Shown: piece by piece, positions 1 to 64,000 of the stretch | Layout: the number at the start of each line of letters is the position of its first letter | Position numbering within the stretch: position 1 is the stretch's first letter | Assembly: GCF_937863485.1 (NCBI RefSeq) | Contig: NZ_CALMFY010000113.1 | Span: forward strand, 129,860 to 193,859 | Length of the DNA stretch: 64,000 nucleotides | DNA from: an uncultured Nostoc sp. | GTDB taxonomy: Bacteria > Cyanobacteriota > Cyanobacteriia > Cyanobacteriales > Nostocaceae | Direction: 5' to 3' | Position numbers and translations under genes: made by a program | Notes under the pieces: model-generated | What the model was told of the DNA's origin: nothing | Seen by the model: the letters and a program-made list of their open reading frames with translations, nothing else | Databases searched by the model: none

Positions 1-33
1 GATATTAACGAGTAATTGTTTATTCTCACCGAG

Positions 34-831
34 CTACTTAATGATGCTTATCCATGTCCAGGCAAGTAGCACTGCGGCGATCGCACCAATTAAAGTATTA
101 AAAATATTAACTACTTCATTAGTCAGCCAAGTATACTTAGATTGCAGTGTTGCCCCAATCACACTTTCTAAGTTGGTGGCAATAAATGCTGCCAGGACAC
201 ACCAAGCTACTCCCAATAGATCAATTAAACCAACTCCCCAACCAACAAATGCGATCGCTACAGAAGCCACAATACCAGCTAAAGTTCCTTCCAAGCTTAC
301 CGCCCCTTCAGTACCGCGAGGTACTGGTTGGAGTGTGGTAATTAGAAAGGTGCTTTTACCATACGCTTTACCGACTTCGCTAGCAGTGGTGTCAGCCAGC
401 TTGGTACTGAAACTCGCTACATAGCCTAACAAAAGTAAGGACTGGAAATTGGGGACTAGAAATTGGGAACTAGGTACAATAAATCCCGAATTTATTATCC
501 CTACTCCCAAAGCACACAGCGCCCCAGTCAAAGCCGAACCCCAAACATTTTCTGGGCCTCTTGCCCCAGAACGCTTTTCAGCAATTCCCTCTGCCTCCTT
601 CTGCGCCATACCAATGCGGGTAACCCCAGAACCAACCAGAAAATAGAACATTACTACTGCGTATCCTTGCCAGCCTAGAGTTACCCAAATTAAGATAGCC
701 AGAAACCAGGCGTGGAATAACCCTGCTGGAGTAAGCAGCTTTTTCGGCGCAATCCAAGCTAAACCCAATATAATTGTGTTTAATCCTACCGCCACCAACC
801 AGGGATTAACAGAATCAATTAAGGATGACAT
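34..831 (-). CDS. DUF92 / TIGR00297 family membrane protein (phytyl-phosphate kinase VTE6-like)
   Basis: An integral membrane protein of about 265 aa. It has several hydrophobic segments, starting with VNPWLVAVGLNTIILGLAWI near the N-terminus. The conserved loop around residues 140-160 (STKLADTTASEVGKAYGK) is typical of DUF92 proteins. In plants and Synechocystis this family includes VTE6, which phosphorylates phytyl phosphate to phytyl diphosphate for tocopherol synthesis; that role here is by family. A TTG lies two codons upstream, but the ATG at 831 is the natural start. It stands alone on the minus strand. Its possible pathway partner, homogentisate phytyltransferase, lies at 57.3 kb. Confidence 0.85.
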   Translation of the reverse strand: MSSLIDSVNPWLVAVGLNTIILGLAWIAPKKLLTPAGLFHAWFLAILIWVTLGWQGYAVVMFYFLVGSGVTRIGMAQKEAEGIAEKRSGARGPENVWGSALTGALCALGVGIINSGFIVPSSQFLVPNFQSLLLLGYVASFSTKLADTTASEVGKAYGKSTFLITTLQPVPRGTEGAVSLEGTLAGIVASVAIAFVGWGVGLIDLLGVAWCVLAAFIATNLESVIGATLQSKYTWLTNEVVNIFNTLIGAIAAVLLAWTWISIIK

Positions 832-1337
832 CAGCAATTAATCATGAGTAATTTTGTCTGAATATCAACAGAATAACGAATTTATCACCCTTATTGCTTA
901 ATTTCTGACACCTCCCTATTTTAAGTAATATGTTTGTATTGTTACCTAGATTGCGTAGATATCCCTCTGAACGTTGAGTGTAAAACTACAAACAATGTCT
1001 TAGATATACACTGCAATATTGACTAAAGAACCTGGATTAAACAAAATGCAAAACTTCTGTTTAGTTAGGTGGACACTTTGAGTGCGTAACCCACCTAACA
1101 CATCCTAAGAAAGTTTTAAGTTATTAAATCTACGTTCCTAAGTGTGTGCTCATGCAAACCTAAATTAGTATAGGTGCATGGTGCAGCGGCTGAAGTGGTA
1201 TTCAGTCCGCAATCTTAGTCATCACGATAAAGAATATAAGTTAATGTCAATTAAAACTGTGTTCAAGTTGACCACAATCAAGACTTAACAGCATAAATTG
1301 TAGATAGCATCAACTACTAGTTTTTTCCACACAAGCT
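832..1337. other. Intergenic region with a hairpin, no gene seen
   Basis: No convincing ORF. A perfect 9-bp inverted repeat (GTTAGGTGG at 1064-1072, CCACCTAAC at 1091-1099) encloses an 18-nt loop with a smaller inner CACT/AGTG pairing. No T-tract follows, so it is not a standard terminator. The stretch must carry the promoters of the flanking divergent genes. Confidence 0.5.
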
Positions 1338-1769
1338 ATGAGCCAAACTTTATTCCATCTTGCTTTCCCTGTGACTGACGTTGCCCAAACAAAAGCATAT
1401 TACGTGGATGGCTTGGGCTGTATTCCTGGTCGGGAAAACCAGCACGCCCTGATTCTCAATCTCTACAGTCATCAACTAGTGGCTCACGTCACCAAAGAAC
1501 CCTTGGCACCGCAACGCACTATCTATCCCAGACACTTTGGGCTAATTTTTACTCAAGAACGTGACTGGCAGGATTTACTAGAAAGGGCACAACAGCAACA
1601 GCTACTTTTTCGCGAATCAACCAAAAACCGCTTTGTTGGTTCTCCTCTTGAGCATCGCACTTTCTTTTTAGAAGATCCTTTTTATAACCTAATGGAGTTC
1701 AAATATTATCGTCACCCAGAAGCAATTTTTGGGAGTTACGAACATACACAAATTGGCGATAGCACTTAA
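1338..1769 (+). CDS. VOC family protein (glyoxalase/dioxygenase fold)
   Basis: A 143-aa single-module vicinal-oxygen-chelate protein. The N-terminus (LFHLAFPVTDVAQTKAYY) is the usual first beta-alpha unit with a potential metal-ligand His. The C-terminal HRTFFLEDPFYNLMEFKYY carries the conserved Asp-Pro and the terminal Glu ligand. The fold supports glyoxalases, extradiol dioxygenases and resistance proteins, so the substrate cannot be assigned. It is monocistronic, facing away from the DUF92 gene and converging on the lipase gene at 1894. Confidence 0.85.
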   Translation: MSQTLFHLAFPVTDVAQTKAYYVDGLGCIPGRENQHALILNLYSHQLVAHVTKEPLAPQRTIYPRHFGLIFTQERDWQDLLERAQQQQLLFRESTKNRFVGSPLEHRTFFLEDPFYNLMEFKYYRHPEAIFGSYEHTQIGDST

Positions 1770-1893
1770 GTAATTCAAAATTAAAAATAAAAGAATGCAA
1801 GTGTAACAAGTATCCTGGCTACTAACTGGATGCTTTCTTAAGGAAGAGCAGTTTAATCCGCTCTCAATCCGCTTGGGTTAAGCTGCACAATCT

Positions 1894-2598
1894 TTAAACA
1901 TCCCCCTTAATCCTCCTTAAAAAGGGGGAAATAGAGCCATTCTGAGCAAGCTTTTTTAACACGGGTTGAGGGGATCGAGCCTTATGCGAACCGGATTGAA
2001 TCCGCTCTGCTAAAGCTGCTGTGACTACTGCTAAACTCTTGGAGTCTGTCAGCATCCAAGGGTGGAAAGAAACTGGCACAACTACCTCTTCTCCTACGGG
2101 CATTTGTGAACTATTCGCTGGGACAATCATCAAATCATAAGGTGTCCAGATAGATGTAAAGTTTAGCTGTCTTAACATATCAGCATCAGAATTCAAATCC
2201 TTGAGAAAAAGGCTGTTGGGGCGCATTTGTATACAACCAGGACGTTGGGAAGCATAAGCAACCACAGTTCCATGATGGGGCGAAGAGATGGTGATAAACC
2301 TCTGTACGCGGTTAATTCCTCCCAATCGCTGGACATAGTAACGGCTGACAATTCCTCCCATGCTAAAGCCTACTAAATCTAGGCGTTGTTCTGACGCAAA
2401 GCTGGCCGTGACATAATCAGCTACTTGCTTTGCCAATTCATCAAGAGCCACATCACCATTATTAGGAACCAGATTCAAGCTATATACAGACCAACCCCGT
2501 TGTATTAGGTATGCCCTCATTTTATAAAAAACTGCCTCTGTGTCGTCAATTCCGTGTACTAGTAACACGGAATTGCGCTGCTGATTTTCAGTGTTCAT
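1894..2598 (-). CDS. Alpha/beta hydrolase, lipase/esterase-like
   Basis: A 234-aa alpha/beta hydrolase. The oxyanion strand is SVLLVHGIDDTEAVF at residues 10-25. The nucleophile elbow GFSMGG (GxSxG) lies near residue 78. A second core motif, ITISSPHHGT, near residue 105 is typical of triacylglycerol-lipase and PGAP1-like esterases. There is no signal peptide, so it is probably cytoplasmic. The substrate is unknown. A short run of AAAAAGGGGG/CCCCCTTA-type sequence lies at the 3' end and may help termination. A larger, distantly similar lipase-like gene lies at 51.7 kb. Confidence 0.85.
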   Translation of the reverse strand: MNTENQQRNSVLLVHGIDDTEAVFYKMRAYLIQRGWSVYSLNLVPNNGDVALDELAKQVADYVTASFASEQRLDLVGFSMGGIVSRYYVQRLGGINRVQRFITISSPHHGTVVAYASQRPGCIQMRPNSLFLKDLNSDADMLRQLNFTSIWTPYDLMIVPANSSQMPVGEEVVVPVSFHPWMLTDSKSLAVVTAALAERIQSGSHKARSPQPVLKKLAQNGSISPFLRRIKGDV

Positions 2599-3002
2599 CT
2601 ACCAAATCCGGCTGAATTAAGTCTGTAGAAAATGTAACTGAGTACCGTTGCTATCTGTCAACAAACTATGACACTCCTCCTACTGGTTGAAAGTAAACTG
2701 CTTGCTTTTCTCCAATCAGTAATTTTCAAACAAAGAAATGTTAATTATTGTGAAGCCTGCTTTCAGGATCTTGCTCTTAGTTACAGTAAAATTTAATAAT
2801 TAGTTCTCGGTGATACAGGTCGCAAGTGCTTGCAAGAAAACATTTGCCCTCTAGTTTTACTACAATGTTGATTAAGCACAAACCTATAACGGTTGTCACC
2901 AGAATGGGGTGACGCAAAGCATAACATGTAACATTTTGTCGTAATTTTTAACAATTACGGTTGAGTTTCAAATATAAAAGGTAAAAGGCAGGAGCAATTG
3001 TA
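2599..3002. other. Divergent intergenic region, no gene seen
   Basis: AT-rich spacer between the divergent lipase and 181-aa genes. No ORF, tRNA or strong terminator is visible. An AGGAG ribosome-binding site sits about 10 nt before the ATG at 3003. A short palindrome GCAAGTGCTTGC occurs near 2822. Confidence 0.5.
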
Positions 3003-3548
3003 ATGGGTTTTATCAAAAAGTCAATTTCGAGTATTCAAGGTTTTCTTAGCGGTATTCTGGGTTTCATTACTGGATTGTTACCAGGAAAGAAGAAAAGCAA
3101 CGGCTACTTCTTAGAATTGGACGAAGCCAAAGATGCTGTGACAGATGTTGCTAAAGATGTAGCATCGAATGTGAAGAAAGTAGCAGAGACAGTTGGAGCG
3201 AATGCTAAAAAAGTAACGGCATCAATTGGATCAGAAGCACCAGATCCATCCAAGCCAGATTCATTGAACGGAACAAAAACTGCCGCAGCCAAGGGTAAGG
3301 CAAAATCAGCAAAAAATGCCAAACCACCTGATGTTACGCTAGTTCAGACTGCTGAGGGTCTTAAAGTTGAACCTGGCAAAAATGCAAAAGCAGCAGCAGC
3401 CAAAGTACTCAAAGAGGAGCCAAAAGAAACAACGTTTGCGCCTAAATATCTCGCTCCTTCGGCTACTAGCTCTAATGGGCGGCGGCGTCCAGGAGCGAAT
3501 ATGAGTGCTTACTTAGACATGGCACGTCAGGTTAAAAAGCCTGGTTAA
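3003..3548 (+). CDS. Hypothetical Lys/Ala-rich protein with N-terminal amphipathic/hydrophobic segment
   Basis: 181 aa, function not recognised. The N-terminus (IQGFLSGILGFITGLLPGKK) is a Gly-rich hydrophobic or amphipathic stretch that could bind membranes. It is followed by an amphipathic helical region with repeated AKDVASNVKKVAETVGANAK-type heptads, then a low-complexity Ala/Lys-rich linker and a short Arg-rich tail. The start is well supported by AGGAG upstream. The composition recalls cyanobacterial stress or membrane-associated proteins, but no domain can be named. It is convergent with the VIT/VWA gene. Confidence 0.75.
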   Translation: MGFIKKSISSIQGFLSGILGFITGLLPGKKKSNGYFLELDEAKDAVTDVAKDVASNVKKVAETVGANAKKVTASIGSEAPDPSKPDSLNGTKTAAAKGKAKSAKNAKPPDVTLVQTAEGLKVEPGKNAKAAAAKVLKEEPKETTFAPKYLAPSATSSNGRRRPGANMSAYLDMARQVKKPG

Positions 3549-3602
3549 GTCACAGAGACGCGGTATTTGGCGAATATTTCGTGTATCAAGATAACTGATG
3601 AG

Positions 3603-4305
3603 TTAAGTGTGAATACGCAAGATTAAGATAAGTTTACCAGTTGTAGATGGGAGAATCCAAACTAGGAGCGATCGCTTAATTTTCTCCACTACAACTGCAT
3701 TTTTTAGGGGTGAGGCTTTTTCATCCAATACTACCCGTCCTACCCGACCTTTGTTCACAGTAAACTCAAAGACGATTTCACCACTGAAGCCGGAAGGCAA
3801 GTTTAATTGTTGAAGGTGTTGGCTTAGGTTAGCAATTCCTATTTCATCCAAGCCAGTGACGCTGATGACCTCTAACTGATGGTTGATGGCTGCGTCTAAT
3901 ATTTCATCTTGTTCCATCTTCTCGGAATCAAAGCTCAAAGAGATATCGACTTCTTTCGGTATTGGGGATTTTGGTGATCGCCTTTGCCGTCTTTTACGAG
4001 CAAAACCACCAGCAGGAGCGCTGCTAGACATTCTTTCGTATTCGTAATAAACAGCTTCAGGCATTTCTACTGGCACTTGCATAGACACATATTCGCTTCC
4101 TGGTTCAACGCGCACGTCATCACTGACAGCCACAAAAGCAGTGTATTGAGAAAGGAGTTGATAAGTTAAGGCTGTTTGTGTAACTGCTTCTACACCAGCT
4201 TTGGTTTCAAAGCTCATCATTTGATTCATCAAATCTTTGATACGAGCGCGTCCCCATAACTGCGCTACAGCAAGATTTCCTGTTTCCTCAAATATGAGGT
4301 TAAAT
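3603..4305 (-). pseudogene. C-terminal part of the VIT/VWA protein, out of frame
   Basis: This is the separated C-terminal third of the gene at 4265-5872. Read in this frame upstream of the first possible start (TTG at 4232), the translation continues sensibly as NLIFEETGNLAVAQLWGRAR back to a run of six T (plus strand, 4307-4312). Adding one base to that run would join the two frames into one ORF of about 757 aa. The segment holds the helical AQLWGRARIKDL...TKAGVEAVTQTALTY motif usual after VWA domains of VIT proteins, then a beta-rich tail. It is either a real frameshift or a homopolymer sequencing error. Confidence 0.8.
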
Positions 4306-5872
4306 GTTTTTTGTATTGCTTATCACCCGCAGCAATGCCGGAGATTTGAAGATTACCGCCGGCTCTATCCTGTTTGCGATCAAACAAAACTAATGGTTGT
4401 TCGCTGAATAAATCAGGCCCTATGGGTGGGTAAATAACAGGTGATTCTGTGTCACCTTGCCAAGAAATTTGAATATTTGTGAGTACGGGGTTGTTGATTT
4501 GCCTGTAAAACTTTTCAGCAACTTCTTTTGTGGGTTCATCATGACGAATAATTCTGGATATTCCCCGGCCAATTTCGGCGAGGCGATTCAGTAAAAAACG
4601 GTTAACTGAACTACCAGCACCAAAACTGTAAAGGCGATTTCCTGGTTGGAGGTGTTGTTGTACCTCCGCCAAAATTTCATTTTCGTTACCGATGTAGCCA
4701 TCGCTTAGGATTACAACACTCCGTAATCTTCCGGCTGGTGTGGGGAAATTTATGGCTGTACGAATGCCACTGAGCATTTCTGTGCTGCCATCAGCTTGTA
4801 AATTGTTAATGTAAGCGATCGCTTTGGCACGATTTTCTGGTGTATTCGGTAGAGGTGTTGGTGATAACTGTCTGACTCTATTGGAAAAATCGATAATTGT
4901 GAAAGTATCATTAGGATTCAACCCATTAATAAATCGCCGCATTAATTCTTGACACTTTTGCAACGGATCGCCCGATTGGGAACCGGAAGTATCCACCAAA
5001 AATACGACATCTTTGGGGACAATTTCATCAGTAGAATATTCCAAAGCTGGAATCAGATAAATGGCAAAATGTCCGCCGCGATCGTCGGCTTGGGCTAATA
5101 TCGTGGATTGAGTTTCTTGACTAGAAATTTGATAGCGGAGAATTAAATCTTTGTTGGGAATTGTATCTTCTCCAGCTAATTGAATCCGCACTATTTGACC
5201 TGAGTGTTCAATTTTTAATTGATGTGAAGGAGAACGTACTTGAGAAATTGCTAAACCCGCATCAATTTCTACTGTGACATTAATATCGTGACGCAATCGC
5301 ATTCCTTCTGGGACTAAAGACGGTGTAATCCGAGAAGCATCAGGAACTTGGTCTGTATCACCGCTATTATCTATCGGCGTTCCTGGAATATATCTTGGCC
5401 CCACCACCGTTGGGAAAACAAATTCGTAATTTCCCGCCTCAAATTTTAAACTTTCGGTGTAACGAATTGTAACATTAATTTGTTCACCAGGTTTGATGTT
5501 AGCCAGAGACTGGGTAAAGATGTTGTCTCGTTGCTGTTCTAGAAGTCCGGCGGTGCGTCCTTCTTGTTTAGCCTTTTCGTAGATTTGTTGCGCTTCTTCA
5601 CGTTTTTTAATATTACCTTTGATAATGCGGTCGCCTATTTTGATTTCCATGTCATCCACCGCCGCTTTATCGGGTAACGGAAAGATATACACTGCTTCTA
5701 AAGGCTGCGTGAAGCGATTTTCAAAGCTTTGAATCACCTCAACTCGTGACAAGTTACCTGCAATTTTTGCTAGAACTTCCGTATGCTTGAGCGGAAAAAC
5801 TAGTTGCTCTCCTTGAGGGGATTGAACGTACAAACCGCCTAACTGTTGATTTTGGTTGACTGCTGAATTCAT
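4265..5872 (-). CDS. VIT and von Willebrand factor A domain protein (truncated by frameshift)
   Basis: 535 aa as read. Residues about 10-130 form a VIT (vault/inter-alpha-trypsin) domain, with typical VEVIQSFENRFTQPLEAVYI and KREEAQQIYEKAKQEGRTA motifs. Residues about 285-455 are a VWA domain with an intact metal-ion-dependent adhesion site: DTSGSQS, the Thr of GSTEM, and Asp in LSDGYIG. Such proteins are thought to act in protein interactions or membrane-associated assembly; the exact role is unknown. The frame ends at a TAG immediately after a homopolymer run, and the remaining family-typical sequence continues in the next frame (3603-4305). Confidence 0.85.
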   Translation of the reverse strand: MNSAVNQNQQLGGLYVQSPQGEQLVFPLKHTEVLAKIAGNLSRVEVIQSFENRFTQPLEAVYIFPLPDKAAVDDMEIKIGDRIIKGNIKKREEAQQIYEKAKQEGRTAGLLEQQRDNIFTQSLANIKPGEQINVTIRYTESLKFEAGNYEFVFPTVVGPRYIPGTPIDNSGDTDQVPDASRITPSLVPEGMRLRHDINVTVEIDAGLAISQVRSPSHQLKIEHSGQIVRIQLAGEDTIPNKDLILRYQISSQETQSTILAQADDRGGHFAIYLIPALEYSTDEIVPKDVVFLVDTSGSQSGDPLQKCQELMRRFINGLNPNDTFTIIDFSNRVRQLSPTPLPNTPENRAKAIAYINNLQADGSTEMLSGIRTAINFPTPAGRLRSVVILSDGYIGNENEILAEVQQHLQPGNRLYSFGAGSSVNRFLLNRLAEIGRGISRIIRHDEPTKEVAEKFYRQINNPVLTNIQISWQGDTESPVIYPPIGPDLFSEQPLVLFDRKQDRAGGNLQISGIAAGDKQYKKHLTSYLRKQEILL

Positions 5873-5960
5873 AGGTTAGATAGAGTACTTTTATTTGATT
5901 TGTAAACTTACTTCTTAAGGTAGGCAGTAGGTAATAGTAAACTTAATTACGAATTACGAA

Positions 5961-7025
5961 TTATTTAACAAACACTAGTCCACTATATAAATGAAAAGCT
6001 GAGTCCCAATTAGTCTCTTCCCTGCGAAATAGATGAATGTGAGACTTGATATGACCCAGTATTTCTGTTTGATCTAATGTTGTATCTGCAAAGGACGTGA
6101 AATCTGACCAAATTTTGACTTGAGGTAGTTGCTGGTCAATCCAACTTGATAAACTATTCCAATTAATTCTGATTGTATTTTGGCTAGCTTGGGGAATGAT
6201 TTCTAAACCTTGCTGAAATTCATAGCCGTTATCATTAAATCGGAGAATGCAACGTCTACCAGGTAGGTGTAAATCACAAAACTGGGTATAATCTTGTGTT
6301 TGAGTTTTCCGTTCCAGTTTCCGGTAGGCATCAACATCTACAACTTGTTCAAAAATAGGCAAAAGTCCCACTACTCTTGCTGTGACTTCTGACCAGTCAA
6401 AGGTGAGAGAACCGAGTTGATTTGCCTGGTTGCAGCAAATAACAGTAACTTGTGGGGTAAATTCCTGGAAATATTTGACTTGATAAACTTGAATTTGCTG
6501 AATTTGAGCTATTGTTGCCCAAAAGCAAGGAATGCCAGCCTGCTGTAACTGTTTCCCGTAAAATTTTAGTTCTCCTACTTGGCCAGTGCGGTACAACCTC
6601 CAGCCACGACTTGGCAGTATTAGTCGTGCAGTATAGGGGTCTAGCTGCATAATCTGGGCGAATTTTCGAGATGCTTCTGTTTTCATCTCGTTACTGAGAG
6701 GCTCTAAGACTAGTACGCCAAGTTCTGTGTTATTAGGTTGAGATGTTGCTTGAGAAATGGCTCTTTGTCTTTCTTCTAGCTCCATTTCTTGTAGTCTTTT
6801 CAAACCTTGACGTGCTAACGTCACTATTTTGGTATTTGTCGTATCTCGCAGCAGTTGCCGATAAATTTTTTCTGCATCCTGATGCTTTCCAGATACTTCA
6901 TGCAACCGACCAAGATAAAATTGTACCCAAGGATTGTCTGGTGATTCTTTTCGCAGCTGTTTGAGTAATTTAGCAGCTGTTTGATAATCTTTATGCTCAA
7001 AGGCGATCGCAACTTGCTCAATCAT
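5961..7025 (-). CDS. Tetratricopeptide-repeat protein, cyanobacterial conserved hypothetical
   Basis: About 354 aa from ATG 7025; a TTG 12 codons upstream gives a longer reading, but the product MIEQVAIAFEHKDYQTAAKL is the natural beginning. Residues 1-90 form two to three TPR-like helical pairs (KDYQTAAKLLKQLRKESPDN, WVQFYLGRLHEVSGKHQDAE). The rest, about 240 residues, is an unrecognised mixed alpha/beta domain with a motif around GRRCILRFNDNGYEFQQG. It probably acts as a cytoplasmic scaffold. It lies head-to-tail with rsmE (about 65 nt between) and may be co-transcribed with it. Confidence 0.8.
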   Translation of the reverse strand: MIEQVAIAFEHKDYQTAAKLLKQLRKESPDNPWVQFYLGRLHEVSGKHQDAEKIYRQLLRDTTNTKIVTLARQGLKRLQEMELEERQRAISQATSQPNNTELGVLVLEPLSNEMKTEASRKFAQIMQLDPYTARLILPSRGWRLYRTGQVGELKFYGKQLQQAGIPCFWATIAQIQQIQVYQVKYFQEFTPQVTVICCNQANQLGSLTFDWSEVTARVVGLLPIFEQVVDVDAYRKLERKTQTQDYTQFCDLHLPGRRCILRFNDNGYEFQQGLEIIPQASQNTIRINWNSLSSWIDQQLPQVKIWSDFTSFADTTLDQTEILGHIKSHIHLFRREETNWDSAFHLYSGLVFVK

Positions 7026-7089
7026 CACTTTAAATACACGCTGGAGTGATGTCTCGCGCAAAAGGAAATTTGCGTGAGCTATAAATCAT

Positions 7090-7797
7090 TTATACTTCAC
7101 AAATTGCGGTAATCAAGGATAATGCTACTACCGGGGCTGTAACTGCTCTCAGGATGCGCCGACCAAGGGAAACAGGTTGAAATCCAGCTGACTTCGCATT
7201 TTCAATTTCTTGTGTTGTCCATCCTCCCTCTGGCCCAGTAGCAATGACAATCTCCTCAGAGATGCTACTCAGCACTTTGTTTAAATGGGGATACTCTCCA
7301 CGAGCCTCACAAATGTAGCGGTGACTTGTCTGATTCGTAGTGACAGCAGTGTTAAAAGTAACAGGCTGTAAAATTGTCGGCACGAATGAGCGCTCTGATT
7401 GCTCGGCGGCTTCTGTTGCGATGCGCCGCCAGCGTTCGAGCTTTTGAGGACTAGGATCAAGCAAAGTGCGATCGCTCAATACTGGTGCAATACAAGCTAC
7501 TCCTAACTCTGTACAACACCGTACCACTTCATCAAATCCATTGCCTTTAGGCAACGCCACCATGAGTGTAATCAATACAGGTAATTCTGTTTCTACTGTC
7601 AGTGGTTCTAAAACCTGTGCTTGTTCCCCTGCTAGCTGCGCTAACCACCATTTTCCTCTACCATCCATTGCAATAAAGTGATCGCCTTCACGCAAGCGCA
7701 ACACACGCCCTAAATAATGTTGCTGTTCTTTTGTGAGCAAAATTTGCCCTTGCTGAAGTTGGGAGGGTGCGATCGCAATTCTTTGCAGTTGAGACAT
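7090..7797 (-). CDS. rsmE: 16S rRNA (uracil-1498-N3)-methyltransferase RsmE
   Basis: 235 aa, normal family length. RsmE methylates U1498 of 16S rRNA in the 30S subunit using S-adenosylmethionine. An N-terminal PUA-like domain (QQHYLGRVLRLREGDHF) is followed by the SPOUT knot with the SAM-binding ATGPEGGWTTQEIE and LGRRILRAVTAPVVAL motifs. The usual Glu in the last motif (LRTETA in most members) reads Val here, a modest deviation. It lies upstream of the TPR gene on the same strand, and downstream of a Uma2 gene with a 42-nt gap. Confidence 0.93.
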   Translation of the reverse strand: MSQLQRIAIAPSQLQQGQILLTKEQQHYLGRVLRLREGDHFIAMDGRGKWWLAQLAGEQAQVLEPLTVETELPVLITLMVALPKGNGFDEVVRCCTELGVACIAPVLSDRTLLDPSPQKLERWRRIATEAAEQSERSFVPTILQPVTFNTAVTTNQTSHRYICEARGEYPHLNKVLSSISEEIVIATGPEGGWTTQEIENAKSAGFQPVSLGRRILRAVTAPVVALSLITAICEV

Positions 7798-7838
7798 TTT
7801 TCTAGATAAATTACTGCCCTGCTATAGATATCTGCTGT

Positions 7839-8456
7839 CTAACCCAGGTACGGAAAGCACGATGTTGCTGCTATTTGTCCAACTTTCTTGCTTTCTTGGA
7901 TAAATCGGGGAATCTCCTTTACCAGCACAGGCGCAAAAGTTGGACTGCGATCGCTTTGCGAGTATTGCCCACTGTTAAGGGCGTAGATTCTCAACACATT
8001 TCCGTTATACCGCCAGAATTCTGGGACTCCCATTGAAGCATAAAGGGTCAACTTGTCTATCTTCGGTCTGGAATATTCCACTTCTAGGACTATATCTGGT
8101 GGTGGATCTGTATTCAGGTCAATATTTTCTTTGTTACGGATTAAGAATTCGTTTTGGATATAGTAACTACTGTCTGGCTCGCCTCCTTGCTCCAAATCAT
8201 CCCGCGTCATAGTCAACGAGCCAGCGCTTTTAACTTCTAAACCAAATTCTTCACACAGCACAAGAACAAAACCTTCAATCAGACGATTTGAGTTCTCGTG
8301 TGGCATCAGCGGGGTAATAATTTCTACTATTCCGTTGTCATAAGCTAGCCTTTTATTTCGCTCAGATCCCATATCTGCCAGCAGAGCTTTGAATGTCTGC
8401 CAGCTAATATTTTGCAGCACATCCCTAGTCTCTGCGAATTTTGCTGTTGTTACCAT
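7839..8456 (-). CDS. Uma2 family (DUF820) PD-(D/E)XK nuclease-like protein
   Basis: 205 aa. Uma2 proteins are very abundant in cyanobacteria and have a PD-(D/E)XK endonuclease fold; their role is largely unknown. The core is seen at PPPDIVLEVEYSRPKIDK and LYASMGVPEFWRYN. An early motif, RLAYDNGIVEIITPL, corresponds to the usual 'yElidGel' strand. This is one of three complete Uma2 genes in the window (others at 32576 and 36606), and is divergent from them in sequence. Confidence 0.88.
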   Translation of the reverse strand: MVTTAKFAETRDVLQNISWQTFKALLADMGSERNKRLAYDNGIVEIITPLMPHENSNRLIEGFVLVLCEEFGLEVKSAGSLTMTRDDLEQGGEPDSSYYIQNEFLIRNKENIDLNTDPPPDIVLEVEYSRPKIDKLTLYASMGVPEFWRYNGNVLRIYALNSGQYSQSDRSPTFAPVLVKEIPRFIQESKKVGQIAATSCFPYLG

Positions 8457-8568
8457 AGTTCAGTTTTTCTGTGGATGTCTTACCTAACTGTATTAGGACT
8501 TACACGAGAAAGACACAGATGGATTTATCTGTGTCTCTGTTTGATTTCATTATCTTCAATTTTTCGGC

Positions 8569-10485
8569 TTACGAAAGATTTTGGAAATAAGCCTCTAGCG
8601 CCTCAGTCACTAACTGAGTCATCGGCTTACCTTGGCTTTGGGCTACTTCCTTCAACTTGCTATAAACCTCTGCTTTCAAATTCACCCGATGGCGTGATTT
8701 GTTTGCACCATCGGCTGTTTGGGGTTCGTATGTGGCAGTAAATTCGCGGATGGCATCAAAACCAACGCGATCGCAAAAATCACCGAAGCTTTCTTTCGAT
8801 TTCCGAGATTTCTTGAAGTAGACAAAAATCGGTTCTAGGAAGCTTTCAAAGTCATTATGGTGCAGCTTTTCTATGTAAGGTTGTGCCAGTCGAGTCTGAT
8901 TTGGCGAACCCCCTAACCATAATTGGTAAGATTCTGGAGCGCTACCGACAAAGCCCAATTCTGCCAGGTACGGACGAGCGCAACCGTTGGGGCATCCTGT
9001 CATCCGTACCACAAAATGTTCTTTTTGTAAATCTAATTTATCCAACAGAGCGCGAATCCGCTCCAAAATCCCCGGTATTGCGCGTTCTGATTCCGTGACT
9101 GCCAAGCCGCAGGTAGGTAAAGCCGGACAAGCCATTGCATACCGAACTAAAGGTTCGATTTTACTAGGGTCGTCTCCGACACCGTGACGGCTGAGAATAT
9201 CTTGAATAGCTTGCTTGCTATCTGGTTCGATATCGTAAAAAATCAGGTTATGGTTGGGTGTCAAACGGATGGAGAAGTTAAACTGCTCGACAATTTCCCG
9301 CAAGGCAGTTTTTAGTTGAAACGAACCTTCATCCTTGATTCGACCATTGTCAATGGAAATTCCTAAGAATAGCTTGCCATCACCTTGTTCATTCCAGCCG
9401 AGGAAGTCGTGATATTTAAACTCTGGTAGTGGTTTGAAGGCTTCAACTGGTTTACCGAAATATTCTTCAACTTGGGTACGGAATTTATCTACACCCCAAT
9501 CGTTGATTAGATATTTTAATCTGGCATGACGACGATCAGTGCGATCGCCATAATCTCTCTGGGTAGCAACAATTGCTTTCACTACATCATAAACGTCATC
9601 TTTCGCTACATAACCGATGGGGTCTGCTAACCTCGCGAAAGTTTCTTCTTTACCGTGTGTTCTACCTAAGCCACCACCAGCAAAAATATTAAATCCTTCT
9701 AATTGTCCCTTCTTATTGGTAATTACTACTAAGGTCAGGTCTTGGGAATACAAATCAACCGAATTATCCCCTGGCACCGTCACGCAAATTTTGAACTTGC
9801 GGGGCATATAGTGAGTGCCATAAATCGGTTCTTCGCTGTCATGGATAATTGTGCCATTCCCATTGCGCTGTCGCGCCGCCTTCACCTCTGGATTCTCTTC
9901 AGCACTAATTGCTTTTTCCCCATCTAACCAAATTTCGTAATAAGCGCCTGTCTGTGCTGAGAGCAAATCAGCAATATTCTGGGCATATTCCCAAGCATAT
10001 TGATACTCTGGGCGATTCTTAAAGGGGGCTGGTGGTGCCATCACGTTGCGGTTGATGTCGCCGCAAGCTCCCAAAGTCGTACCTAGATTCTTGACAATTG
10101 TGGCAATTGCTGTCTTAAGATTCTTCTTTAAAATTCCGTGCATTTGGAAACCTTGACGAGTAGTTACTCGTAAGGTGTGGTTGCCATACTCATCAGCTAG
10201 TTTATCTAAAGCCAGATACAGCTGCGGCGGCACCAAACCACCCGGATTTTTTGTCCGCAGCATAAACTGGTAATCTTTTTCCTGTCCCTTGGTGCGGTTG
10301 TCACGGTTATCCTGCTGGTAAGAACCGTGATACTTCAAAAGCTGCACTGCATTTTCGGTAAAATGGGTAGTATCTTGTAGGATCTCAGTTGCTACAGGTT
10401 CACGCAAAAAATTACTATTTTCCTTGATTCCTTCTAGTTTGGAAGGCTTACGGCTAGCGATGGGGGAAGGAGCAGATTTAACCAT
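8569..10485 (-). CDS. sir: Ferredoxin-sulfite reductase with C-terminal ribbon-helix-helix-like tail
   Basis: 638 aa. The enzyme reduces sulfite to sulfide with six electrons from ferredoxin, in assimilatory sulfur metabolism. The duplicated nitrite/sulfite reductase fold is present: [17 protein letters not shown] in the first half and [12 protein letters not shown] in the second. The 4Fe-4S/siroheme cysteines are in [10 protein letters not shown] and GCPNGCARP. The last ~45 residues ([19 protein letters not shown], then a helix ending [10 protein letters not shown]) look like a CopG/ribbon-helix-helix DNA-binding module, not part of the catalytic core. Siroheme for it could come from the 54.6-56.2 kb genes. 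Confidence 0.95.
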
Positions 10486-10725
10486 TAGACTTGTATAGTA
10501 TTCTCAATAAAGCATTACGTAGACGCCGAATCAGCACCCTTCGGCTACTTGATCCCCGGTAATCCGGCCGGAATAATGAGGAATATTTTAATTTTACCAC
10601 GGCAAAAGGCTGCTTTCTCAGTGATGTAACACTTAACAAAACCAGCTTTTTGGAGTAGTGAGTGAAGAAGTGCTAAGTCCTGAGTACTAAGTAAAGTATA
10701 GAGTGAGTGAGGACTCAATAATCTT

Positions 10726-11190
10726 TTATTTGAAGCGATAGCCAATACCACCATTGATACTAACAGCAGAAGCATCGTTATTTTGGTAAGCACAAAGCCC
10801 TACCTTAGCATTAGTGTAGATGAGGAAATTGTTAGCAACTTCCGATTCAATACCAGCACCTATCACTACTGAATCTCTTTTACCTATGGGAATTGATGAG
10901 CCATCTTTCTCTATAAAAGACTAACCACCAGTTAAATAAGCATTAGTTGTATTAGCGATGGGCACATCCACAGAAAGTTCTGGGATGATGGCACTCGTCT
11001 TATCACTCCAGAGGACATTACCGCTGGTAACGCCAGCTGCAACACCAGCACTAACATAACTAGTATCAGTACCTTTTTTGGTTTCAGCAGAAGCAAGACC
11101 CGCTGATAGAACAAGAGGAGCAACTATTAAGGAAGATAATGCAGAAATTGTCATGAAAGACTTGAGTAAGTGATTCATAATTTTTACCAA
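10726..11190 (-). pseudogene. Small outer-membrane beta-barrel-like protein interrupted by an in-frame amber codon
   Basis: The first 89 codons encode a signal peptide (MTISALSSLIVAPLVLSAGL, then cleavage after ASA) and Gly/Ser/Val-rich beta strands. They end at TAG (10921-10923). Translation in the same frame continues for 64 sensible residues: SFIEKDGSSIPIGKRDSVVI, VANNFLIYTNAKVGL and a final strand ending GIGYRF-K before TAA (10726-10728). A barrel ending in an aromatic strand suggests an outer-membrane or adhesin-like protein of about 153 aa. The interruption could be a nonsense mutation or a sequencing error. Confidence 0.75.
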
Positions 11191-11742
11191 AATTTGTATT
11201 TTTTACTTATATATTCAAAATCAAAATCATGTGAAAATGTTCCAAGTAATTCACAGATTTTATTAAATGACTGTTATTGATTCATAACGCTTACAGGGTA
11301 ACTATCCATGAAAATAAGAAATAAGCTATTATAATTACATTTCAATATCTTTTCATCCTAGTTCTTTATCTGAAGACAGACGCTTTTTAAACTAGCATAA
11401 TATTTGGAACTTAAACTGATACCAATTATCAGTAAACTTGCACCTAATGATTATTCCTTCTTCCTTGGCTTTTGACTTTTGACTTTTGACTTTTGACTTC
11501 CCCGTTCGCGTAGCGTCCCGTAGGGAAGGGGCTGACGTACTTAGCGGTTCGTTAAATAAAAATTAAGTGCATCTTCATAGCGAATTGGTATAAGTCGGGA
11601 TATGGTAAATAAAATACCTGATTAACAACTTTTTACTGAGCTTTTCACATAGGATGAAAAAGTAGGCTGTAGCATCTGTTGCAACAAGCTATAGAGGGAA
11701 TCTATAAAGTTAATTTTGAGCAATTATTGTGGAGATTGAATA
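11191..11742. other. Intergenic repeat-bearing region
   Basis: 552 bp with no convincing gene. It contains a 7-bp short tandem repeat (11467-11500) followed by a dispersed Nostoc-type segment (CCCGTTCGCGTAGCGTCCCG, GTAGGGAAGGGGCTGACG) that recurs near 62.73 kb. The last ~150 bp presumably hold the promoter of the first ADP-ribosylglycohydrolase gene. Confidence 0.6.
11467..11500. repeat. Short tandem repeat, TTTTGAC heptamer
   Basis: About four and a half head-to-tail copies of CTTTTGA. Heptanucleotide STRRs of this kind are characteristic of heterocystous cyanobacterial genomes. A shorter version (GAGTGACTTTTGAAT twice) lies at about 62695-62728, next to the same GTAGGGAAGGGGCTGACG neighbour sequence. 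Confidence 0.85.
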
Positions 11743-12684
11743 ATGCTAACCGCTGCAAAAACGTTGTCTGGTTTGATGGGTTTATGTGTCGGTGATGCGT
11801 TGGGTGTGCCAGTGGAGTTTACTAGCCGTGCTGAACGAGTGAAATCTCCAGTGACAACAATGCTGGGTTATGGCACATGGAATCAACCACCAGGAACTTG
11901 GTCAGATGACAGTTCGTTAAGCTTTTGCTTGGCAGAATGCCTTTGTAGAGGGTATTCGTTGGATGCTATAGCTAATTCCTTCTGGCGCTGGTACAAGGAG
12001 GCTTACTGGACTCCTCGTGGCGATGTCTTTGATATTGGTCAAACTACCCACACAGCAATTATGCGCCTGAAACAGGGAGTAGTTCCCCATCAGGCGGGTG
12101 GCAAGGTTGAAAATAATAATGGCAATGGTTCGTTGATGAGAATCTTGCCTATGGCTTATTGTCACAGAAACTTAACTTTAGGCGAATTGCTGGCGCGGGT
12201 GCACGATGTTTCGGCGATTACTCATGCTCATGCGCGATCGCAAATGGCCTGTGGCATTTACATTAGTATTGCAGTGGCGCTTTTGGAAGGGGCTGACCTG
12301 CAAACAGCTTATTTACAAGCATTACAAGATATCCAAACAATTTATTCTGTACGGGAATTTTTGTTAGAGAAGCCCCATTTTGGCAGAGTTTTGAGTGGTG
12401 AGATTGCCAAGTTACCAGTGGAAGAGATTAATTCTGGTGGCTATGTGATTGATACCTTAGAGTCATCCCTGTGGTGTTTATTAAATAGCTCCTCTTATTC
12501 TGAGGCGGTACTGAAAGCTGTTAACTTAGGCGGAGATACTGATACTACTGCTGCTGTCACCGGTGGGTTAGCGGGAATTTACTATGGGGTGGAAAATATT
12601 CCTCAAAAATGGATGAATCAAATTCCTCGTAGACAAGACATTATCTACTTGGCAGAGCGTTTTGCAAGGGCTGTTTACAGCTAG
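11743..12684 (+). CDS. ADP-ribosylglycohydrolase family protein, copy 1
   Basis: 313 aa. Enzymes of this family (DraG/ARH-like) remove ADP-ribose from modified proteins or small molecules. Metal-binding signatures are present: GDALGVPVEF near residue 18, TWSDDSSLSFCLAE near residue 54, and GGDTDTTAAVTGGLAGIYYG near residue 267. The substrate is unknown; these proteins can also be anti-toxins or phage-defence factors. It forms a tandem pair with the next gene (87 nt apart). The 5' halves have diverged, while a 362-bp 3' tract is identical, which points to recent gene conversion. Confidence 0.93.
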   Translation: MLTAAKTLSGLMGLCVGDALGVPVEFTSRAERVKSPVTTMLGYGTWNQPPGTWSDDSSLSFCLAECLCRGYSLDAIANSFWRWYKEAYWTPRGDVFDIGQTTHTAIMRLKQGVVPHQAGGKVENNNGNGSLMRILPMAYCHRNLTLGELLARVHDVSAITHAHARSQMACGIYISIAVALLEGADLQTAYLQALQDIQTIYSVREFLLEKPHFGRVLSGEIAKLPVEEINSGGYVIDTLESSLWCLLNSSSYSEAVLKAVNLGGDTDTTAAVTGGLAGIYYGVENIPQKWMNQIPRRQDIIYLAERFARAVYS

Positions 12685-12771
12685 TTTGGAATTAGAAATT
12701 ATACCAATTATTTGATCAGCGGCTTTTCGCAAGTAAAATCAGTTGTAGAAAAGTTTCATGCTGGTTGAACA

Positions 12772-13713
12772 ATGCTAATCGGTGCAAAAACGTTGTCTGG
12801 TTTGATGGGTTTATGTGTTGGTGATGCATTGGGTGTGCCAGTGGAGTTCACCAGCCGCGCTGAACGAGTAAAATCTCCAGTCATATCTATGTTGGGTTAT
12901 GGAACTTGGGATGTTCCTCCTGGTACGTGGTCAGATGACAGTTCGCTGACCTTTTGCTTGACAGAATGTCTTTGTGACGGATTTTCACTGGATGCGATTG
13001 CTAATTCCTTCTGGCGCTGGTATCACGAAAGTTACTGGACTCCTGAAGGCGAAGTATTTGATATCGGTAACACCACATTTTTAGCAATTGTGAACTGGAA
13101 ACAAGGAACTCCACCCCTGAAAGCAGGTGGTACTAGTGAAAATAGTAATGGCAATGGTTCTTTAATGAGAATCTTGCCGATGGCTTATTGTCACAGAAAC
13201 TTAACTTTAGGGGAATTGCTGGCGCGGGTGCATGATGTTTCGGCGATTACTCATGCTCATGCGCGATCGCAAATGGCTTATGGCATTTATATTAGTATTG
13301 CAGTGGCGCTCTTGGAAGGGGCTGACCTGCAAACAGCTTATTTACAAGCATTACAAGATATCCAAACAATTTATTCTGTACGGGAATTTTTGTTAGAGAA
13401 GCCCCATTTTGGCAGAGTTTTGAGTGGTGAGATTGCCAAGTTACCAGTGGAAGAGATTAATTCTGGTGGCTATGTGATTGATACCTTAGAGTCATCCCTG
13501 TGGTGTTTATTAAATAGCTCCTCTTATTCTGAGGCGGTACTGAAAGCTGTTAACTTAGGCGGAGATACTGATACTACTGCTGCTGTCACCGGTGGGTTAG
13601 CGGGAATTTACTATGGGGTGGAAAATATTCCTCAAAAATGGATGAATCAAATTCCTCGTAGACAAGACATTATTTACTTGGCAGAGCGTTTTGCAAGGGC
13701 TGTCTATACTTAG
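12772..13713 (+). CDS. ADP-ribosylglycohydrolase family protein, copy 2
   Basis: 313 aa, the tandem paralogue of the preceding gene, with the same dinuclear-metal motifs (GDALGVPVEF, TWSDDSSLTFCLTE, GGDTDTTAAVTGG). Differences are concentrated in residues 35-130, including the substrate-proximal segment: FLAIVNWKQGTPPLKAGG here versus HTAIMRLKQGVVPHQAGG in copy 1. From residue 137 onward the proteins differ at only two positions. Nucleotides 13312-13673 match 12283-12644 exactly. The retained active sites and diverged front halves suggest two substrates, with concerted evolution at the rear. Confidence 0.93.
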   Translation: MLIGAKTLSGLMGLCVGDALGVPVEFTSRAERVKSPVISMLGYGTWDVPPGTWSDDSSLTFCLTECLCDGFSLDAIANSFWRWYHESYWTPEGEVFDIGNTTFLAIVNWKQGTPPLKAGGTSENSNGNGSLMRILPMAYCHRNLTLGELLARVHDVSAITHAHARSQMAYGIYISIAVALLEGADLQTAYLQALQDIQTIYSVREFLLEKPHFGRVLSGEIAKLPVEEINSGGYVIDTLESSLWCLLNSSSYSEAVLKAVNLGGDTDTTAAVTGGLAGIYYGVENIPQKWMNQIPRRQDIIYLAERFARAVYT

Positions 13714-13714
13714 A

Positions 13715-13766
13715 GTTAGGAGTTAAAAGTTAAGAGTTAAGAATTATGAAATTCCTAACTCCTAAC
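13715..13766. terminator. Inverted repeat between convergent genes, likely bidirectional terminator
   Basis: GTTAGGAGTTA (13715-13725) pairs perfectly with TAACTCCTAAC (13756-13766). Both arms are embedded in short tandem 'GGAGTTA/AACTCCT' repeats. It sits between the end of the second ADP-ribosylglycohydrolase gene and the end of the HTH gene. There is no clean U-tract, so the terminator role is inferred from position. Confidence 0.5.
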
Positions 13767-13768
13767 TC

Positions 13769-14785
13769 CTAAAGTGTAGATAAAGAGTAGACCTGACCAT
13801 CAATCAACAGTCGTGTAATGCCCTTGGCTTGAAGATGGGTACGAGCCTTATGAAGCATTTTACTATCAGGAACTTTAATCACGCGATCGCGCTTAGTAGA
13901 AAAGCGCTTGGCGACACGATGGTTATCAAACACCGGCAAAGTTCTTTGCTGAGTTTCCAGGCTGGGAATTTGCCCCAAGTCACCAAAGTCCTTGAGAGGT
14001 CGGGTAATTAATTCCGAGGAACGGTCAATCACCAAATAGCAAGTTTTAGGCAAATTGGCTACCGACAGAGGTAAAACTTGAACTGATGCTTCACCTGGTC
14101 TTCGTTTTGTGACTAAAGGTCTTTGCTCATCCAGGTCATCGTCATCAAAGTCTTCTTCCTCAAAGTCATCATCTTCTAAATCATCATCTTCTAAATCGTC
14201 CAAATCTTCCGATTCATCTAGCAAGTCTTCGCCCAGCATCTGCGCTATGACGGCCGCTCCTGGATGTTCATTCTTTAGCGGTGGGATGGGGATGCTAACT
14301 ATTTCCGGTGGCTTTTGCTCTGGAGTTTCTAATTTCTCTGTGACTCGGAGCTTCGGTTTTTCCGATGCCGAGGGGCGTCGCCGCACCCGTCTACTAGCGG
14401 CAATTGACTCCGCCGTTTCCTCTGAGTAAAGTTCCTGCTCTAAATGAATTACCCGACGCGGCTGTGGCTCTACTTTTGGTACCTCCAAGAGTTGACTTTC
14501 ACTTTCAACGGGTGGAACTTCTATCTCAGGCTCTGGTTGAATCGGCAGGGGTAACTGCTCGTAGCTTACCTGCGCCCTACCCTCAGGAGTTCTAGCAGCC
14601 CGCTTTAAGGAGACCAAGTATTCATACTCATCTTCTGGCAAAGTGCTTTTGAGCAGGCGACTAATTGTCGAGTTACTCACACCATAACGGTCTGCCAAAG
14701 TTGAGGTTGTTTCGGCAGTCTCTCGATATAACTTAAGAATTTCTTGCTTGTCAGAGTCTGTTAATTTTCTCACGGTAGATACCAA
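13769..14785 (-). CDS. Helix-turn-helix protein with acidic low-complexity region
   Basis: 338 aa. Residues 1-55 form a transposase-type helix-turn-helix (DKQEILKLYRETAETTSTLA, DRYGVSNSTISRLLKSTL). A Pro/Glu-rich linker follows, then an Asp/Glu-rich tract around residues 190-225 (LEDDDLEDDDFEEEDFDDDD). A conserved C-terminal domain of about 100 residues comes last (CYLVIDRSSELITRPLKDFG to LLIDGQVYSLSTL). The protein is probably a cyanobacterial DNA-binding regulator or nucleoid protein rather than a transposase, since no catalytic domain is present. The acidic tract is encoded by imperfect 15-bp tandem repeats (about 14140-14215). Confidence 0.82.
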   Translation of the reverse strand: MVSTVRKLTDSDKQEILKLYRETAETTSTLADRYGVSNSTISRLLKSTLPEDEYEYLVSLKRAARTPEGRAQVSYEQLPLPIQPEPEIEVPPVESESQLLEVPKVEPQPRRVIHLEQELYSEETAESIAASRRVRRRPSASEKPKLRVTEKLETPEQKPPEIVSIPIPPLKNEHPGAAVIAQMLGEDLLDESEDLDDLEDDDLEDDDFEEEDFDDDDLDEQRPLVTKRRPGEASVQVLPLSVANLPKTCYLVIDRSSELITRPLKDFGDLGQIPSLETQQRTLPVFDNHRVAKRFSTKRDRVIKVPDSKMLHKARTHLQAKGITRLLIDGQVYSLSTL

Positions 14786-14794
14786 AAATCTTTA

Positions 14795-15646
14795 CTAAGC
14801 TCGTTTTCGTCCGCTGGTACGCCGCGTTCGTCTTAGTGATGCGTCATATTCTAAGACAGCGCCCATGCCAAATAACACTCCACTAAACACCCAAAACACT
14901 TCTAATATCTCCCCACTTTGATAATTGGGACCTTGGGCGTATTTAAACCACATATCTGCAATGTAAAGCGAAAAGGCCGCCGCTGCAATCATTCGCCAAG
15001 ACTGGGAAACTCTTCCCCCCCAAAAGGCTAAAAGCAGAATGGTAGCAATAATTAATAGAAGCACATCACTAACTACGTAAAACCAATTCAAAATAGCGAT
15101 TAGCAGTTCTGTGGGTGTTTCTTGTTGCATAGAAATCCACCATGCCAACAAACTACCGGACATTGCGATTGCTAACACAACTAGCCACTGCCATTTTTCC
15201 AGATTGATTCGTCTGGAAGCCACAGCGAAAATCATACCTGCGCCAAGTAATAGATAAGTGAGTACAAAAAATATATCGCCTAAAGACACATCCGGTTCAT
15301 TTTTTAAAACTATTTCGGTATAGCCGAAAATTATCCCCCCAACTAAATAGGAAAGCATACCTAAGCCAATTAAGAGCCAAACATTCCGGCCACTGACGAT
15401 TTGTGGACTCAGCCAGTTCCTCAAGCATAAGATACCGGCACTCAAATAAGCTAAACCTTCAAAAATATTTGTGCCAATCACATACCACTCCGCCCGGCTT
15501 TCTATGCCATCTGCTCCGGGAACTTTGGCACTAAACAACAAATAGTATAGCAGTGCCAGTACGGCCCAGCCAATATTAGCTAAGACAATGTTCTGAGTGG
15601 TGAAAATGGATTTAGAAAGGAACGAATTATCGTAAGAGTTATTCAT
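14795..15646 (-). CDS. Multi-pass membrane protein, cyanobacterial conserved hypothetical
   Basis: 283 aa with about eight hydrophobic segments, for example IGWAVLALLYYLLFS, VWLLIGLGMLSYLVGGIIFG, WLVVLAIAMSGSLLAWWISM and VLLLIIATILLLAFWGG. The C-terminus is short and strongly basic (LRRTRRTSGRKRA), so it probably faces the cytoplasm. No catalytic motif is recognised; the topology resembles the uncharacterised MASE-like sensory membrane domains. It lies only 9 nt upstream of the HTH gene on the same strand, so the two are probably co-transcribed and may be functionally linked. Confidence 0.8.
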   Translation of the reverse strand: MNNSYDNSFLSKSIFTTQNIVLANIGWAVLALLYYLLFSAKVPGADGIESRAEWYVIGTNIFEGLAYLSAGILCLRNWLSPQIVSGRNVWLLIGLGMLSYLVGGIIFGYTEIVLKNEPDVSLGDIFFVLTYLLLGAGMIFAVASRRINLEKWQWLVVLAIAMSGSLLAWWISMQQETPTELLIAILNWFYVVSDVLLLIIATILLLAFWGGRVSQSWRMIAAAAFSLYIADMWFKYAQGPNYQSGEILEVFWVFSGVLFGMGAVLEYDASLRRTRRTSGRKRA

Positions 15647-15786
15647 AAGACTTGACTATGTAGATGCACTCTGACAGTATTTTGAGTTAAAAAACTGTAT
15701 ATCTAGTACTGTGTCTGCCAAACAATACACAATCAGATACCAAAAGCAAGTACCATTAGCAGGAACTTTGTTAAAAAATTTCCATG

Positions 15787-16446
15787 CTACTGCCATAGTT
15801 TACCCAGTGGCGATTGATTTAGCCAACTGATAAACAGCGATCGCTCCCCTTCTGGCATATCTTCTAGCTTATAAATCACTTGTTTGGTAAAATTAGCGTT
15901 GCCAAAATACGCCTTTCCTAGTCGATGCAGTTCTTCCAACAGGATAACTACATGATTTTCTTGCCAATTAGGTACTTTGGCTGTCGGCAAAGGATTTGTA
16001 GATACCAAATATTTAACTGCTTCTAGGGAAGATGCTTGGGGAAATTGCTTCTGCTGTAATACCTCCGCAATATCTTTCTCAAATAATGCAGCTTGCCTAG
16101 CACCTAAAAAATCTTCAATGTCGATAGAAACACCTTGCAACAACAAAATACTGGCTTGGATTAAAATCCCCGTTTTACTATGACCACCTGTGTCATTACC
16201 CAGATGCTCTAAACGGATTTTACCCCAGACGCTAAAGCGTTCCGGTTCCTCCAGCAAAACACAGGCTTTACCCCGATTATCGGTTAATTCTCTCCATAAG
16301 GCTCTAGCTTCTTCTTCTTGACTAGCTTTGAAAACACTAATCAAGCGAAAAGTCTGCCCTTGATAATTAAGGATCGGCACCTGCTGATCCCGTTTTGGGT
16401 GCTGAATGCTTGAGATTTCAACATCCTGCCGTTTGAGAATAAACAT
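15787..16446 (-). CDS. Conserved hypothetical protein, cyanobacterial type
   Basis: 219 aa, family not recognised. It has no signal peptide or membrane segment. A beta-rich N-terminal half (QTFRLISVFKASQEEEARAL, ACVLLEEPERFSVWGKIRLE) is followed by a helical second half (IEDFLGARQAALFEKDIAEV and a C-terminal GERSLFISWLNQSPLGKLW). It looks like a soluble cytoplasmic protein. It is upstream of the membrane-protein gene on the same strand but separated by about 140 nt, so co-transcription is uncertain. Confidence 0.75.
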   Translation of the reverse strand: MFILKRQDVEISSIQHPKRDQQVPILNYQGQTFRLISVFKASQEEEARALWRELTDNRGKACVLLEEPERFSVWGKIRLEHLGNDTGGHSKTGILIQASILLLQGVSIDIEDFLGARQAALFEKDIAEVLQQKQFPQASSLEAVKYLVSTNPLPTAKVPNWQENHVVILLEELHRLGKAYFGNANFTKQVIYKLEDMPEGERSLFISWLNQSPLGKLWQ

Positions 16447-16803
16447 GGCACTAGCAAATAACTCCTCACAGGGGCACTCTTAATATGGAATATATAATGG
16501 CATTTGGCAGCATCGCCAAGGCTGAAATTAGCTAACGTGCTGTGGAAATGAGCCTAGCGATCGCTAGATACTTCTCGAAGGTAGCTGCCCAGAGGGCCTT
16601 GGCGCTAACAGGCAAATAATCCCTTGACAACACAATATATCTAAACCAATACCCCATCTGTTTCGTTTTTAGTGTAAATTGACTAGCTAGCGACTAGCAT
16701 CTTAGCCTTGCTAATGGTGAATCTGCAATTTTCGATTGTTTCTTGGTAGGTAGGAACGATATAATAATGCAGGTGACTCCTTTGGGAGCCATAATTTTGT
16801 TTT
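16447..16803. other. Intergenic region upstream of tRNA-Arg
   Basis: 357 bp with one GCGATCGC site and no ORF. It probably holds the divergent promoters of the 219-aa gene and of the tRNA. Confidence 0.5.
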
Positions 16804-16876
16804 GGGCGCGTAGCTCAGTGGATAGAGCAATTGCCTTCTAAGCAATCGGTCGCAGGTTCGAACCCTGCCGCGCTCG
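16804..16876 (+). tRNA. tRNA-Arg (anticodon TCT)
   Basis: A 73-nt cloverleaf. The acceptor stem GGGCGCG pairs with CGCGCTC (one G-U), with discriminator G. The D arm begins TAGCTCAGTGGATAGAGCA. The anticodon stem ATTGC/GCAAT encloses loop CTTCTAA, giving anticodon TCT, which reads AGA. The T arm is GCAGGTTCGAACCCTGC. CCA is not encoded, as is usual in cyanobacteria. Confidence 0.96.
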
Positions 16877-17186
16877 TTTTAAATAAATATGAACCCTCAA
16901 GCACTGGGACATGATCTAATGATTTCCTTGATTGAGGGTTTAAGTGCCCCGCAACTAGTAGACTGCATGGTTTGTGTCTGGGTCTAAATCCCCGTTACAA
17001 AACGTAATTGCTTTAGCGAAGCCTTGAGCGTCATTGCGAATTGGTTTAATGGACAGATGGTGTCCATTATGATATTAATTTATGCACATAAAAAATTTAA
17101 GTGTAGGTATTGTTTGTTGTTAGCGCTACTCTTCGACTTACTGCTGCTCGCTGATAGCGCTAACATTTAAATTTGGTGTCTCAAAA
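16877..17186. other. Intergenic region between tRNA-Arg and the E2 gene
   Basis: 310 bp without a gene. It contains the 16892-16940 hairpin and a perfect 10-bp inverted repeat, GTTAGCGCTA (17119-17128) with TAGCGCTAAC (17155-17164). The latter lies just after the stop of the E2 gene and may end its transcript. Confidence 0.5.
16892..16940 (+). terminator. Hairpin after tRNA-Arg, possible terminator
   Basis: AACCCTCAA (16892-16900) pairs with TTGAGGGTT (16932-16940) across a 31-nt loop, 15 nt after the tRNA. The large loop and short T-run make this a weak terminator candidate. Confidence 0.4.
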
Positions 17187-18488
17187 CTACATTGTCAAAG
17201 ATTGAGGATTCGTCTCAATCAATTTCGCTAAATCTTGCAAGAACGCCGCAGCATGGGCACCGTAAATAATCCGATGGTCGGAAGTAATATTGACTTGCAT
17301 TTGTTGTCGCACACCAAACAAACCGTCTGCTGTTGCTACCACTTGCGGACGGGATGCCCCGATCGCTAAAATTGAACCTTGTCCAGGCGGTAAAATCGCA
17401 TCAAATTTGTCTACGCCAAACATCCCCAAATTTGACAGGGTAAAAGTACCACTGTTGTATTCTTGGGGCTGTAGTTGTTTTGCCCTAGCTCTGTCTACCA
17501 AAGACTTCCAAGTACGTGATAGAGAATATATATCCACTGCGTCGGCATTTTGCAGCACAGGCGTAATCAATCCGCCATCATCCATCGCTACTGCTACGGA
17601 AATGTTGATATCAGAATGATAGACAATGCCCTGGTCTGAGTAGCTAGCATTTAACAATGGGTGTTTTTGTAAAGTCACTGCGACAGCTTTCGCCAGCAGC
17701 GCTGTCATTGTCACGCCTTTGGATTTAATTTGTTTATAAAGCTTGTCTAAACCATCGGTGGTAATTGTATAACCGACGCGGAAGACAGGCACGGATATGG
17801 TGGCTACCATGTTCCGCACTACGGCATTTTGGAAGGTAGTTAGAGGCACGATTTGACCAGGAACAGCCGCTACTGCTGGTATCGGTGCTGGTGTCCGAGG
17901 TGCTGGGGGTGCAACTGGGGTGCTGCTTGGTACAGGTGCTAGTGGGGCAACTGGGGTAGTAGCGGGTTGCTTGCCCTTATTGGACAATGCTTCTATATCT
18001 TCGGCGACAATGCGGCCGTGGGGACCACTGCCTTGGAGAGTAGTCAAATCAACTTTGAGTTCTTTGGCTAATTTGCGGGCACGGGGTGAAGCTACAAGCC
18101 TTCCTTCTTTGTGGTTAGACCCGTTTTGAGAGACTAAGGCAGGTGTTGCAGCTGAGGCTGTGGCGGGGAGTGGTTCGGGAGATGACGTAGCATTAACAGC
18201 CACGCCGTCTGAATTGGCAAGAGATTTCGCCTGTTCAATTTCAGCTTCCGTTTCTGCAATAAAGGCGATCGCAGATCCTACCGGGGCAGTTTCACCAGCT
18301 TCAACTATGATATGAGCAAGAAATCCCTCATAAAAGGTTTCTACATCCATATCTGCCTTATCTGACTCTACAACCACCACTGTTTCGCCTTTTTCCACTT
18401 TGTCACCTGGCGATTTCACCCAGGAGACGATTTTGCCTTCGGTCATGGTAGAACTCAGCGCCGGCATAAATACTTCGTGAATGCTCAT
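17187..18488 (-). CDS. Dihydrolipoamide acetyltransferase (E2) of pyruvate dehydrogenase
   Basis: 433 aa. E2 carries the acetyl group on lipoate from E1 to CoA and forms the core of the pyruvate dehydrogenase complex. The single N-terminal lipoyl domain has the attachment lysine in VVESDKADMDVETF (about residue 45). A Pro/Ala-rich hinge follows. The peripheral-subunit-binding domain is ASPRARKLAKELKVDLTTL. After another Pro-rich linker comes the catalytic domain, ending in the active-site SDHRIIYGAHAAAFLQDL. The Tyr after DHRxI is the variant usual in cyanobacterial/plastid-type E2. It is monocistronic here. Confidence 0.95.
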   Translation of the reverse strand: MSIHEVFMPALSSTMTEGKIVSWVKSPGDKVEKGETVVVVESDKADMDVETFYEGFLAHIIVEAGETAPVGSAIAFIAETEAEIEQAKSLANSDGVAVNATSSPEPLPATASAATPALVSQNGSNHKEGRLVASPRARKLAKELKVDLTTLQGSGPHGRIVAEDIEALSNKGKQPATTPVAPLAPVPSSTPVAPPAPRTPAPIPAVAAVPGQIVPLTTFQNAVVRNMVATISVPVFRVGYTITTDGLDKLYKQIKSKGVTMTALLAKAVAVTLQKHPLLNASYSDQGIVYHSDINISVAVAMDDGGLITPVLQNADAVDIYSLSRTWKSLVDRARAKQLQPQEYNSGTFTLSNLGMFGVDKFDAILPPGQGSILAIGASRPQVVATADGLFGVRQQMQVNITSDHRIIYGAHAAAFLQDLAKLIETNPQSLTM

Positions 18489-19066
18489 AGGGTGGTTTGG
18501 GAATCAATGGTTTATGGACTTTAACAGCTTTTATCAGATCGAATTGTATCTTGTTGACACTCCCTGGACTGAACAAATCTCGCTGCGCTCATATGTTCAG
18601 TCTGGGGATTTTTGGTTCATCCAGCAATCGGTAACGGAGGGATCTTTACCGAACCGTATTGGGGCGGGATGTCGGGTGAGCGCGATACTTTGACTGTTAC
18701 AAAAAGAATTTTCGATTGGAGATTTTATATTTTAGGTTGGGCATTGGGTATTGGGGAGTAGAGGAGATGAGGGAGCAGGGGGAGAGTTCCAAACTCCAAA
18801 CTTTTGACTCTAGGAACCTAAATATAACTTAAAGGTCTATAATACAGAGCTATCCTCAATGGTTAGCTAATATCTCGATCTCGTTTTAGTAGTTGACTAG
18901 CAAAAACCACCACGAGTTGCTCACAGATTAAATGGGATTGCTATTTATATTCCTCATAACCACTGCTTAAGATACAGGAGCTTCTCACAGGTAGAGGATA
19001 TGGGATGCAGTTCAATCTAGAATTCAAAATTGGTAATAAACCTATTTGAAATTCCTGTTTACTTTT
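18489..19066. other. Divergent intergenic region with hairpin
   Basis: About 580 bp, no convincing gene. ACTGAACA and TGTTCAGT (about 18568-18602) form a perfect 8-bp stem, extended by partly paired flanks and followed by ATTTTTGG on the plus strand. It looks like a terminator, although no plus-strand gene precedes it. G-rich low-complexity DNA lies at 18740-18785. Confidence 0.45.
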
Positions 19067-19588
19067 ATGTCGGCAAAGCTGAAATTCTTTTTGATTGTGA
19101 TACTAAGTATCTTTGCCACTGTTGGCGCTGGAGTATATATTACCCAGAGCCAGCAATATGCACCGATTGTTGAGACTAGTAAGGGAGTTGCCCAGCAGGT
19201 GGGAGCAATACATCAGTCTCAGGAGGTTATGGCATACTTAGAGCGTTACAATTATAAAACTATACCTTTAGGAAATATTAACTCATCGCTCCAAGGTAGT
19301 GATCCTGCTACCCTTGCGCTGAATGCTTTTGACGACATAGCATCAGTGCGAGGAACGCGAAAGGTAGAGGTAGCTTATCCGCAACGAAATCAGGCTTTTG
19401 TAACGATTACGCAAATCAAGCGGGGTAATGATTCTGTTGGTATTAAATATCGAGTTGAGATGACCACCTTTGGGCGATCGCTTTTTATTAGCTCACCTCC
19501 AGTGTGGGAGATTGTTTGGGCTGGCTCCCAGGTAGAATGTTGGGCTGGGAGCCGCTCCAAACTCAAGTTAAATCACATCTGTCGGTAA
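19067..19588 (+). CDS. Hypothetical membrane-anchored or secreted protein
   Basis: About 173 aa from ATG 19067; a TTG seven codons upstream is a less likely start. The N-terminus (KLKFFLIVILSIFATVGAGV) is a signal peptide or single membrane anchor. The rest is a small periplasmic domain with an alternating beta pattern (RKVEVAYPQRNQAFVTITQI, SVGIKYRVEMTTFGRSLFIS). The C-terminal ~25 residues have a Trp/Cys-containing pattern (EIVWAGSQVECWAGS). No family is recognised. It is monocistronic and convergent with the ylqD-like gene. Confidence 0.7.
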   Translation: MSAKLKFFLIVILSIFATVGAGVYITQSQQYAPIVETSKGVAQQVGAIHQSQEVMAYLERYNYKTIPLGNINSSLQGSDPATLALNAFDDIASVRGTRKVEVAYPQRNQAFVTITQIKRGNDSVGIKYRVEMTTFGRSLFISSPPVWEIVWAGSQVECWAGSRSKLKLNHICR

Positions 19589-19683
19589 TTAAAAGTCTGC
19601 CAATTTTAGATTTTGAATTTTGGATTAAAGGAAAAATTTAAAATCTAAAATCTAAAATCCAAAACTGAACGACTCATAACTTT

Positions 19684-20133
19684 CTAAATGTCGCCGCGAA
19701 TTTCTTCTACAACGCCATCACGCAGAACAATTTCGACCTGCATTTTGCTAATCAGGTTATCTCCCGTCTCTACCCGGAAAAAGCCTTCCATTTGGAATTG
19801 GTTGACTTCCTGATCTTGCTGGAGAAACTGCACTTGCTGGAGATTTTGTAGCAACTGATTTTTCTGCTCTAGAAATTCACTTTTCTTTTGATTGACTTGG
19901 AGTTGGATATTGTCAATTTGTTGGAGAGTCTGGGGGCCAGGTGGTTGCAGACTCTGCTTTTGAATTGCAGCGATCGCTCTTTGTCCTTCAACGTCTAACT
20001 GTTGCAGTTGTTGGTCAAGTTGATTGATCTGCGTTTGCAGCTGCTGTTGTACTTCCTCTTTCCAGAGGGGAGTAACAATGACTTTGACGTTAACAACGCG
20101 TTTTAGGAGCAAATTAGATTTGGAGACATCCAT
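19684..20133 (-). CDS. YlqD family protein
   Basis: 149 aa. Residues 1-25 begin with the family motif LLLKRVVNVKVIVTPLWKEE. A long Gln-rich coiled coil follows (VQQQLQTQINQLDQQLQQLD and KKSEFLEQKNQLLQNLQQVQ). A small beta domain ends the protein (VETGDNLISKMQVEIVLRDG). YlqD proteins are conserved in Firmicutes and cyanobacteria but have no established function. It is 42 nt downstream of the acyl ligase gene on the same strand, and the two probably share a transcript. Confidence 0.85.
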   Translation of the reverse strand: MDVSKSNLLLKRVVNVKVIVTPLWKEEVQQQLQTQINQLDQQLQQLDVEGQRAIAAIQKQSLQPPGPQTLQQIDNIQLQVNQKKSEFLEQKNQLLQNLQQVQFLQQDQEVNQFQMEGFFRVETGDNLISKMQVEIVLRDGVVEEIRGDI

Positions 20134-20175
20134 AAATATTTCACGTTCACTCTTACTAGTTGGCAGGTGGAATAA

Positions 20176-22152
20176 TCAGGCAAACATGCCGTCAATAATA
20201 TCGTGATAGCGTTCCGTGACGACCTGTCGTCGAACTTTCAGTGTTTGTGTCATCAAGCCATTTTCGATGGAAAACGGTTCCAGAATGAGTTTGAATGTCC
20301 CGATGCGGTCATCTGGTCGAAAGCCTGGACGATTTTGCACTTCCCGATTCAATTCTTGCCGAAATAAATCCTGGATCATTCTACTCTCCAAGTCAATTTT
20401 TTGACTAGGTGAAGAAGTAACCTGATCATTTTGCCTATCCAGTGTCAGATTCTGACTTGCTGCCCATTTTTCTAGGGCTTCGACATTGGGGACAATTAAG
20501 GCTCCCAGGCTGCGCTGATCTTGACCGACGAGCATAATTTGATCGATATATGGCGATCGCAAACACGCATCTTCGATCGGCTGCGGCTCGATGTTTTCCC
20601 CATTAGTCAATACAATCGTATCCTTTGCTCTGCCAGTCAGCACCAAGTCGTCTTGTGGTGTCAGCCAACCCAAATCGCCGCTATCAAACCAACCTTCGGC
20701 GTCAATTGCTTTCGCTGTCGCTTCGGGATTTTGGTAATAGCCTTGCATAATCTGTGGCCCCCTCAACAATAACAAGCCTCGCTTCTCTACTGGCAAAGGC
20801 GCTTTTGTCTCAGGATCTACGATTTTAGCTTCTGTAGCCGGAAGTGGTAGCCCTGATGCACCAATCAAATTCCGCCAAGGACGCCGCACATGGGTAACAG
20901 GAGAAGTTTCTGTCAAGCCATAACCTTGCAAAATCTGCACACCAATAATTTCAAAGAAGTTATCTATGTGTCTGGGAAGCGCACCGCCGCCACTAATCAT
21001 CTGCTTAACTTGTCCTCCTGTGGCTTCTCGCACTTTGGCATAAACCAGTCGTTCTCCCAAGGCATGGAGAGGTAATAAAGCAGATGCTTGGATCTTAGCT
21101 GCTAATCGTTCGCCAGCTGAGGTATGAAGATTATTTAAACTCAATCCCTGAACAATTCGCCGCGCTTTGATGTATTTCTCACTATTGTCCAATAAAAAGT
21201 TAACTAGGCGTTGCTTATTTGCTGGTTGTTCGCGGAATTGCTTTTGAACTCCTTCATAAATCGATTCCCACAGGCGGGGTACACCCACCATGTAGTTAGG
21301 TTTAAATTCTCTCAAATCACCTTTGACAGAGCGCAAATTAGTATAAACTTGCGTGCAACCTTGAGATAGTAGGTAATATTCAACAGTCCGCTCGTAGCTG
21401 TGCCACGAAGGTAGAATACTGAGAACGATATCACCCGCGTTTGGTTGCAATACTGTGCCAAAGGTTGTCACTTGGTGCATCAAATTGTTATAAGATAGCA
21501 TTACACCCTTGGGTTTACCTGTGGTGCCAGAGGTGTAAATTAGGGTTGCCAGAGCGTCACGATTTTGCTTGACTGGCACAAAATTATGATTTACCCCAAT
21601 TTCAATCAACTGTGCAAAGTTCAGTACCTTTAGGGTTTCATTTGTTGGTGGTGCTTCATCCGAAAGTAAGATGACTACCTGAATTGGTAAATCTTGAAGG
21701 CGGTCTTGTAGTTTTTTAAATGTTTTTAAATCCTCAACAACTATTGCTGTGCTGCCACTATTAGCAATGATAAACAGCAGTTCTTCTTTTTCGGCTTGGG
21801 AGCTACGCACTGCATCAACTCCACCAGCAGTCATGATACCTTGATCGGCAATAAACCAGCGAGGACTGTTGTCAGAAATTAAGGAAATGCGATCGCCAAC
21901 TTTTATTCCCAACGCCTGCAACCCAGTAGCAAATAGTTGTATTTGCTCTGCTAACTGCGTATAAGTAATCACTACTTCTGGTTTAGCGTGAGGGCTGCGG
22001 AGGGCAACAACATCACCAAATCGTTGAGCTGCCAAAGGCCAAATTTCTGGCAGCGATTCCACATTTGTGTAATCTACCAACCGCTTTAATGCCTGGCGTT
22101 CTCGCTCACTGATGTTAGATAAAAAAGAAGACGCAGTTTGGGTTTTTGACAT
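20176..22152 (-). CDS. AMP-dependent long-chain acyl-CoA / acyl-ACP synthetase
   Basis: 658 aa. The enzyme activates fatty acids as acyl-adenylates and transfers them to CoA or ACP. In cyanobacteria the single Aas-type enzyme recycles free fatty acids into lipids. ANL-superfamily motifs are intact: TLIYTSGTTGKPKGVMLS (phosphate loop), QGYGLTETSPV, and WFDSGDLGWLTPQDDLVLTG. NGENIEPQPIE precedes the C-terminal hinge. The length and the motif HSYERTVEYYLLSQGC fit long-chain (FadD15-like) ligases. It is the first gene of a likely two-gene operon with ylqD. Confidence 0.92.
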   Translation of the reverse strand: MSKTQTASSFLSNISERERQALKRLVDYTNVESLPEIWPLAAQRFGDVVALRSPHAKPEVVITYTQLAEQIQLFATGLQALGIKVGDRISLISDNSPRWFIADQGIMTAGGVDAVRSSQAEKEELLFIIANSGSTAIVVEDLKTFKKLQDRLQDLPIQVVILLSDEAPPTNETLKVLNFAQLIEIGVNHNFVPVKQNRDALATLIYTSGTTGKPKGVMLSYNNLMHQVTTFGTVLQPNAGDIVLSILPSWHSYERTVEYYLLSQGCTQVYTNLRSVKGDLREFKPNYMVGVPRLWESIYEGVQKQFREQPANKQRLVNFLLDNSEKYIKARRIVQGLSLNNLHTSAGERLAAKIQASALLPLHALGERLVYAKVREATGGQVKQMISGGGALPRHIDNFFEIIGVQILQGYGLTETSPVTHVRRPWRNLIGASGLPLPATEAKIVDPETKAPLPVEKRGLLLLRGPQIMQGYYQNPEATAKAIDAEGWFDSGDLGWLTPQDDLVLTGRAKDTIVLTNGENIEPQPIEDACLRSPYIDQIMLVGQDQRSLGALIVPNVEALEKWAASQNLTLDRQNDQVTSSPSQKIDLESRMIQDLFRQELNREVQNRPGFRPDDRIGTFKLILEPFSIENGLMTQTLKVRRQVVTERYHDIIDGMFA

Positions 22153-22409
22153 AACACCTTACCTAAATATCGTAAACTGATCGTTTTCCAGTTTATTTGT
22201 TATTCTGCTACAATCACCGTCCTTATTATCCACATTCCCTTCTGTGTATGATAATTCCAGGAATTCCACGTTTATATTTACAAAAATTTATGTTAAACTT
22301 AGTTTACATAGATTGCAAGCAATAAATTGACTGAACATCAATCCTACACATATATTATGCTTGCATCTAAGAACAGCGATCACCTATTTTTGACAGGGGA
22401 TGATTACCT

Positions 22410-22655
22410 ATGAATTTGATAGAGGCTATACTGGTAACGCTAATCAACACTGCTGCTTGCATGGTATTTCCTAAGCTTGTAGCTATCCTTCTAGCTGATA
22501 AAACCAAACCTACTGAAGCGTTGCTAAATGGTTCAGAATTACAAACAGCCAAAGTGGAACTTACGAGTTTTCCTTATTGTACAGCTTACGCACTAACAAG
22601 CAGTCAATTCTGTAAATTCAGTCCTGATTTTTGTCCCAAGTGTTCTCCAAATTGA
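22410..22655 (+). CDS. Small hypothetical protein (uncertain)
   Basis: 81 codons from an ATG with a purine-rich AGGGGATGA about 8 nt upstream. The N-terminal 30 residues (NLIEAILVTLINTAACMVFP) could be one membrane helix. The last third contains six Cys/His-poor clusters ending CPKCSPN, which does not form a recognised motif. There is no homologue I recognise, and an overlapping antisense frame is also open, so this may be spurious. Confidence 0.35.
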   Translation: MNLIEAILVTLINTAACMVFPKLVAILLADKTKPTEALLNGSELQTAKVELTSFPYCTAYALTSSQFCKFSPDFCPKCSPN

Positions 22656-22813
22656 TGGGCTATTTGCCACTAAAAATTACTCGGTACTTCAGTCCAACTT
22701 TGTAGATATTTATATTGGGAATTGGAAAAATTTATTTTTTCTGACACCTATATTTTGCGTTCCAAGTAATAATTTATGCGTCTACTTAGTCAAGCGACGC
22801 CGAGTAGCCCGCA

Positions 22814-23003
22814 CAACTCTTGGAGACGCTCTTGCTAGCAAGATCCCCGTAGGAGTACGACAAGCTACAACTCTTCTCTACGAGAGGCTGCGCCAAGGAG
22901 AGGCTGGCGCTTAGGGCGTAGCTATGCCGCAGGCTTTACGACTGCGGCTCCATTGAGCGTACCCCTACGGGGATCTTGCTACGCGTAGCGTCTCCAAGAG
23001 TTG
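22814..23003. repeat. Long inverted repeat (two 45-nt arms)
   Basis: Arm 22814-22858 starts CAACTCTTGGAGACGCT and ends GTAGGAGTAC. Arm 22959-23003 is its reverse complement except for a 5-nt block and one further base (39 of 45 match by eye). The 100-nt centre is made of dispersed Nostoc-type words (CTACGAGAGGCTGCGCCAAG). The structure resembles a non-autonomous palindromic element. Confidence 0.8.
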
Positions 23004-23207
23004 CCGAGATGCTCAGTACAAGTCAGTCACCATCGTAGACATCGCTCATTCCACTATAATCGCTGAAACTCATATACTGTAAGCATTTATAATTTCTACA
23101 TAAGTCCATTGTCCAGTGCGTACATACTTTCACAGTGGCATCCTGTCGCTGATTATAGCACCTACTCATGAGCATGTGATTAAGCTGCTACGCAGAATTT
23201 CTTAGTC

Positions 23208-23343
23208 CCCAGCACGGACATAGCAAGTAAGATTGCGAAATTGCCGTGGGAAAACGTTGGATAATCAAACATCCAGACCTTTTTGAGTCTGGTAGGGTAA
23301 CATTATTGGGAGACAACCGATGTGTGAATTACCCACCCAATAA
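23208..23343 (+). other. Cluster of complementary segments, possible structured RNA with pseudoknot
   Basis: In order: CCCAGCACGG (23208-23217) against CCGTGGG (23244-23250); hairpin CCAGAC (23273-23278) with GTCTGG (23287-23292); GGGTAA (23295-23300) with TTACCC (23329-23334); and TTATTGGG (23303-23310) with CCCAATAA (23336-23343). The last two pairings interlock, as in an H-type pseudoknot. No known riboswitch class was recognised, and the strand is inferred from the downstream operon. Confidence 0.35.
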
Positions 23344-23944
23344 GGCTTCCGCTACATATTTGTTTGCTTGCCAGAATCAGACTCAGTATAATTACTAATT
23401 GAAGTTCAGGTCTACATATAACTAATATAACAATTAATATATTAGTTGTTAAATCTATTACATGAGGTCAAACAGCTTGTAATGCCCAAGCAGCCGGAAG
23501 TTGGTCAGTTTCTTAACAAACTTCACAAACTTCTAGGGTTAATGCAGGAAAAGTTTGCAGCAAACATTGTTTGTAATGAGCGATGAATCGCTCATAGCAA
23601 GTTCTATCAGGACTAAAGTCCTTACCCAACGGGAAAGTTAGTCTCTCATGGGGAGCCACTGCGGTGGACGGGTTAAGAGGCATAAAGGAGGCAGTGCGCC
23701 CAAGCGGTTTTCCGACTTGTCCCTTGCGCGTCTCCTGTCTTGAGAAGCAACTGCCGTCAAGTGGCGTGGAAACCCCCTTAGCGCTAGCCTCTTCCTTTGG
23801 GAGAAGACTGCGCTAAATCACTACAAACTTTAATTTATTTACGCCTAGCTACTTAGATTAAAAGAGGATTATATGCAAAAAAAATCACCAACTATCTTGA
23901 TTATCAACATATTCAACTATTAGTTCAAAATCAAAGGTTTTACC

Positions 23945-24286
23945 ATGATTCGGAAACAACTCACAGAATTTTCTTTAGAAGATGGCACAAAGTTTTTAGC
24001 TGAAGTTGATGAGTCAGAAAATAGCAATGCTCTTGTACGTGTTGCCAGACCAGACACTGGGCAAATGGTAGTTGAAGCTAAAAAGAGATTTGATGAAGTA
24101 TTAGATCAAATCCAACCTGTAGCTTCAGCAATTATTACCAAACTGAGTCAGCTTAATACACCTGCCGATGAGGTAGAGGTTAAGTTTGGTATTAAGTTAA
24201 ATGCTGGTGTGGGTGCAATTTTTACTTCTGTAGGTGGTGAAGCTAACTACGAAATTACCTTGAAATGGAAGCAAAACAAGGCATAG
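23945..24286 (+). CDS. Trypsin-co-occurring domain protein (CU044_2847 / Trypco1 family)
   Basis: 113 aa. The compact beta-rich protein has the family pattern: an N-terminal strand (EFSLEDGTKFLAEVDE), a central helix (FDEVLDQIQPVASAIITKLS) and the C-terminal VEVKFGIKLNAGVGAIF plus YEITLKWKQ. Such domains are found next to trypsin-like proteases in NTPase-based conflict systems and may be regulators or substrates of the protease. Here the protease gene starts 6 nt after its stop, an unusually tight coupling that supports a shared function. It is the first gene of the five-gene operon. Confidence 0.85.
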   Translation: MIRKQLTEFSLEDGTKFLAEVDESENSNALVRVARPDTGQMVVEAKKRFDEVLDQIQPVASAIITKLSQLNTPADEVEVKFGIKLNAGVGAIFTSVGGEANYEITLKWKQNKA

Positions 24287-24292
24287 TAACGT

Positions 24293-25186
24293 ATGGCAGC
24301 GAGTACAGATAATTATATTCAAACTTTTAGGTCAGCGATCGCCCGGATTTTTCATGCTAATGGTGCGGTAGTTGGTGGAGGTTTTTTAGTTTCTGGGCGA
24401 ACTCGAAATTACATCCTGACATGCGCTCACGTTGTTACCTCAGCTCTATCTTTACCAGAGGATATAGTTGAAGCTCCTAGTAATGATATCTACTTGGATT
24501 TCCCTCTAATTGCATCAGGACAACTACTAAAAGCTAAAGTTGTTTTTTGGCAACCTGTTGTCAACAATATATCAACCTCCGAACCTGAAGATATTGCTGG
24601 GTTGCAAATAGAAGGGCAGTTGCCTAAAGAAGCGCAACCTATCAAGCTGATCTCAGCTAATAACGTCTGGGAGCATCCTTTCCGCATATTCGGTTTTCCT
24701 CACGGACACAATGATGGCGTTTGGGCCGCAGGCGTGTTGCGAGACGGGCAAGGAAAGGGATGGGTGCAACTGGAAGACAGTAAGGTAACTGGCTACAGGG
24801 TAGAACCGGGTTTTAGTGGTGCGCCTATATGGGATGAAACCCTTGCAGGAGCTGTTGGTATGGCTGTGGCAACAGAGAAACAGCGAGAAGATATCAAGAC
24901 TGCTTTTATGATTCCTGCGGATGCATTGGTCAAAGCATGGGATGAAATAACCTTGCCGATTTCATCAAATGCATATACTCAGAATAATCCGAGCCGGGTA
25001 CAACAACTCAAAATCAAAACTTTGCAACAACGCTTTGAGGTTCTAAGTAGTGATTATGAGGCAGCTTACAATCAACTTAACTATACACTCAGCGCCAGCG
25101 ATCGCAATATCATCCAACGCCAAATAAATACCATACTACAAGAACTTGAGCGAGTAGAAAGCGAACTTAATGCCATTAGATATTAA
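24293..25186 (+). CDS. Trypsin-like serine protease with C-terminal coiled coil
   Basis: 297 aa. A chymotrypsin-fold (S1/HtrA-type) protease with an intact catalytic triad: His46 in ILTCAHVV, Asp100 in EPEDIAGLQ, and Ser175 in VEPGFSGAPIW. There is no signal peptide or PDZ domain, so it should act in the cytoplasm. Residues about 232-297 (QQLKIKTLQQRFEVLSSDYE, NTILQELERVESELNAI) are a helical coiled coil like the adaptor segments on proteins of STAND/NTPase conflict systems. It may dock onto the coiled coil of the next gene. An ATPase could activate it in response to a trigger; that is inference. Confidence 0.9.
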   Translation: MAASTDNYIQTFRSAIARIFHANGAVVGGGFLVSGRTRNYILTCAHVVTSALSLPEDIVEAPSNDIYLDFPLIASGQLLKAKVVFWQPVVNNISTSEPEDIAGLQIEGQLPKEAQPIKLISANNVWEHPFRIFGFPHGHNDGVWAAGVLRDGQGKGWVQLEDSKVTGYRVEPGFSGAPIWDETLAGAVGMAVATEKQREDIKTAFMIPADALVKAWDEITLPISSNAYTQNNPSRVQQLKIKTLQQRFEVLSSDYEAAYNQLNYTLSASDRNIIQRQINTILQELERVESELNAIRY

Positions 25187-25326
25187 TTTAATACCTAAAT
25201 GCTATGACAAATTCTTCAGATTTACGAAAAAACCATCAACAGTAGTTAATAAACAATTTAAAAACTGATATTGAAAGTATCAGCAACCAAATAGGGTGGA
25301 CGCTTAATGATGTAGATAAAAATAAA

Positions 25327-26862
25327 TTGCAAAGGCAACTTGACGATAAATTTGATGCATTAGAAAAAGCTGAATCAAAGTTAAACCAGCTAAATCGACA
25401 ATCTTTAGAGCAAGTTGATCCTGATAAAATCCCATTCACTAATCGCGATGCTGCAATTATTGAGATTACGGCAATTAATTCTCCTCCTTATCGTCTGTTA
25501 ACTGCTCCCGAAGGTTACGGAAAAACAGAATTTCTCAAACATATCTTGAGGCAATTTCAAAAATTACAATGGTGTTGTGCTTATGCTTCTATATCTAGTT
25601 ATGAAAGTATTGAAGACTTAGAAAAACGATTAGCAAGTTCTCTGCAAATTATGCTCCCAGAAGGGCATGAATTAAGTTGGGGAGAGCGTTTAGGTTTACT
25701 ATTGCATAGAAATTGGGCTAAATGGCAATCTCAGGATAAAAAAGGTATTGTGCTGCTAATCGATCTGGATGGAAGTGCCCCACAAAAGCAACGTTTAAAC
25801 GAAATTTTTAATGACTTTAAGGAATTTGCATGGAGAATTGAAAGATGTTTGAAAGAATTACAGTTCTTTAAAGATAATTCTCGGAGACTTCGAGTTGTGA
25901 TTGCAGCTCGCTGTCTGATTGATCTCCCCTTAGATCGGACTTTTCCTAAACTAACACTCTCTCCTTTTAACTGGGAAGTGATTCAGGATACAGCAACTAA
26001 ATATCTCAAGCCGATCGAGATGACTTCTGAAAGTCTTGCTCTACTAGCAGCACACTTACTGTATCTAACTGGCGGACATCCAGGGGGAATTGCTGAAGCA
26101 CTAAAAGTTTATCGAGGTGGCGGTTACACAGTTAATTTGTTTTTAAACAGTTATGGCAACCAATTATGGGAAAAAAACCTCAAAAAGTGTAGAGACCAAA
26201 TTAGAGAAAGCTTGACAAAAGAAAATAACTATCTATACGAATCCATTGAAAAATTAAGTATATTTCCCATAATAAATAGTAGTTGCATATTAAAGGAAGC
26301 TGTTCAGAGATTTAAGTTACCTTTCAGTGATGATAGTTTTAAATTAAATACTGAACTGACAAAGACATCTATTTTTACTCGTGACAAAACGATTATCAAA
26401 GATGGAATGACACGGCGGCTACTAGTTATTGGTCTTCTCCGAGAAAGTTCACCTGAGAGCTTTCAAGAGCTTTGTAAGGAAGCGGCTGAAATCTGCTTGA
26501 AATATATTCATGAACTGAAATCAAAGAATGATTCTGCTGTTGCAGGTACTTGGTCTATGCAGTATTTTTTTCAAAGTCTTCAGCAACATGCTGGATTTAT
26601 CAATTGTGGTGCTAATAGTCTGGCTTATCGACAAGAACTCCGCAAAACTTTCTTCGATAAAACTGTTGAAGAAACTCTGGGAATATTCTGCAATACAGAC
26701 CGAGAGCAAACCCATGAATTTCTGTCTACGCTTAAATCTGAAGTAGAACACGACTGGGAATTTCAGTTTCTTGTAAATTACTATTTGCATAATGACGAAT
26801 ATAATGATACACCCTATAGAGATTTAATTCAGAAGCTTGATGAAGCCATTCAAAATAACTAA
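25327..26862 (+). CDS. P-loop (AAA/STAND-like) ATPase with N-terminal coiled coil; upstream amber codon
   Basis: 511 aa from TTG 25327. The P-loop is APEGYGKTEF (residues 60-69), Walker B is VLLIDLDGS (142-150), and an Arg-sensor-like VVIAARCLIDL follows. The C-terminal half contains a winged-helix-like region (GMTRRLLVIGLLRESS) and helices. The same frame is open upstream to ATG 25204 except for one TAG (25243-25245). The extra residues (LINNLKTDIESISNQIGWTL) extend the N-terminal coiled coil, which resembles that at the end of the protease. The intact protein probably began at 25204, 17 nt after the protease stop. Translation may now start internally. Confidence 0.8.
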   Translation: MQRQLDDKFDALEKAESKLNQLNRQSLEQVDPDKIPFTNRDAAIIEITAINSPPYRLLTAPEGYGKTEFLKHILRQFQKLQWCCAYASISSYESIEDLEKRLASSLQIMLPEGHELSWGERLGLLLHRNWAKWQSQDKKGIVLLIDLDGSAPQKQRLNEIFNDFKEFAWRIERCLKELQFFKDNSRRLRVVIAARCLIDLPLDRTFPKLTLSPFNWEVIQDTATKYLKPIEMTSESLALLAAHLLYLTGGHPGGIAEALKVYRGGGYTVNLFLNSYGNQLWEKNLKKCRDQIRESLTKENNYLYESIEKLSIFPIINSSCILKEAVQRFKLPFSDDSFKLNTELTKTSIFTRDKTIIKDGMTRRLLVIGLLRESSPESFQELCKEAAEICLKYIHELKSKNDSAVAGTWSMQYFFQSLQQHAGFINCGANSLAYRQELRKTFFDKTVEETLGIFCNTDREQTHEFLSTLKSEVEHDWEFQFLVNYYLHNDEYNDTPYRDLIQKLDEAIQNN

Positions 26863-26876
26863 CTCAGGAGTCTATT

Positions 26877-29666
26877 ATGTCTGAACTAGATAAATTAGAG
26901 TTTGTTGGTCGTGAAGAACATCTAAATCGAATTATTTCCCTTGTTCGGGAGCCTAATCTGCATATCGTTTTGGTGGAGGGTAGAGGTGGAATTGGCAAAA
27001 CTTGGTTGCTTCGTGCATTACAATCCCGCCTAAACCAAATTCAAATTGGAACAAGTGAAATTATTGATTGTGATACCCCTGTTTTTAATGATGCAGAAGA
27101 TTTATACACTCAAATCGCCAAACAATTATACGATTATACATATAAAGAATGGTTGCTCCGATTACGACAACTGCGAGAAGATGAAAACCGCCTCAGTCTA
27201 ACCGCATACCAAGAGGAACGGAAACAAATTGAAAAGTTCCTAGTCGATGAAATTAATCGAAAATCCAGCCAACAGAGATTAGTATTTTTAATTGATACGG
27301 TTGAGAAGTTAGGACAACCAGAGATAAGAGCGGAAGTTTGGGAATATATTGCTAATCTATGCCAGCAACTAGACAACACCGTATTTATTTTAGCAGGTCG
27401 CCCTAGTATTGCCCGTCAAATTCTGGAAAAGTCATTCAAAGAAGAAGAATTAACTTATTTGGAGTTAAATGAATTTACTCGTGAGGATGTGCAAACGTAC
27501 ATTCTTTCCAAGGAGGAGCAGCTTCACTTTACTCTTGGGAAAGACTTAGTTGAAAAGATTATAGTTCTTTCTGGTGGCAGCCCCATCATGATTGAATTTG
27601 GAGTAGAGTATGCTTATCGGGAAGTCATACCAGATTGGTTAGAGAGTGAAGATATAGAAACTATTCCAGGTAGGTTGGAAAAAATTGGTGGATTTGAAGC
27701 TGAGATGGTTCGACATATTACGCAGCTTCGGACATCAATGGATCGGCTAACCCTGTTACTTTCACGTATCTACCCATTAGATAGCTCTGATATTGCTAAT
27801 TTATTAGAACTATCTACAGAAGATGCTCAAAAATTATTTATTGATGCACAGAGCTACTTTTTTATCAAACCAGTAATAGGTGGTTCTCAAATAGCATTGC
27901 ATGATATTGTGCGAGACTTGGTTGATAAATATGTATGGCCAGATATTGACCCAGATATGGAATGGAGAAAACGAGATAGTCGGATTGCTGCTAAATATTT
28001 TGAGCAAAAAGATTATGAGCTAGGCCCACATAAAAGGATATTAGAAGTTCAACGTTATTCTGATGATTCTCATAAAGTTGCTAACATCGAGTTTATGATT
28101 GAAGAAGTGAAGCAACTGCGGGAATTCAATACTACACGATGGCTATCGAATGCTTTATACGCCGATCCGATAACAGGCTTTGAAACTTGGCATGAAGTTA
28201 CTGATAGGATACGCAGTCAATCCAAGAAATATAGCTTTGTGGAAAAATTATTGATAGTTGCGAAACAGTTTGAAAAAGAGCTAACCCCTGATCAAAGATT
28301 TAAACTTGTTATTCTTGAAGCAAAGCTTGTTTACGCCCTTGAAGGCAAGATTAAAACAGAAAATGAGGTGAGAAAGCTAGAGGAAATTCTCTCAAAACAA
28401 TCTTCTAATTATTCTTATCAAGCAGATATTTATAATGTCTTGGGAATGCTGAATGCCAAGTTACATCTTTATGATAAAGCATTGAAATATCAGCAAGAGT
28501 GTTTATCCCTAGTTCAAAGCAACAAGCTATCATCTGCTATACCTCGCGTAGCTAACCTAGTTGGTTATCTTTATCGACAACTCAACAAGTTTAACGAAGC
28601 TGAAAAATATTACAAACTAGGTTGGGATGCTGCTATGGAAGTTGACACACCTGACAAAGGGTTAACTCAAGTTATGGCTAGCATTCAGAATAATTTGGGA
28701 TTCTTGTACGGACAAGAAAAAGATTATTTAAAGGCTGAACAGTGTTTTAAGGCTGCTATTGATATGTGGTCGAGTGTTGAGAGTGAACGCGAAATAGCCC
28801 ACGCCGAAATTGCCTCTGCTACTATTTCGGTAGAGAATGGTAACTATATTAAAGCTAAACAGCTACTTGAACGAGCCTTAAGCCGTTGCGACAATGAAGA
28901 AAACGATCATCGAATATTGTGTAGGGCATACTTTCAATTAGGCTTAAATCAGTGGTTTAGTGCCGAGGTAGTAAATGAAGCCGTTTGGGATGTGACACAG
29001 GTAGAGTGGGATCTCAATCTGCTAAGTCTCGCTCAAGATGCTTTAGAAAAAAGCCTGAAATTGGCAGAGAAATACGGAATTGAAGAAGAATTACCTAGAA
29101 TTTTGCACCAAACTGCCAGTGTCTATTGGCATCTTGGGTTTCAAAAGTGCGATCGCTCGCTGCAAGAACAAGCTCTAAAACTCAATCATCGGTCTTATCA
29201 GACTAGTCTAGAATACAATGATACGCGATATGCTATTGATAGCCTGGTAGGCAAAGCAGAGTTTGATTATTATGCAAAAGCCTATGAGCATATTTCAGAT
29301 TATGCACGAGAACTTAGCGATCGCTTCCAATCCTATGAAAATATCCATCAACTATACTTTGGTCGGATATTACGGATAGAAGGTGATGTCGCTTTTCAAG
29401 AAGCTAACTACGATTTTGCTTTTAGGAAATATGCTCTAGGAATACCCAAAATCTTTCAGGATGGAGGTTTCGGGCCATATTCGAGCCAACATGAGCTAAA
29501 TCTGCTCCAAAAGAAAATCGAACGCTTGCCTATAGAACTTTCTAAAACTCTGATCCAGCAACTAAAATCTCGGTGGAATGATCAGAAAGCTCTCAAGGAA
29601 TGGTGTGATCAACAAATGTTTCTGACTAGAATACGTGCCACAAAACAGCCATCTTCTCATGTTTAG
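26877..29666 (+). CDS. STAND NTPase with TPR repeats
   Basis: 929 aa. Residues 9-180 hold a signal-transduction NTPase module: FVGREEHLNRI, P-loop VEGRGGIGKT (33-42), Walker B RLVFLIDTVEK (134-144), and sensor ILAGRPS (171-177). A winged helix follows (about 290-350). From about residue 470 to the end are TPR-type repeats (SYQADIYNVLGMLNAKLHLY, YLYRQLNKFNEAEKYYKLGW, NNLGFLYGQEKDYLKAEQCF). STAND proteins oligomerise when their repeat domain senses a ligand and then activate effectors. A GGAG ribosome-binding site precedes the ATG. Its stop overlaps the next start, indicating translational coupling to the radical SAM gene. Confidence 0.92.
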   Translation: MSELDKLEFVGREEHLNRIISLVREPNLHIVLVEGRGGIGKTWLLRALQSRLNQIQIGTSEIIDCDTPVFNDAEDLYTQIAKQLYDYTYKEWLLRLRQLREDENRLSLTAYQEERKQIEKFLVDEINRKSSQQRLVFLIDTVEKLGQPEIRAEVWEYIANLCQQLDNTVFILAGRPSIARQILEKSFKEEELTYLELNEFTREDVQTYILSKEEQLHFTLGKDLVEKIIVLSGGSPIMIEFGVEYAYREVIPDWLESEDIETIPGRLEKIGGFEAEMVRHITQLRTSMDRLTLLLSRIYPLDSSDIANLLELSTEDAQKLFIDAQSYFFIKPVIGGSQIALHDIVRDLVDKYVWPDIDPDMEWRKRDSRIAAKYFEQKDYELGPHKRILEVQRYSDDSHKVANIEFMIEEVKQLREFNTTRWLSNALYADPITGFETWHEVTDRIRSQSKKYSFVEKLLIVAKQFEKELTPDQRFKLVILEAKLVYALEGKIKTENEVRKLEEILSKQSSNYSYQADIYNVLGMLNAKLHLYDKALKYQQECLSLVQSNKLSSAIPRVANLVGYLYRQLNKFNEAEKYYKLGWDAAMEVDTPDKGLTQVMASIQNNLGFLYGQEKDYLKAEQCFKAAIDMWSSVESEREIAHAEIASATISVENGNYIKAKQLLERALSRCDNEENDHRILCRAYFQLGLNQWFSAEVVNEAVWDVTQVEWDLNLLSLAQDALEKSLKLAEKYGIEEELPRILHQTASVYWHLGFQKCDRSLQEQALKLNHRSYQTSLEYNDTRYAIDSLVGKAEFDYYAKAYEHISDYARELSDRFQSYENIHQLYFGRILRIEGDVAFQEANYDFAFRKYALGIPKIFQDGGFGPYSSQHELNLLQKKIERLPIELSKTLIQQLKSRWNDQKALKEWCDQQMFLTRIRATKQPSSHV

Positions 29667-31164
29667 TAAAAAAATTGCTCAACCCAAAATTTTAGTTTCT
29701 CTCAATTCTACCTACGTACCCACTGGGCAATGCGATTGTGATGGAGGGGACTGTGCCTGTGACTTATCCCCTTTGCCAGAATTAAGCTCAGATATCCGAT
29801 TATCTTTGGGGATGTTGGAGACAGAGTTTATGAGAGTTCCCAACTCGCAGATTATGAATCTAGATGATACTTATTCTATCTGTTATGGTACTCATCATCA
29901 AGTAGCAGTTATGAATAAATCAGCATTATATTTACTAGATAAATTTACAAATCCTCATAAATTAAATGATATTGCAATAGAGCATTCTCAAATTGACCCA
30001 ACAGACTTACAGACAGCGATTCAGGAACTATATCAAGCACATTTGATTGCACCAAAAAATAATTGCTCATTTAACCAAAATGAAATACCAGAAACTTTAA
30101 CAGCATGGTTGCATATCACCGATCGTTGTAATTTAAGATGTGACTACTGCTACCTTCCTCATCTAGCAAAGGATATGTCAATAGATATAGGTAGAGCAGC
30201 TCTTGAATCTACATTTCGCTCTGCCACCTTAAATCGTTACCGCCGCGTCAAACTGAAGTATGCAGGAGGAGAGGCATTACTATGCTCTCCTTTAATTAAG
30301 GATCTCCATTTGTATGCTCAATCCCTTAGCAAAGAAAGAGACATCATATTAGATGGAGTCGTTCTCAGTAATGGAACATTGATTACGCCTGAGATTATTG
30401 GGATGCTGCAAACATTGAATCTGCGTCTAATGATTTCACTAGATGGATTATCAAATTTCCACAATATCCAACGATCGTATGCAGGCGGAAAGGGTTCGTT
30501 TCAAGATGTTGAACGAGGTATTAAAATTGCTTTGCAAAATGGTCTTATACCAGATATTTCCATTACAGTTAGTGGGCGTAACGCAGAAGGATTACCCGAT
30601 CTGATTGAATGGATATTGGAGCATAATTTGCCCTTTAGTTTAAATTTTTATCGTGAAAATGAACTATCAGCTTCTTACGAAGACTTGCAACTAGAAGAAT
30701 CTCGGCTGATTGAGGGAATGTTGGCAGCGTTCAAAGTTATTGAATTGAAATTACCTAATCAAAGTTTACTAGGTTCATTGATTGATCGTGCCAATTTATC
30801 GTCTGCTCATAAACGAACTTGTGGAGTTGGGCAAAGCTATCTTGTATTTGATTACCAAGGGCAAATTGCCAAATGCCAGATGCAGCTACATAAAACTGTA
30901 TCCTCAGTTGACAATCAAGATCCTTTAACTGTTGTGCGACAAGATAAAGCAGGTATTCAGAATTTGTCAGTTGAGGAAAAAGAAGGCTGTCGTACATGTG
31001 AGTGGAAATACTGGTGTACAGGTGGTTGTCCTCTGGCAACGTTTAAGGCTACAGGTCGTTACGATATTCAATCTCCAAATTGCAATATTTACAAAGCTCT
31101 CTATCCTGAAGCTCTCCGACTAGAGGGTTTACGCCTTCTCAAATATAGTTACCCAACTAACTAA
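29659..31164 (+). CDS. Radical SAM/SPASM peptide-modifying enzyme
   Basis: 501 aa from ATG 29659; an in-frame GTG at 29635 would lie further inside the previous gene. The ATG overlaps the STAND-TPR stop by 8 nt. The radical SAM cluster motif is CNLRCDYC (Cys157, 161, 164), followed by YAGGEALL. A full SPASM domain has Cys388, Cys406, then CRTCEWKYWCTGGC (444, 447, 453, 457) and Cys475, for two auxiliary clusters. Residues 75-132 look like a PqqD-like winged peptide-recognition domain. Residues 15-40 carry an unusual QCDCDGGDCACD motif. Relatives modify ribosomal peptides by C-C, ether or cyclophane links. No precursor gene is obvious. Confidence 0.92.
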   Translation: MFSKKIAQPKILVSLNSTYVPTGQCDCDGGDCACDLSPLPELSSDIRLSLGMLETEFMRVPNSQIMNLDDTYSICYGTHHQVAVMNKSALYLLDKFTNPHKLNDIAIEHSQIDPTDLQTAIQELYQAHLIAPKNNCSFNQNEIPETLTAWLHITDRCNLRCDYCYLPHLAKDMSIDIGRAALESTFRSATLNRYRRVKLKYAGGEALLCSPLIKDLHLYAQSLSKERDIILDGVVLSNGTLITPEIIGMLQTLNLRLMISLDGLSNFHNIQRSYAGGKGSFQDVERGIKIALQNGLIPDISITVSGRNAEGLPDLIEWILEHNLPFSLNFYRENELSASYEDLQLEESRLIEGMLAAFKVIELKLPNQSLLGSLIDRANLSSAHKRTCGVGQSYLVFDYQGQIAKCQMQLHKTVSSVDNQDPLTVVRQDKAGIQNLSVEEKEGCRTCEWKYWCTGGCPLATFKATGRYDIQSPNCNIYKALYPEALRLEGLRLLKYSYPTN

Positions 31165-31167
31165 GTA

Positions 31168-31280
31168 GCTAAAACCAGGCAGTAGGGGAGAATTTATCCT
31201 ATCACTACTAAATAGGGTTTCTAGCAACTTAAGTTGACTTTGTTCGCGCCTATAGACCTCTAGTTTAGGCGATCGCCAAT
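31168..31280 (-). pseudogene. 3'-terminal remnant of a Uma2 gene
   Basis: 113 nt aligning without gaps to 32606-32718, the 3' part of the Uma2 gene at 32576, at about 88% identity by eye. It is a decayed, truncated relative in the same orientation. The two copies form direct repeats that flank the MFS transporter gene, marking an old duplication or insertion boundary at the end of the 23.9-31.2 kb operon. Confidence 0.8.
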
Positions 31281-31373
31281 AACTTATTTATTATCGGAAC
31301 TCCGTTATGGATAAACCACAATGTCATAACTGTGACCTCCTACTTGTTGTTTTAATCAAAAACGAGAGTTTGA

Positions 31374-32564
31374 TTATTTATTTGTTCTTGCTGTAGTTAT
31401 TTTAGGTCTGACGATAATAAAAAATGCCAGCAGAGTAAAAACTAACATTTGCCAAATCACCAAATTCCAGCCACCAAGATGCCAGCATAATAGACCAATG
31501 CTAGTACCTACAGCACCGCCGATAAAATAGGTAGTCATGTAAACTGTGTTGATGCGACTATTCGATTCAGCATCAAGAGTGTATATCCTTGCAACATTAG
31601 TGACCTGCGTTGCCTGTACACCTACATCTAGTAACAATACAGCAACAGCGATCGCTATCGCAGAATTAGCAGCAATTTTAGCAATTACTAAGCTTGCAAT
31701 CACGAGCGATACAGCAAGAGTCAAGGAACGTTGGGAGTTACCTTGATCAGCTAATTTACCAAAAACTGGTGCCATTAATGCACCTGCGATCGCCACAAAG
31801 CCATACATCCCAATTGTGTCAGATTGAAAATTAAAAGGCACTCCACTTAAATGGAAAGTTAGCGTTGTCCAAAATGAGCAAAAGACACCAAACAATAACC
31901 CACCAATTAAAGACGTTTCTCTTAAAAGTGAAAAACGTTTTAATTGTTGAAGCGTTGATTTTAATAAATCTAAATAATCACCACTATATTCATTCTTGAC
32001 ATTAGGCAAGTATATCTGTAGTAAGATAGTAATAATTAAAATCATTCCTGCTGAAAATGCATATACATAACGCCAACTCAACCATTCAGCAATATATCCA
32101 CTAAAAACCCTTGCTCCTAAAATTCCGATCAATATACCAGTAAAAATGTTGCCTACAGTTTTGCCTGTAGTTACTCTATCTATACTTGCTGCTAAGGGAA
32201 GAATAACCTGAGCTGAGACTGTTGCAATCCCAATTGCTACGCTCAATATCCAAACCTCGACGATGTTTTGTGAAAACGTCATGAGGATCAACAAACAGAA
32301 CAAACATATCAGTAAGCAAAGAATTAATTTTTTCTTGTTGATTTTATCGCCCAAGGGGATTAAAAAGAAAAGCCCAAAACCGTAACCAACTTGCGTAAGC
32401 ACAGATATGCTACCCGCTTCGCCTTCACTGACTCCAAAAGAAGATGCAATATCTTTGAGGATTGGCTGATTATAATAAACGTTGGCAACACAGACACCAG
32501 CTGCGATTGCCATAATCAGTACCTGGACTTTAGTTAATCCGTCACTTGAGATTTGTTTTTGCAT
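31374..32564 (-). CDS. MFS transporter (drug-efflux type, DHA1-like)
   Basis: 396 aa, about twelve transmembrane helices. The protein begins TKVQVLIMAIAAGVCVANVY. The motif-A loop between TM2 and TM3 is IPLGDKINKKKLILCLL. The second half has TLAVSLVIASLVIAKIAANS and AVGTSIGLLCWHLGGWNLVI. The substrate is unknown. It lies 12 nt downstream of the Uma2 gene at 32576 and converges on the radical SAM operon. It is flanked by direct repeats of Uma2 sequence and may be a later insertion. Confidence 0.9.
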   Translation of the reverse strand: MQKQISSDGLTKVQVLIMAIAAGVCVANVYYNQPILKDIASSFGVSEGEAGSISVLTQVGYGFGLFFLIPLGDKINKKKLILCLLICLFCLLILMTFSQNIVEVWILSVAIGIATVSAQVILPLAASIDRVTTGKTVGNIFTGILIGILGARVFSGYIAEWLSWRYVYAFSAGMILIITILLQIYLPNVKNEYSGDYLDLLKSTLQQLKRFSLLRETSLIGGLLFGVFCSFWTTLTFHLSGVPFNFQSDTIGMYGFVAIAGALMAPVFGKLADQGNSQRSLTLAVSLVIASLVIAKIAANSAIAIAVAVLLLDVGVQATQVTNVARIYTLDAESNSRINTVYMTTYFIGGAVGTSIGLLCWHLGGWNLVIWQMLVFTLLAFFIIVRPKITTARTNK

Positions 32565-32575
32565 TCAAACTAAAT

Positions 32576-33148
32576 TTATACAGGAAAAAACTGGTTTACA
32601 GTACAGCTAAAACCAGGCAATAAAGGAGAAATTATAATATCGCTACTAAATAGGGTTTCTACTAATTTAAGTTGATTTTGTTCGCGCCGATAGACCTCTA
32701 GTTTACGCGATCGCCAATCAGCAATCCAATATTCTTTTACTCCTCTGGAAGAATAAAGTTTAAGTTTAGCTTCCTTATCCCGTCTTTGGTCTGAGTTGCT
32801 AAGAGACAAAACTTCAACTACTAAATCTGGTGCGCCAGTTAAATGTCCCGCTTCATCCAATGTTAGCGCCAAGGTTTCTTTAGTAGCCCAAACTACATCA
32901 GGAATCACATTATCTGATTCTGAAAACAAAACGCCGGGGTTGATCACAGCTTCTCCTAAACCAGTAGACTCTGACCAAATGTTAAGCTGTTGGAAAATTC
33001 TGCCACAAGTTTGCTGATGTTTAAAGTGAGGTGCCCTAGTCACAAATAATTCTCCATCAACTATCTCGTAGCGCGTCCCTTCATTTTCTGGTAAAAGTTC
33101 CAGGTCGTGAATTGTCCAGCGTACTCCTGTATTAAGCATCTGACTCAT
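32576..33148 (-). CDS. Uma2 family (DUF820) PD-(D/E)XK nuclease-like protein
   Basis: 190 aa with classical Uma2 features: RYEIVDGELFVTRAPHFKHQ near residue 27, the nuclease core PDLVVEVLSLSNSDQRRDKE (Asp/Glu and Lys), and LYSSRGVKEYWIADWRSRKL. The function is unknown in general. The 3' end (32606-32718) has a partial duplicate at 31168-31280. The protein is of a different Uma2 subgroup from those at 7.8 and 36.6 kb. Confidence 0.9.
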   Translation of the reverse strand: MSQMLNTGVRWTIHDLELLPENEGTRYEIVDGELFVTRAPHFKHQQTCGRIFQQLNIWSESTGLGEAVINPGVLFSESDNVIPDVVWATKETLALTLDEAGHLTGAPDLVVEVLSLSNSDQRRDKEAKLKLYSSRGVKEYWIADWRSRKLEVYRREQNQLKLVETLFSSDIIISPLLPGFSCTVNQFFPV

Positions 33149-33368
33149 GGCTAATTTCTTTAATCTTGCTCTTGTATTTTAATTATAAGATTTAAGTTTA
33201 GCTTCCTTATCTAGTCTTTCAAAAAATAAATATATGAGTAAATAGTATGACTAAAACAAAATGCACCAAACAAAATGCAAAACCAGCTACCCAGTAATTG
33301 TACTTTCTAAAAAAATAATTACGAGATAGTGATATTTTTAAGTTTTTTTACTCGTCCTAAGCAAATTC

Positions 33369-35528
33369 TCACTTGCGATTTTCACGCCGCCATTTACCCC
33401 GCACTAAACGAATTTCATCAAAACTGTAGCTTTCACCTAGTTGTTCTCGAATTGGCGTTAAAGATATATCACCAAGCACTTCTAAAACTTGCCAAATTTT
33501 TTGTTGATGTTCAAGAGGTACTAACTGATTTATGTCTACAGGCTGATTTTTTTCAATCAAATCTGTCAAATGGCGAATAATTGTTGTGGGGCGAATGTTG
33601 CGTTTTTGAGCAATTTCATTAACACTCAAACCTTGTTTATGTAATTGTAATGTGAATATTTCTGTGTCAGAAGGTAAGCTAACAGAGGGTGTAAAACTAA
33701 CTTGGGGTGGATCTATCAAACCTTTTTCTTGGCGGTAGGCGCGAATTTCTGCAAGGAATTTATCGCCATATTGGGAAAGTTTGTGACTACCTACGCCCGA
33801 AAGTTTACCAAATTCGATTAGTGTTGTAGGTTGTACCTGTGCCATCAATTTCAAGGTAGAATCCTGGAAGACAACGTAAGGTGGTACAGATTGTTCATCA
33901 GCAAGTTGTTTACGGAGCGATCGCAACCTCTGCATTAATATCTCTGCTTCAGCAGCTTTTTCACTCCCTTCTTCCCAAGTAATCTTCTGTGCTACAGGAA
34001 CAGCAAGAGAAACTGTGTGCTGTCGCCGCATCACTTCCCAACTGAAGGCGTTAAGTTTCAAAACTGAGTAACCATCGCTAGTCTGTTCTAGCAAGCCTTG
34101 ATGTAAAAGCGATCGCCCCAGCATCCGCCACTCATCTACACTCTTATCTTTGCCAATACCATAGGTAGAAAGTTTATCGTGTTCGTTTTGGGTGATTTTC
34201 TGGTTTTTTGCCCCCCGTAACACATCAATAATGTGCAGCATCCCAAATCTTTCTTTACAACGCGCCACACAAGATAAAAACTTCATGGCTTCAATTGTCC
34301 AGTCTTGCATTGGTTTGGGATGACGGCAATTATCGCAGTTACCGCAATTCCCACCAAAACGTTCCCCAAAATAACCTAGCTGAATTGTGCGTCGGCAAAC
34401 AGTACCTTCGGCATAGTCAATTACCTGACGCAGTTGTTGTTTAGCAATCAACTGTTCTTGAGGGTCAGTTTTTTGGTTAATACTCCATTCAATAGTTTTG
34501 ATATCACTGAAACTGAAAAAAAGTGTACAACGTGAAGGTTCACTATCCCTTCCCGCCCTACCTGATTCTTGATAATAACTTTCTAAATTCCGTGGTAAAT
34601 CAAAGTGAATTACTAACCGCACATCTGGCTTATTAATTCCCATACCAAAGGCAATTGTTGCCACCATGACGCGCACATCATCTCGAATAAATCGAGTTTG
34701 ATTGCTGCTGCGTTCTTCATCAGTTAATCCGGCATGATAGGACAAAGCGGAAATATGATCATTTTGCAGTTTAAAGGTGAGTTCATCAACTTTTTTGCGC
34801 GTCAGACAATAAATAATTGCTGAACCCTCAGTTTCCCGAACGAGTTCTAATAATTCAGCGTAAGCAGACTTGCTTTTAGAACGAACTTCGTAGTAAAGAT
34901 TTTGGCGGTTAAAGCTAGCAATATGGATACTGGGTTGCTTTAGCCCTAGTTGTTGGATAATATCAGCACGGACGCGATCGGTTGCTGTGGCGGTGAGGGC
35001 GAGGGTAGGGACATCAGGATAGCGTTTCCGCAAAGATTTCATCTGCCGGTATTCTGGGCGGAAGTCGTGTCCCCACTCAGAGACGCAGTGGGCTTCGTCA
35101 ATGGCAAAAGCTGCAATCCCAATTTTTTCCTTGACTAAATCGAGAAACGGCAGAAATCTTTCACTCAAAAGACGTTCTGGGGCGACGTAAAGTAATCTAA
35201 CTTTACCGCTGAGGATGGCTTCTTCCCGCGATCGCACCTTATAGGGATTCAGACTACTATTTAGAAATGTGGCAGCAATGTTATTATTTCGCAGTCCTTC
35301 CACTTGATCTTGCATCAAAGCGATTAATGGTGACACTACCACCGTTAAACCTTTTTTGATCAATGCAGGTAACTGAAAGCACAGAGATTTTCCTCCCCCT
35401 GTAGGCATGACAATCAATAAATCTCGATTTTGCAGCGCATCTTCGATAATTTGCCGTTGTCCGGGGCGGAATTTGTCGTAACCGAAGTGATATTTTAGCG
35501 CTTGTTCGAGATTGGGGTACTGAAGCAT
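33369..35528 (-). CDS. recQ: ATP-dependent DNA helicase RecQ
   Basis: 719 aa. RecQ unwinds recombination and replication intermediates. Motif I is MPTGGGKSLCFQLPAL and motif II AIDEAHCVSEWGHDFRPEY, with the aromatic-rich loop. Motif III is LALTATAT and motif VI YYQESGRAGRDSEPSRC. The zinc-binding RQC cysteines appear as CRRTIQLGYFGE followed by CGNCDNC. An HRDC domain (PPYVVFQDSTLKLMAQVQPT) and a C-terminal helix-turn-helix (SVNEIAQKRNIRPTTIIRHL) complete the usual architecture. It is monocistronic. Confidence 0.96.
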   Translation of the reverse strand: MLQYPNLEQALKYHFGYDKFRPGQRQIIEDALQNRDLLIVMPTGGGKSLCFQLPALIKKGLTVVVSPLIALMQDQVEGLRNNNIAATFLNSSLNPYKVRSREEAILSGKVRLLYVAPERLLSERFLPFLDLVKEKIGIAAFAIDEAHCVSEWGHDFRPEYRQMKSLRKRYPDVPTLALTATATDRVRADIIQQLGLKQPSIHIASFNRQNLYYEVRSKSKSAYAELLELVRETEGSAIIYCLTRKKVDELTFKLQNDHISALSYHAGLTDEERSSNQTRFIRDDVRVMVATIAFGMGINKPDVRLVIHFDLPRNLESYYQESGRAGRDSEPSRCTLFFSFSDIKTIEWSINQKTDPQEQLIAKQQLRQVIDYAEGTVCRRTIQLGYFGERFGGNCGNCDNCRHPKPMQDWTIEAMKFLSCVARCKERFGMLHIIDVLRGAKNQKITQNEHDKLSTYGIGKDKSVDEWRMLGRSLLHQGLLEQTSDGYSVLKLNAFSWEVMRRQHTVSLAVPVAQKITWEEGSEKAAEAEILMQRLRSLRKQLADEQSVPPYVVFQDSTLKLMAQVQPTTLIEFGKLSGVGSHKLSQYGDKFLAEIRAYRQEKGLIDPPQVSFTPSVSLPSDTEIFTLQLHKQGLSVNEIAQKRNIRPTTIIRHLTDLIEKNQPVDINQLVPLEHQQKIWQVLEVLGDISLTPIREQLGESYSFDEIRLVRGKWRRENRK

Positions 35529-35813
35529 AGCGATCGCTTTTTCGGGGGCTGTCTGCGTGAGTAGTTATGAAGATATCAGGATTTTAACTCACATCATCGG
35601 CAGCTTTGGTCAGACATGCGTTTCTGTTGGCGATGTCTACGACGGGCTACCCCTACGCCCGCTCATCAATTATCATACATGATGCGATGTCTACGACGGG
35701 CTACCCCTACGCTTGACTTTCAAGACAGTCGCTACAAAATTGGCGATCGCACTATTGCCCTGGCGTCCGGCTCAATCAATGCTATCATTAGCACAAATAT
35801 TCTCACTTTAGGG
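35529..35813. repeat. Direct repeats of a dispersed 28-bp Nostoc element upstream of higBA
   Basis: Two identical 28-bp copies (CGATGTCTACGACGGGCT followed by ACCCCTACGC) at 35631-35658 and 35685-35712. Partial copies recur at about 36554 and 62538. This is a dispersed repeat family. The region also holds the promoter of the toxin-antitoxin pair; there is no gene in it. Confidence 0.75.
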
Positions 35814-36113
35814 ATGCACGTAATCAGCAAAGTGAAATTGCGGGAATTCTGGGTTCAACACGCTGATTCTGAAGATGCTCTTAATGACTGGTACAAGTTT
35901 GCATCTATTGCAAACTGGTCTAATTTAGTAGATGTTCAAAAAAGATATCCGAAGGCAGAAAGGGTTAGTAACTTTACAGTGTTTAACATTAAAGGTAATA
36001 ACTATCGTTTGATAGTAGACATTAGATATTCCAGCCAGACAATTTTTATTAAATACGTTCTTACCCATCCTGAATACGATAAGGAAAGGTGGAAAGATGA
36101 CCCCTACTTCTAG
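35814..36113 (+). CDS. higB: HigB-type toxin (RelE superfamily mRNA interferase)
   Basis: 99 aa from ATG 35814; the longer open frame upstream runs into repeat DNA. The protein starts MHVISKVKLREFW, the classic HigB opening. Then come RYPKAERVSNFTVFNIKG, NYRLIVDIRYSSQTIFIKYV and LTHPEYDKERW, the RelE-fold core. HigB cleaves mRNA on translating ribosomes. It overlaps the antitoxin gene by 17 nt, in the toxin-first order typical of higBA. Confidence 0.93.
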   Translation: MHVISKVKLREFWVQHADSEDALNDWYKFASIANWSNLVDVQKRYPKAERVSNFTVFNIKGNNYRLIVDIRYSSQTIFIKYVLTHPEYDKERWKDDPYF

Positions 36114-36516
36114 TCAACAAACCTACACTGACTTACTGATTCAGTATCAGCCTAAGCTAATTAAAACAGAACAGGAGTATAACAGAGCCTTAACAGCAGT
36201 AGAGGGGATGATGTCTGGCGAGTTGACACAGGCTGAAACAGCGCTTTTTGAGTTGTTGGTTCTTCTGATTGAGAATTACGAAGAACGCCTTTATTCGATG
36301 GGTGAATCAAAACCTGTGGCTACTTTAGAATCCCTCATGCATGAGTTTGATGTGCAGCCAACTTCTTTAGTCGGGGTTTTTGGCTCTGTTGAGATTGTTA
36401 GGGAAGTGGTTAATGGTCAACGGAAAATTAGCCAATCTCAAGCTGAGTCCCTAGCTAAGTTTTTTAATGACCATTATTCTGGGCTTTCCCTAACGGCTCT
36501 TGACTTTGGACAGTGA
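36097..36516 (+). CDS. higA: HigA-type antitoxin with helix-turn-helix
   Basis: 139 aa. The N-terminal half (EYNRALTAVEGMMSGELTQA, LFELLVLLIENYEERLYSM) is helical and would wrap the toxin. The C-terminal half is a Cro/C1-type DNA-binding domain (ESLMHEFDVQPTSLVGVFGS, VVNGQRKISQSQAESLAKFF). Such antitoxins repress their own operon. Translation is coupled to higB through the 17-nt overlap. Confidence 0.93.
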   Translation: MTPTSSQQTYTDLLIQYQPKLIKTEQEYNRALTAVEGMMSGELTQAETALFELLVLLIENYEERLYSMGESKPVATLESLMHEFDVQPTSLVGVFGSVEIVREVVNGQRKISQSQAESLAKFFNDHYSGLSLTALDFGQ

Positions 36517-36605
36517 GAAAATTGAAGATAAAACTGTCGCTACAAGATTAGCGATGTCTACGACGGGCTTTGCGCTGTCGCACTTCCCAAAATCGTGCGA
36601 TCGGC

Positions 36606-37217
36606 CTAAACTACATCCTCAGCATCAGCTGCTAATACTTGGTCAACGGTTAAAGTTAAGTCTGGAAAAGTTTGACAAGGAATTGTTTCTCCTTCAAGAT
36701 ACTCAGAGCGTTGATACTCACCATTTTCTAGGGTCAGGACGATCGCCTTTTTTCCTTTTCCTCGCAGACAATATTTAGCAGGAATTTGACCTCGGTAGTC
36801 GATAATCCAATATTCAGGTACTCCCAGGGCAAGATATTCTTCTTGTTTGTCTATGAGGTCAGTTGACCAGTTGGATGAGGCAATTTCAACAATCATGAAT
36901 GGCTGAGTTTGGATGCCCATCCTCGGTTGATCGTCGGGGTAAAACTGGGGGCGTTGGATAATCGCAATATCGGGTCGTCGGCTTTGTGTCTCGTTAATTT
37001 GTAATGCGTTTCGCTTCCGAACTGAGTATTTCAGTTTACGCTTGCGGTAGGCAAGTTCAAACATGAAGGACAGGAATTCAAGAATTTCTTCATGCAGTTC
37101 GCTGGGTTCTGGCATTAGCACCAGCTTTCCAGCAACCAACTCATACTCATTAAGTTCATTACCTTCGGCGAAATCAAGGAATTGGTTAAAGGTTAGTGGT
37201 TTAGGGGTTGTGATCAT
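36606..37217 (-). CDS. Uma2 family (DUF820) PD-(D/E)XK nuclease-like protein
   Basis: 203 aa. The motifs are YELVAGKLVLMPEPSELHEE near residue 26, RRPDIAIIQRPQFYPDDQPR, QPFMIVEIASSNWSTDLIDK (nuclease core) and YLALGVPEYWIIDYRG. It is convergent with higA with a short gap. A copy of the dispersed 28-bp element lies between them. Its biological role is unknown, like that of other Uma2 proteins. Confidence 0.9.
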   Translation of the reverse strand: MITTPKPLTFNQFLDFAEGNELNEYELVAGKLVLMPEPSELHEEILEFLSFMFELAYRKRKLKYSVRKRNALQINETQSRRPDIAIIQRPQFYPDDQPRMGIQTQPFMIVEIASSNWSTDLIDKQEEYLALGVPEYWIIDYRGQIPAKYCLRGKGKKAIVLTLENGEYQRSEYLEGETIPCQTFPDLTLTVDQVLAADAEDVV

Positions 37218-37922
37218 GGCGATCGCTCCTGATTGATTAGCATCTGGCTTCTCATAACCTTTTGATCTTCAAGTTTATATCTGTTTGCCATTAAGTTTTA
37301 GTTTGTTGAGTCTCATGCTTCGACCTAACCGACAAGATCGGCGTTCTACTTGCAGCAGCGCTGACGCTCCTTCCTCTCTACGAGACGCTGCGCGAACGCT
37401 ACCGCTTCGCTAAGGTCATCGCACGCTCATCAACCTACAATACATGAGCGATCGCTTTTATTGTTTGACTATCGTTATCAGATAGGCGATCGCACGCTCA
37501 TCAACCATCATGCTAGGAGCGATCGCTTTTATTGTTTAACTCTGGCTATCACATAGGGAGCGCACTTGGAAGATGAAGCGATCGCACGCTTATCAACCTT
37601 CATGCTAGGAGCGATCGCTTGACCGTGCCGATTTTAGATTTTAGATTTTAGATTAAAAATTATTTTGGTTCATGCCTTGCCCCTTGTGGGCGGAACAAAT
37701 CCTCTCATCCAAAATTTAAAATCATCAAGCCCCGTACCCTTGTGGTCTCTTTCAATCCAAAATCGGCAATCCAAAATCTAAAATTGATTGACCTTCAAGA
37801 CAGTTGCTACAAAATCGGCGATCGCTAAAATTAGATTTGAGATCCGATTGCTCCTAAGGCAGGCTTATAATCTTTTGATGGCACAAGATGGGGTCTTTCT
37901 CCGGATTGAGCTAGTGCATACC
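37218..37922. other. Repeat-rich intergenic region
   Basis: 705 bp with no gene. It contains three related units carrying GCGATCGC sites (37421-37620), a TTTTAGA short tandem repeat at about 37631-37652, and a second AAATTTAAAATC/AAAATCTAAAATTG segment at 37700-37785. The rest is AT-rich. It could contain the promoter of the Uma2 gene at 36606. Confidence 0.6.
37421..37620. repeat. Three imperfect tandem units with HIP1 sites
   Basis: GCACGCTCATCAACC-type motifs at 37421, 37492 and 37584 (the last reads CTTATCAACC). Each is followed by CATG(CTAG)GAGCGATCGCTT, the first two also by TTATTGTTT. Spacing is 71 and 92 bp. HIP1 octamers begin or end most units. Confidence 0.75.
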
Positions 37923-39575
37923 TTACTGCTTGATTTTAGGACCAGATTCCTTGCTTAGATCCCACTTTTCCTTGTCGTATTCGTAGGGTTGTTCCCTTTT
38001 CATAGCCTTTTTTAGACATTCGATCACAGAATTAAGCGCTTCTGATCGCGGCGATACTGCGCCCTCATCTACCTGTGGTAGCGCTTTTTTTGTCTTCTTA
38101 CCCTGTGAGGGAGCTTGTGTTGCCAATTTTTTATACTCTTCCATTTTCTGGTACATTGTCTTCAGATTCTCAAAGTCGTTGGCAGGCAGTAGCTTGTCCG
38201 CGTTATCCTCGAAATCTTTTCCGGGATCGTCTTTGCGTCCGCCCGGCCCGATAACGAGGTTGCCGGGAAACCACTGATACATCTTCTCAATTATTTCGGC
38301 GGCCGCGGAGTCCTTTGGACCGACATGTTTCCCATTCTCTCCATTTTTTTTAGAGGCCAAGTTTTCGAGCTCATTGTGTAGCTCCTGCTCAGTTCGTCCG
38401 CCTGCATCTTTCCAGTCCTCCTCTGTGGCTTCTTCATGCTTACCCTGTGTGGATTCCTTATTACGCTCTTTTTCACGCGCCTTCTTTGTAGCTTGGAATT
38501 GTTCAAAGGTCACATTCTTAAATCCGTAGTTTTTAAGGCTGTTGGTTGTGAGCGTCTTAAGCTCTCCTTCAAGTTGAGCGAGGTCGCCGCTGCTATGCAC
38601 GGCGTTGTAGAAGTTCATCAGCGTGTCTTTGGGAACAATATGGTGTCGCGTCATGTCGAGCTTACCGAGCTGATTTATCTGCTCATAAAAGTCGGGAACA
38701 TTGCCGATCTTGTCCATCCTGCCGTTGTCTTTGAAACGCTGCACAGCCCCCCCATTCTGCTGCACCACATGAGTCAACTCATGCGCCAACAACTCCTGCC
38801 CCCCTCGACTCCCTGGCTCATACGCCCCCTGCCGAAAGAACACATCCTGCCCCGTGGTAAACGCCTTCGCCTGTATCGACCGATTCAACTGGTCACTCTG
38901 AGTATCTGTGTGAACCTTCACCCTACTGAAATCAGCCCCAAATCCTTGCTCCATCGGTTCACGGATATTCTTTGCCAATGGCTGTCCCCCACCCCGTGCC
39001 TGATTGATGGATGCTTCCAAATCTTGTGTTGCTGCCACGATACCACCGTTTGACACACGACGCTGCACCATCGGCTTCATTTGCAATTCGTCTTCATCAG
39101 GCAATGACTCGCGCTGAAGTTTCTCGCTCTGTGGCTGATGAATCCGTTGCATAACCTGACGTGCTGTTTCGTCAGCTTCCTGCTCATACTTATCTCCAGG
39201 CTCCCCAATTGTCAGCTTTGCCTGAATTGGTGTATCTGGTCTTCTTAGTGGAATATTGGCAATGTTGTGACTAAATCGCCTTGCGTGTTGCAGTTGAGAA
39301 TTCAATAATCCATCCATCTTCGCTTGCAGCACAGTCAGCCGTTCCTGCCCCTCTGGCGTAATCTTGCCATATTTGGCTTGTAATTCCAGTCCAAAAGCCT
39401 CCATCTTTTGTTCTGCAAAGGCAACATCTTCTTTTGTACTTTGTGTCACAGGTGCAGCTGATGCTTTTTGAATTTGGCTACCAAACGGTCTATACGCCAA
39501 TTTAGGGTTTTGTTCTGCTGCTTGGGAATTGGTATTAATGGATGAGGGAGTCTTTGACAATCTTTTATTGTGCAT
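37923..39575 (-). CDS. eCIS-core (DUF4157) protein with HNH-like C-terminal region
   Basis: 550 aa from ATG 39575; a TTG ten codons upstream is also open. Residues about 200-275 form the DUF4157/eCIS core domain: GADFSRVKVHTDTQSDQLNR, AFTTGQDVFFRQGAYEPGSR and the zincin-like HELTHVVQQ (265-273). The N-terminal 200 residues are disordered with a KYEQEADETARQVMQ motif. The C-terminal part has RHHIVPKDTL (310-319) and GNLVIGPGGRKDDPG, which recall HNH-type toxin nucleases. DUF4157 domains direct toxins to contractile injection particles. No injection-system genes lie in this window. Confidence 0.85.
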   Translation of the reverse strand: MHNKRLSKTPSSINTNSQAAEQNPKLAYRPFGSQIQKASAAPVTQSTKEDVAFAEQKMEAFGLELQAKYGKITPEGQERLTVLQAKMDGLLNSQLQHARRFSHNIANIPLRRPDTPIQAKLTIGEPGDKYEQEADETARQVMQRIHQPQSEKLQRESLPDEDELQMKPMVQRRVSNGGIVAATQDLEASINQARGGGQPLAKNIREPMEQGFGADFSRVKVHTDTQSDQLNRSIQAKAFTTGQDVFFRQGAYEPGSRGGQELLAHELTHVVQQNGGAVQRFKDNGRMDKIGNVPDFYEQINQLGKLDMTRHHIVPKDTLMNFYNAVHSSGDLAQLEGELKTLTTNSLKNYGFKNVTFEQFQATKKAREKERNKESTQGKHEEATEEDWKDAGGRTEQELHNELENLASKKNGENGKHVGPKDSAAAEIIEKMYQWFPGNLVIGPGGRKDDPGKDFEDNADKLLPANDFENLKTMYQKMEEYKKLATQAPSQGKKTKKALPQVDEGAVSPRSEALNSVIECLKKAMKREQPYEYDKEKWDLSKESGPKIKQ

Positions 39576-39789
39576 TGTTTTTACAAGTTCTTTATTTGCA
39601 GTCAACCTGACATTAAGTTTTCGGTCTACTGACTTTAGGTAATATCTTTATCGAAAGAAATACATATGTAGTACTGCATAGAATTATTTGTTTGCTATAA
39701 AACGTATTCATCTATCTTCAGGTAGAGATTCCTATTGAAACAATGTAACTTTTAATTAATTCCGCAAAAAGTAAAATCTAAAATTTGCC

Positions 39790-41352
39790 TCAGCATCCAT
39801 CTAAGCGAGAATTTGCAGTTATTACTTTACCCTGATGCCCTATCTGGGTACATTTTCCCTGTGATTCTAAAGCATCAATCTTTCTTAAAAGCGACATTCC
39901 CCACACTATAGAAATCACCAACTTAATCGTCATGCCTAAGAGCAAAAGTGTTACTATTCTGGCAGATTTCTTTTGTTGAACCAGCCTTTTTTGGTGTTCT
40001 GCAAGTCGTGCTTCAACTTCTTTGGCACGTTCCGCTTCTAATGCTTGCTGCATTTCTCGCCGATCTAATTCTTCACTAGCAGCTAAAAATCGATAATCTA
40101 AATTGCTCAAGCTTTTACCATTTGCCCAAGTTTGGGCATCAATCAAGGCTTGTCCGTGCAATAGGCGAGATTCATCCTTTTCCTTTGAGGCTACCCATGC
40201 ATTGAAGGTTTCGTAGTAGGGGCGCAAGTAAGCTAATTTTTTTCCAACCCATTCTAAATTGAAAACTTCTTGATAAATTCGGTTTTTGATTTGGAGAAAA
40301 CCTTGCTTTTTGATTACTAAACCAGATAGTAATAGTTCTACCTGTTCTCGACTGTCGTCGGCTGTTACTTCCACTCCTTGGAGAATTTGTTGATAAATTC
40401 CTAGCAATCTAGCGGCAAATTGTTCGTTTCTAAGGATGCGATCGCGAATTGTCCGCAAATGCTCCGGTTCATCAAGTGATTCCCATTTTTCGATGATGTG
40501 CGATCGCACCACATTTTCTATCCAAAATTCTTCTGTGCCAGGGGGAAATTTTAGCTTTTTACCCACATCATCTTGAGATAAACTGACAAGTAGCCGACAT
40601 AGTTTTTGAGTAAGAAATGGTTGCCCTTCTGTCCAAGCTAATACTTCTTTCAAAACTTTCTGGGGATGATTGTCTTTAATATCCAGTCCCAAAGATAGTG
40701 GTTGAGCTTCTTCAAATGTGAAACCATTGATTTGTATGGCTTTCCCAAAATTAAACGGTGTAGGATGATTTCGATATAGAATTAATTCTGAAGGTGTCGC
40801 AACACCAAAAATTGCAAATGTAATCCGATGATACTCTGGATCAATTGCTCGTTGGTTGTAGCAAAATCGAATTAAACTAAAAAAGTCATCAACAGAGAAA
40901 TCAAGGCTGAGAATACTATCAATTTCATCAATAAAAATAAATAATCTTTCGTTAGGAAATTGAGCTAACAGATTTTCCGAAATAAATCGACTGAGTTTCT
41001 GAACTGAAGAGATATCATTTTGTTGTTCACACCAACTTTTTAGATTAACTTTTCCTGACAGTTTAAAACCTAACCATAAGTCCCCGATAATTCCCTTATA
41101 CCACTGCTCTGGAGTTATATTTTCGCAACCAATATTAGTCATATCAACGGTTGCACATCTAAAGCCTTCTTGTTGCAAGCGATGCTTTGTTTTGACCATC
41201 AGTGAGGATTTGCCCATTTGCCTACAGCTAAGGATGTAGCAAAATTCACCCTGTTTCAAGGCTTCGTAGAGTTCTACATCTGCCCTGCGCTCAACATAGC
41301 TAGGAGCGTCACTGGTTAAAGTGCCGCCAACTTGGTATCGATAATTGTTCAT
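39790..41352 (-). CDS. AAA-like domain (STAND-type) ATPase with transmembrane anchor
   Basis: 520 aa. The P-loop is [12 protein letters not shown] near residue 43. Walker B is [12 protein letters not shown] near residue 145. [15 protein letters not shown] is the sensor strand. The C-terminal part includes a Glu/Arg-rich coiled coil ([20 protein letters not shown]) and one membrane helix ([20 protein letters not shown]). Relatives in cyanobacteria usually continue into WD40 repeats. This one stops about 30 residues after the membrane segment, so it may be truncated or a natural short form. It is 130 nt downstream of the other ATPase gene, probably the same operon. Confidence 0.85.
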
Positions 41353-41482
41353 TTGATTTAAAATTTAAAATCCGTTCTCGTTCTTAATAAATGAATTAGT
41401 ATCGGGACAATTGATAAAATTCATCTTAAGAATGAGAATTACTTATTTTGATTATTTGTCTTTCAATAGTCTACCAGAACCA

Positions 41483-42859
41483 TCAGTACCCTGAGTGTCC
41501 AAGTTGTTGGCTAAAATAAAGGCGATATAACTCACACATCGTGTGAGCTTGATTACCGTTTAGTTGAACCAAACCCATGCTTTCTAGCTTATAAGCAGCG
41601 ATCGCGTCTAGTTCTACTTTTTCATCTGTTGCAATTACCTGTTGCATAGCTGACATTAATTCTGGTTCTTTTTGGAGTAGGTTCAACAATTCTCGTAAAT
41701 GCTGACTGTAAATTCCCACTGGTGTAGATGCAGTTTCTAGTAACACCTCTAATGTGATTTCCTCCTGACATAGATGATAAAGCGCAAGGCTCACTAAATA
41801 GGGATGTCCTCCTACCATTGTTTGTAGGGGTACAAGGCGTTTTGCCCCTTCGGAGTCTGCTGCCCAGTGTAGTCCGTAACATAATGCTAAATTCTGTACC
41901 TGATTGAGAGTAAACGGTGGCAGCGTAATTGTTATCCCTACATTGAAAGGCGATTGGTTGAGGTTGAGCGGAATATAAATTTCTGTTGTGTGAACCACCA
42001 CCATCCGCAGTTTTTGCCAGATTTGCTCCTGCTTTGCTTGTTCATGCCAACATCGCAGCATTGGCAGAAAGTCTTGGGCAATATTGGGATGTTCAAAAAC
42101 TCGATGGACTTCATTCAAAGCCAAAACTACAGGACTATGATCAATGTATTGCAGCAGATACGCTTCAAAATAGATTTTGCAGCTTACCTTGCTGCCCATT
42201 TCCGTATCCCAAAAATCATCTAGACTGGGAAAGAGATTTAACTGCCTGCTGACATTGACACAAAACCAACGCAAAAATTTATCAATACAAGCAAAAACGT
42301 CTTCGTCAGCTTCTTGAAAGTCCAAATAGACAATTTGATAACTTTGCTCTCTAGCATAAGCAATCATCCGGTTGAGCAATGAACTTTTTCCCATCTTTTT
42401 AGGTGCTTTAATCCGGATTAAGCAACCAGGGTGTAAAATCTCGTTACAAACAAGTTCTTCTAGGGGAGGGCGATTGATGTAAAAAGGAGAACCCAGTGGT
42501 ACAGGGCCGCTAGGAAATTCTATCTTGCTTGCTGAAAAAAAGTTTGGAGATATTTCTAAGCTAGATTCTTCACCGAACTGATGTTGGCTCTGATTCTGCC
42601 GATCGCCTATCTTGTCTTGCAGGTATTTATTCAAGGCTAAATGCAGATTTTTTTTCGTTACTCTTTTTCCAAGTGCAACGGAAAGGTCTTGCCACAACTC
42701 AGAGCCAACTTCCTTGATGTAATTGTTGCGGTAGCCTGATGCCTGTGCCATTTCACTGTAACTTTTGCCCAACCACGATTGAGAGAGCACAAACCACTGA
42801 ATGGAAGCAAGAGGCTTGTCTTGCAAAATTCTTTCTACTGCTTGCTGAATATCTTCCAC
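41483..42859 (-). CDS. AAA-like ATPase with N-terminal HTH (vWA-MoxR-associated type)
   Basis: 458 aa. Residues 1-85 form a helix-turn-helix-type domain (WLGKSYSEMAQASGYRNNYI) like those on vWA-MoxR-associated conflict proteins. The ATPase follows with the P-loop KAPKKMGKSSLLN near residue 154. The Walker B-like strand VVLALNEVHRVF has Asn in place of the usual Asp, so hydrolysis may be impaired. A C-terminal winged helix (DAIAAYKLESMGLVQLNGNQ) follows. Together with the next gene and the DUF4157 protein downstream it suggests a signalling or conflict island on the minus strand. Confidence 0.82.
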   Translation of the reverse strand: MEDIQQAVERILQDKPLASIQWFVLSQSWLGKSYSEMAQASGYRNNYIKEVGSELWQDLSVALGKRVTKKNLHLALNKYLQDKIGDRQNQSQHQFGEESSLEISPNFFSASKIEFPSGPVPLGSPFYINRPPLEELVCNEILHPGCLIRIKAPKKMGKSSLLNRMIAYAREQSYQIVYLDFQEADEDVFACIDKFLRWFCVNVSRQLNLFPSLDDFWDTEMGSKVSCKIYFEAYLLQYIDHSPVVLALNEVHRVFEHPNIAQDFLPMLRCWHEQAKQEQIWQKLRMVVVHTTEIYIPLNLNQSPFNVGITITLPPFTLNQVQNLALCYGLHWAADSEGAKRLVPLQTMVGGHPYLVSLALYHLCQEEITLEVLLETASTPVGIYSQHLRELLNLLQKEPELMSAMQQVIATDEKVELDAIAAYKLESMGLVQLNGNQAHTMCELYRLYFSQQLGHSGY

Positions 42860-43185
42860 GGATATTAAAGGTTAAACAATTAGTAGATGCATTTATCCAC
42901 TTTGGTCTAGTAATAATATACTACCGATTAAATACTTAAAAAAAGAAAAAAATGTATATGGGTAAAAAATTTTATGCTTTATTAATCTTCAAAGAAAGAA
43001 AATTATTAGTCTGACACTTCAGAGTAGCAAAAGTGGATTTTAGTGGGAATCAGCTGCTACAAATGGTCTTCTTCCCAAGGGTCACAGATAAAAGTAACTT
43101 ATGGAACCACTATTTTTTGTAAAAGCGACACTACCGCCGCTTCTGCGTTGGTAACAAACGATGGATAAATGGGAATTCAAAGATA
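42860..43185. other. Intergenic region, no gene seen
   Basis: 326 bp, AT-rich at 42930-43010. It holds the promoter of the HTH-ATPase gene; nothing else is recognised. Confidence 0.5.
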
Positions 43186-43848
43186 TTACTTCTTCAGTGC
43201 CAGAGTCAAGCCATCTGCGATCGCTACTACACTAAGACTAACTCGCTGGTCTTGATGCAGCTTTTGATTAAAGGCACGAATCTTTTTAGTTCTATTATCT
43301 TGCACTTGGGGGTCGGCAACCCTGCCTGACCAGAGGACATTATCGATCGCAATCAGTCCTCCCCGTCGCACTAATTGCAGCGATCGCTCATAGTAGCCAT
43401 CATAGTTGCTCTTATCTGCATCGATGAAGGCAAAATCAAAAGTTTCCACTTCTTTGGTTGCGAGTAGCCGATCCAAAGTCTCCAAAGCTGGGGCAATGTG
43501 CAGTTGAATTTTATCCGCGACTCCTGCTTGCTGCCAATAGCGCCGGGCGATCGTTGTAAATTCCTCACTCACATCACAGGCTACTACCTGACCGTCGCTC
43601 GGTAACGCCAATGCCACCACTAAGGCACTATAGCCTGTAAATACCCCAATTTCCAAAGTTTTCTTGGCTGCCAACAATTGCACTAGTAACGCCAGAAACT
43701 GCCCCTGTTCGGGAGCAACCTGCATCCTGCCGATTGGATACTGGGCTGTTTCGTGTCTGAGTTGAGTCAAAATTTCCGGTTCTCGCAAAGAAATTGATAG
43801 TAAGTAGTCATAGAGGTTTTGTTCGAGTCCTAGTGTTTGAGTTGTCAT
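43186..43848 (-). CDS. Class I SAM-dependent O-methyltransferase
   Basis: 220 aa, close in size to the caffeoyl-CoA/catechol O-methyltransferase family. The SAM-binding motif I is LEIGVFTGYSALVVALAL. Motif II is VETFDFAFIDADKSNYDG, with the metal-binding Asp pair. RRGGLIAIDNVLWSGRVADP is the typical post-motif. The divalent-metal ligands look intact. The acceptor substrate is unknown. It is monocistronic. Confidence 0.92.
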   Translation of the reverse strand: MTTQTLGLEQNLYDYLLSISLREPEILTQLRHETAQYPIGRMQVAPEQGQFLALLVQLLAAKKTLEIGVFTGYSALVVALALPSDGQVVACDVSEEFTTIARRYWQQAGVADKIQLHIAPALETLDRLLATKEVETFDFAFIDADKSNYDGYYERSLQLVRRGGLIAIDNVLWSGRVADPQVQDNRTKKIRAFNQKLHQDQRVSLSVVAIADGLTLALKK

Positions 43849-43999
43849 AACGTGTCCTCCTGCAATCCATAACGTTTACACAGCGCTTGCAGTTTCAACT
43901 TCAACAGCGAGTGGGGAATCTACACAAAGTTGAGGCTGCGCGTTGCGTATTCTCCAAGAGTTGTAGCTACTGCCATTTGATTGTTGCGCTTACTAATAT

Positions 44000-44145
44000 T
44001 AGACCTCTTGCATAAATCAAAAGCCCTCACCCTAAATCCCTCTCCCATGCTTGGGAGAGGGACTTTGAAATTGCCTCCCCTTCTCCCAATTTTGAGAGAA
44101 GGGGTTGGGGGTTGAGGGTAGTTTTGCATTTGTGCAAGAGGTCTA
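44000..44145. mobile_element. Inverted-repeat element with 13-bp terminal inverted repeats (MITE-like)
   Basis: TAGACCTCTTGCA (44000-44012) pairs perfectly with TGCAAGAGGTCTA (44133-44145). Inside lie two nested palindromes, CCCTCTCCCATGCTTGGGAG (with AGGG following) and CCCCTTCTCCCAATTTTGAG. The internal block resembles the element at 44889-44981 in opposite orientation. No transposase is encoded. Confidence 0.75.
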
Positions 44146-44255
44146 TTATATTGATTTCTTGCTTCATTCCGGGATTGAACCCAATAATCACGCTTGCGAT
44201 CTGGTTAGCGATCGCCAACTAAACACTACACTTAGTACAGCATTTCATTAATTCC

Positions 44256-44392
44256 AGGACTTACGCACAAGTAACGGAAAATCAAACCGCAGAGTCCGCA
44301 GAGAAGCCAGTGCGCCCTTGCGGTTCCCCGACTTAAAGCAACTGGCGCGACACGGAGAAGTAAGAGTTTCAGAGAGTTCTTGCGTAAGTCCT
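44256..44392. mobile_element. MITE-like element, 12-bp terminal inverted repeats, copy 1
   Basis: AGGACTTACGCA (44256-44267) and TGCGTAAGTCCT (44381-44392). The right 32 bp (44361-44392) are identical to 59289-59320 of a second copy. The interior contains the phrase CCCGACTTAAAGCAACTGGC, which also occurs reversed near 57060. It is non-coding. Confidence 0.8.
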
Positions 44393-44433
44393 AAATTCGT
44401 AACGAATTAAATTTGGCAATACCCGGCAATGCC

Positions 44434-44664
44434 AATGCGTCGCTTTACATTGTTAATGCGTCGGTTTACATCGTTAATGCGTTGGTTTACATTGTTAATG
44501 CGTTGGCTTGCATTGTTAATGCGTTGGTTTACATTGTTAATGCGTTGGCTTGCATTGTTAATGCGTCGGCTTACATTGTTAATGCGTCGGCTTGCATTGT
44601 TAATGCGTCAGCTTGCAATGCCAGTGTGCCGACTTGCATTGTTAATGCATCGGCTGGCATTAAC
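44434..44664. repeat. Minisatellite: eleven 21-bp units
   Basis: Eleven contiguous 21-bp units of the type AATGCGTTGGCTTGCATTG (plus TT), exactly 231 bp without indels. Units 3-6 alternate between two variants (TTGGTTTACA and TTGGCTTGCA). Units 9-11 are degenerate. Because 21 is a multiple of three, two forward frames stay open (repeats like VNALVYI), but no start signal or family supports a protein. Confidence 0.95.
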
Positions 44665-44888
44665 AACGTTACGCTTTTACGCAAAGCTGTATTTAGTACT
44701 TAATATAATTCTTTTCTTTACCTTTAATTAAAAATATGCAGAAAACCCAAAATGCAATCTTCAAAAACCCAAAACTTTTGAGGATTGAATATCTTTGAAA
44801 TCGGGGATGAAAGTTAATAGCAGGAAATATCAAAACCTTGATAAACTGCGTCCACATTGAAAACTGTAGTTCTGTATGAACAGAAAAA

Positions 44889-44981
44889 CCCTCATCCCCC
44901 AGCCCCTTCTCCCAATACTGGGAGAAGGGGAGCCGGAAAGAAGTCCCTCTCCCAAGTAGGGAGAGGGATTTAGGGTGAGGG
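44889..44981. repeat. Palindromic repeat element, second copy
   Basis: CCCTCA (44889) to TGAGGG (44981), with nested palindromes CCCCTTCTCCCAATACTGGG and CCCTCTCCCAAGTAGGGAGA. It is homologous in reverse orientation to the inner block of the 44000-44145 element. Could fold as a strong double hairpin in RNA. Confidence 0.75.
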
Positions 44982-45167
44982 CAAAAACTACGGTTCTCAA
45001 TATAGATAAAGTTTATATACAGTTAACTTCCTAAATTTCCCAGTAAAATACTCAATCCACTACTTAATATTGACAGTTCAAAGAAATTCAATTTATCGTC
45101 TGGAATAACACTCGGCTGTTGTGTAAGAACTTCATAACTGAACTTTGATCACCCAGAGGTTTTTGTA

Positions 45168-47159
45168 ATGCCTATCGATTTATTGAGCCGCAAAAAAACT
45201 CATTTTGTCTTGTGGCGTCCCGGTGCTTCAGAACTAGTTCCCACTCTCTATATTGGCAACACTGCTCCCGAAAGCCCAGACAGATTAGCCCAATTTAAAG
45301 AAATTCCGCTTCGTCAATCAACAGAATTTCCAGAATTGTGGGAAGTTTCGGCTCAAGAATCTAGTTTGACGGAAGGACAGGTCTACTTTTACTGGTTTAA
45401 AGTCCGCAACTCAGACCCTTACGACTCTGCCAATGCTAACCAAATTCTCTACTGCACAGATCCAACAGCGACGACTGTGGATCGACGCTTACGTGCACCA
45501 ACGCCGTCAGAATCGGGAGGTGTTGCTAGCTTCGATCCGGCAAGCGTCGTGCTTTATCAAAATGGGACGCTGATTCCCTGTGATCCCGAAGGGCAAACTG
45601 TAAATTGGGAAGGGGATGCTGCTTTAGAGACGCTGCCAACCAATAATCAACTGGTGATTTACGAATTACCAACCCGCTGGACAAAGATTAACTCAAATGG
45701 ATTGATTGAAGAAGGAAACGGCACATTTCGTGACGTACTGGCACTGTTGATACCAGAAGCGATCGCTCCTACTTTTCCCATACTCAGCGCCTTGAATAAC
45801 CGCGCTCATCTTGTGGAACTGGGAATCAACGCCTTAGAACTTCTGCCACCAGAAGATAGTGATGATGATCTCAATTGGGGCTATGGTACAGCAAATTATT
45901 TTGCAGCGGATTTTGACTTAGGACGCCCAGATAGCAAGTCAGCACCTACTGCTTCGACTGATTTAGCTAATCTGATCAAAGTTTGTCATCAGCAAGGGTT
46001 GCGCTTTTTTGTGGATGTGGTGATGGCATTCTCGCGGAATAATCCTTACCATAACGTTAATTTTTTGGAATTTTACATCAAATGGGCCAGTGGTGATCCA
46101 GAACAAGGGTCAAGAGATGGCTTTGGTGGGGATTTATTTAAGTACGACTATTGGGTAGAGGGTTATAACCCGATTACTGGGCAAAAGTCCTGGCTTGTCC
46201 CAGCCCGTGAATACTTAAAAGCGCATATTGCCCACTGGTTAGAATACTATCGGGTTGATGGTCTGCGGTTGGATAGCGTCAATAATATCGCCAACTACGA
46301 CTTTTTGCAGGAATTTAAAGATTTTGCCCGCACCCTTTGGGACAAAAGAGGTGGAATCGGCGATAGGTTCCTCGTAGTTGGCGAAGAGTTGAGTGTACCC
46401 TTATCTCTCATCCACCAAAATCGTCTGGATGGACTTTGGAATGAAAAGTTCAAGCAAATCATCCGACAGGTGATTTTAGGTAAGAACGCCTGGGATGAAC
46501 CCAGCTTTGAGTGGAGTATCCGCAAACTAATTGATTGCCGAAACTTAGGCTTTACAGATGGTTCTCAGGCGGTAAACTATATAACTTCCCATGATGTTGG
46601 CGGTTATGGTAACGAGCGTTTCTTCAGCTACTTGGTTAGTAATGGAATTGATCATACTGAACCGCGGATTAAGTTAGCATTTGTCTGCCTGCTTACCGCT
46701 GTAGGAATTCCCATGATCCTTGCTGGAGACGAATTTGCCGATCAGCAGGATTTGCCTCCAACAGATGATCATAAGCAGATTGACCCTGTTAACTACAGCC
46801 GTGTGAAAGATGATTGGCGGCAACGCATTTTCCAATACGTTGCCAGGTTGGTTCGCTTGCGTAAGACTTCCGATGCTTTAGCTGTAAATGAGACTCAATT
46901 TCTTCATGTTGACTTTAATGATGGTAAACGAGTTCTAGTCTGGCAGCGTGGTAATAAAGCCGATCAATTAGTAGTTGTAGTGGCGAATTTCTCTGATTAT
47001 GGCACTCCTGTTGGTTCTGAGTACAGAGTCCCGAATTGGCCTGCAACCCCAGTTGGCAAGCAGTGGCAGGAAATTACTCAAGAGCGGATAATTCCATCTG
47101 AATGGGTAGGCAGAGAAGGTATCTTCCCTTGGGAAGCAAAAGTGTACGCTGTAGTTTAA
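45168..47159 (+). CDS. GH13 alpha-amylase family protein
   Basis: 663 aa. An N-terminal beta-sandwich (residues 1-150, with WEVSAQESSLTEGQVYFYWF) precedes the (beta/alpha)8 barrel. Conserved region I is FVDVVMAFSRN, region II GLRLDSVNNIANY (nucleophile Asp), region III FLVVGEEL (acid/base Glu) and region IV YITSHDVGG (Asp). All three catalytic carboxylates are present. The overall pattern is close to glycogen-debranching or branching-type GH13 enzymes, but the specificity is uncertain. There is no signal peptide, so it probably acts on cytoplasmic glucans. A hairpin terminator follows. Confidence 0.92.
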   Translation: MPIDLLSRKKTHFVLWRPGASELVPTLYIGNTAPESPDRLAQFKEIPLRQSTEFPELWEVSAQESSLTEGQVYFYWFKVRNSDPYDSANANQILYCTDPTATTVDRRLRAPTPSESGGVASFDPASVVLYQNGTLIPCDPEGQTVNWEGDAALETLPTNNQLVIYELPTRWTKINSNGLIEEGNGTFRDVLALLIPEAIAPTFPILSALNNRAHLVELGINALELLPPEDSDDDLNWGYGTANYFAADFDLGRPDSKSAPTASTDLANLIKVCHQQGLRFFVDVVMAFSRNNPYHNVNFLEFYIKWASGDPEQGSRDGFGGDLFKYDYWVEGYNPITGQKSWLVPAREYLKAHIAHWLEYYRVDGLRLDSVNNIANYDFLQEFKDFARTLWDKRGGIGDRFLVVGEELSVPLSLIHQNRLDGLWNEKFKQIIRQVILGKNAWDEPSFEWSIRKLIDCRNLGFTDGSQAVNYITSHDVGGYGNERFFSYLVSNGIDHTEPRIKLAFVCLLTAVGIPMILAGDEFADQQDLPPTDDHKQIDPVNYSRVKDDWRQRIFQYVARLVRLRKTSDALAVNETQFLHVDFNDGKRVLVWQRGNKADQLVVVVANFSDYGTPVGSEYRVPNWPATPVGKQWQEITQERIIPSEWVGREGIFPWEAKVYAVV

Positions 47160-47189
47160 TCTTGATGCCGCTCAGTGAAAGATCATGTT

Positions 47190-47218
47190 AGGTCAGGTTT
47201 GGTACTTCAACCTGACCT
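47190..47218 (+). terminator. Rho-independent-type hairpin after the GH13 gene
   Basis: AGGTCAGGTT (47190-47199) pairs perfectly with AACCTGACCT (47209-47218) around a 9-nt loop. It lies 31 nt after the GH13 stop. The following T-tract is weak, so efficiency is uncertain. Confidence 0.6.
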
Positions 47219-47481
47219 ATTCCGATTACCAGGATGAGATACTACAAAATTCGGATGCTTAATTCTGAAACTCAGCGGCTAGATCCATGATTATGGGTAC
47301 AGATGACTCAATCAGCCATGTAGATTGTAATTATTATGCAATAAACCAGCGCACAGACATTCTATATGTAGAGATATTGCATACCAAGCCTTTAGTTGAG
47401 TTACTCGCCTAAACCCTTCTAGAATTAAAACTATTGTAGGGAAATTTTATTACTAAACTTGTTTTTATTCTGGGAGGTATG
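47219..47481. other. Intergenic region before the PRK-like gene
   Basis: About 260 bp, AT-rich, presumably the promoter of the PRK-like gene. GGGAGG at 47472-47477 is its ribosome-binding site. Confidence 0.5.
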
Positions 47482-48420
47482 ATGAGCCGTCCAATAATTC
47501 TTGGTATTGTAGGCGACAGCGCTGCTGGAAAAACAACACTAACGCGAGGAATCGCTCAGGTACTCGGCCCAGAAAATGTTACGCTTATTTGCACAGATGA
47601 TTATCACCGTTACGATCGCCAACAACGTGCAGAGATTGGGATCACTGCCCTTCACCCGGACTGCAACCACTTAGATATTATGCAGCAACACCTGTCGTTG
47701 CTACGCACAGGACAACCAATTCTTAAACCAGTTTACAGCCATAAAACCGGCACATTCGAGCCACCGCAGTATATCAAGCCAAACAAATTTGTGATTATTG
47801 AGGGATTACTCGGTTATTCTACTCGTGCTGCCCGTGATTCTTACGATGTTAAAGTTTACCTTGCACCTCCTGAAGAACTACGCACTAAGTGGAAAGTCAA
47901 GCGGGATACGCAAAAGCGCGGCTACACTGCCCAACAGGTAATAGGGGAATTAGAAAAGCGCGAACCAGACTCAGCACAATTCATCCGTCCGCAGCGGCAA
48001 TGGTCTGATATAGTTATTAGTTTTTACCCACCCATTGAGGAAGCTGATGAAACCAATGGACATTTAAATGTGCGTTTGGTACTACGTCCGACAATTCCCC
48101 ACCCAGATTTTACCCCAATTATCAACTCTAGCTATGGTAATTCTGATTCAGCCATCCGTCTGGGGCTAGACAGGGATATGAGTAAGCCTGTGGATGTCTT
48201 AGAAGTTGATGGTCATGCAACCTTAGAACAGGTGAATAAGCTAGAGCATATTATTTGTTCTGATATGCCCCATTTACGAAGTATTTGCGATCGCGAAAGT
48301 AATCCAGAACTGGGTAAAATCGCAGGTACAACTGGGGAGACATTGCAAAGTTACCCCCTTGCTCTTACTCAGTTGATCATTACCTACCACATGCTTAAAG
48401 CAACGCAAATTTATCAGTAA
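47482..48420 (+). CDS. Phosphoribulokinase/uridine-kinase family protein, non-canonical
   Basis: 312 aa. A P-loop kinase (GIVGDSAAGKTTLTRGIAQV) with TDDYHRYDRQQRAEIGITAL, a phosphoribulokinase-like substrate motif, and IIEGLLGYSTRAARDSYDVK (Walker B region). Canonical Calvin-cycle PRK of cyanobacteria has a redox Cys in its P-loop (usually GDSGCGKST); here it is Ala. It is therefore probably a second PRK-family kinase with a different or unregulated role. The second ATG is chosen because it has better spacing from GGGAGG. It faces the ACP-like gene convergently. Confidence 0.88.
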   Translation: MSRPIILGIVGDSAAGKTTLTRGIAQVLGPENVTLICTDDYHRYDRQQRAEIGITALHPDCNHLDIMQQHLSLLRTGQPILKPVYSHKTGTFEPPQYIKPNKFVIIEGLLGYSTRAARDSYDVKVYLAPPEELRTKWKVKRDTQKRGYTAQQVIGELEKREPDSAQFIRPQRQWSDIVISFYPPIEEADETNGHLNVRLVLRPTIPHPDFTPIINSSYGNSDSAIRLGLDRDMSKPVDVLEVDGHATLEQVNKLEHIICSDMPHLRSICDRESNPELGKIAGTTGETLQSYPLALTQLIITYHMLKATQIYQ

Positions 48421-48528
48421 TCAGCGAAGATGAAGGGGTTTAACGGGTTTGCGATCGCGTTTAGTGTTGTGTGCTGAATTATGCGATGCCTACGGCGGTA
48501 AACTACGCACTATGCTAACGGCTAATCT

Positions 48529-49233
48529 TCAGGTAGAGATTTGCTTATGAATGTAGTCCAAGAGTTCTCCAACAGTGCAAGCTACAGGAACTGAATCACC
48601 GAAAGAATTATAGCTAAATGACGGAGGCCATTTTTTAACTGACCCTAATATCTCCTCAGGTATTTCAATATTAAAATCAAACGCCTCTTCAAGTGCCATT
48701 GCAAGCTCAACAGTATCAAGCTCATCTGCTCCTAAATCGTTACAGATGTGACTAGTTAAAGTTACTTTATCCAACTCATCAACCTTCAACTGTTCACTGA
48801 CTATATCTAGAACTTTAACAAAAAGCTCGGACATACTCTTGTCTCTACCAGACTCATCTAACTTTTTAGCTAACTCAATCAATCGATTTTGCCTGCGATT
48901 CTCCGCCTCTGTCGCTTGTTGAGCTTCTTGTGCCACTCGTCGAGCTTCCTCAACTTTTTGGCACTGTAAGCGCTTGTAGGCTGCTGCTTTCTCAGTCGCT
49001 ACGTGCATTTTCAAGACTTCGATATGGGAGTTAATAATATCACGCACTAGAGAAAATTCAACCTTGTGTCCGCTCTCGCTATAAATTTTTGTAGCTATCT
49101 TCCAGACAGTCTCATCGTGTTTGGATACTAGAGAATTTAAACCCTCTTCTGTAACTGGTATAGTTTTATCTAAATAAGTGTTGATTACTTTTTTCAGGAT
49201 GTCTAACTCATAGGCTCTATCATCAGCGGTCAT
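48529..49233 (-). CDS. Acyl-carrier-protein-like protein lacking the prosthetic-group serine
   Basis: 234 aa from ATG 49233, preceded by AGAGAGG. An ATG 8 codons upstream is also open but has no ribosome-binding site. Residues 1-140 are helical with a Glu/Arg/Gln-rich coiled coil (AAAYKRLQCQKVEEARRVAQ). Residues 150-234 form a carrier-protein fold: HICNDLGADELDTVELAMAL and FDFNIEIPEEIL. In ordinary ACPs the 4'-phosphopantetheine Ser is in the motif GADSLD; here it reads GADELD, so it cannot carry an acyl chain in the usual way. Possibly a signalling or structural paralogue. Confidence 0.88.
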   Translation of the reverse strand: MTADDRAYELDILKKVINTYLDKTIPVTEEGLNSLVSKHDETVWKIATKIYSESGHKVEFSLVRDIINSHIEVLKMHVATEKAAAYKRLQCQKVEEARRVAQEAQQATEAENRRQNRLIELAKKLDESGRDKSMSELFVKVLDIVSEQLKVDELDKVTLTSHICNDLGADELDTVELAMALEEAFDFNIEIPEEILGSVKKWPPSFSYNSFGDSVPVACTVGELLDYIHKQIST

Positions 49234-49703
49234 TGTAACCTCTCTTACACCTGGCATCCGTTAACCTTTTGCTATCTGTTTGTAAGCATCACAGGTAATT
49301 TTAGAGACATAATGGGTGAGGAAAACTTTTATCTTCTTAGGCTGCCCACTCTAATATAGTCGGATCATCCTTACCCGACAAATTTACATCTTGGACTCGA
49401 ATGATGTCGATGTTTGGATTGTGGCGAAGCAACCCCCTGACGCAATACAGCTCAGTTAAGCATTTCTTTCTTCTCTGTGCGTCCTCTGCGCCTTCTCTGC
49501 CAGACGCTGCGCGTTGGCGGAAGCCTCTTGTAGAAAAGGCGGTTCGTTAAAAAATTGATTTTTATTCCTCCGAAAACATGATGTGCAGAAATAGATAAAA
49601 TTTCCCAAAATTAAAGATTTTCTCTAGTTAAGGATAATTCCGATCGCAAACAAGGGATAACTAAGGATAGTTCCATCTAGGGTGAGTATTCTCTTAGTTT
49701 TCT
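49234..49703. other. Divergent intergenic region, no gene seen
   Basis: 470 bp between the ACP-like gene and radC. A short dispersed Nostoc-type segment (about 49485-49550: TCTCTGCCAGACGCTGCGCG) is present. Otherwise AT-rich with no ORF. Confidence 0.5.
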
Positions 49704-50435
49704 ATGACCTATTGCCTCAGAATTGCCGACCTACCTACAAATGAGCGTCCGCGTGAACGGCTAATGACGCACGGTGCCAAAATTTTAGCCACAGCGGAGT
49801 TAATTGCAATTCTTCTAGGCACCGGTCAAGGGCCAGGAAAATTATCTGCTGTGGGTTTGGGACAATATATCTTGAGCGAATTAGGCAAACACCAACGTGA
49901 TCCTTTGGTAGTTCTGCGAGAAGTTACCCCCGCTGAGTTGATGCAAATTTCTGGTGTTGGCCCAGCAAAGGCGACAAGTATCTTAGCAGCAATTGAATTG
50001 GGCAAACGCGCCTTTCAATCTCGACCTTTAGATGGCACACTAATTGATAGCCCACTTGCTGCTGCTGCTACCCTCAGTCAAGATTTGATGTGGCAAACAA
50101 AAGAACGTTTTGCAGTGGTGCTGTTAGATGTCAAGAATCGTTTGCTGGGTACGCAAGTAATTACTATTGGCACTGCAACCGAAACCCTAGCCTCTCCCCG
50201 TGAAATCTTTCGGGAAGTTATTCGTCAAGGTGCAACGCGGGTAATAGTTGCTCACAACCATCCTTCTGGGAACCTTGAACCCAGCCACGAAGATATAGAA
50301 TTAACGCGTCAGTTGTTAGCAGGGGCACAGCTTTTGGGCATTCCGGTATTAGATCATCTGATTTTGGGCAATGGCAATCATCAAAGTTTACGGGAACTGA
50401 CAACTTTGTGGGATGAGCATCCACAAGGGGATTAA
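49704..50435 (+). CDS. radC: DNA repair protein RadC (JAB domain)
   Basis: 243 aa. An N-terminal UPF0758 region with helix-hairpin-helix ([20 protein letters not shown]) precedes a JAB/MPN metalloprotease-like domain with [16 protein letters not shown], the HxH...D zinc site. RadC was linked to repair, but its biochemical role is unsettled. It is monocistronic and convergent with the SDR gene. Confidence 0.95.
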
Positions 50436-50481
50436 ATTAACAAGACGCGACGGTTCATTCACCGCATCCTTGCGTTACAAC

Positions 50482-51273
50482 TTATTTGCTTTCCTGCATG
50501 TTTCTAACTAGTTTAGTCACTAGCTTTCTGGGAGTAAATCTTACGGATTCAGCCAGGAGCTTATTTTTAATTCCAGGAACCACAACAGTTTTGTTTTCCA
50601 ATAGACCACGATAGCCGATCTCGGCTACCGTTTCCGCAGTCATAATCTTTTGACCGCTTATCAGCTTTGAGTCTTCCATCGCGGCTCTTTGTTGAAAACC
50701 AGATTCTGTAGGTCCTGGACAAAGCGCCGTCACAGAAACACCTGTACCTTCTAATTCATTAGCGATCGCTTCTGAAAACGATAAAACATAGGCTTTACTA
50801 GCGTAGTATACTGCCATCAGCGGCCCTGGTTGAAAAGAAGCAGTCGAAGCCACGTTTAATATTTTTCCAGACCCCCGCTTAACCATACCCTTGAGGAATA
50901 ACTTGGTTAAATGTGTGAGACATAAAATATTGACCTGTAGCAATTCCAGTTCAGCATTCAGGTCAATTTCGTGAAATAAGCCGTAGGTACCAAACCCCGC
51001 ATTGTTCACCAGCACATCAACTCTGACTGATGCTTGTTCTAACTCAGTGAAAATTTCTTCTGGCGCTGATGGGTTAGATAAATCCCTGGTAATAACTTTG
51101 ACATCAATACCAAATTTCTTTTGAAATTCATCGGCGATTTTATTTAGCTTGTCCACACTTCTAGCTACCAACACCAGATTGTAACCATCTTGAGCAAATA
51201 ACTTCGCGAATTCATAACCGATGCCGCCAGATGCACCAGTAATAAGAACCGTTTGTTTGCGATTACTGTGCAT
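50482..51273 (-). CDS. Short-chain dehydrogenase/reductase (SDR)
   Basis: 263 aa, classical SDR. The NAD(P)-binding motif is ITGASGGIGYEFAKLFA. VNNAGFGTYG follows, and the catalytic YxxxK is in VYYASKAYVLSFSEAI. The C-terminal part (TVVVPGIKNKLLAESVRF, RFTPRKLVTKLVRNMQESK) is typical of DltE/YqjQ-like SDRs. The substrate is unknown. It is monocistronic. Confidence 0.93.
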   Translation of the reverse strand: MHSNRKQTVLITGASGGIGYEFAKLFAQDGYNLVLVARSVDKLNKIADEFQKKFGIDVKVITRDLSNPSAPEEIFTELEQASVRVDVLVNNAGFGTYGLFHEIDLNAELELLQVNILCLTHLTKLFLKGMVKRGSGKILNVASTASFQPGPLMAVYYASKAYVLSFSEAIANELEGTGVSVTALCPGPTESGFQQRAAMEDSKLISGQKIMTAETVAEIGYRGLLENKTVVVPGIKNKLLAESVRFTPRKLVTKLVRNMQESK

Positions 51274-51669
51274 AATTTTTCCTTTCTTAACAGCCTGAAA
51301 ACAAATGAATCATTAGTTATTAGTCATTAGTAACCTAACGCTCTTTAACTTTGATTATTCTCTCACTAAAATAATAAAAAAGTGTTAATTAACCATAACT
51401 AATCACTGACTACAGAACAACAAGCGGTATTTTGCTAAACAAATATTAAAATTTACATTACTTTTTCTCTGGTACAAGCTCAAAGAAACCACCCATAGGA
51501 ATGTAGTCCTTTGAATTTGTACCTCAAGATTTTGCCGCAATTTAGTAGTCCACCAAAGCAACTTTGCTAGGTATCCAAATTAACAAAACGAAAAAACTTT
51601 TCTCTACTCCCTATTCCCTACTATCACTCCTCAAAGTTGGCTTGAGTAACTACTACTTAACAATCACAT
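51274..51669. other. Intergenic region, no gene seen
   Basis: 396 bp. Contains an AT-rich stretch and the sequence between SDR and lipase genes on the same strand; open frames on the plus strand here are antisense shadows. No repeats of note. Confidence 0.45.
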
Positions 51670-53142
51670 TTATTGCCATTTGGAGATTTCCAAGCAAACT
51701 GCCGCATTTGTTCCTAAGACTTTTTGCCCACGTTCAGGTAGGGGAACATCTGCAACATATACATCTGAACTGGATTTTGGATTGGGATTTAAGTTCGTTA
51801 CTGGCTCTTTTTCATCGGAATTCCAGCTATATGCAGCCTTGTATGTGCTATTTAATTCCACAACATCAGTAATTAGATAGTCAGACCAGAGGGGTACTTG
51901 GTCGAGATGACTCTCACCCAACCAATTTGTCTGTTGTTTTGTGAAAGAATGCAGTGCTAAACGCAGGGCATATCTACAGACATTATTATCACTGGCTGAA
52001 TTTCTTGGGATTAAAAAGGCTGTAAATAGGGGAATGGGTTTATCTGTTCTGGTTAACTCTTGTGTGATTGGGCAATAATGAGCGATCGCCTGCTCATATA
52101 TAGGAATAGGAAGACCACGCAAAGCAACCCTAGTTTCCAGTTGATAAAAATTCTTATCTAGGTCTTTTAACTGGACATTGCTAAGAGACAGTTTCACCTG
52201 AATATCACCAAACAAAAAGCGTTGCAGGTTTTGATAACCTTCTTCGGAGTTCACTATGCCATAACGCCCATCATGAGAGCGGTGAACATAGGCCCGATGA
52301 GATCCTGTGATGTAAGCTCTATCGATCTGAACTAGACCATCACTTTTCACCCCCACAGTCCTGCGTGAAAGACCAAAACCTCCTTCATAATCATGTGCAT
52401 TAGTGCCGATCAGAGAAAAAACGCGGTTTGGCGAAAATGCATTCTCTAGACTTTGTAGTTTTTCTAACTGAAAGCCCTTGGGTAACTCATCCTTTGGCTG
52501 GACACCAGGTGTTAAATACTGGTACATCCGCTGGGGGCCAAAGTCATCAGAATTATTCAATTGGAACCTGTCCCTCAGGTTTTCAAGCAAGCCACTCCCG
52601 ACCTCAAAATAAATGCCACCATGAGGTGTCGCGTAGGTAAATAACTTGTCAATGTGATCGGCAGCTTGCTTGCGTTCTTCTGGATAAATCTTTTGAATCA
52701 AGCTGCGACAAACAAGACCTCCCATCGAGTGGGCGACAAGATAAACTTTGTCAGTACCCGTCGTTTGCTTGACATTCTGGATCAGGTCTCTTAATCCCTT
52801 AGCTATCTCCTCCATCTCCTGTCGAACTACACTTGAAGATCCATAACTAGGTGTAGTTAGATCATAAAATCGGTAGACCCAAATAGTTTTATGAAGTTGG
52901 CCAGACAATCTCTTAATCTGATTGCTGACATTCTGATTCTCAACAATCGGTTGATAACCATGATCGGTCATTAGCCGCAGTAATGGACTCTCGAAAAAAA
53001 ACTTCTGGGGATTTTCTTTCTCATCCACTCGAATATGAGTTGAACCACTATTGAAGCCATAAAACGGATCATCAACCGTTTGCTCAACGTCTTTTTGTGT
53101 ACCTGCATATCCACGAACGAAGATGATCGGTAAATACTGCAT
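51670..53142 (-). CDS. Alpha/beta hydrolase, lipase/PGAP1-like
   Basis: 490 aa from ATG 53142 (MQYLPIIFVRGYAGTQ), which has GAGG at the proper distance; the GTG four codons upstream overlaps that site. The fold has VYLVAHSMGGLVCRSLIQKI (nucleophile elbow AHSMGG) at about residue 140, and FTYATPHGGIYFEVGSG. The C-terminal half (~200 residues) is a beta-rich domain with repeated strand patterns, possibly a substrate-binding or C2-like module. No signal peptide is visible. Confidence 0.85.
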   Translation of the reverse strand: MQYLPIIFVRGYAGTQKDVEQTVDDPFYGFNSGSTHIRVDEKENPQKFFFESPLLRLMTDHGYQPIVENQNVSNQIKRLSGQLHKTIWVYRFYDLTTPSYGSSSVVRQEMEEIAKGLRDLIQNVKQTTGTDKVYLVAHSMGGLVCRSLIQKIYPEERKQAADHIDKLFTYATPHGGIYFEVGSGLLENLRDRFQLNNSDDFGPQRMYQYLTPGVQPKDELPKGFQLEKLQSLENAFSPNRVFSLIGTNAHDYEGGFGLSRRTVGVKSDGLVQIDRAYITGSHRAYVHRSHDGRYGIVNSEEGYQNLQRFLFGDIQVKLSLSNVQLKDLDKNFYQLETRVALRGLPIPIYEQAIAHYCPITQELTRTDKPIPLFTAFLIPRNSASDNNVCRYALRLALHSFTKQQTNWLGESHLDQVPLWSDYLITDVVELNSTYKAAYSWNSDEKEPVTNLNPNPKSSSDVYVADVPLPERGQKVLGTNAAVCLEISKWQ

Positions 53143-53898
53143 ATATATCCTCACTATTTAATTTAAGTATTTTTGCTTGTTCCCAGATTTAACCTGGAAA
53201 CGAGTGCTGTCTTAGAACCAATAAGGCTTGATCCTCCCTAACCCTCCTTAAAAAGAAGGGAATTAAGCCCCCTCAAAAGGAGGAAATTAAGCCCTCTCGA
53301 AAGGAGTAAATTAAGCCCCCCTTAAAAAGTAGGATTGGCAGGGTGGTTTTATACAACGAGAGAAAAATAATCATGATTTGTAGAGGGTAGAGAAAAATGG
53401 ATAACTAACAAGTATGAATCTCGTCGAACAATTGCAGCAAGTCCGGTGACTATAGGCACATCCCGGGACGAAAACATGAATTATAGTTAGTATTATTGCT
53501 CATATTGCTTGGAGCAATGACTTTCTTATTGGGGCTACCGTCGATTGGAAGATTTTACCTGCATTACACAGATAAAGCTTAATTGAGCTGTTAAACCTAA
53601 TAGATGAGGTTTAATTAAATTATGATTAAAACAAAGGCTTTCACAGCGCAAACAAGCAACCTACACATAGCATTTTGTAGATAAGTGGACATCGCCCACT
53701 TAATTTTTATTGGGCAAGTAGATTTGCTTATATACACCAAATTATTTATAAGCTAATCTGATGAATCATAGTGGATTTGCGGCCTTTCCCAGTCCATGAA
53801 CTTGGAGATGGCAGATCCTTGCTAAGGTAATGGTTATGAATATTCAGAACCACAACCCATCTTCTATAAGAATATATGGATAACTATGAAATTATCTA
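53143..53898. other. Intergenic region with 24-bp tandem repeats
   Basis: 756 bp with no gene. Contains the three-unit repeat (53261-53333), then AT-rich DNA and several short palindromes (AAGTGGacatcgCCCACTT near 53683). The tRNA-His gene begins at its end. Confidence 0.55.
53261..53333. repeat. 24-bp tandem repeat, three units
   Basis: AATTAAGCCCCCTCAAAAGG (+AGGA), AATTAAGCCCTCTCGAAAGG (+AGTA) and AATTAAGCCCCCCTTAAAAA (+GTAGG) at 53261, 53285 and 53309. Each unit contains a small CCTC/GAGG-type inverted pair. Confidence 0.85.
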
Positions 53899-53973
53899 GG
53901 GCGAACGATGGGAATTGAACCCACGAATGGTGGTACCACAAACCACTGCCTTAACCACTTGGCTACGCTCGCC
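53899..53973 (-). tRNA. tRNA-His (anticodon GTG)
   Basis: The acceptor stem GGCGAGC pairs with GTTCGCC (one G-U), discriminator C73, as expected for tRNA-His. The anticodon stem GTGGT/ACCAC encloses loop TTGTGGT, anticodon GTG. The T arm contains GTGGGTTCAATTCCCAT. The base at position -1 is T, so the extra 5' G is not clearly encoded. CCA is not encoded. Confidence 0.94.
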
Positions 53974-54096
53974 ATTCAACAATTTGAATTATAGCAATTA
54001 TTTGGCAAGCGATCAAGAGTTTTTGTTCAAGGAACGGACTCAGTTGATTTAGAGTCTCTGAAATCTAACGATTACAAGGAATTTTACTTAGCAAAC

Positions 54097-54480
54097 ATGA
54101 AACCTTTAACTATTATTGCATATACTGGAGCAGCAGCAGGACTCGCCGCCTTAGGTGTGACAATGGCGAAGACTAATCCCAGTCAGGTTGAATATGAAGA
54201 ATATGCAGTGCAACGGCTAACAGAATACTTAAAAACTGATGTTTGCAAAAAAACCACGAATATTATCGAAAATTTAATCCGTTTTAATTGTGATAAGTTG
54301 GTTGACTCGGCTAACCCGCAAATCCAAGAAATTGTTGCCAGGACTACAGAAAGACAAGATTACATGATTTTTAGCATTTACCATACAGATTTAAAAATAA
54401 ATTCTTGGATGCCTTCTTACAAATTTGAAACCGTGGGAGCCTTTGATCAATTTTATACCTACACTGCCAAAGAAGAATAA
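54097..54480 (+). CDS. DUF4359 domain-containing protein
   Basis: 127 aa. The N-terminal membrane segment or signal peptide is LTIIAYTGAAAGLAALGVTM. The periplasmic part has the conserved TNPSQVEYEEYAVQRLTEYL and a pair of cysteines (DVCKK and NCDKL), likely forming a disulfide. The C-terminal half is RTTERQDYMIFSIYHTDLKI. DUF4359 is conserved in cyanobacteria; the function is unknown. It is monocistronic, downstream of tRNA-His on the opposite strand. Confidence 0.88.
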   Translation: MKPLTIIAYTGAAAGLAALGVTMAKTNPSQVEYEEYAVQRLTEYLKTDVCKKTTNIIENLIRFNCDKLVDSANPQIQEIVARTTERQDYMIFSIYHTDLKINSWMPSYKFETVGAFDQFYTYTAKEE

Positions 54481-54631
54481 TACAAGCAGGAGTAGAAGAA
54501 TATAAAAGTGATTAATAATACTTGTATTTAGTAATTGAGAATAGTTTCAATAATCACCAGAGTCCTTATAACCACCAGCTTAATATTAAGTAAGATATGA
54601 GAATTAGTAACTGAGAGTTTAAGCTTTGCCG

Positions 54632-55399
54632 ATGTCATCTGCCTATCTGCTAGTATCTCACGGAAGTCGCGATCCGCGCCCAGAAATTGCTATGCAGCAA
54701 CTAGCAAAGCTGGTATGCAACAAATTACCAAAAAACCACAACCCATCAAATAGTGAACATCTAGTTGGTATAGCTGCTTTGGAAATGAGTTCTCAGCCTT
54801 TATCCGAGCAGATTCAACAATTTGCCAAGAGTGCTTTTTACGATGGCTGGGTTGGGCTACGCCTACGCAAACTATCTCAAAACGAGAATCGCCTGAAAAT
54901 TGTACCGCTATTTCTGCTGCCGGGAGTGCATGTCATGACAGATATTCCAGCCGAAGTAGCACTAGCACAACAGGCTCTTGGTCAAGATATGATCATTGAG
55001 TTGCAACCATATTTAGGCTCTCACCCAGATTTAGAAAAATTACTGGCAAAGCAAATCGCTACTATAAAAGCACAAGCATGGATTTTGTTAACTCATGGTA
55101 GTCGTCGCCCCGATTCTGAAAAACCAGTCCAAGCAATAGCAGGAAGTTTGGGAGCAGTGGTAGCTTATTGGTCTGTAGCTCCTAGTTTAGAATCACGAGT
55201 CAGAGAGTTGGTAGATGCTGGTTATCGGGAAATTGCAATTTTGCCATACTTTTTATTCGCTGGTGGAATAACCGATGCGATCGCCGCCTCAATAGAGGAG
55301 CTAAAATTACAATTTTCTGCGGTAAATTTCCAATTGGCAGAGCCACTGGGAGCAAGTGCAGAATTAGCCGAGCTAGTTTGGGATTTAACAGATAGATGA
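54632..55399 (+). CDS. Sirohydrochlorin chelatase (CbiX/SirB type, two-domain)
   Basis: 255 aa from ATG 54632; the TTG two codons upstream is less likely. The chelatase inserts iron (or cobalt) into sirohydrochlorin to give siroheme. Two tandem half-domains are visible: LLVSHGSRDPRPEIAMQQLA (active-site His) and ILLTHGSRRPDSEKPVQAIA, followed by IAILPYFLFAGGITDAI. The 4-nt overlap (ATGA) with cobA shows a two-gene siroheme operon. The product serves the ferredoxin-sulfite reductase encoded at 8.6 kb. Confidence 0.92.
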   Translation: MSSAYLLVSHGSRDPRPEIAMQQLAKLVCNKLPKNHNPSNSEHLVGIAALEMSSQPLSEQIQQFAKSAFYDGWVGLRLRKLSQNENRLKIVPLFLLPGVHVMTDIPAEVALAQQALGQDMIIELQPYLGSHPDLEKLLAKQIATIKAQAWILLTHGSRRPDSEKPVQAIAGSLGAVVAYWSVAPSLESRVRELVDAGYREIAILPYFLFAGGITDAIAASIEELKLQFSAVNFQLAEPLGASAELAELVWDLTDR

Positions 55400-56175
55400 A
55401 CCGCACAATCACAGAGAAAAGCAAGTATTTGGGAAAGGTTTATTTAGTAGGTGCGGGCCCAGGAGATCCAGGACTAATTACCCTGAAGGCGAAAAGTTTA
55501 TTGGAATGTGCAGATGTAGTTATCTATGATGCCTTAGTGAGTCCGGCAATTCTGGCAATGATTAATCCCCAAGCAGAGCAAATTAATGCTGGTAAGCGTG
55601 CGGGGAGACATTCGTTGTTGCAGTCAGAAACAACTCAATTGCTGATTGATAAAGCGCAGGATAATGCAATTGTGGTGCGGCTAAAGGGTGGCGATCCGTT
55701 TATTTTTGGTCGCGGTGGCGAAGAGATGGAAGAATTAGTCAAAGCTGGAATATCAACGGAAGTTGTGCCAGGTATCACATCGGGGATTGCAGCCGCCACC
55801 TATGCAGGTATCCCTTTGACTCATCGTCTATATAGTTCATCAGTGACATTTGTTACTGGTCACGAGGCGGCGGGTAAATATAGACCGATAGTTAATTGGA
55901 GTGCGATCGCCCACGGTTCCGAAACGATTGTAATTTATATGGGAATTCATAATCTGCCTTATATTGTGGAACAATTAAGTGCAGCTGGGTTGAATTTAGA
56001 AACGCCCATTGCTTTGGTGCGCTGGGGTACACGCCCAGAACAAGAAGAATTGATTGGGACTTTAGAGACAATTGTCAAACAGGTAGAGCAAACTGGATTT
56101 GGTGCGCCTGCGATCGCAGTCATTGGACAAGTAGTAAATATGCACAGTATTTTGTCTGGTTGTCGTCCAGTTTGA
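55396..56175 (+). CDS. cobA: Uroporphyrinogen-III C-methyltransferase
   Basis: 259 aa. The enzyme makes precorrin-2 from uroporphyrinogen III using two SAM molecules, at the branch to siroheme and cobalamin. Motifs: VYLVGAGPGDPGLITLKAKS, the active-site GGDPFIFGRGGEEMEEL, PGITSGIAAATYAGIPLTHR, and IVIYMGIHNLPYIV. The stand-alone CobA form lacks the CysG oxidase/chelatase domains. Its start overlaps the stop of the chelatase gene (ATGA), so the two are co-translated. Confidence 0.96.
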   Translation: MNRTITEKSKYLGKVYLVGAGPGDPGLITLKAKSLLECADVVIYDALVSPAILAMINPQAEQINAGKRAGRHSLLQSETTQLLIDKAQDNAIVVRLKGGDPFIFGRGGEEMEELVKAGISTEVVPGITSGIAAATYAGIPLTHRLYSSSVTFVTGHEAAGKYRPIVNWSAIAHGSETIVIYMGIHNLPYIVEQLSAAGLNLETPIALVRWGTRPEQEELIGTLETIVKQVEQTGFGAPAIAVIGQVVNMHSILSGCRPV

Positions 56176-56208
56176 TGGTTGGCACAAAAAAAGAAAAATC
56201 AGTTGTGT

Positions 56209-56242
56209 AGAGAAAGCCTTTTAGATGGTAAGGATTTTCTCT
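56209..56242. terminator. Imperfect hairpin between convergent cobA and fibrillin genes
   Basis: AGAGAAAGCCTT (56209-56220) pairs with AAGGATTTTCTCT (56230-56242) with one bulge. It sits between two convergent stop codons and probably terminates both transcripts. Confidence 0.5.
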
Positions 56243-56251
56243 GCAATGTTT

Positions 56252-56872
56252 TTAACTTTCTCGAATCCAAAATGCCAATCCTCCTGCACGACCGCGAGCT
56301 GCAATGAAATCTTCCGTCTGTAAAAAGAAGCCGAAGAAGGGTAGTTTAGCTATGGGCAGGTTGTAGAAATCTTCTGTTTTAATTTTACCAAAACGGATTG
56401 GTCTGTTGTAAACGACACGACCAAACAGACTGATAAGCATGTGGTTAAAGTCAAATGCCAATAAATTTTTCTTACTGAAATATTGCACTGGCCCCGTGAG
56501 CTTCAACAAAAGTGGGCCATATTCAACCTGATTAACAATTTCGCCTCTGCCTAAATCCTGTTCCAAAGTGGTATTAAAGGAAACATGGATTTTTATAAAC
56601 TTGGGTACATACAAACCCTTGCCTAATACAATTCCCCCGCGCTCTCTAACTTTATTAGTGCCAGTGACAAAGCAAAGTTGCCATTTACCTAAAAGAGACT
56701 CAAACGGATAAGTTAACCGTTGCTGCTTAGCAGATTTTTCTGCTTGTAGCAAGGCATTTACTAATATTTCAGGACTAGGGCGTGTGTCTTTGGGTCCTCG
56801 ATACGCAGCCGCAGCCTGGGATAGCACGGCCACAAAGTTAAATATCGCTGTGGATGTCAAATCAGCGGTCAT
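56252..56872 (-). CDS. Plastid-lipid-associated protein / fibrillin family
   Basis: 206 aa. The PAP/fibrillin domain has PFESLLGKWQLCFVTGTNKV at about residue 60, the lipocalin-like motif of the family, and the conserved end FFLQTEDFIAARGRAGGLAF. Fibrillins associate with thylakoid lipid bodies and stress responses. It has no signal peptide. It is divergent from the Hpt gene, and a link with prenyl-quinone metabolism is possible but not shown. Confidence 0.88.
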   Translation of the reverse strand: MTADLTSTAIFNFVAVLSQAAAAYRGPKDTRPSPEILVNALLQAEKSAKQQRLTYPFESLLGKWQLCFVTGTNKVRERGGIVLGKGLYVPKFIKIHVSFNTTLEQDLGRGEIVNQVEYGPLLLKLTGPVQYFSKKNLLAFDFNHMLISLFGRVVYNRPIRFGKIKTEDFYNLPIAKLPFFGFFLQTEDFIAARGRAGGLAFWIRES

Positions 56873-57300
56873 GAAGGCGCTCTGGATTTAAGTATTTCTT
56901 TGCTTTTCTAATAGATTGTAGCGTTATAGGGAGTAGGGAAAAGGTTTTTTGATGGTTGGTTGTGAGATTTTTTCGAGATTGAGTACAGCACGGCGGAAAT
57001 AAGCAGACCATTAAAAAGCCCTAAAAAGCTTATTTCATAATACTTTTGACTTTTGAACGCCAGTTGCTTTAAGTCGGCAGAGCCGCCCAACGCACTGGCT
57101 CCTTTTGAATGAGTGACTTCCGCCTTGCGGTATTGGGTGTCTTCATGAAGCTAGATTGATTCTCTTGGTGGGCTGCGCCAACGGCGGTAGCCATCCTTCC
57201 CCGATGAAAATACAGTGTGTCTAGACCTTTAGCTCTTGTTAATGACCAAATTCTGTGACAATGGTTAACAATAAGCCGGAATACTGAATCTAAGCTACTC
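56873..57300. other. Divergent intergenic region
   Basis: 428 bp with no gene. It contains a dispersed phrase (CCAGTTGCTTTAAGTCGG, about 57060-57077) shared, reversed, with the MITE-like copy at 44.3 kb, and CCTTCCCCGATGAAAATACA. It holds promoters for the fibrillin and hpt genes. Confidence 0.5.
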
Positions 57301-58257
57301 ATGAGCCAGAGTTATCAAAACAGCCCTTTGCCAGGCAAACCCGTTCAATCATATTTCCATTGGTTATACGCTTTCTGGAAATTCTCTCGCCCTCACACGA
57401 TTATTGGTACAAGTCTGAGTGTGTTGGGTTTGTATTTAATAGCCATTGCTGTTTCCTCGACTGGGTTTTCTGGCATTCCACTGAGTCGGGTTTTGGGTGC
57501 GTGGATTGCTTGTCTGTGTGGCAATGTCTACATTGTGGGGCTGAATCAATTAGAAGATGTTGAGATTGACAAGATTAATAAGCCTCATTTACCGTTGGCA
57601 TCAGGTGAGTTTTCTCAACAGACGGGGCAATTAATTGTCGCTTTGACTGGGATTTTGGCGCTAGTTGTGGCGTGGTTAACTGGGCCATTCTTATTGGGCA
57701 TGGTAGCAATTAGTTTGGCCATTGGTACTGCTTATTCTTTACCGCCAATTCGCTTGAAACAGTTTCCATTTTGGGCAGCGCTGTGTATTTTTTCGGTGCG
57801 CGGCACGATTGTTAATTTAGGATTGTATTTGCACTATAGTTGGGCGCTGAAACAAAGCCAAGGAATTCCGCCTGTGGTGTGGGTGCTGACGTTATTTATC
57901 TTGGTGTTTACCTTTGCGATCGCTATCTTTAAAGATGTCCCAGATATGGAAGGCGATCGCCTCTATAATATCTCTACTTTCACTATCCAACTCGGTTCGC
58001 AAGCTGTGTTTAATCTGGCTCTTTGGGTGATAACTGTCTGCTATTTGGGGATAATCACAGTTGGTGTGCTACATGTTGCCTCAGTTAACCCCATATTTCT
58101 GGTAATTGCCCATTTAGCGCTGCTACTTTGGATGTGGTTGCGGAGTTTGGCAGTAGACTTACAAGATAAAAGTGCGATCACTCAATTCTATCAATTTATT
58201 TGGAAACTCTTTTTTATCGAATATCTGATTTTTCCTATCGCCTGCCTTTTGGCTTAA
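57301..58257 (+). CDS. hpt: Homogentisate phytyltransferase (UbiA family)
   Basis: 318 aa. The enzyme joins phytyl diphosphate to homogentisate, the committed step of tocopherol synthesis. The first Asp-rich motif is NQLEDVEIDKINKPHLPLAS and the second KDVPDMEGDRLYN, with about eight to nine membrane helices between and around them. RPHTIIGTSLSVLGLYL and SFRxxV-type SVRGTIVNLGLYLHY are Hpt-typical. It is followed after 3 nt by a TPR-protein gene. The DUF92/VTE6 gene at the left end could supply the phytyl diphosphate. Confidence 0.94.
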   Translation: MSQSYQNSPLPGKPVQSYFHWLYAFWKFSRPHTIIGTSLSVLGLYLIAIAVSSTGFSGIPLSRVLGAWIACLCGNVYIVGLNQLEDVEIDKINKPHLPLASGEFSQQTGQLIVALTGILALVVAWLTGPFLLGMVAISLAIGTAYSLPPIRLKQFPFWAALCIFSVRGTIVNLGLYLHYSWALKQSQGIPPVVWVLTLFILVFTFAIAIFKDVPDMEGDRLYNISTFTIQLGSQAVFNLALWVITVCYLGIITVGVLHVASVNPIFLVIAHLALLLWMWLRSLAVDLQDKSAITQFYQFIWKLFFIEYLIFPIACLLA

Positions 58258-58260
58258 ACA

Positions 58261-58743
58261 ATGTTAGAAACCTTTCCCACTAGTTCTATTATCCCTGCTC
58301 TGGTAGTTGTTCTCAGTCTATCAATTCTTGGCTATTTCGCTTGGAAAACTTTGATTACCTCAGACTTATTTCAAAAAGGAATCAATCTTACTCAAGCAAA
58401 AGATTACCAAGGTGCAGAAGCAGCGTTTCGCAAAGTGATTTCCATCAACTCTACTAATGATGTAGTGCGCTTATTTTTAGGAGATGTTTTAAACCAGCAA
58501 GGTCAAGTAGAGGAAGCAACAGAATTATTCCGGGAAGTGATTCACCGCAGTCCGAAAAATCCTGATGCTTACTTGCGTCTGGCAAATATTCTCATGCAGC
58601 AAAAGCGAGAAGAGGAAGCTAAAACTAACCTGCTACAAGCTAAAGATTTATTGCAAAAACAACGTCAACCTGAAAAAGCTAAAAAAATCACTCAACTGTT
58701 AGATAAAATGAGTACTAAATTAAGTCAATCTGAAGTTGAGTGA
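58261..58743 (+). CDS. Membrane-anchored TPR protein
   Basis: 160 aa. One N-terminal membrane helix (IIPALVVVLSLSILGYFAWK) is followed by about three TPR units (LTQAKDYQGAEAAFRKVISI, VRLFLGDVLNQQGQVEEATE, AYLRLANILMQQKREEEAKT) and a Lys-rich C-terminus. The gene begins 3 nt after the hpt stop, so the two genes are co-transcribed. It may be an assembly scaffold for prenyl-quinone or photosynthetic membrane proteins; that is inference. Confidence 0.88.
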   Translation: MLETFPTSSIIPALVVVLSLSILGYFAWKTLITSDLFQKGINLTQAKDYQGAEAAFRKVISINSTNDVVRLFLGDVLNQQGQVEEATELFREVIHRSPKNPDAYLRLANILMQQKREEEAKTNLLQAKDLLQKQRQPEKAKKITQLLDKMSTKLSQSEVE

Positions 58744-58787
58744 AAACAAAGTATTGATTAAACTTCAAATTGACTACTTTTACGCCT

Positions 58788-59166
58788 TTATAAGTTGCTA
58801 TTTTTCTTACCTCTGTTTTTGAATTTTGCAGCAACTACAAAGGTGTTAAATAGAAGTGCGCCAGCGACAAATGATGGTTCTGGAACAGCCTTCACAACAC
58901 TGACATTAGTCGCTGCTAAATCAATGCCGCCAACAGTGTTAGGAGTATCTTGAGGAAATACAGATGCATTTGTCCAATCAAGCAGGTTAATTGGATTACC
59001 TCTATCATTTACATCTGGAGAAAATAGCGAGTAGCTGTAGATTTTGCTACCTGTTGTTGCTAATTCAGAAAGAGGGATTAGCAAACTGCCAATTTATTGA
59101 TTAATAATTAAAACGTTGTTAAAAGCACCAGTATTGATAGTAATAGCAGTGGCAAACCCTAGTTCA
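58788..59166 (-). pseudogene. Remnant of a PEP-CTERM sorted protein
   Basis: The last 98 codons form an open frame ending with a PEP-CTERM-like sorting signal: VPEPSFVAGALLFNTFVVAA followed by KFKNRGKK. An in-frame TAA near 59092 separates it from further sensible upstream sequence in the same frame (LGFATAITINTGAFNNVLII). The N-terminal signal peptide is missing; the upstream end abuts a MITE-like element (59202). It is therefore the decayed 3' part of an exported protein. Confidence 0.72.
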
Positions 59167-59201
59167 CTTGGCACAGGTTTTGGGACTAGAAGCATTACAA
59201 A

Positions 59202-59321
59202 CAGGACTTACGCAAAATCATGATAAAACGAACCGCAAAGAACGCAAAGGACACATAGACGCGCCAGCGGCTTCCCGCAGGGTAGGAATAAGAGTTTCAG
59301 AGAGTTCTTGCGTAAGTCCTG
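59202..59321. mobile_element. MITE-like element, 14-bp terminal inverted repeats, copy 2
   Basis: CAGGACTTACGCAA (59202-59215) and TTGCGTAAGTCCTG (59308-59321). Its inner right 32 bp match the copy at 44361-44392 exactly. It lies between a PEP-CTERM remnant and a cysS remnant. 120 bp, non-coding. Confidence 0.85.
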
Positions 59322-59322
59322 A

Positions 59323-59508
59323 CCAAAAGACGAAACTGATGTCAAACAAGAACGTTTAAGTAATGCAGACATTGAAACTATAATTCAGCAGCGACAAGAT
59401 GCACGTAAACAGCGCAATGCCGCTTCAGACTGTATACGCGACCAATTGTAAGCAGTGGGAGTAACTCTCATCGATAAACCAGATGCTACAACTGTGTGGC
59501 ATTGGTAA
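59323..59508 (+). pseudogene. C-terminal remnant of cysteinyl-tRNA synthetase
   Basis: Reading from the element edge gives KDETDVKQERLSNADIETI, IQQRQDARKQRNAASDCIRD-QL, then a TAA, and AVGVTLIDKPDATTVWHW before the final TAA (59506-59508). The pattern 'IQQRQxARKxxNxAxxDxIRDxL...GITLIDKP...W' is the typical CysRS C-terminus. Only the last 60 residues remain, with an internal stop. The upstream end is cut by the MITE-like element. Confidence 0.85.
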
Positions 59509-59545
59509 AGTTAGTAATTTTCTCGCTAATATATTCCAAATTTTA

Positions 59546-59560
59546 TAAAAATGATTATCA
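59546..59560. promoter_or_regulatory. Zur-box-like palindrome
   Basis: TAAAAATGATTATCA matches 13 of 15 positions of the cyanobacterial Zur consensus TGATAATNATTATCA (as I recall it). The core AATGATTATCATT is a perfect 13-nt palindrome. It lies 9 nt upstream of the ATG at 59569 of the CobW-like gene, well placed for zinc-dependent repression. It would also overlap the less likely ATG at 59551. Confidence 0.6.
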
Positions 59561-59568
59561 TTATAGTT

Positions 59569-60363
59569 ATGTCTGTACCAAACATTATTGTCGTTGCTGG
59601 TTCATCTGGGGCTGGAAAAACTACCTGGGTTTGCCAACAGATGCGAGAAATCGCCGCTGTTGACAAAATAATTTATTTCAGCCCTGGTACTGGCACTGTT
59701 CCCATTGACCAAACCCGCGTAGCTACTGAATTTCCTGGCATACAAGTTTTTAGTGACGGTCAGGAAGTTGAATTTTTCAACCAAATACCTAAAGCAGAGG
59801 CAGTTTACATTGAATGGGGGTTTTACTTGCAATTAGAAGCGATGCCTACGGCGAGCGCAGCTAACGCACAAATATTAGATAATCTAACTTACCGTGCCAT
59901 AGCAGTCCTACCACCCGACTTCAAAGATTCTGAATACCATTCTTGGGCGAACGAGATTGTTTGTGGCGCACCAGCCCAAACCATTACTGCTGAAACTTTA
60001 TGGTGGGCAGCCAGCAACGGTCAAGTCATTGACGAAAACAGTCTAGAGGAATTTTAGTACGAAATCACCCACGGTGCTTACGGTATCGTCACCCGTGCCA
60101 AAGGAATTTTTGACGTTAACGATGGTAGGTCACTTTACTGTGATTTTGTTGCTGGCGTTCCCCAGACGGATTTTCTGGAATTAGACTTACCACGCTACTT
60201 GGAAGGTAGACCTCAGCGTTTCAGTAGATTAGAAGTGGTGGGGGAAAACTTGGATGAAGCAACTTTAAGGCAAACATTATCAGATTGCTGTTTATCTGAC
60301 GCTACGATTTTGCAATACCAACAACAGGTTAAAGAGATTCTACTAGAGGGAGAACAAGTGTGA
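59569..60363 (+). pseudogene. CobW/COG0523-like P-loop GTPase interrupted by an amber codon
   Basis: From ATG 59569 the product is IIVVAGSSGAGKTTWVCQQM (P-loop at about residue 8) and continues for 162 aa to TAG (60055-60057). Without that codon the frame runs on for about 100 residues (ITHGAYGIVTRAKGIFDVND, FLELDLPRYLEGRPQRFSRL), resembling a CobW C-terminal domain. It ends at TGA 60361-60363, overlapping the next gene by 4 nt (GTGA). The CXCC zinc motif of typical COG0523 proteins is absent from the GTPase part. A metallochaperone role in zinc supply is inferred from the Zur-like box. Confidence 0.78.
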
Positions 60364-61169
60364 AAATAGCCGTTATGTCATGTATTCATGGTAATTACGA
60401 AGCCTTGGATGCTGTATTACTAGATATTGACCAACACTCATGCGAAAAAATCTTTTGTGTTGGCGATTTAGTAGGATATGGGCCGCATCCTAATGCAGTA
60501 GTTGCCCAAATTCGTGCTTTAGATATTCCCACCTGCGCTGGCTGTTGGGATGAAGATATTGTAGAAGGATTGAACGCTTGTGATTGCAGTTATCCCTCGT
60601 TATTGGTAGAAAAAAGAGGTCAACAGGCTCACAAGTGGACTAATAAAGAAATTTACCGAGAAAACCGCGAATTTTTAGCTAAATTACCCCACAGTCTCAA
60701 AGAGGGAAATTTGGCTTTTGTTCACGGTAGTCCTCATAGCAACCATGAATATTTACTACCTCAACTCGACGCCTTTGTAGCATTAGAGTGGGTAATTTCC
60801 ACAGATTCGGATGTACTTTTTTGTGGACATACTCATGTACCTTATACCCGGACTCTTGATGCAGGTCAGCTGCAAGTTCGTGTTGCTAGAGGAGAAAAGA
60901 TACGAGAACTTAGCTTTACATCTCCTCTAAAGCGGATTGTGAATGTGGGTTCTGTGGGAGAACCCCGACATGGACGACCGAATGCTACTTATGTGATTTA
61001 TGACACAGATGTTCAAGAAGTCAAATTGCGGGAAGTGCCTTACGACTATCAGAAAACTTGTGCAGCAATTCTAGAGAAAGGTTTGCCTGCAATTTTTGCT
61101 TGGCGTTTAGCGCATGGGTTGGAGTATGCAGAACGGGCGGATGATCCGACTCATGTGTGTACAAGGTAA
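60360..61169 (+). CDS. Metallophosphoesterase-fold protein with altered metal ligands
   Basis: 269 aa from GTG 60360, overlapping the stop of the CobW-like gene. It has the calcineurin-like fold: MSCIHGNYEALDAVLLDIDQ, FCVGDLVGYGPHPNAVV, AGCWDEDIV, FVHGSPHSNHEYL and LFCGHTHVPYTRTL. In ordinary family members the first motif is SDIHGN and the third GNHD; here the Asp reads Cys and the Asn reads Cys. Catalysis may be altered or lost, and metal binding changed. The GTGA overlap indicates coupling with the upstream GTPase. Confidence 0.88.
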   Translation: MKIAVMSCIHGNYEALDAVLLDIDQHSCEKIFCVGDLVGYGPHPNAVVAQIRALDIPTCAGCWDEDIVEGLNACDCSYPSLLVEKRGQQAHKWTNKEIYRENREFLAKLPHSLKEGNLAFVHGSPHSNHEYLLPQLDAFVALEWVISTDSDVLFCGHTHVPYTRTLDAGQLQVRVARGEKIRELSFTSPLKRIVNVGSVGEPRHGRPNATYVIYDTDVQEVKLREVPYDYQKTCAAILEKGLPAIFAWRLAHGLEYAERADDPTHVCTR

Positions 61170-61312
61170 TTTATCTTCCCTCTTCCTCTGCGTTCCTACC
61201 CTGCGGGTTCCGCCTTCGCGGTATGCGCTTTCCTTTGCGTCCCTCTGCATTTAAAAACACTTAAACCTGAAGGTGTACAACACCAGTAGTAGTCTAAAAT
61301 CCAAAATAAGTA

Positions 61313-62083
61313 TGAATAAATGGGCTATTTTAAGCGGAATTGAAGGTAATTTGGCAGCTTATGAAGCTGTGATCGAAGATATATAAGCGTCAAGGTAATA
61401 ACGTAGAAGCTTTGTATATTTTGGGCGACTTGGTGGGACCAAGACCAGAAGCCGAGAAGTTGGTAGAACGAGTACTTAGTCCATGTCGTGGAGAATTAGA
61501 ACCCCTGATTTGTAAAGGTTGGTGGGAAGAACAGTGTTTGATTTTGCATGGTTTAGGCCCTACTGGAGACGCAGCTGAATTAATAGCAAAATATGAGGGC
61601 GACACTGTTAAGATGCTATGGGAGTGTGTTTCTCGTAAGACAGTACAATGGTTGCGATCGCTCGATTTTGGTTTTTTTGAATTGGATTGTTTGTTAATTC
61701 ACGGTTCAACGGTAGGTGTGGGCGAGGAACTGACCCCCGAAACTCCCCCAATCCAAATGCTTGATAGACTGTCGCGGATGCAAGCAAATAATATGTTTTG
61801 TGGACGCTCTGGTTTAACTTTTCAGTATCAAATGCAAACTGGTTCTATTACTACTGAACTTAGCACTCTTGATAACCAAGTGTTCCCTCAAATAGTTACT
61901 GTTTCCCCGCGTCAAGTAATTGGAGTGGGGAATGTGGGACGCACAGCAGGTCAAGCTACCTATACTTTTTACAACCCCGGTACAAACCAAGTGGAATTCA
62001 AGACTGTATATTACGGAAATAGTAAGGGATTTCAAAGCAAGCACAAGTCTATAAAATCCAAATCAAGAATATTTCATTCCTAA
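61313..62083 (+). pseudogene. Second metallophosphoesterase-fold gene, frameshifted
   Basis: The main open part (from about 61412) encodes YILGDLVGPRPEAEKLVERV, KGWWEEQCLILHGLGPTGDA, LLIHGSTVGVGEELTPETPP and a GVGNVGRTAGQATYTFYN end. A family-typical N-terminal segment (WAILSGIEGNLAAYEAVIED) is readable at 61321-61380 in another frame. The ATG at 61313 and the main frame coincide, so a deletion near 61318 and an insertion near 61385 seem likely. The active-site motifs are degenerate: SDIHGN reads SGIEGN, GNHD reads GWWE, and GHTH reads GRSG. Confidence 0.8.
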
Positions 62084-62112
62084 ATTTAACAACACTGATA
62101 ATTAATTTAAAT

Positions 62113-62202
62113 ATGAATAACTGCCCTTGCTGTAATGAAAAACTACTGCGTCATGTTCGCAGTAGTAAAATTTACTGGTTTTGTCTCGATTGTCGGCAAT
62201 AA
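62113..62202 (+). CDS. Tiny zinc-ribbon-like protein (29 aa), possibly truncated
   Basis: MNNCPCCNEKLLRHVRSSKI, then YWFCLDCRQ: two CxxC-type pairs (CPCC, CLDC) forming a small zinc ribbon. The TAA at 62200-62202 is followed in frame by sequence (MPDMSSVVDHKSLSARVLSA) that ends at TAG 62275-62277. I recall longer cyanobacterial relatives that read 'QEMP' here, so Glu-to-stop truncation is possible. It lies 29 nt after the frameshifted phosphoesterase gene. Confidence 0.55.
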   Translation: MNNCPCCNEKLLRHVRSSKIYWFCLDCRQ

Positions 62203-62277
62203 ATGCCAGATATGAGTTCGGTAGTTGATCATAAATCCCTATCTGCCAGAGTATTATCAGCAAAAATCAGAAGGTAG

Positions 62278-63453
62278 GCGACAAGCCTGACGGCATAACT
62301 TTGCTTACCGCATTGTCTCAAAAAAATCATTATCAATAATTTTGGCACAGTGCAACCATCCTAAAAAGATGGTTAGACAACAGCACCCGCATCGCGATCG
62401 CTTTTCTGGTGGCAAATTGAACATTATAGACAGATCCAGGGCAAACGCATCTAAATTACTCTTGATCACAAGCAAGGTTAAGAACCAACGAGAAATGTTG
62501 ATTTTATCGTTTGATTTATTTTCCCCTACTCAAAGTGATGTCTACGACGGGCTATGACCAGAAACAAAAAGGTACAAGCCCCTAAATTTATTTATGGAAA
62601 ATAAAAAAAATGTATTTCGAGATACGTAGTACAAGAAATACTACGTCAGTTGACTCAGAGCAACTAAATTTATTTATGGGGTTCAAAATGTTTGAATGAG
62701 TGACTTTTGAATGAGTGACTTTTGACTTCCCCGAACGCAAGAGCGTCCCGTAGGGAAGGGGCTGACGCTCTCTTCCGAGAGGCTGCGCCAACGCTATCGG
62801 CGTCGCTAAACTTGTGTCAATAAGCAGGGATTAATGCGACTAATTTAGAACCTATTGAGAATAAAATCCTTTTGTTGACATGATACGTTTGCCCTACCCT
62901 ACAGCCTTAGCAGCATCGTTTGCAACTCCCCAAGTTGTTGCAACACCTATACTAACTACTGCAATCCGAACAAGAGTGTTAAACTTGTAGCTAAAAATGT
63001 TGTTCAGCATAAAAAAATTACATATGCAATTAGACAATTGAGATTTTGCCTTAGCCTCATAAGGTCTAGCTAAGTTTATTAATCAATCGTCTGAAACTTT
63101 TACGAGCGGATTTTAACATTAGTTATAAAATCAACACAATATTTATAATTCCAGATGATATAATCTTTATATAAATAAAAGTTATTGTGTTTCTCGTTCA
63201 TTTGTGGTAGGAATAAGGAGTTATTTGAAATAGTAATTCATCGTCTAATCCCTGACTTTCTCAAATTGGCATAATGAAGGATAGTATTTTTTAATTTTTT
63301 CCTTTAAAAAATCTTTAAATTAAATAATAATAGAAATATAAAAATTAATAAAAAAACTTTTTACCATATCTAAATAGTTGAATAAAGTGTGTAGAAATGG
63401 AAAATTATATTCAATTCCAGTTACTTGTCAACTCAGGAATTAAAGTAACAAAA
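62278..63453. other. Gene-free region at the right end
   Basis: About 1.2 kb. It includes a copy of the dispersed CGACGGGCT element (62538), two direct repeats of CTAAATTTATTTATGG (62582, 62667), a GAGTGACTTTTGAAT tandem pair (about 62695) and a Nostoc-type block (62730-62810) with a GAGCGTC/GACGCTC inverted pair. The last ~400 bp are very AT-rich and probably hold the promoter of the TPR gene. Confidence 0.6.
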
Positions 63454-64000
63454 ATGCTGAAAAGCAAGAATCTACTGGGAGTAGCTATTATCTGCTTGTG
63501 TTTGAATAATGCTAATACTGTTTTTGGTAAAGATGTTGGCGTTGTTTTATCAAAAATTACTGGCTCAAATCAAGCAGCAGTTCCTCAGAAAAAAAATGCA
63601 GTTGCTAACTTTAAGCAAGGAACCAATCTCTACAAAAAAGGAGATTTAAAAGGAGCAGAAGCGGCTTTTCGCAAAGCAATTGAACAAGAACCCAACTTTG
63701 CACAAGCTTATATTGCTTTGGCAAATACTCTCAACGATCAAGGTAAACCACAACAAGCGATCGCACAATACAATAAAGCCATCAGCTTCGATCCTAAAGA
63801 CTCTGGAGCCTACTTGAATTTGGGTTTGACTTTAGCAAAACTGAATCAGTTAGAAGCTGCGATCGCCCAATATAAGAAAGCCCTCAGTCTTGATCCCAAC
63901 TATGCAGACGCTCACTATAACTTAGGAAATGCTCTCTACGCTCAAGGAAAGCCAGCAGAAGCAGTCGCCGAATATACAGCAACCATCCGCCTCGATCCAA
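63454..64000 (+). CDS. Secreted TPR protein, incomplete at window end
   Basis: At least 182 codons, running off the right edge. ATG 63454 gives a signal peptide (KNLLGVAIICLCLNNANTVF); an in-frame ATG at 63397 would add 19 residues without benefit. From residue ~55 there are TPR units: FKQGTNLYKKGDLKGAEAAF, AYIALANTLNDQGKPQQAIA, AYLNLGLTLAKLNQLEAAIA, and HYNLGNALYAQGKPAEAVAE. Probably an exported or periplasmic scaffold protein. The full length cannot be determined here. Confidence 0.9.
   Translation, partial: MLKSKNLLGVAIICLCLNNANTVFGKDVGVVLSKITGSNQAAVPQKKNAVANFKQGTNLYKKGDLKGAEAAFRKAIEQEPNFAQAYIALANTLNDQGKPQQAIAQYNKAISFDPKDSGAYLNLGLTLAKLNQLEAAIAQYKKALSLDPNYADAHYNLGNALYAQGKPAEAVAEYTATIRLDP

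Follow-up and report, generated by a model that had tools for sequence, protein, structure and literature searches.

Bacterial NLR-like (STAND) defence systems such as Avs and bNACHT carry swappable TIR, SIR2, CHAT or protease effectors. The operon described here shares with them a STAND ATPase and one slot for varied effectors. It differs from them by a conserved radical SAM/SPASM partner and by the way the effector is joined, through a further ATPase to which it is either fused or coupled by EAD9. The FxSxx-COOH systems resemble the operon in that a STAND-TPR ATPase and a radical SAM/SPASM enzyme occur together, whereas the conserved motif of the operon is a Cys-Asp motif within the enzyme itself. 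The VMAP/ternary systems (Kaur et al., 2020, PMC7159879) share with the operon a Trypco1 beside a trypsin-like peptidase, STAND ATPases, and an EAD duplicated on a core component and a neighbouring enzyme. A figure legend in that paper presents peptide-modification parts and Trypco-trypsin pairs as mutually exclusive, whereas both coexist in our operon. According to PMC9413430, PapB links Cys with Asp/Glu within CXnD motifs (n = 0-6) and does not cross-link a peptide in which Cys and Asp have changed places. The precursor modified by PapB is a separate peptide, whereas the enzyme of the operon carries Cys-Asp repeats in its own N-terminus.

The operon and its cyanobacterial relatives

The operon lies in a 64,000-nt stretch of Nostoc DNA (the window) and consists of five ORFs, all on the + strand. 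Its features, with the evidence for each, are:

23416..23536, + strand: conserved DNA element of ~120 nt, 0.4 kb 5' of gene 1 (blastn matches in most of 14 relatives)
23945..24286, + strand: gene 1, 113-aa protein with Trypco1, trypsin-co-occurring domain 1 (Pfam PF19493, E=7.1e-27)
24293..25186, + strand: gene 2, trypsin-like protease, 297 aa (Pfam Trypsin_2, E=1.3e-12)
24992..25177, + strand: EAD9 adaptor at the protease C-terminus, the putative "plug" (PF19962, E=7e-24)
25204 (or 25327)..26862, + strand: gene 3, EAD9-ATPase, interrupted by a TAG in the window genome (ORF list and profile search)
25216..25392, + strand: EAD9 adaptor at the gene 3 N-terminus, the putative "socket" (PF19962, 55.8 bits, one TAG inside)
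25243-25245, + strand: in-frame TAG within the EAD9 of gene 3 (frame reading, comparison with relatives)
26877..29666, + strand: gene 4, STAND-TPR ATPase, 929 aa (Pfam AAA_22, nSTAND1, NACHT and TPR_12 over their cut-offs)
29659..31164, + strand: gene 5, 501-aa radical SAM/SPASM enzyme if begun at ATG 29659 (Pfam Radical_SAM, E=7.6e-15)
29731..29769, + strand: Cys-Asp segment CDCDGGDCACDLS, gene 5 residues 25-37, N-terminus (dN/dS, column conservation)

The gaps measure 6, 17 (to ATG 25204) and 14 nt, and genes 4 and 5 overlap by 8 nt if gene 5 begins at ATG 29659; the ORF coordinates thus agree with the layout, strand, gap sizes and overlap given in an earlier note on this DNA. Profile searches also confirmed its identifications of the Trypco1, trypsin-like protease, STAND-TPR and radical SAM proteins. 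The protease has TCAH at 43-46 (His46) and GFSG at 173-176 (Ser175). Gene 4, with Walker A at 35, GGSP at 233 and TPRs at ~515-690, combines the P-loop, STAND/NACHT-type core and superstructure repeats of STAND NTPases. Gene 3 had been called a coiled-coil ATPase with its original ATG at 25204: it is an ATPase and the 17-nt gap to that ATG is right, but the supposed coiled coil is an EAD9 domain (E=3.8e-13 using only the residues downstream of the TAG) and the frame is interrupted. After the TAG the frame stays open from 25246 to 26862 (538 codons), the first listed start being TTG 25327. The C-terminal EAD9 of the protease was absent from the earlier description.

Five-gene order was the same in all 14 related cyanobacterial loci, and in 11 of them every gene had a full-length match. 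Gene 1 was matched in 14/14 (partially in L005 and L012), and in each relative, as in the window, the Trypco1 gene adjoins a trypsin-like peptidase gene. The protease gene is interrupted in L010. Counting the window, 4 of 15 copies are damaged, with lesions in Trypco1, protease or EAD9. Across the same 15 copies, differences in genes 4 and 5 are confined to the last few codons: gene 4 stops in some relatives at codon 923-924 of 929 and gene 5 in L015 at 497/501. Median dN/dS was 0.14-0.18 for each gene (window plus up to ten relatives, leaving out those whose aligned part contains a stop; gene 4 was represented by 8 sequences and gene 5 by 10), which shows purifying selection on each of the five genes. 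Given this order repeated in 14/14 loci and these dN/dS values, the arrangement is not due to chance; the neighbourhood comparison bears out the proposal of one conserved operon built from parts of NTP-dependent conflict systems. The operon was found in 5 of 145 genomes of the family, its own included, an accessory distribution, and two same-genus genomes have an empty site at its position. No match was found among 72,556 plasmids. The search for viral carriage gave one protein match (23% identical), which served as outgroup of a tree built without L015; the root is unsure because the viral branch is very long. Two further genome surveys scored the three best candidates per genome, and their tallies are possibly low.

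The upstream element at 23416..23536, also matched at other genomic sites in L010 and L012, is possibly a regulatory region of the operon. It is not a conserved peptide: the 46-aa ORF at 23446-23586 is conserved as DNA and its frame is stopped in L004, L007 and L010. An 81-aa ORF (22410-22655), conserved in 10 of 14 loci, was discarded as an operon peptide and belongs to the flank, because all four genomes examined without the enzyme have it too. Promoter and terminator scans gave no signal above that of shuffled sequences, and no RNA family was found within 19000-36000.

In the 7.5-Mb genome we found two EAD9 matches at E<=0.001, both in the operon (genes 2 and 3), with 40% identity over 45 aa. 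The same EAD is therefore present on a core ATPase and on the enzyme of an adjacent gene, as in EAD-coupled conflict systems, and the pair fits the coupling rule in PMC7159879. Since the genome has just these two copies, we infer that they form a private plug and socket connecting the protease to the ATPase. Oligomerisation of the ATPase could plausibly bring the protease together via the paired domains.

The earlier note had suggested kinship with FxsT/FxsB, and the STAND-TPR ATPase and radical SAM/SPASM pairing occurs in both FxSxx-COOH (FxsA/FxsB/FxsT) and VMAP ternary systems (PMC7159879). That our operon is a variant of either is very improbable, and we ruled out membership on the failed family models and the missing parts. 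Gene 5 scored 44.2 bits against the FxsB model TIGR04269 (cut-off 370), and the FxSxx STAND-TPR model NF040586 (cut-off 300 bits) was not among the 11 NCBIfam families matching gene 4 at E<=0.1; searched against the genome, it gave 29 matches elsewhere and none at gene 4 among the 65 of 78 candidates scored. No ORF of 25-160 aa with its low coordinate in 18000-38000 ends in FxSxx or RxD, and ten flanking ORFs scanned contain no vWA, MoxR or metallopeptidase. The core here, unlike that of VMAP systems, is an ATPase, a STAND-TPR and a radical SAM protein. None of the PADLOC models describes the operon, although gene 2 partially matched that of LmuA (E=1e-7). A reading in which the operon is decaying in the window genome, the TAG uncoupling or abolishing the ATPase so that nothing functional remains here even if relatives are functional, has close to an even chance in our estimation. 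The TAG sits inside the EAD9 socket of gene 3 where 14/14 relatives have a sense codon, on which ground the window copy may be impaired, and gene 1 or 2 is damaged in three relatives. Against decay, this is a single lesion for which sequencing error or suppression are alternative accounts, and the remainder of gene 3 keeps its 538 open codons and a downstream start at TTG 25327.

Chloroflexota counterparts

We surveyed 400 Chloroflexota genomes and found the radical SAM/SPASM enzyme in 43. A STAND-TPR homologue adjoined it in 47 of 52 loci, a raw count that leaves out the fragments L023 and L024. Among these 47 neighbours, 40 share the strand of the enzyme and lie no more than 800 nt upstream of it; of the five loci lacking one, four are at contig ends and one (L087) is complete with none nearby. 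The STAND profile included 33 of the upstream genes that it later found, six convergent cases and four full loci not being in it, and all four of these loci agree in having the STAND gene beside the enzyme. Divergence of the two proteins was correlated (r=0.71, n=48), none of 1999 permutations being as high. The earlier note would have given up its reading if the five genes rarely co-occurred or if the radical SAM gene had unrelated neighbours elsewhere; the 14/14 cyanobacterial and 47/52 Chloroflexota loci tell otherwise.

Upstream of this pair we recovered effector domains: TIR_2 in at least six proteins, SIR2_2 in at least six, CHAT in at least two, and Schlafen and EAD7 in at least one each, all lower bounds covering 25 of 28 families and 71 of 101 upstream genes (the other 30 were second STANDs, near-duplicates and genes judged unrelated). 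They could be placed in L016, L017, L021, L076, L081, L091, L094 and L095. Trypsin was not among the 25 families listed of the 28 for Chloroflexota upstream genes. DNA-binding Trans_reg_C domains matched 8 of the 71 proteins, so that a regulatory role is possible. Outside Nostoc, ATPases resembling gene 3 were found only in L020, L021 and L075 among the 47 loci, the first two having been in the profile. The ATPase-plus-enzyme core is found again in Chloroflexota, where different killing domains take the place of the protease, a variety that modular conflict systems also show.

The enzyme and its Cys-Asp segment

Gene 5 has CxxxCxxC at 157 and seven SPASM-like cysteines at 388-475, invariant across 11 aligned sequences. 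Its nearest enzyme models are peptide maturases: among those of NCBIfam, PapB NF047865 scored best on the radical SAM-SPASM half, at 140 bits for a cut-off of 340, and five relatives scored 114-143 bits. From residue ~79 the enzyme profile aligns with the radical SAM structure PDB 5wgg (E=6e-26), presumably the SCIFF maturase CteB with its recognition domain in the aligned region. The Cys-Asp repeats lie ahead of this recognition-like region. A partial match to the viperin model pVip of PADLOC (residues 159-325 aligned with positions 4-159 of the 257 in the model, E=3e-16, 58 bits) stands beside the SPASM tail.

In 13 Nostoc sequences the Cys-Asp segment had a pooled dN/dS of 0.009 versus 0.377 and 0.435 in its flanks, with 12 of 13 columns invariant (L015 was left out of both counts). 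This contrast within Nostoc is the stronger test, as the DC enrichment test ignores relatedness. The number of DCxC copies per enzyme varied from 0 to 4, copies also lying in the linker ahead of the radical SAM part (L016, L018, L074); ORFs and start codons were called mechanically, and the N-termini of Chloroflexota enzymes are possibly over-long. Some Chloroflexota lineages have DCR or DEC in place of DCAC, and 6 of 47 have no DC. Several loci, unlike the CXnD motif of PapB, have Asp ahead of Cys and no Asp close behind; since this order is a misfit, we rejected PapB chemistry as such and kept only a PapB-like possibility.

The earlier note had also invoked a separate modified peptide. We read the DNA up to 8 kb from the enzyme in six frames, at 47 loci of Chloroflexota and 4 of Nostoc, and looked for stretches 20-180 aa long that contain DCxC or three [DE]C. 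Many hits were inside large ORFs and seven outside, and no convincing precursor gene with the Cys motif was found near the enzyme in these loci. Only the L018 stretch resembles the enzyme N-terminus, being in all likelihood the remnant of a broken enzyme gene. Those of L003 and L019 recur at further Nostoc loci that share their flank, and also in enzyme-less genomes; those of L014, L077 and L103 match only themselves, and that of L090 matches itself and, weakly, L092. The separate peptide thus found no support.

What the enzyme modifies can be read in several ways. We propose, tentatively and as a possibility we would not bet on, that it cross-links its own Cys-Asp repeats in cis, the modified N-terminus serving as a licensing or alarm signal for the adjacent STAND-TPR. 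Another reading, somewhat short of an even chance, is that the segment binds a metal or serves as a redox-switch dithiol and is not a substrate, the target being the STAND partner, an unlinked peptide or else a small molecule; activation would then perhaps be coupled to oxygen or iron status. CxC pairs are frequent metal or redox ligands, the segment is under tighter constraint than the catalytic part (dN/dS 0.009 versus 0.11), the DCR, DEC and DC-less variants of Chloroflexota also agree with such a site, and the model of viperin, a small-molecule enzyme, gave a weak match as well. The variable copy number with copies in the linker is unlike a site of fixed geometry, and the proximity to peptide maturases, PapB foremost, also argues against it. 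We consider it unlikely that the operon is of RiPP type with little role in defence, enzyme and protease maturing a peptide for secretion or signalling whose gene lies elsewhere, and the STAND protein acting as regulator. SPASM enzymes usually act on peptides, the alignment with 5wgg agrees with this and a protease is encoded in the operon, but none of the seven Cys-motif stretches found near the enzyme is a convincing precursor gene, the conserved 81-aa ORF belongs to the flank, and TIR, SIR2, CHAT and Schlafen domains in the Chloroflexota slot are difficult to square with peptide export.

Proposed working and meaning

The operon is probably a modular NLR-like (STAND) conflict system with an interchangeable effector slot and a core that includes a radical SAM enzyme, apparently an undescribed combination. 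With its two ATPases, docked protease and radical-chemistry enzyme it looks, by its sequence, like a cell-death or antiviral switch; we infer the role in immunity, the oligomerisation and docking steps and what the enzyme acts on. The core would comprise a helper ATPase (gene 3), a STAND-TPR sensor and hub (gene 4) and the radical SAM/SPASM enzyme (gene 5). The slot would hold Trypco1 and the trypsin-like protease in Nostocaceae, docking on gene 3 through the paired EAD9 domains, and TIR, SIR2, CHAT or Schlafen domains in Chloroflexota. A signal from an invader would reach the TPRs of gene 4, the ATPases would exchange nucleotide and oligomerise, EAD9-EAD9 contacts would cluster the protease, and the clustered protease would cleave host proteins, leading to growth arrest or cell death. 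The enzyme would mature the complex, its likeliest target being the Cys-rich segments of its own N-terminus or the partner STAND.

A radical SAM enzyme would join the conserved core of a conflict system that is based on STAND and varies in its effectors, and the clean EAD9 pair, with two copies in the window genome, would offer a direct test case for the adaptor hypothesis. A maturase that is its own substrate, if true, would link RiPP chemistry to immune signalling, placing a self-modifying RiPP-like maturase within an NLR-like immune core common to Chloroflexota and Nostocaceae.

Layout and domain content of the operon

ORF calls recovered the five genes of the operon (window 23945-31164) at the positions given in the earlier note, all on the + strand and with the spacing claimed there (6, 17 and 14 nt, then an 8-nt overlap). 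The Pfam matches were as follows.

Pfam domains of the five genes
Gene 1: Trypco1
Gene 2: Trypsin_2, with EAD9 at the C-terminus
Gene 3: AAA-type matches
Gene 4: AAA/nSTAND1/NACHT and TPR
Gene 5: Radical_SAM

A motif scan found the His46 and Ser175 motifs in the protease (gene 2), a GGHP motif in gene 3, P-loop and GGxP motifs in gene 4, and CxxxCxxC with a seven-Cys SPASM-like pattern in gene 5. In gene 3, EGYGKT is visible as P-loop although the strict pattern gave no match. PADLOC returned partial matches to single domains, among them gene 5 against a viperin model at 58 bits and gene 2 against LmuA; none of its models spanned the operon core.

Gene 3 had been described as a coiled-coil ATPase; it is an ATPase, and the supposed coiled coil is an EAD9 adaptor domain. 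The frame starting at ATG 25204 runs into a TAG at 25243-25245 and is then open up to 26862. This TAG position is a sense codon in all 14 relatives (the other cyanobacterial loci matching the operon), and the window copy may be impaired. Translated from after the TAG, gene 3 kept its EAD9 match (E=3.8e-13), with 40% identity to the protease EAD9 across 45 aa. These two were the only EAD9 matches at E<=0.001 in the whole genome (99.67% complete). Trypco1 had four matches; the three outside the operon (C113, 93640-93936; C103, 31023-31295; C166, 97394-97573) presumably correspond to other Trypco1 systems, and the genome-wide search found no EAD9 at these sites at the same threshold. By the EAD rule of Kaur et al. 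(PMC7159879), a core component bears one copy and effector or signalling domains, often encoded in an adjacent gene, bear more; the operon conforms to this rule, with EAD9 on genes 2 and 3.

Conservation and genomic surroundings

Genome contigs searched with the radical SAM enzyme as query yielded 22 loci, 14 cyanobacterial and 8 from Chloroflexota. The gene order described earlier recurred across cyanobacteria, with matches to all five genes, in order, at 14/14 loci; every gene was matched at full length in 11 of them, gene 1 being shortened in L005 and L012 and gene 2 interrupted in L010. Including the window, 4 of 15 copies were damaged, and the lesions affect gene 1, gene 2 or, in gene 3, the EAD9; for genes 4 and 5, variation was confined to the last few codons. 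Median pairwise dN/dS values for genes 1 to 5 were 0.136, 0.179, 0.175, 0.169 and 0.158 (sequences compared: 11, 11, 11, 8 and 10). The operon is real and conserved. It is also accessory: its frequency was 5/145 genomes of the family and 3/386 genomes drawn from the phylum, its own genome counted in both.

Upstream, the flank with the AMP-binding enzyme was common to 10 of the 14 loci; six shared the MFS gene downstream. In two of four same-genus genomes lacking the enzyme, the flanking genes were 1.4 and 1.9 kb apart and no operon genes were found between them; in one of the four, the MFS gene was absent from the examined stretch. The remaining one of the four (L129, 2669-2839) carried a protease fragment, 93% identical, by the conserved flank near a contig end and had no radical SAM match; this fragment is a remnant or a cut operon.

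Other features of the surrounding DNA were:

22410-22655 (+): 81-aa ORF beside the AMP-binding gene
23416-23536: conserved DNA element lying 0.4 kb upstream of gene 1 and containing a short inverted match
35616-36113 (+): gene of toxin-antitoxin type close to the operon, encoding a HigB/RelE-like toxin domain (Pfam HigB_toxin, E=1e-29)
37923-39605 (-): eCIS core domain (E=8e-34)
39790-41352 and 41483-42859: two AAA_35 proteins adjoining the eCIS-core gene

The 81-aa ORF was conserved in 10/14 Nostoc loci and in 4/4 genomes without the enzyme; L003, L006, L008, L011 and L019 also have a more distant second copy. The DNA element accompanies the operon at other genomic sites too and is a possible regulatory region. 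The eCIS-core/AAA_35 group is possibly a contractile-injection-type or conflict-related cluster.

The radical SAM enzyme and its STAND partner

Gene 5 was ruled out as FxsB (44 bits vs a cut-off of 370). Its best NCBIfam model was PapB, at 140 bits vs a cut-off of 340 (114-143 bits for the enzyme of five relatives). Part of the N-terminal region aligned with PDB 5wgg, which we take to be CteB with a peptide-recognition domain in the aligned region. Ahead of this part, residues 25-37 (CDCDGGDCACDLS) were almost invariant among 13 Nostocaceae sequences, with 12/13 invariant columns vs 29% and 28% in the flanks and a pooled dN/dS of 0.009 vs 0.377 and 0.435; for the recognition-like region and the catalytic part, the values were 0.341 and 0.110, respectively.

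In Chloroflexota enzymes the segment flanks differ widely, yet DCxC recurs, once or up to four times per enzyme, and some enzymes carry it in the linker preceding the radical SAM part as well; DCR or DEC patterns take its place, or that of DCAC, in some lineages. Among 47 sequences, DC was present in 41, with 86 occurrences in all against a mean of 14.9 and a maximum of 29 in shuffles; DCAC was present in 27, with 38 occurrences against a mean of 0.0 and a maximum of 2. This sequence pattern suggests that the Cys-Asp segment may be a substrate built into the enzyme, or else a metal site or redox switch. Near the enzyme, in 47 Chloroflexota and 4 Nostoc loci, we found no convincing candidate for a separate peptide gene with the Cys motif. 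A short ORF with a DCAC motif sits between two STAND genes in L018 (6542-6808); it could alternatively encode a free peptide, but judging from its 58% identity over 45 aa to the radical SAM N-terminus of L016, it looks like a broken copy of such an N-terminus.

With an alignment of 11 enzymes as query, the enzyme was matched at E<=1e-60 in 43/400 Chloroflexota genomes. We examined 52 Chloroflexota loci (47, i.e., six of the first contig scan, L072 and 40 fetched, plus 5 further) and found a STAND homologue close to the enzyme in 47. In 40 of these it lies upstream on the enzyme's strand, no more than 800 nt away; in L091 the distance is 986 nt; and in six it is convergent and downstream of the enzyme, at 1.8 kb in one of them (L085). 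None was found near the enzyme in the other five; L073, L096, L100 and L142 sit at contig ends, which leaves L087 as a genuine exception to the pairing. Enzyme and STAND distances were correlated over 48 loci (r=0.708, as high in 0/1999 permutations) and in the 42 Chloroflexota alone (r=0.687). The Nostocaceae formed one clade (100/100), adjacent to L075 from a Chloroflexota genome (96/91); a single transfer between phyla is thus the simplest reading, the root of the tree being unsure.

Large proteins (719-819 aa as called) head the gene chain of several Chloroflexota operons (L022, L072, L074, L108, L111 and L112), with a hydrophobic stretch near the start in L022, L072 and L108. Those of L022, L072, L074 and L108, scanned alone, had no Pfam match at E<=0.01. 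They are possible membrane sensors or effectors.

A variable effector slot upstream of a conserved core

Domains were scanned in 71 of 101 upstream proteins. Among the families listed (25 of 28), there were at least eight Trans_reg_C, at least six TIR_2, at least six SIR2_2, at least two CHAT, and at least one each of Schlafen AlbA_2, EAD7 and FGE-sulfatase.

Effector-slot proteins at individual loci
L016: TIR protein
L017: Schlafen ATPase and TIR ATPase
L021: TIR fused to a gene-3-like ATPase
L076: CHAT fused to ATPase
L081: SIR2 protein and TIR protein
L091: EAD7-CHAT
L094, L095: SIR2

TIR and SIR2 domains consume NAD. In the Nostocaceae slot, Trypco1 and the EAD9-protease replace the TIR, SIR2, CHAT and Schlafen types.

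The system appeared undescribed in open-licence PMC papers, as judged from titles and abstract starts among the matches listed. Full-text searches of the same collection gave no match for a radical SAM together with a STAND ATPase, nor for a radical SAM with a fused precursor or self-modification; the combination of radical SAM, NLR, TIR domain and tetratricopeptide retrieved only PMC7159879.

Chief among the evidence for a conflict system is the occurrence of variable TIR, SIR2 and proteolytic domains upstream of one conserved core. We read the five genes as a modular conflict operon that has apparently not been described so far; its parts together with the variety of its effectors suggest that it would serve in immunity.
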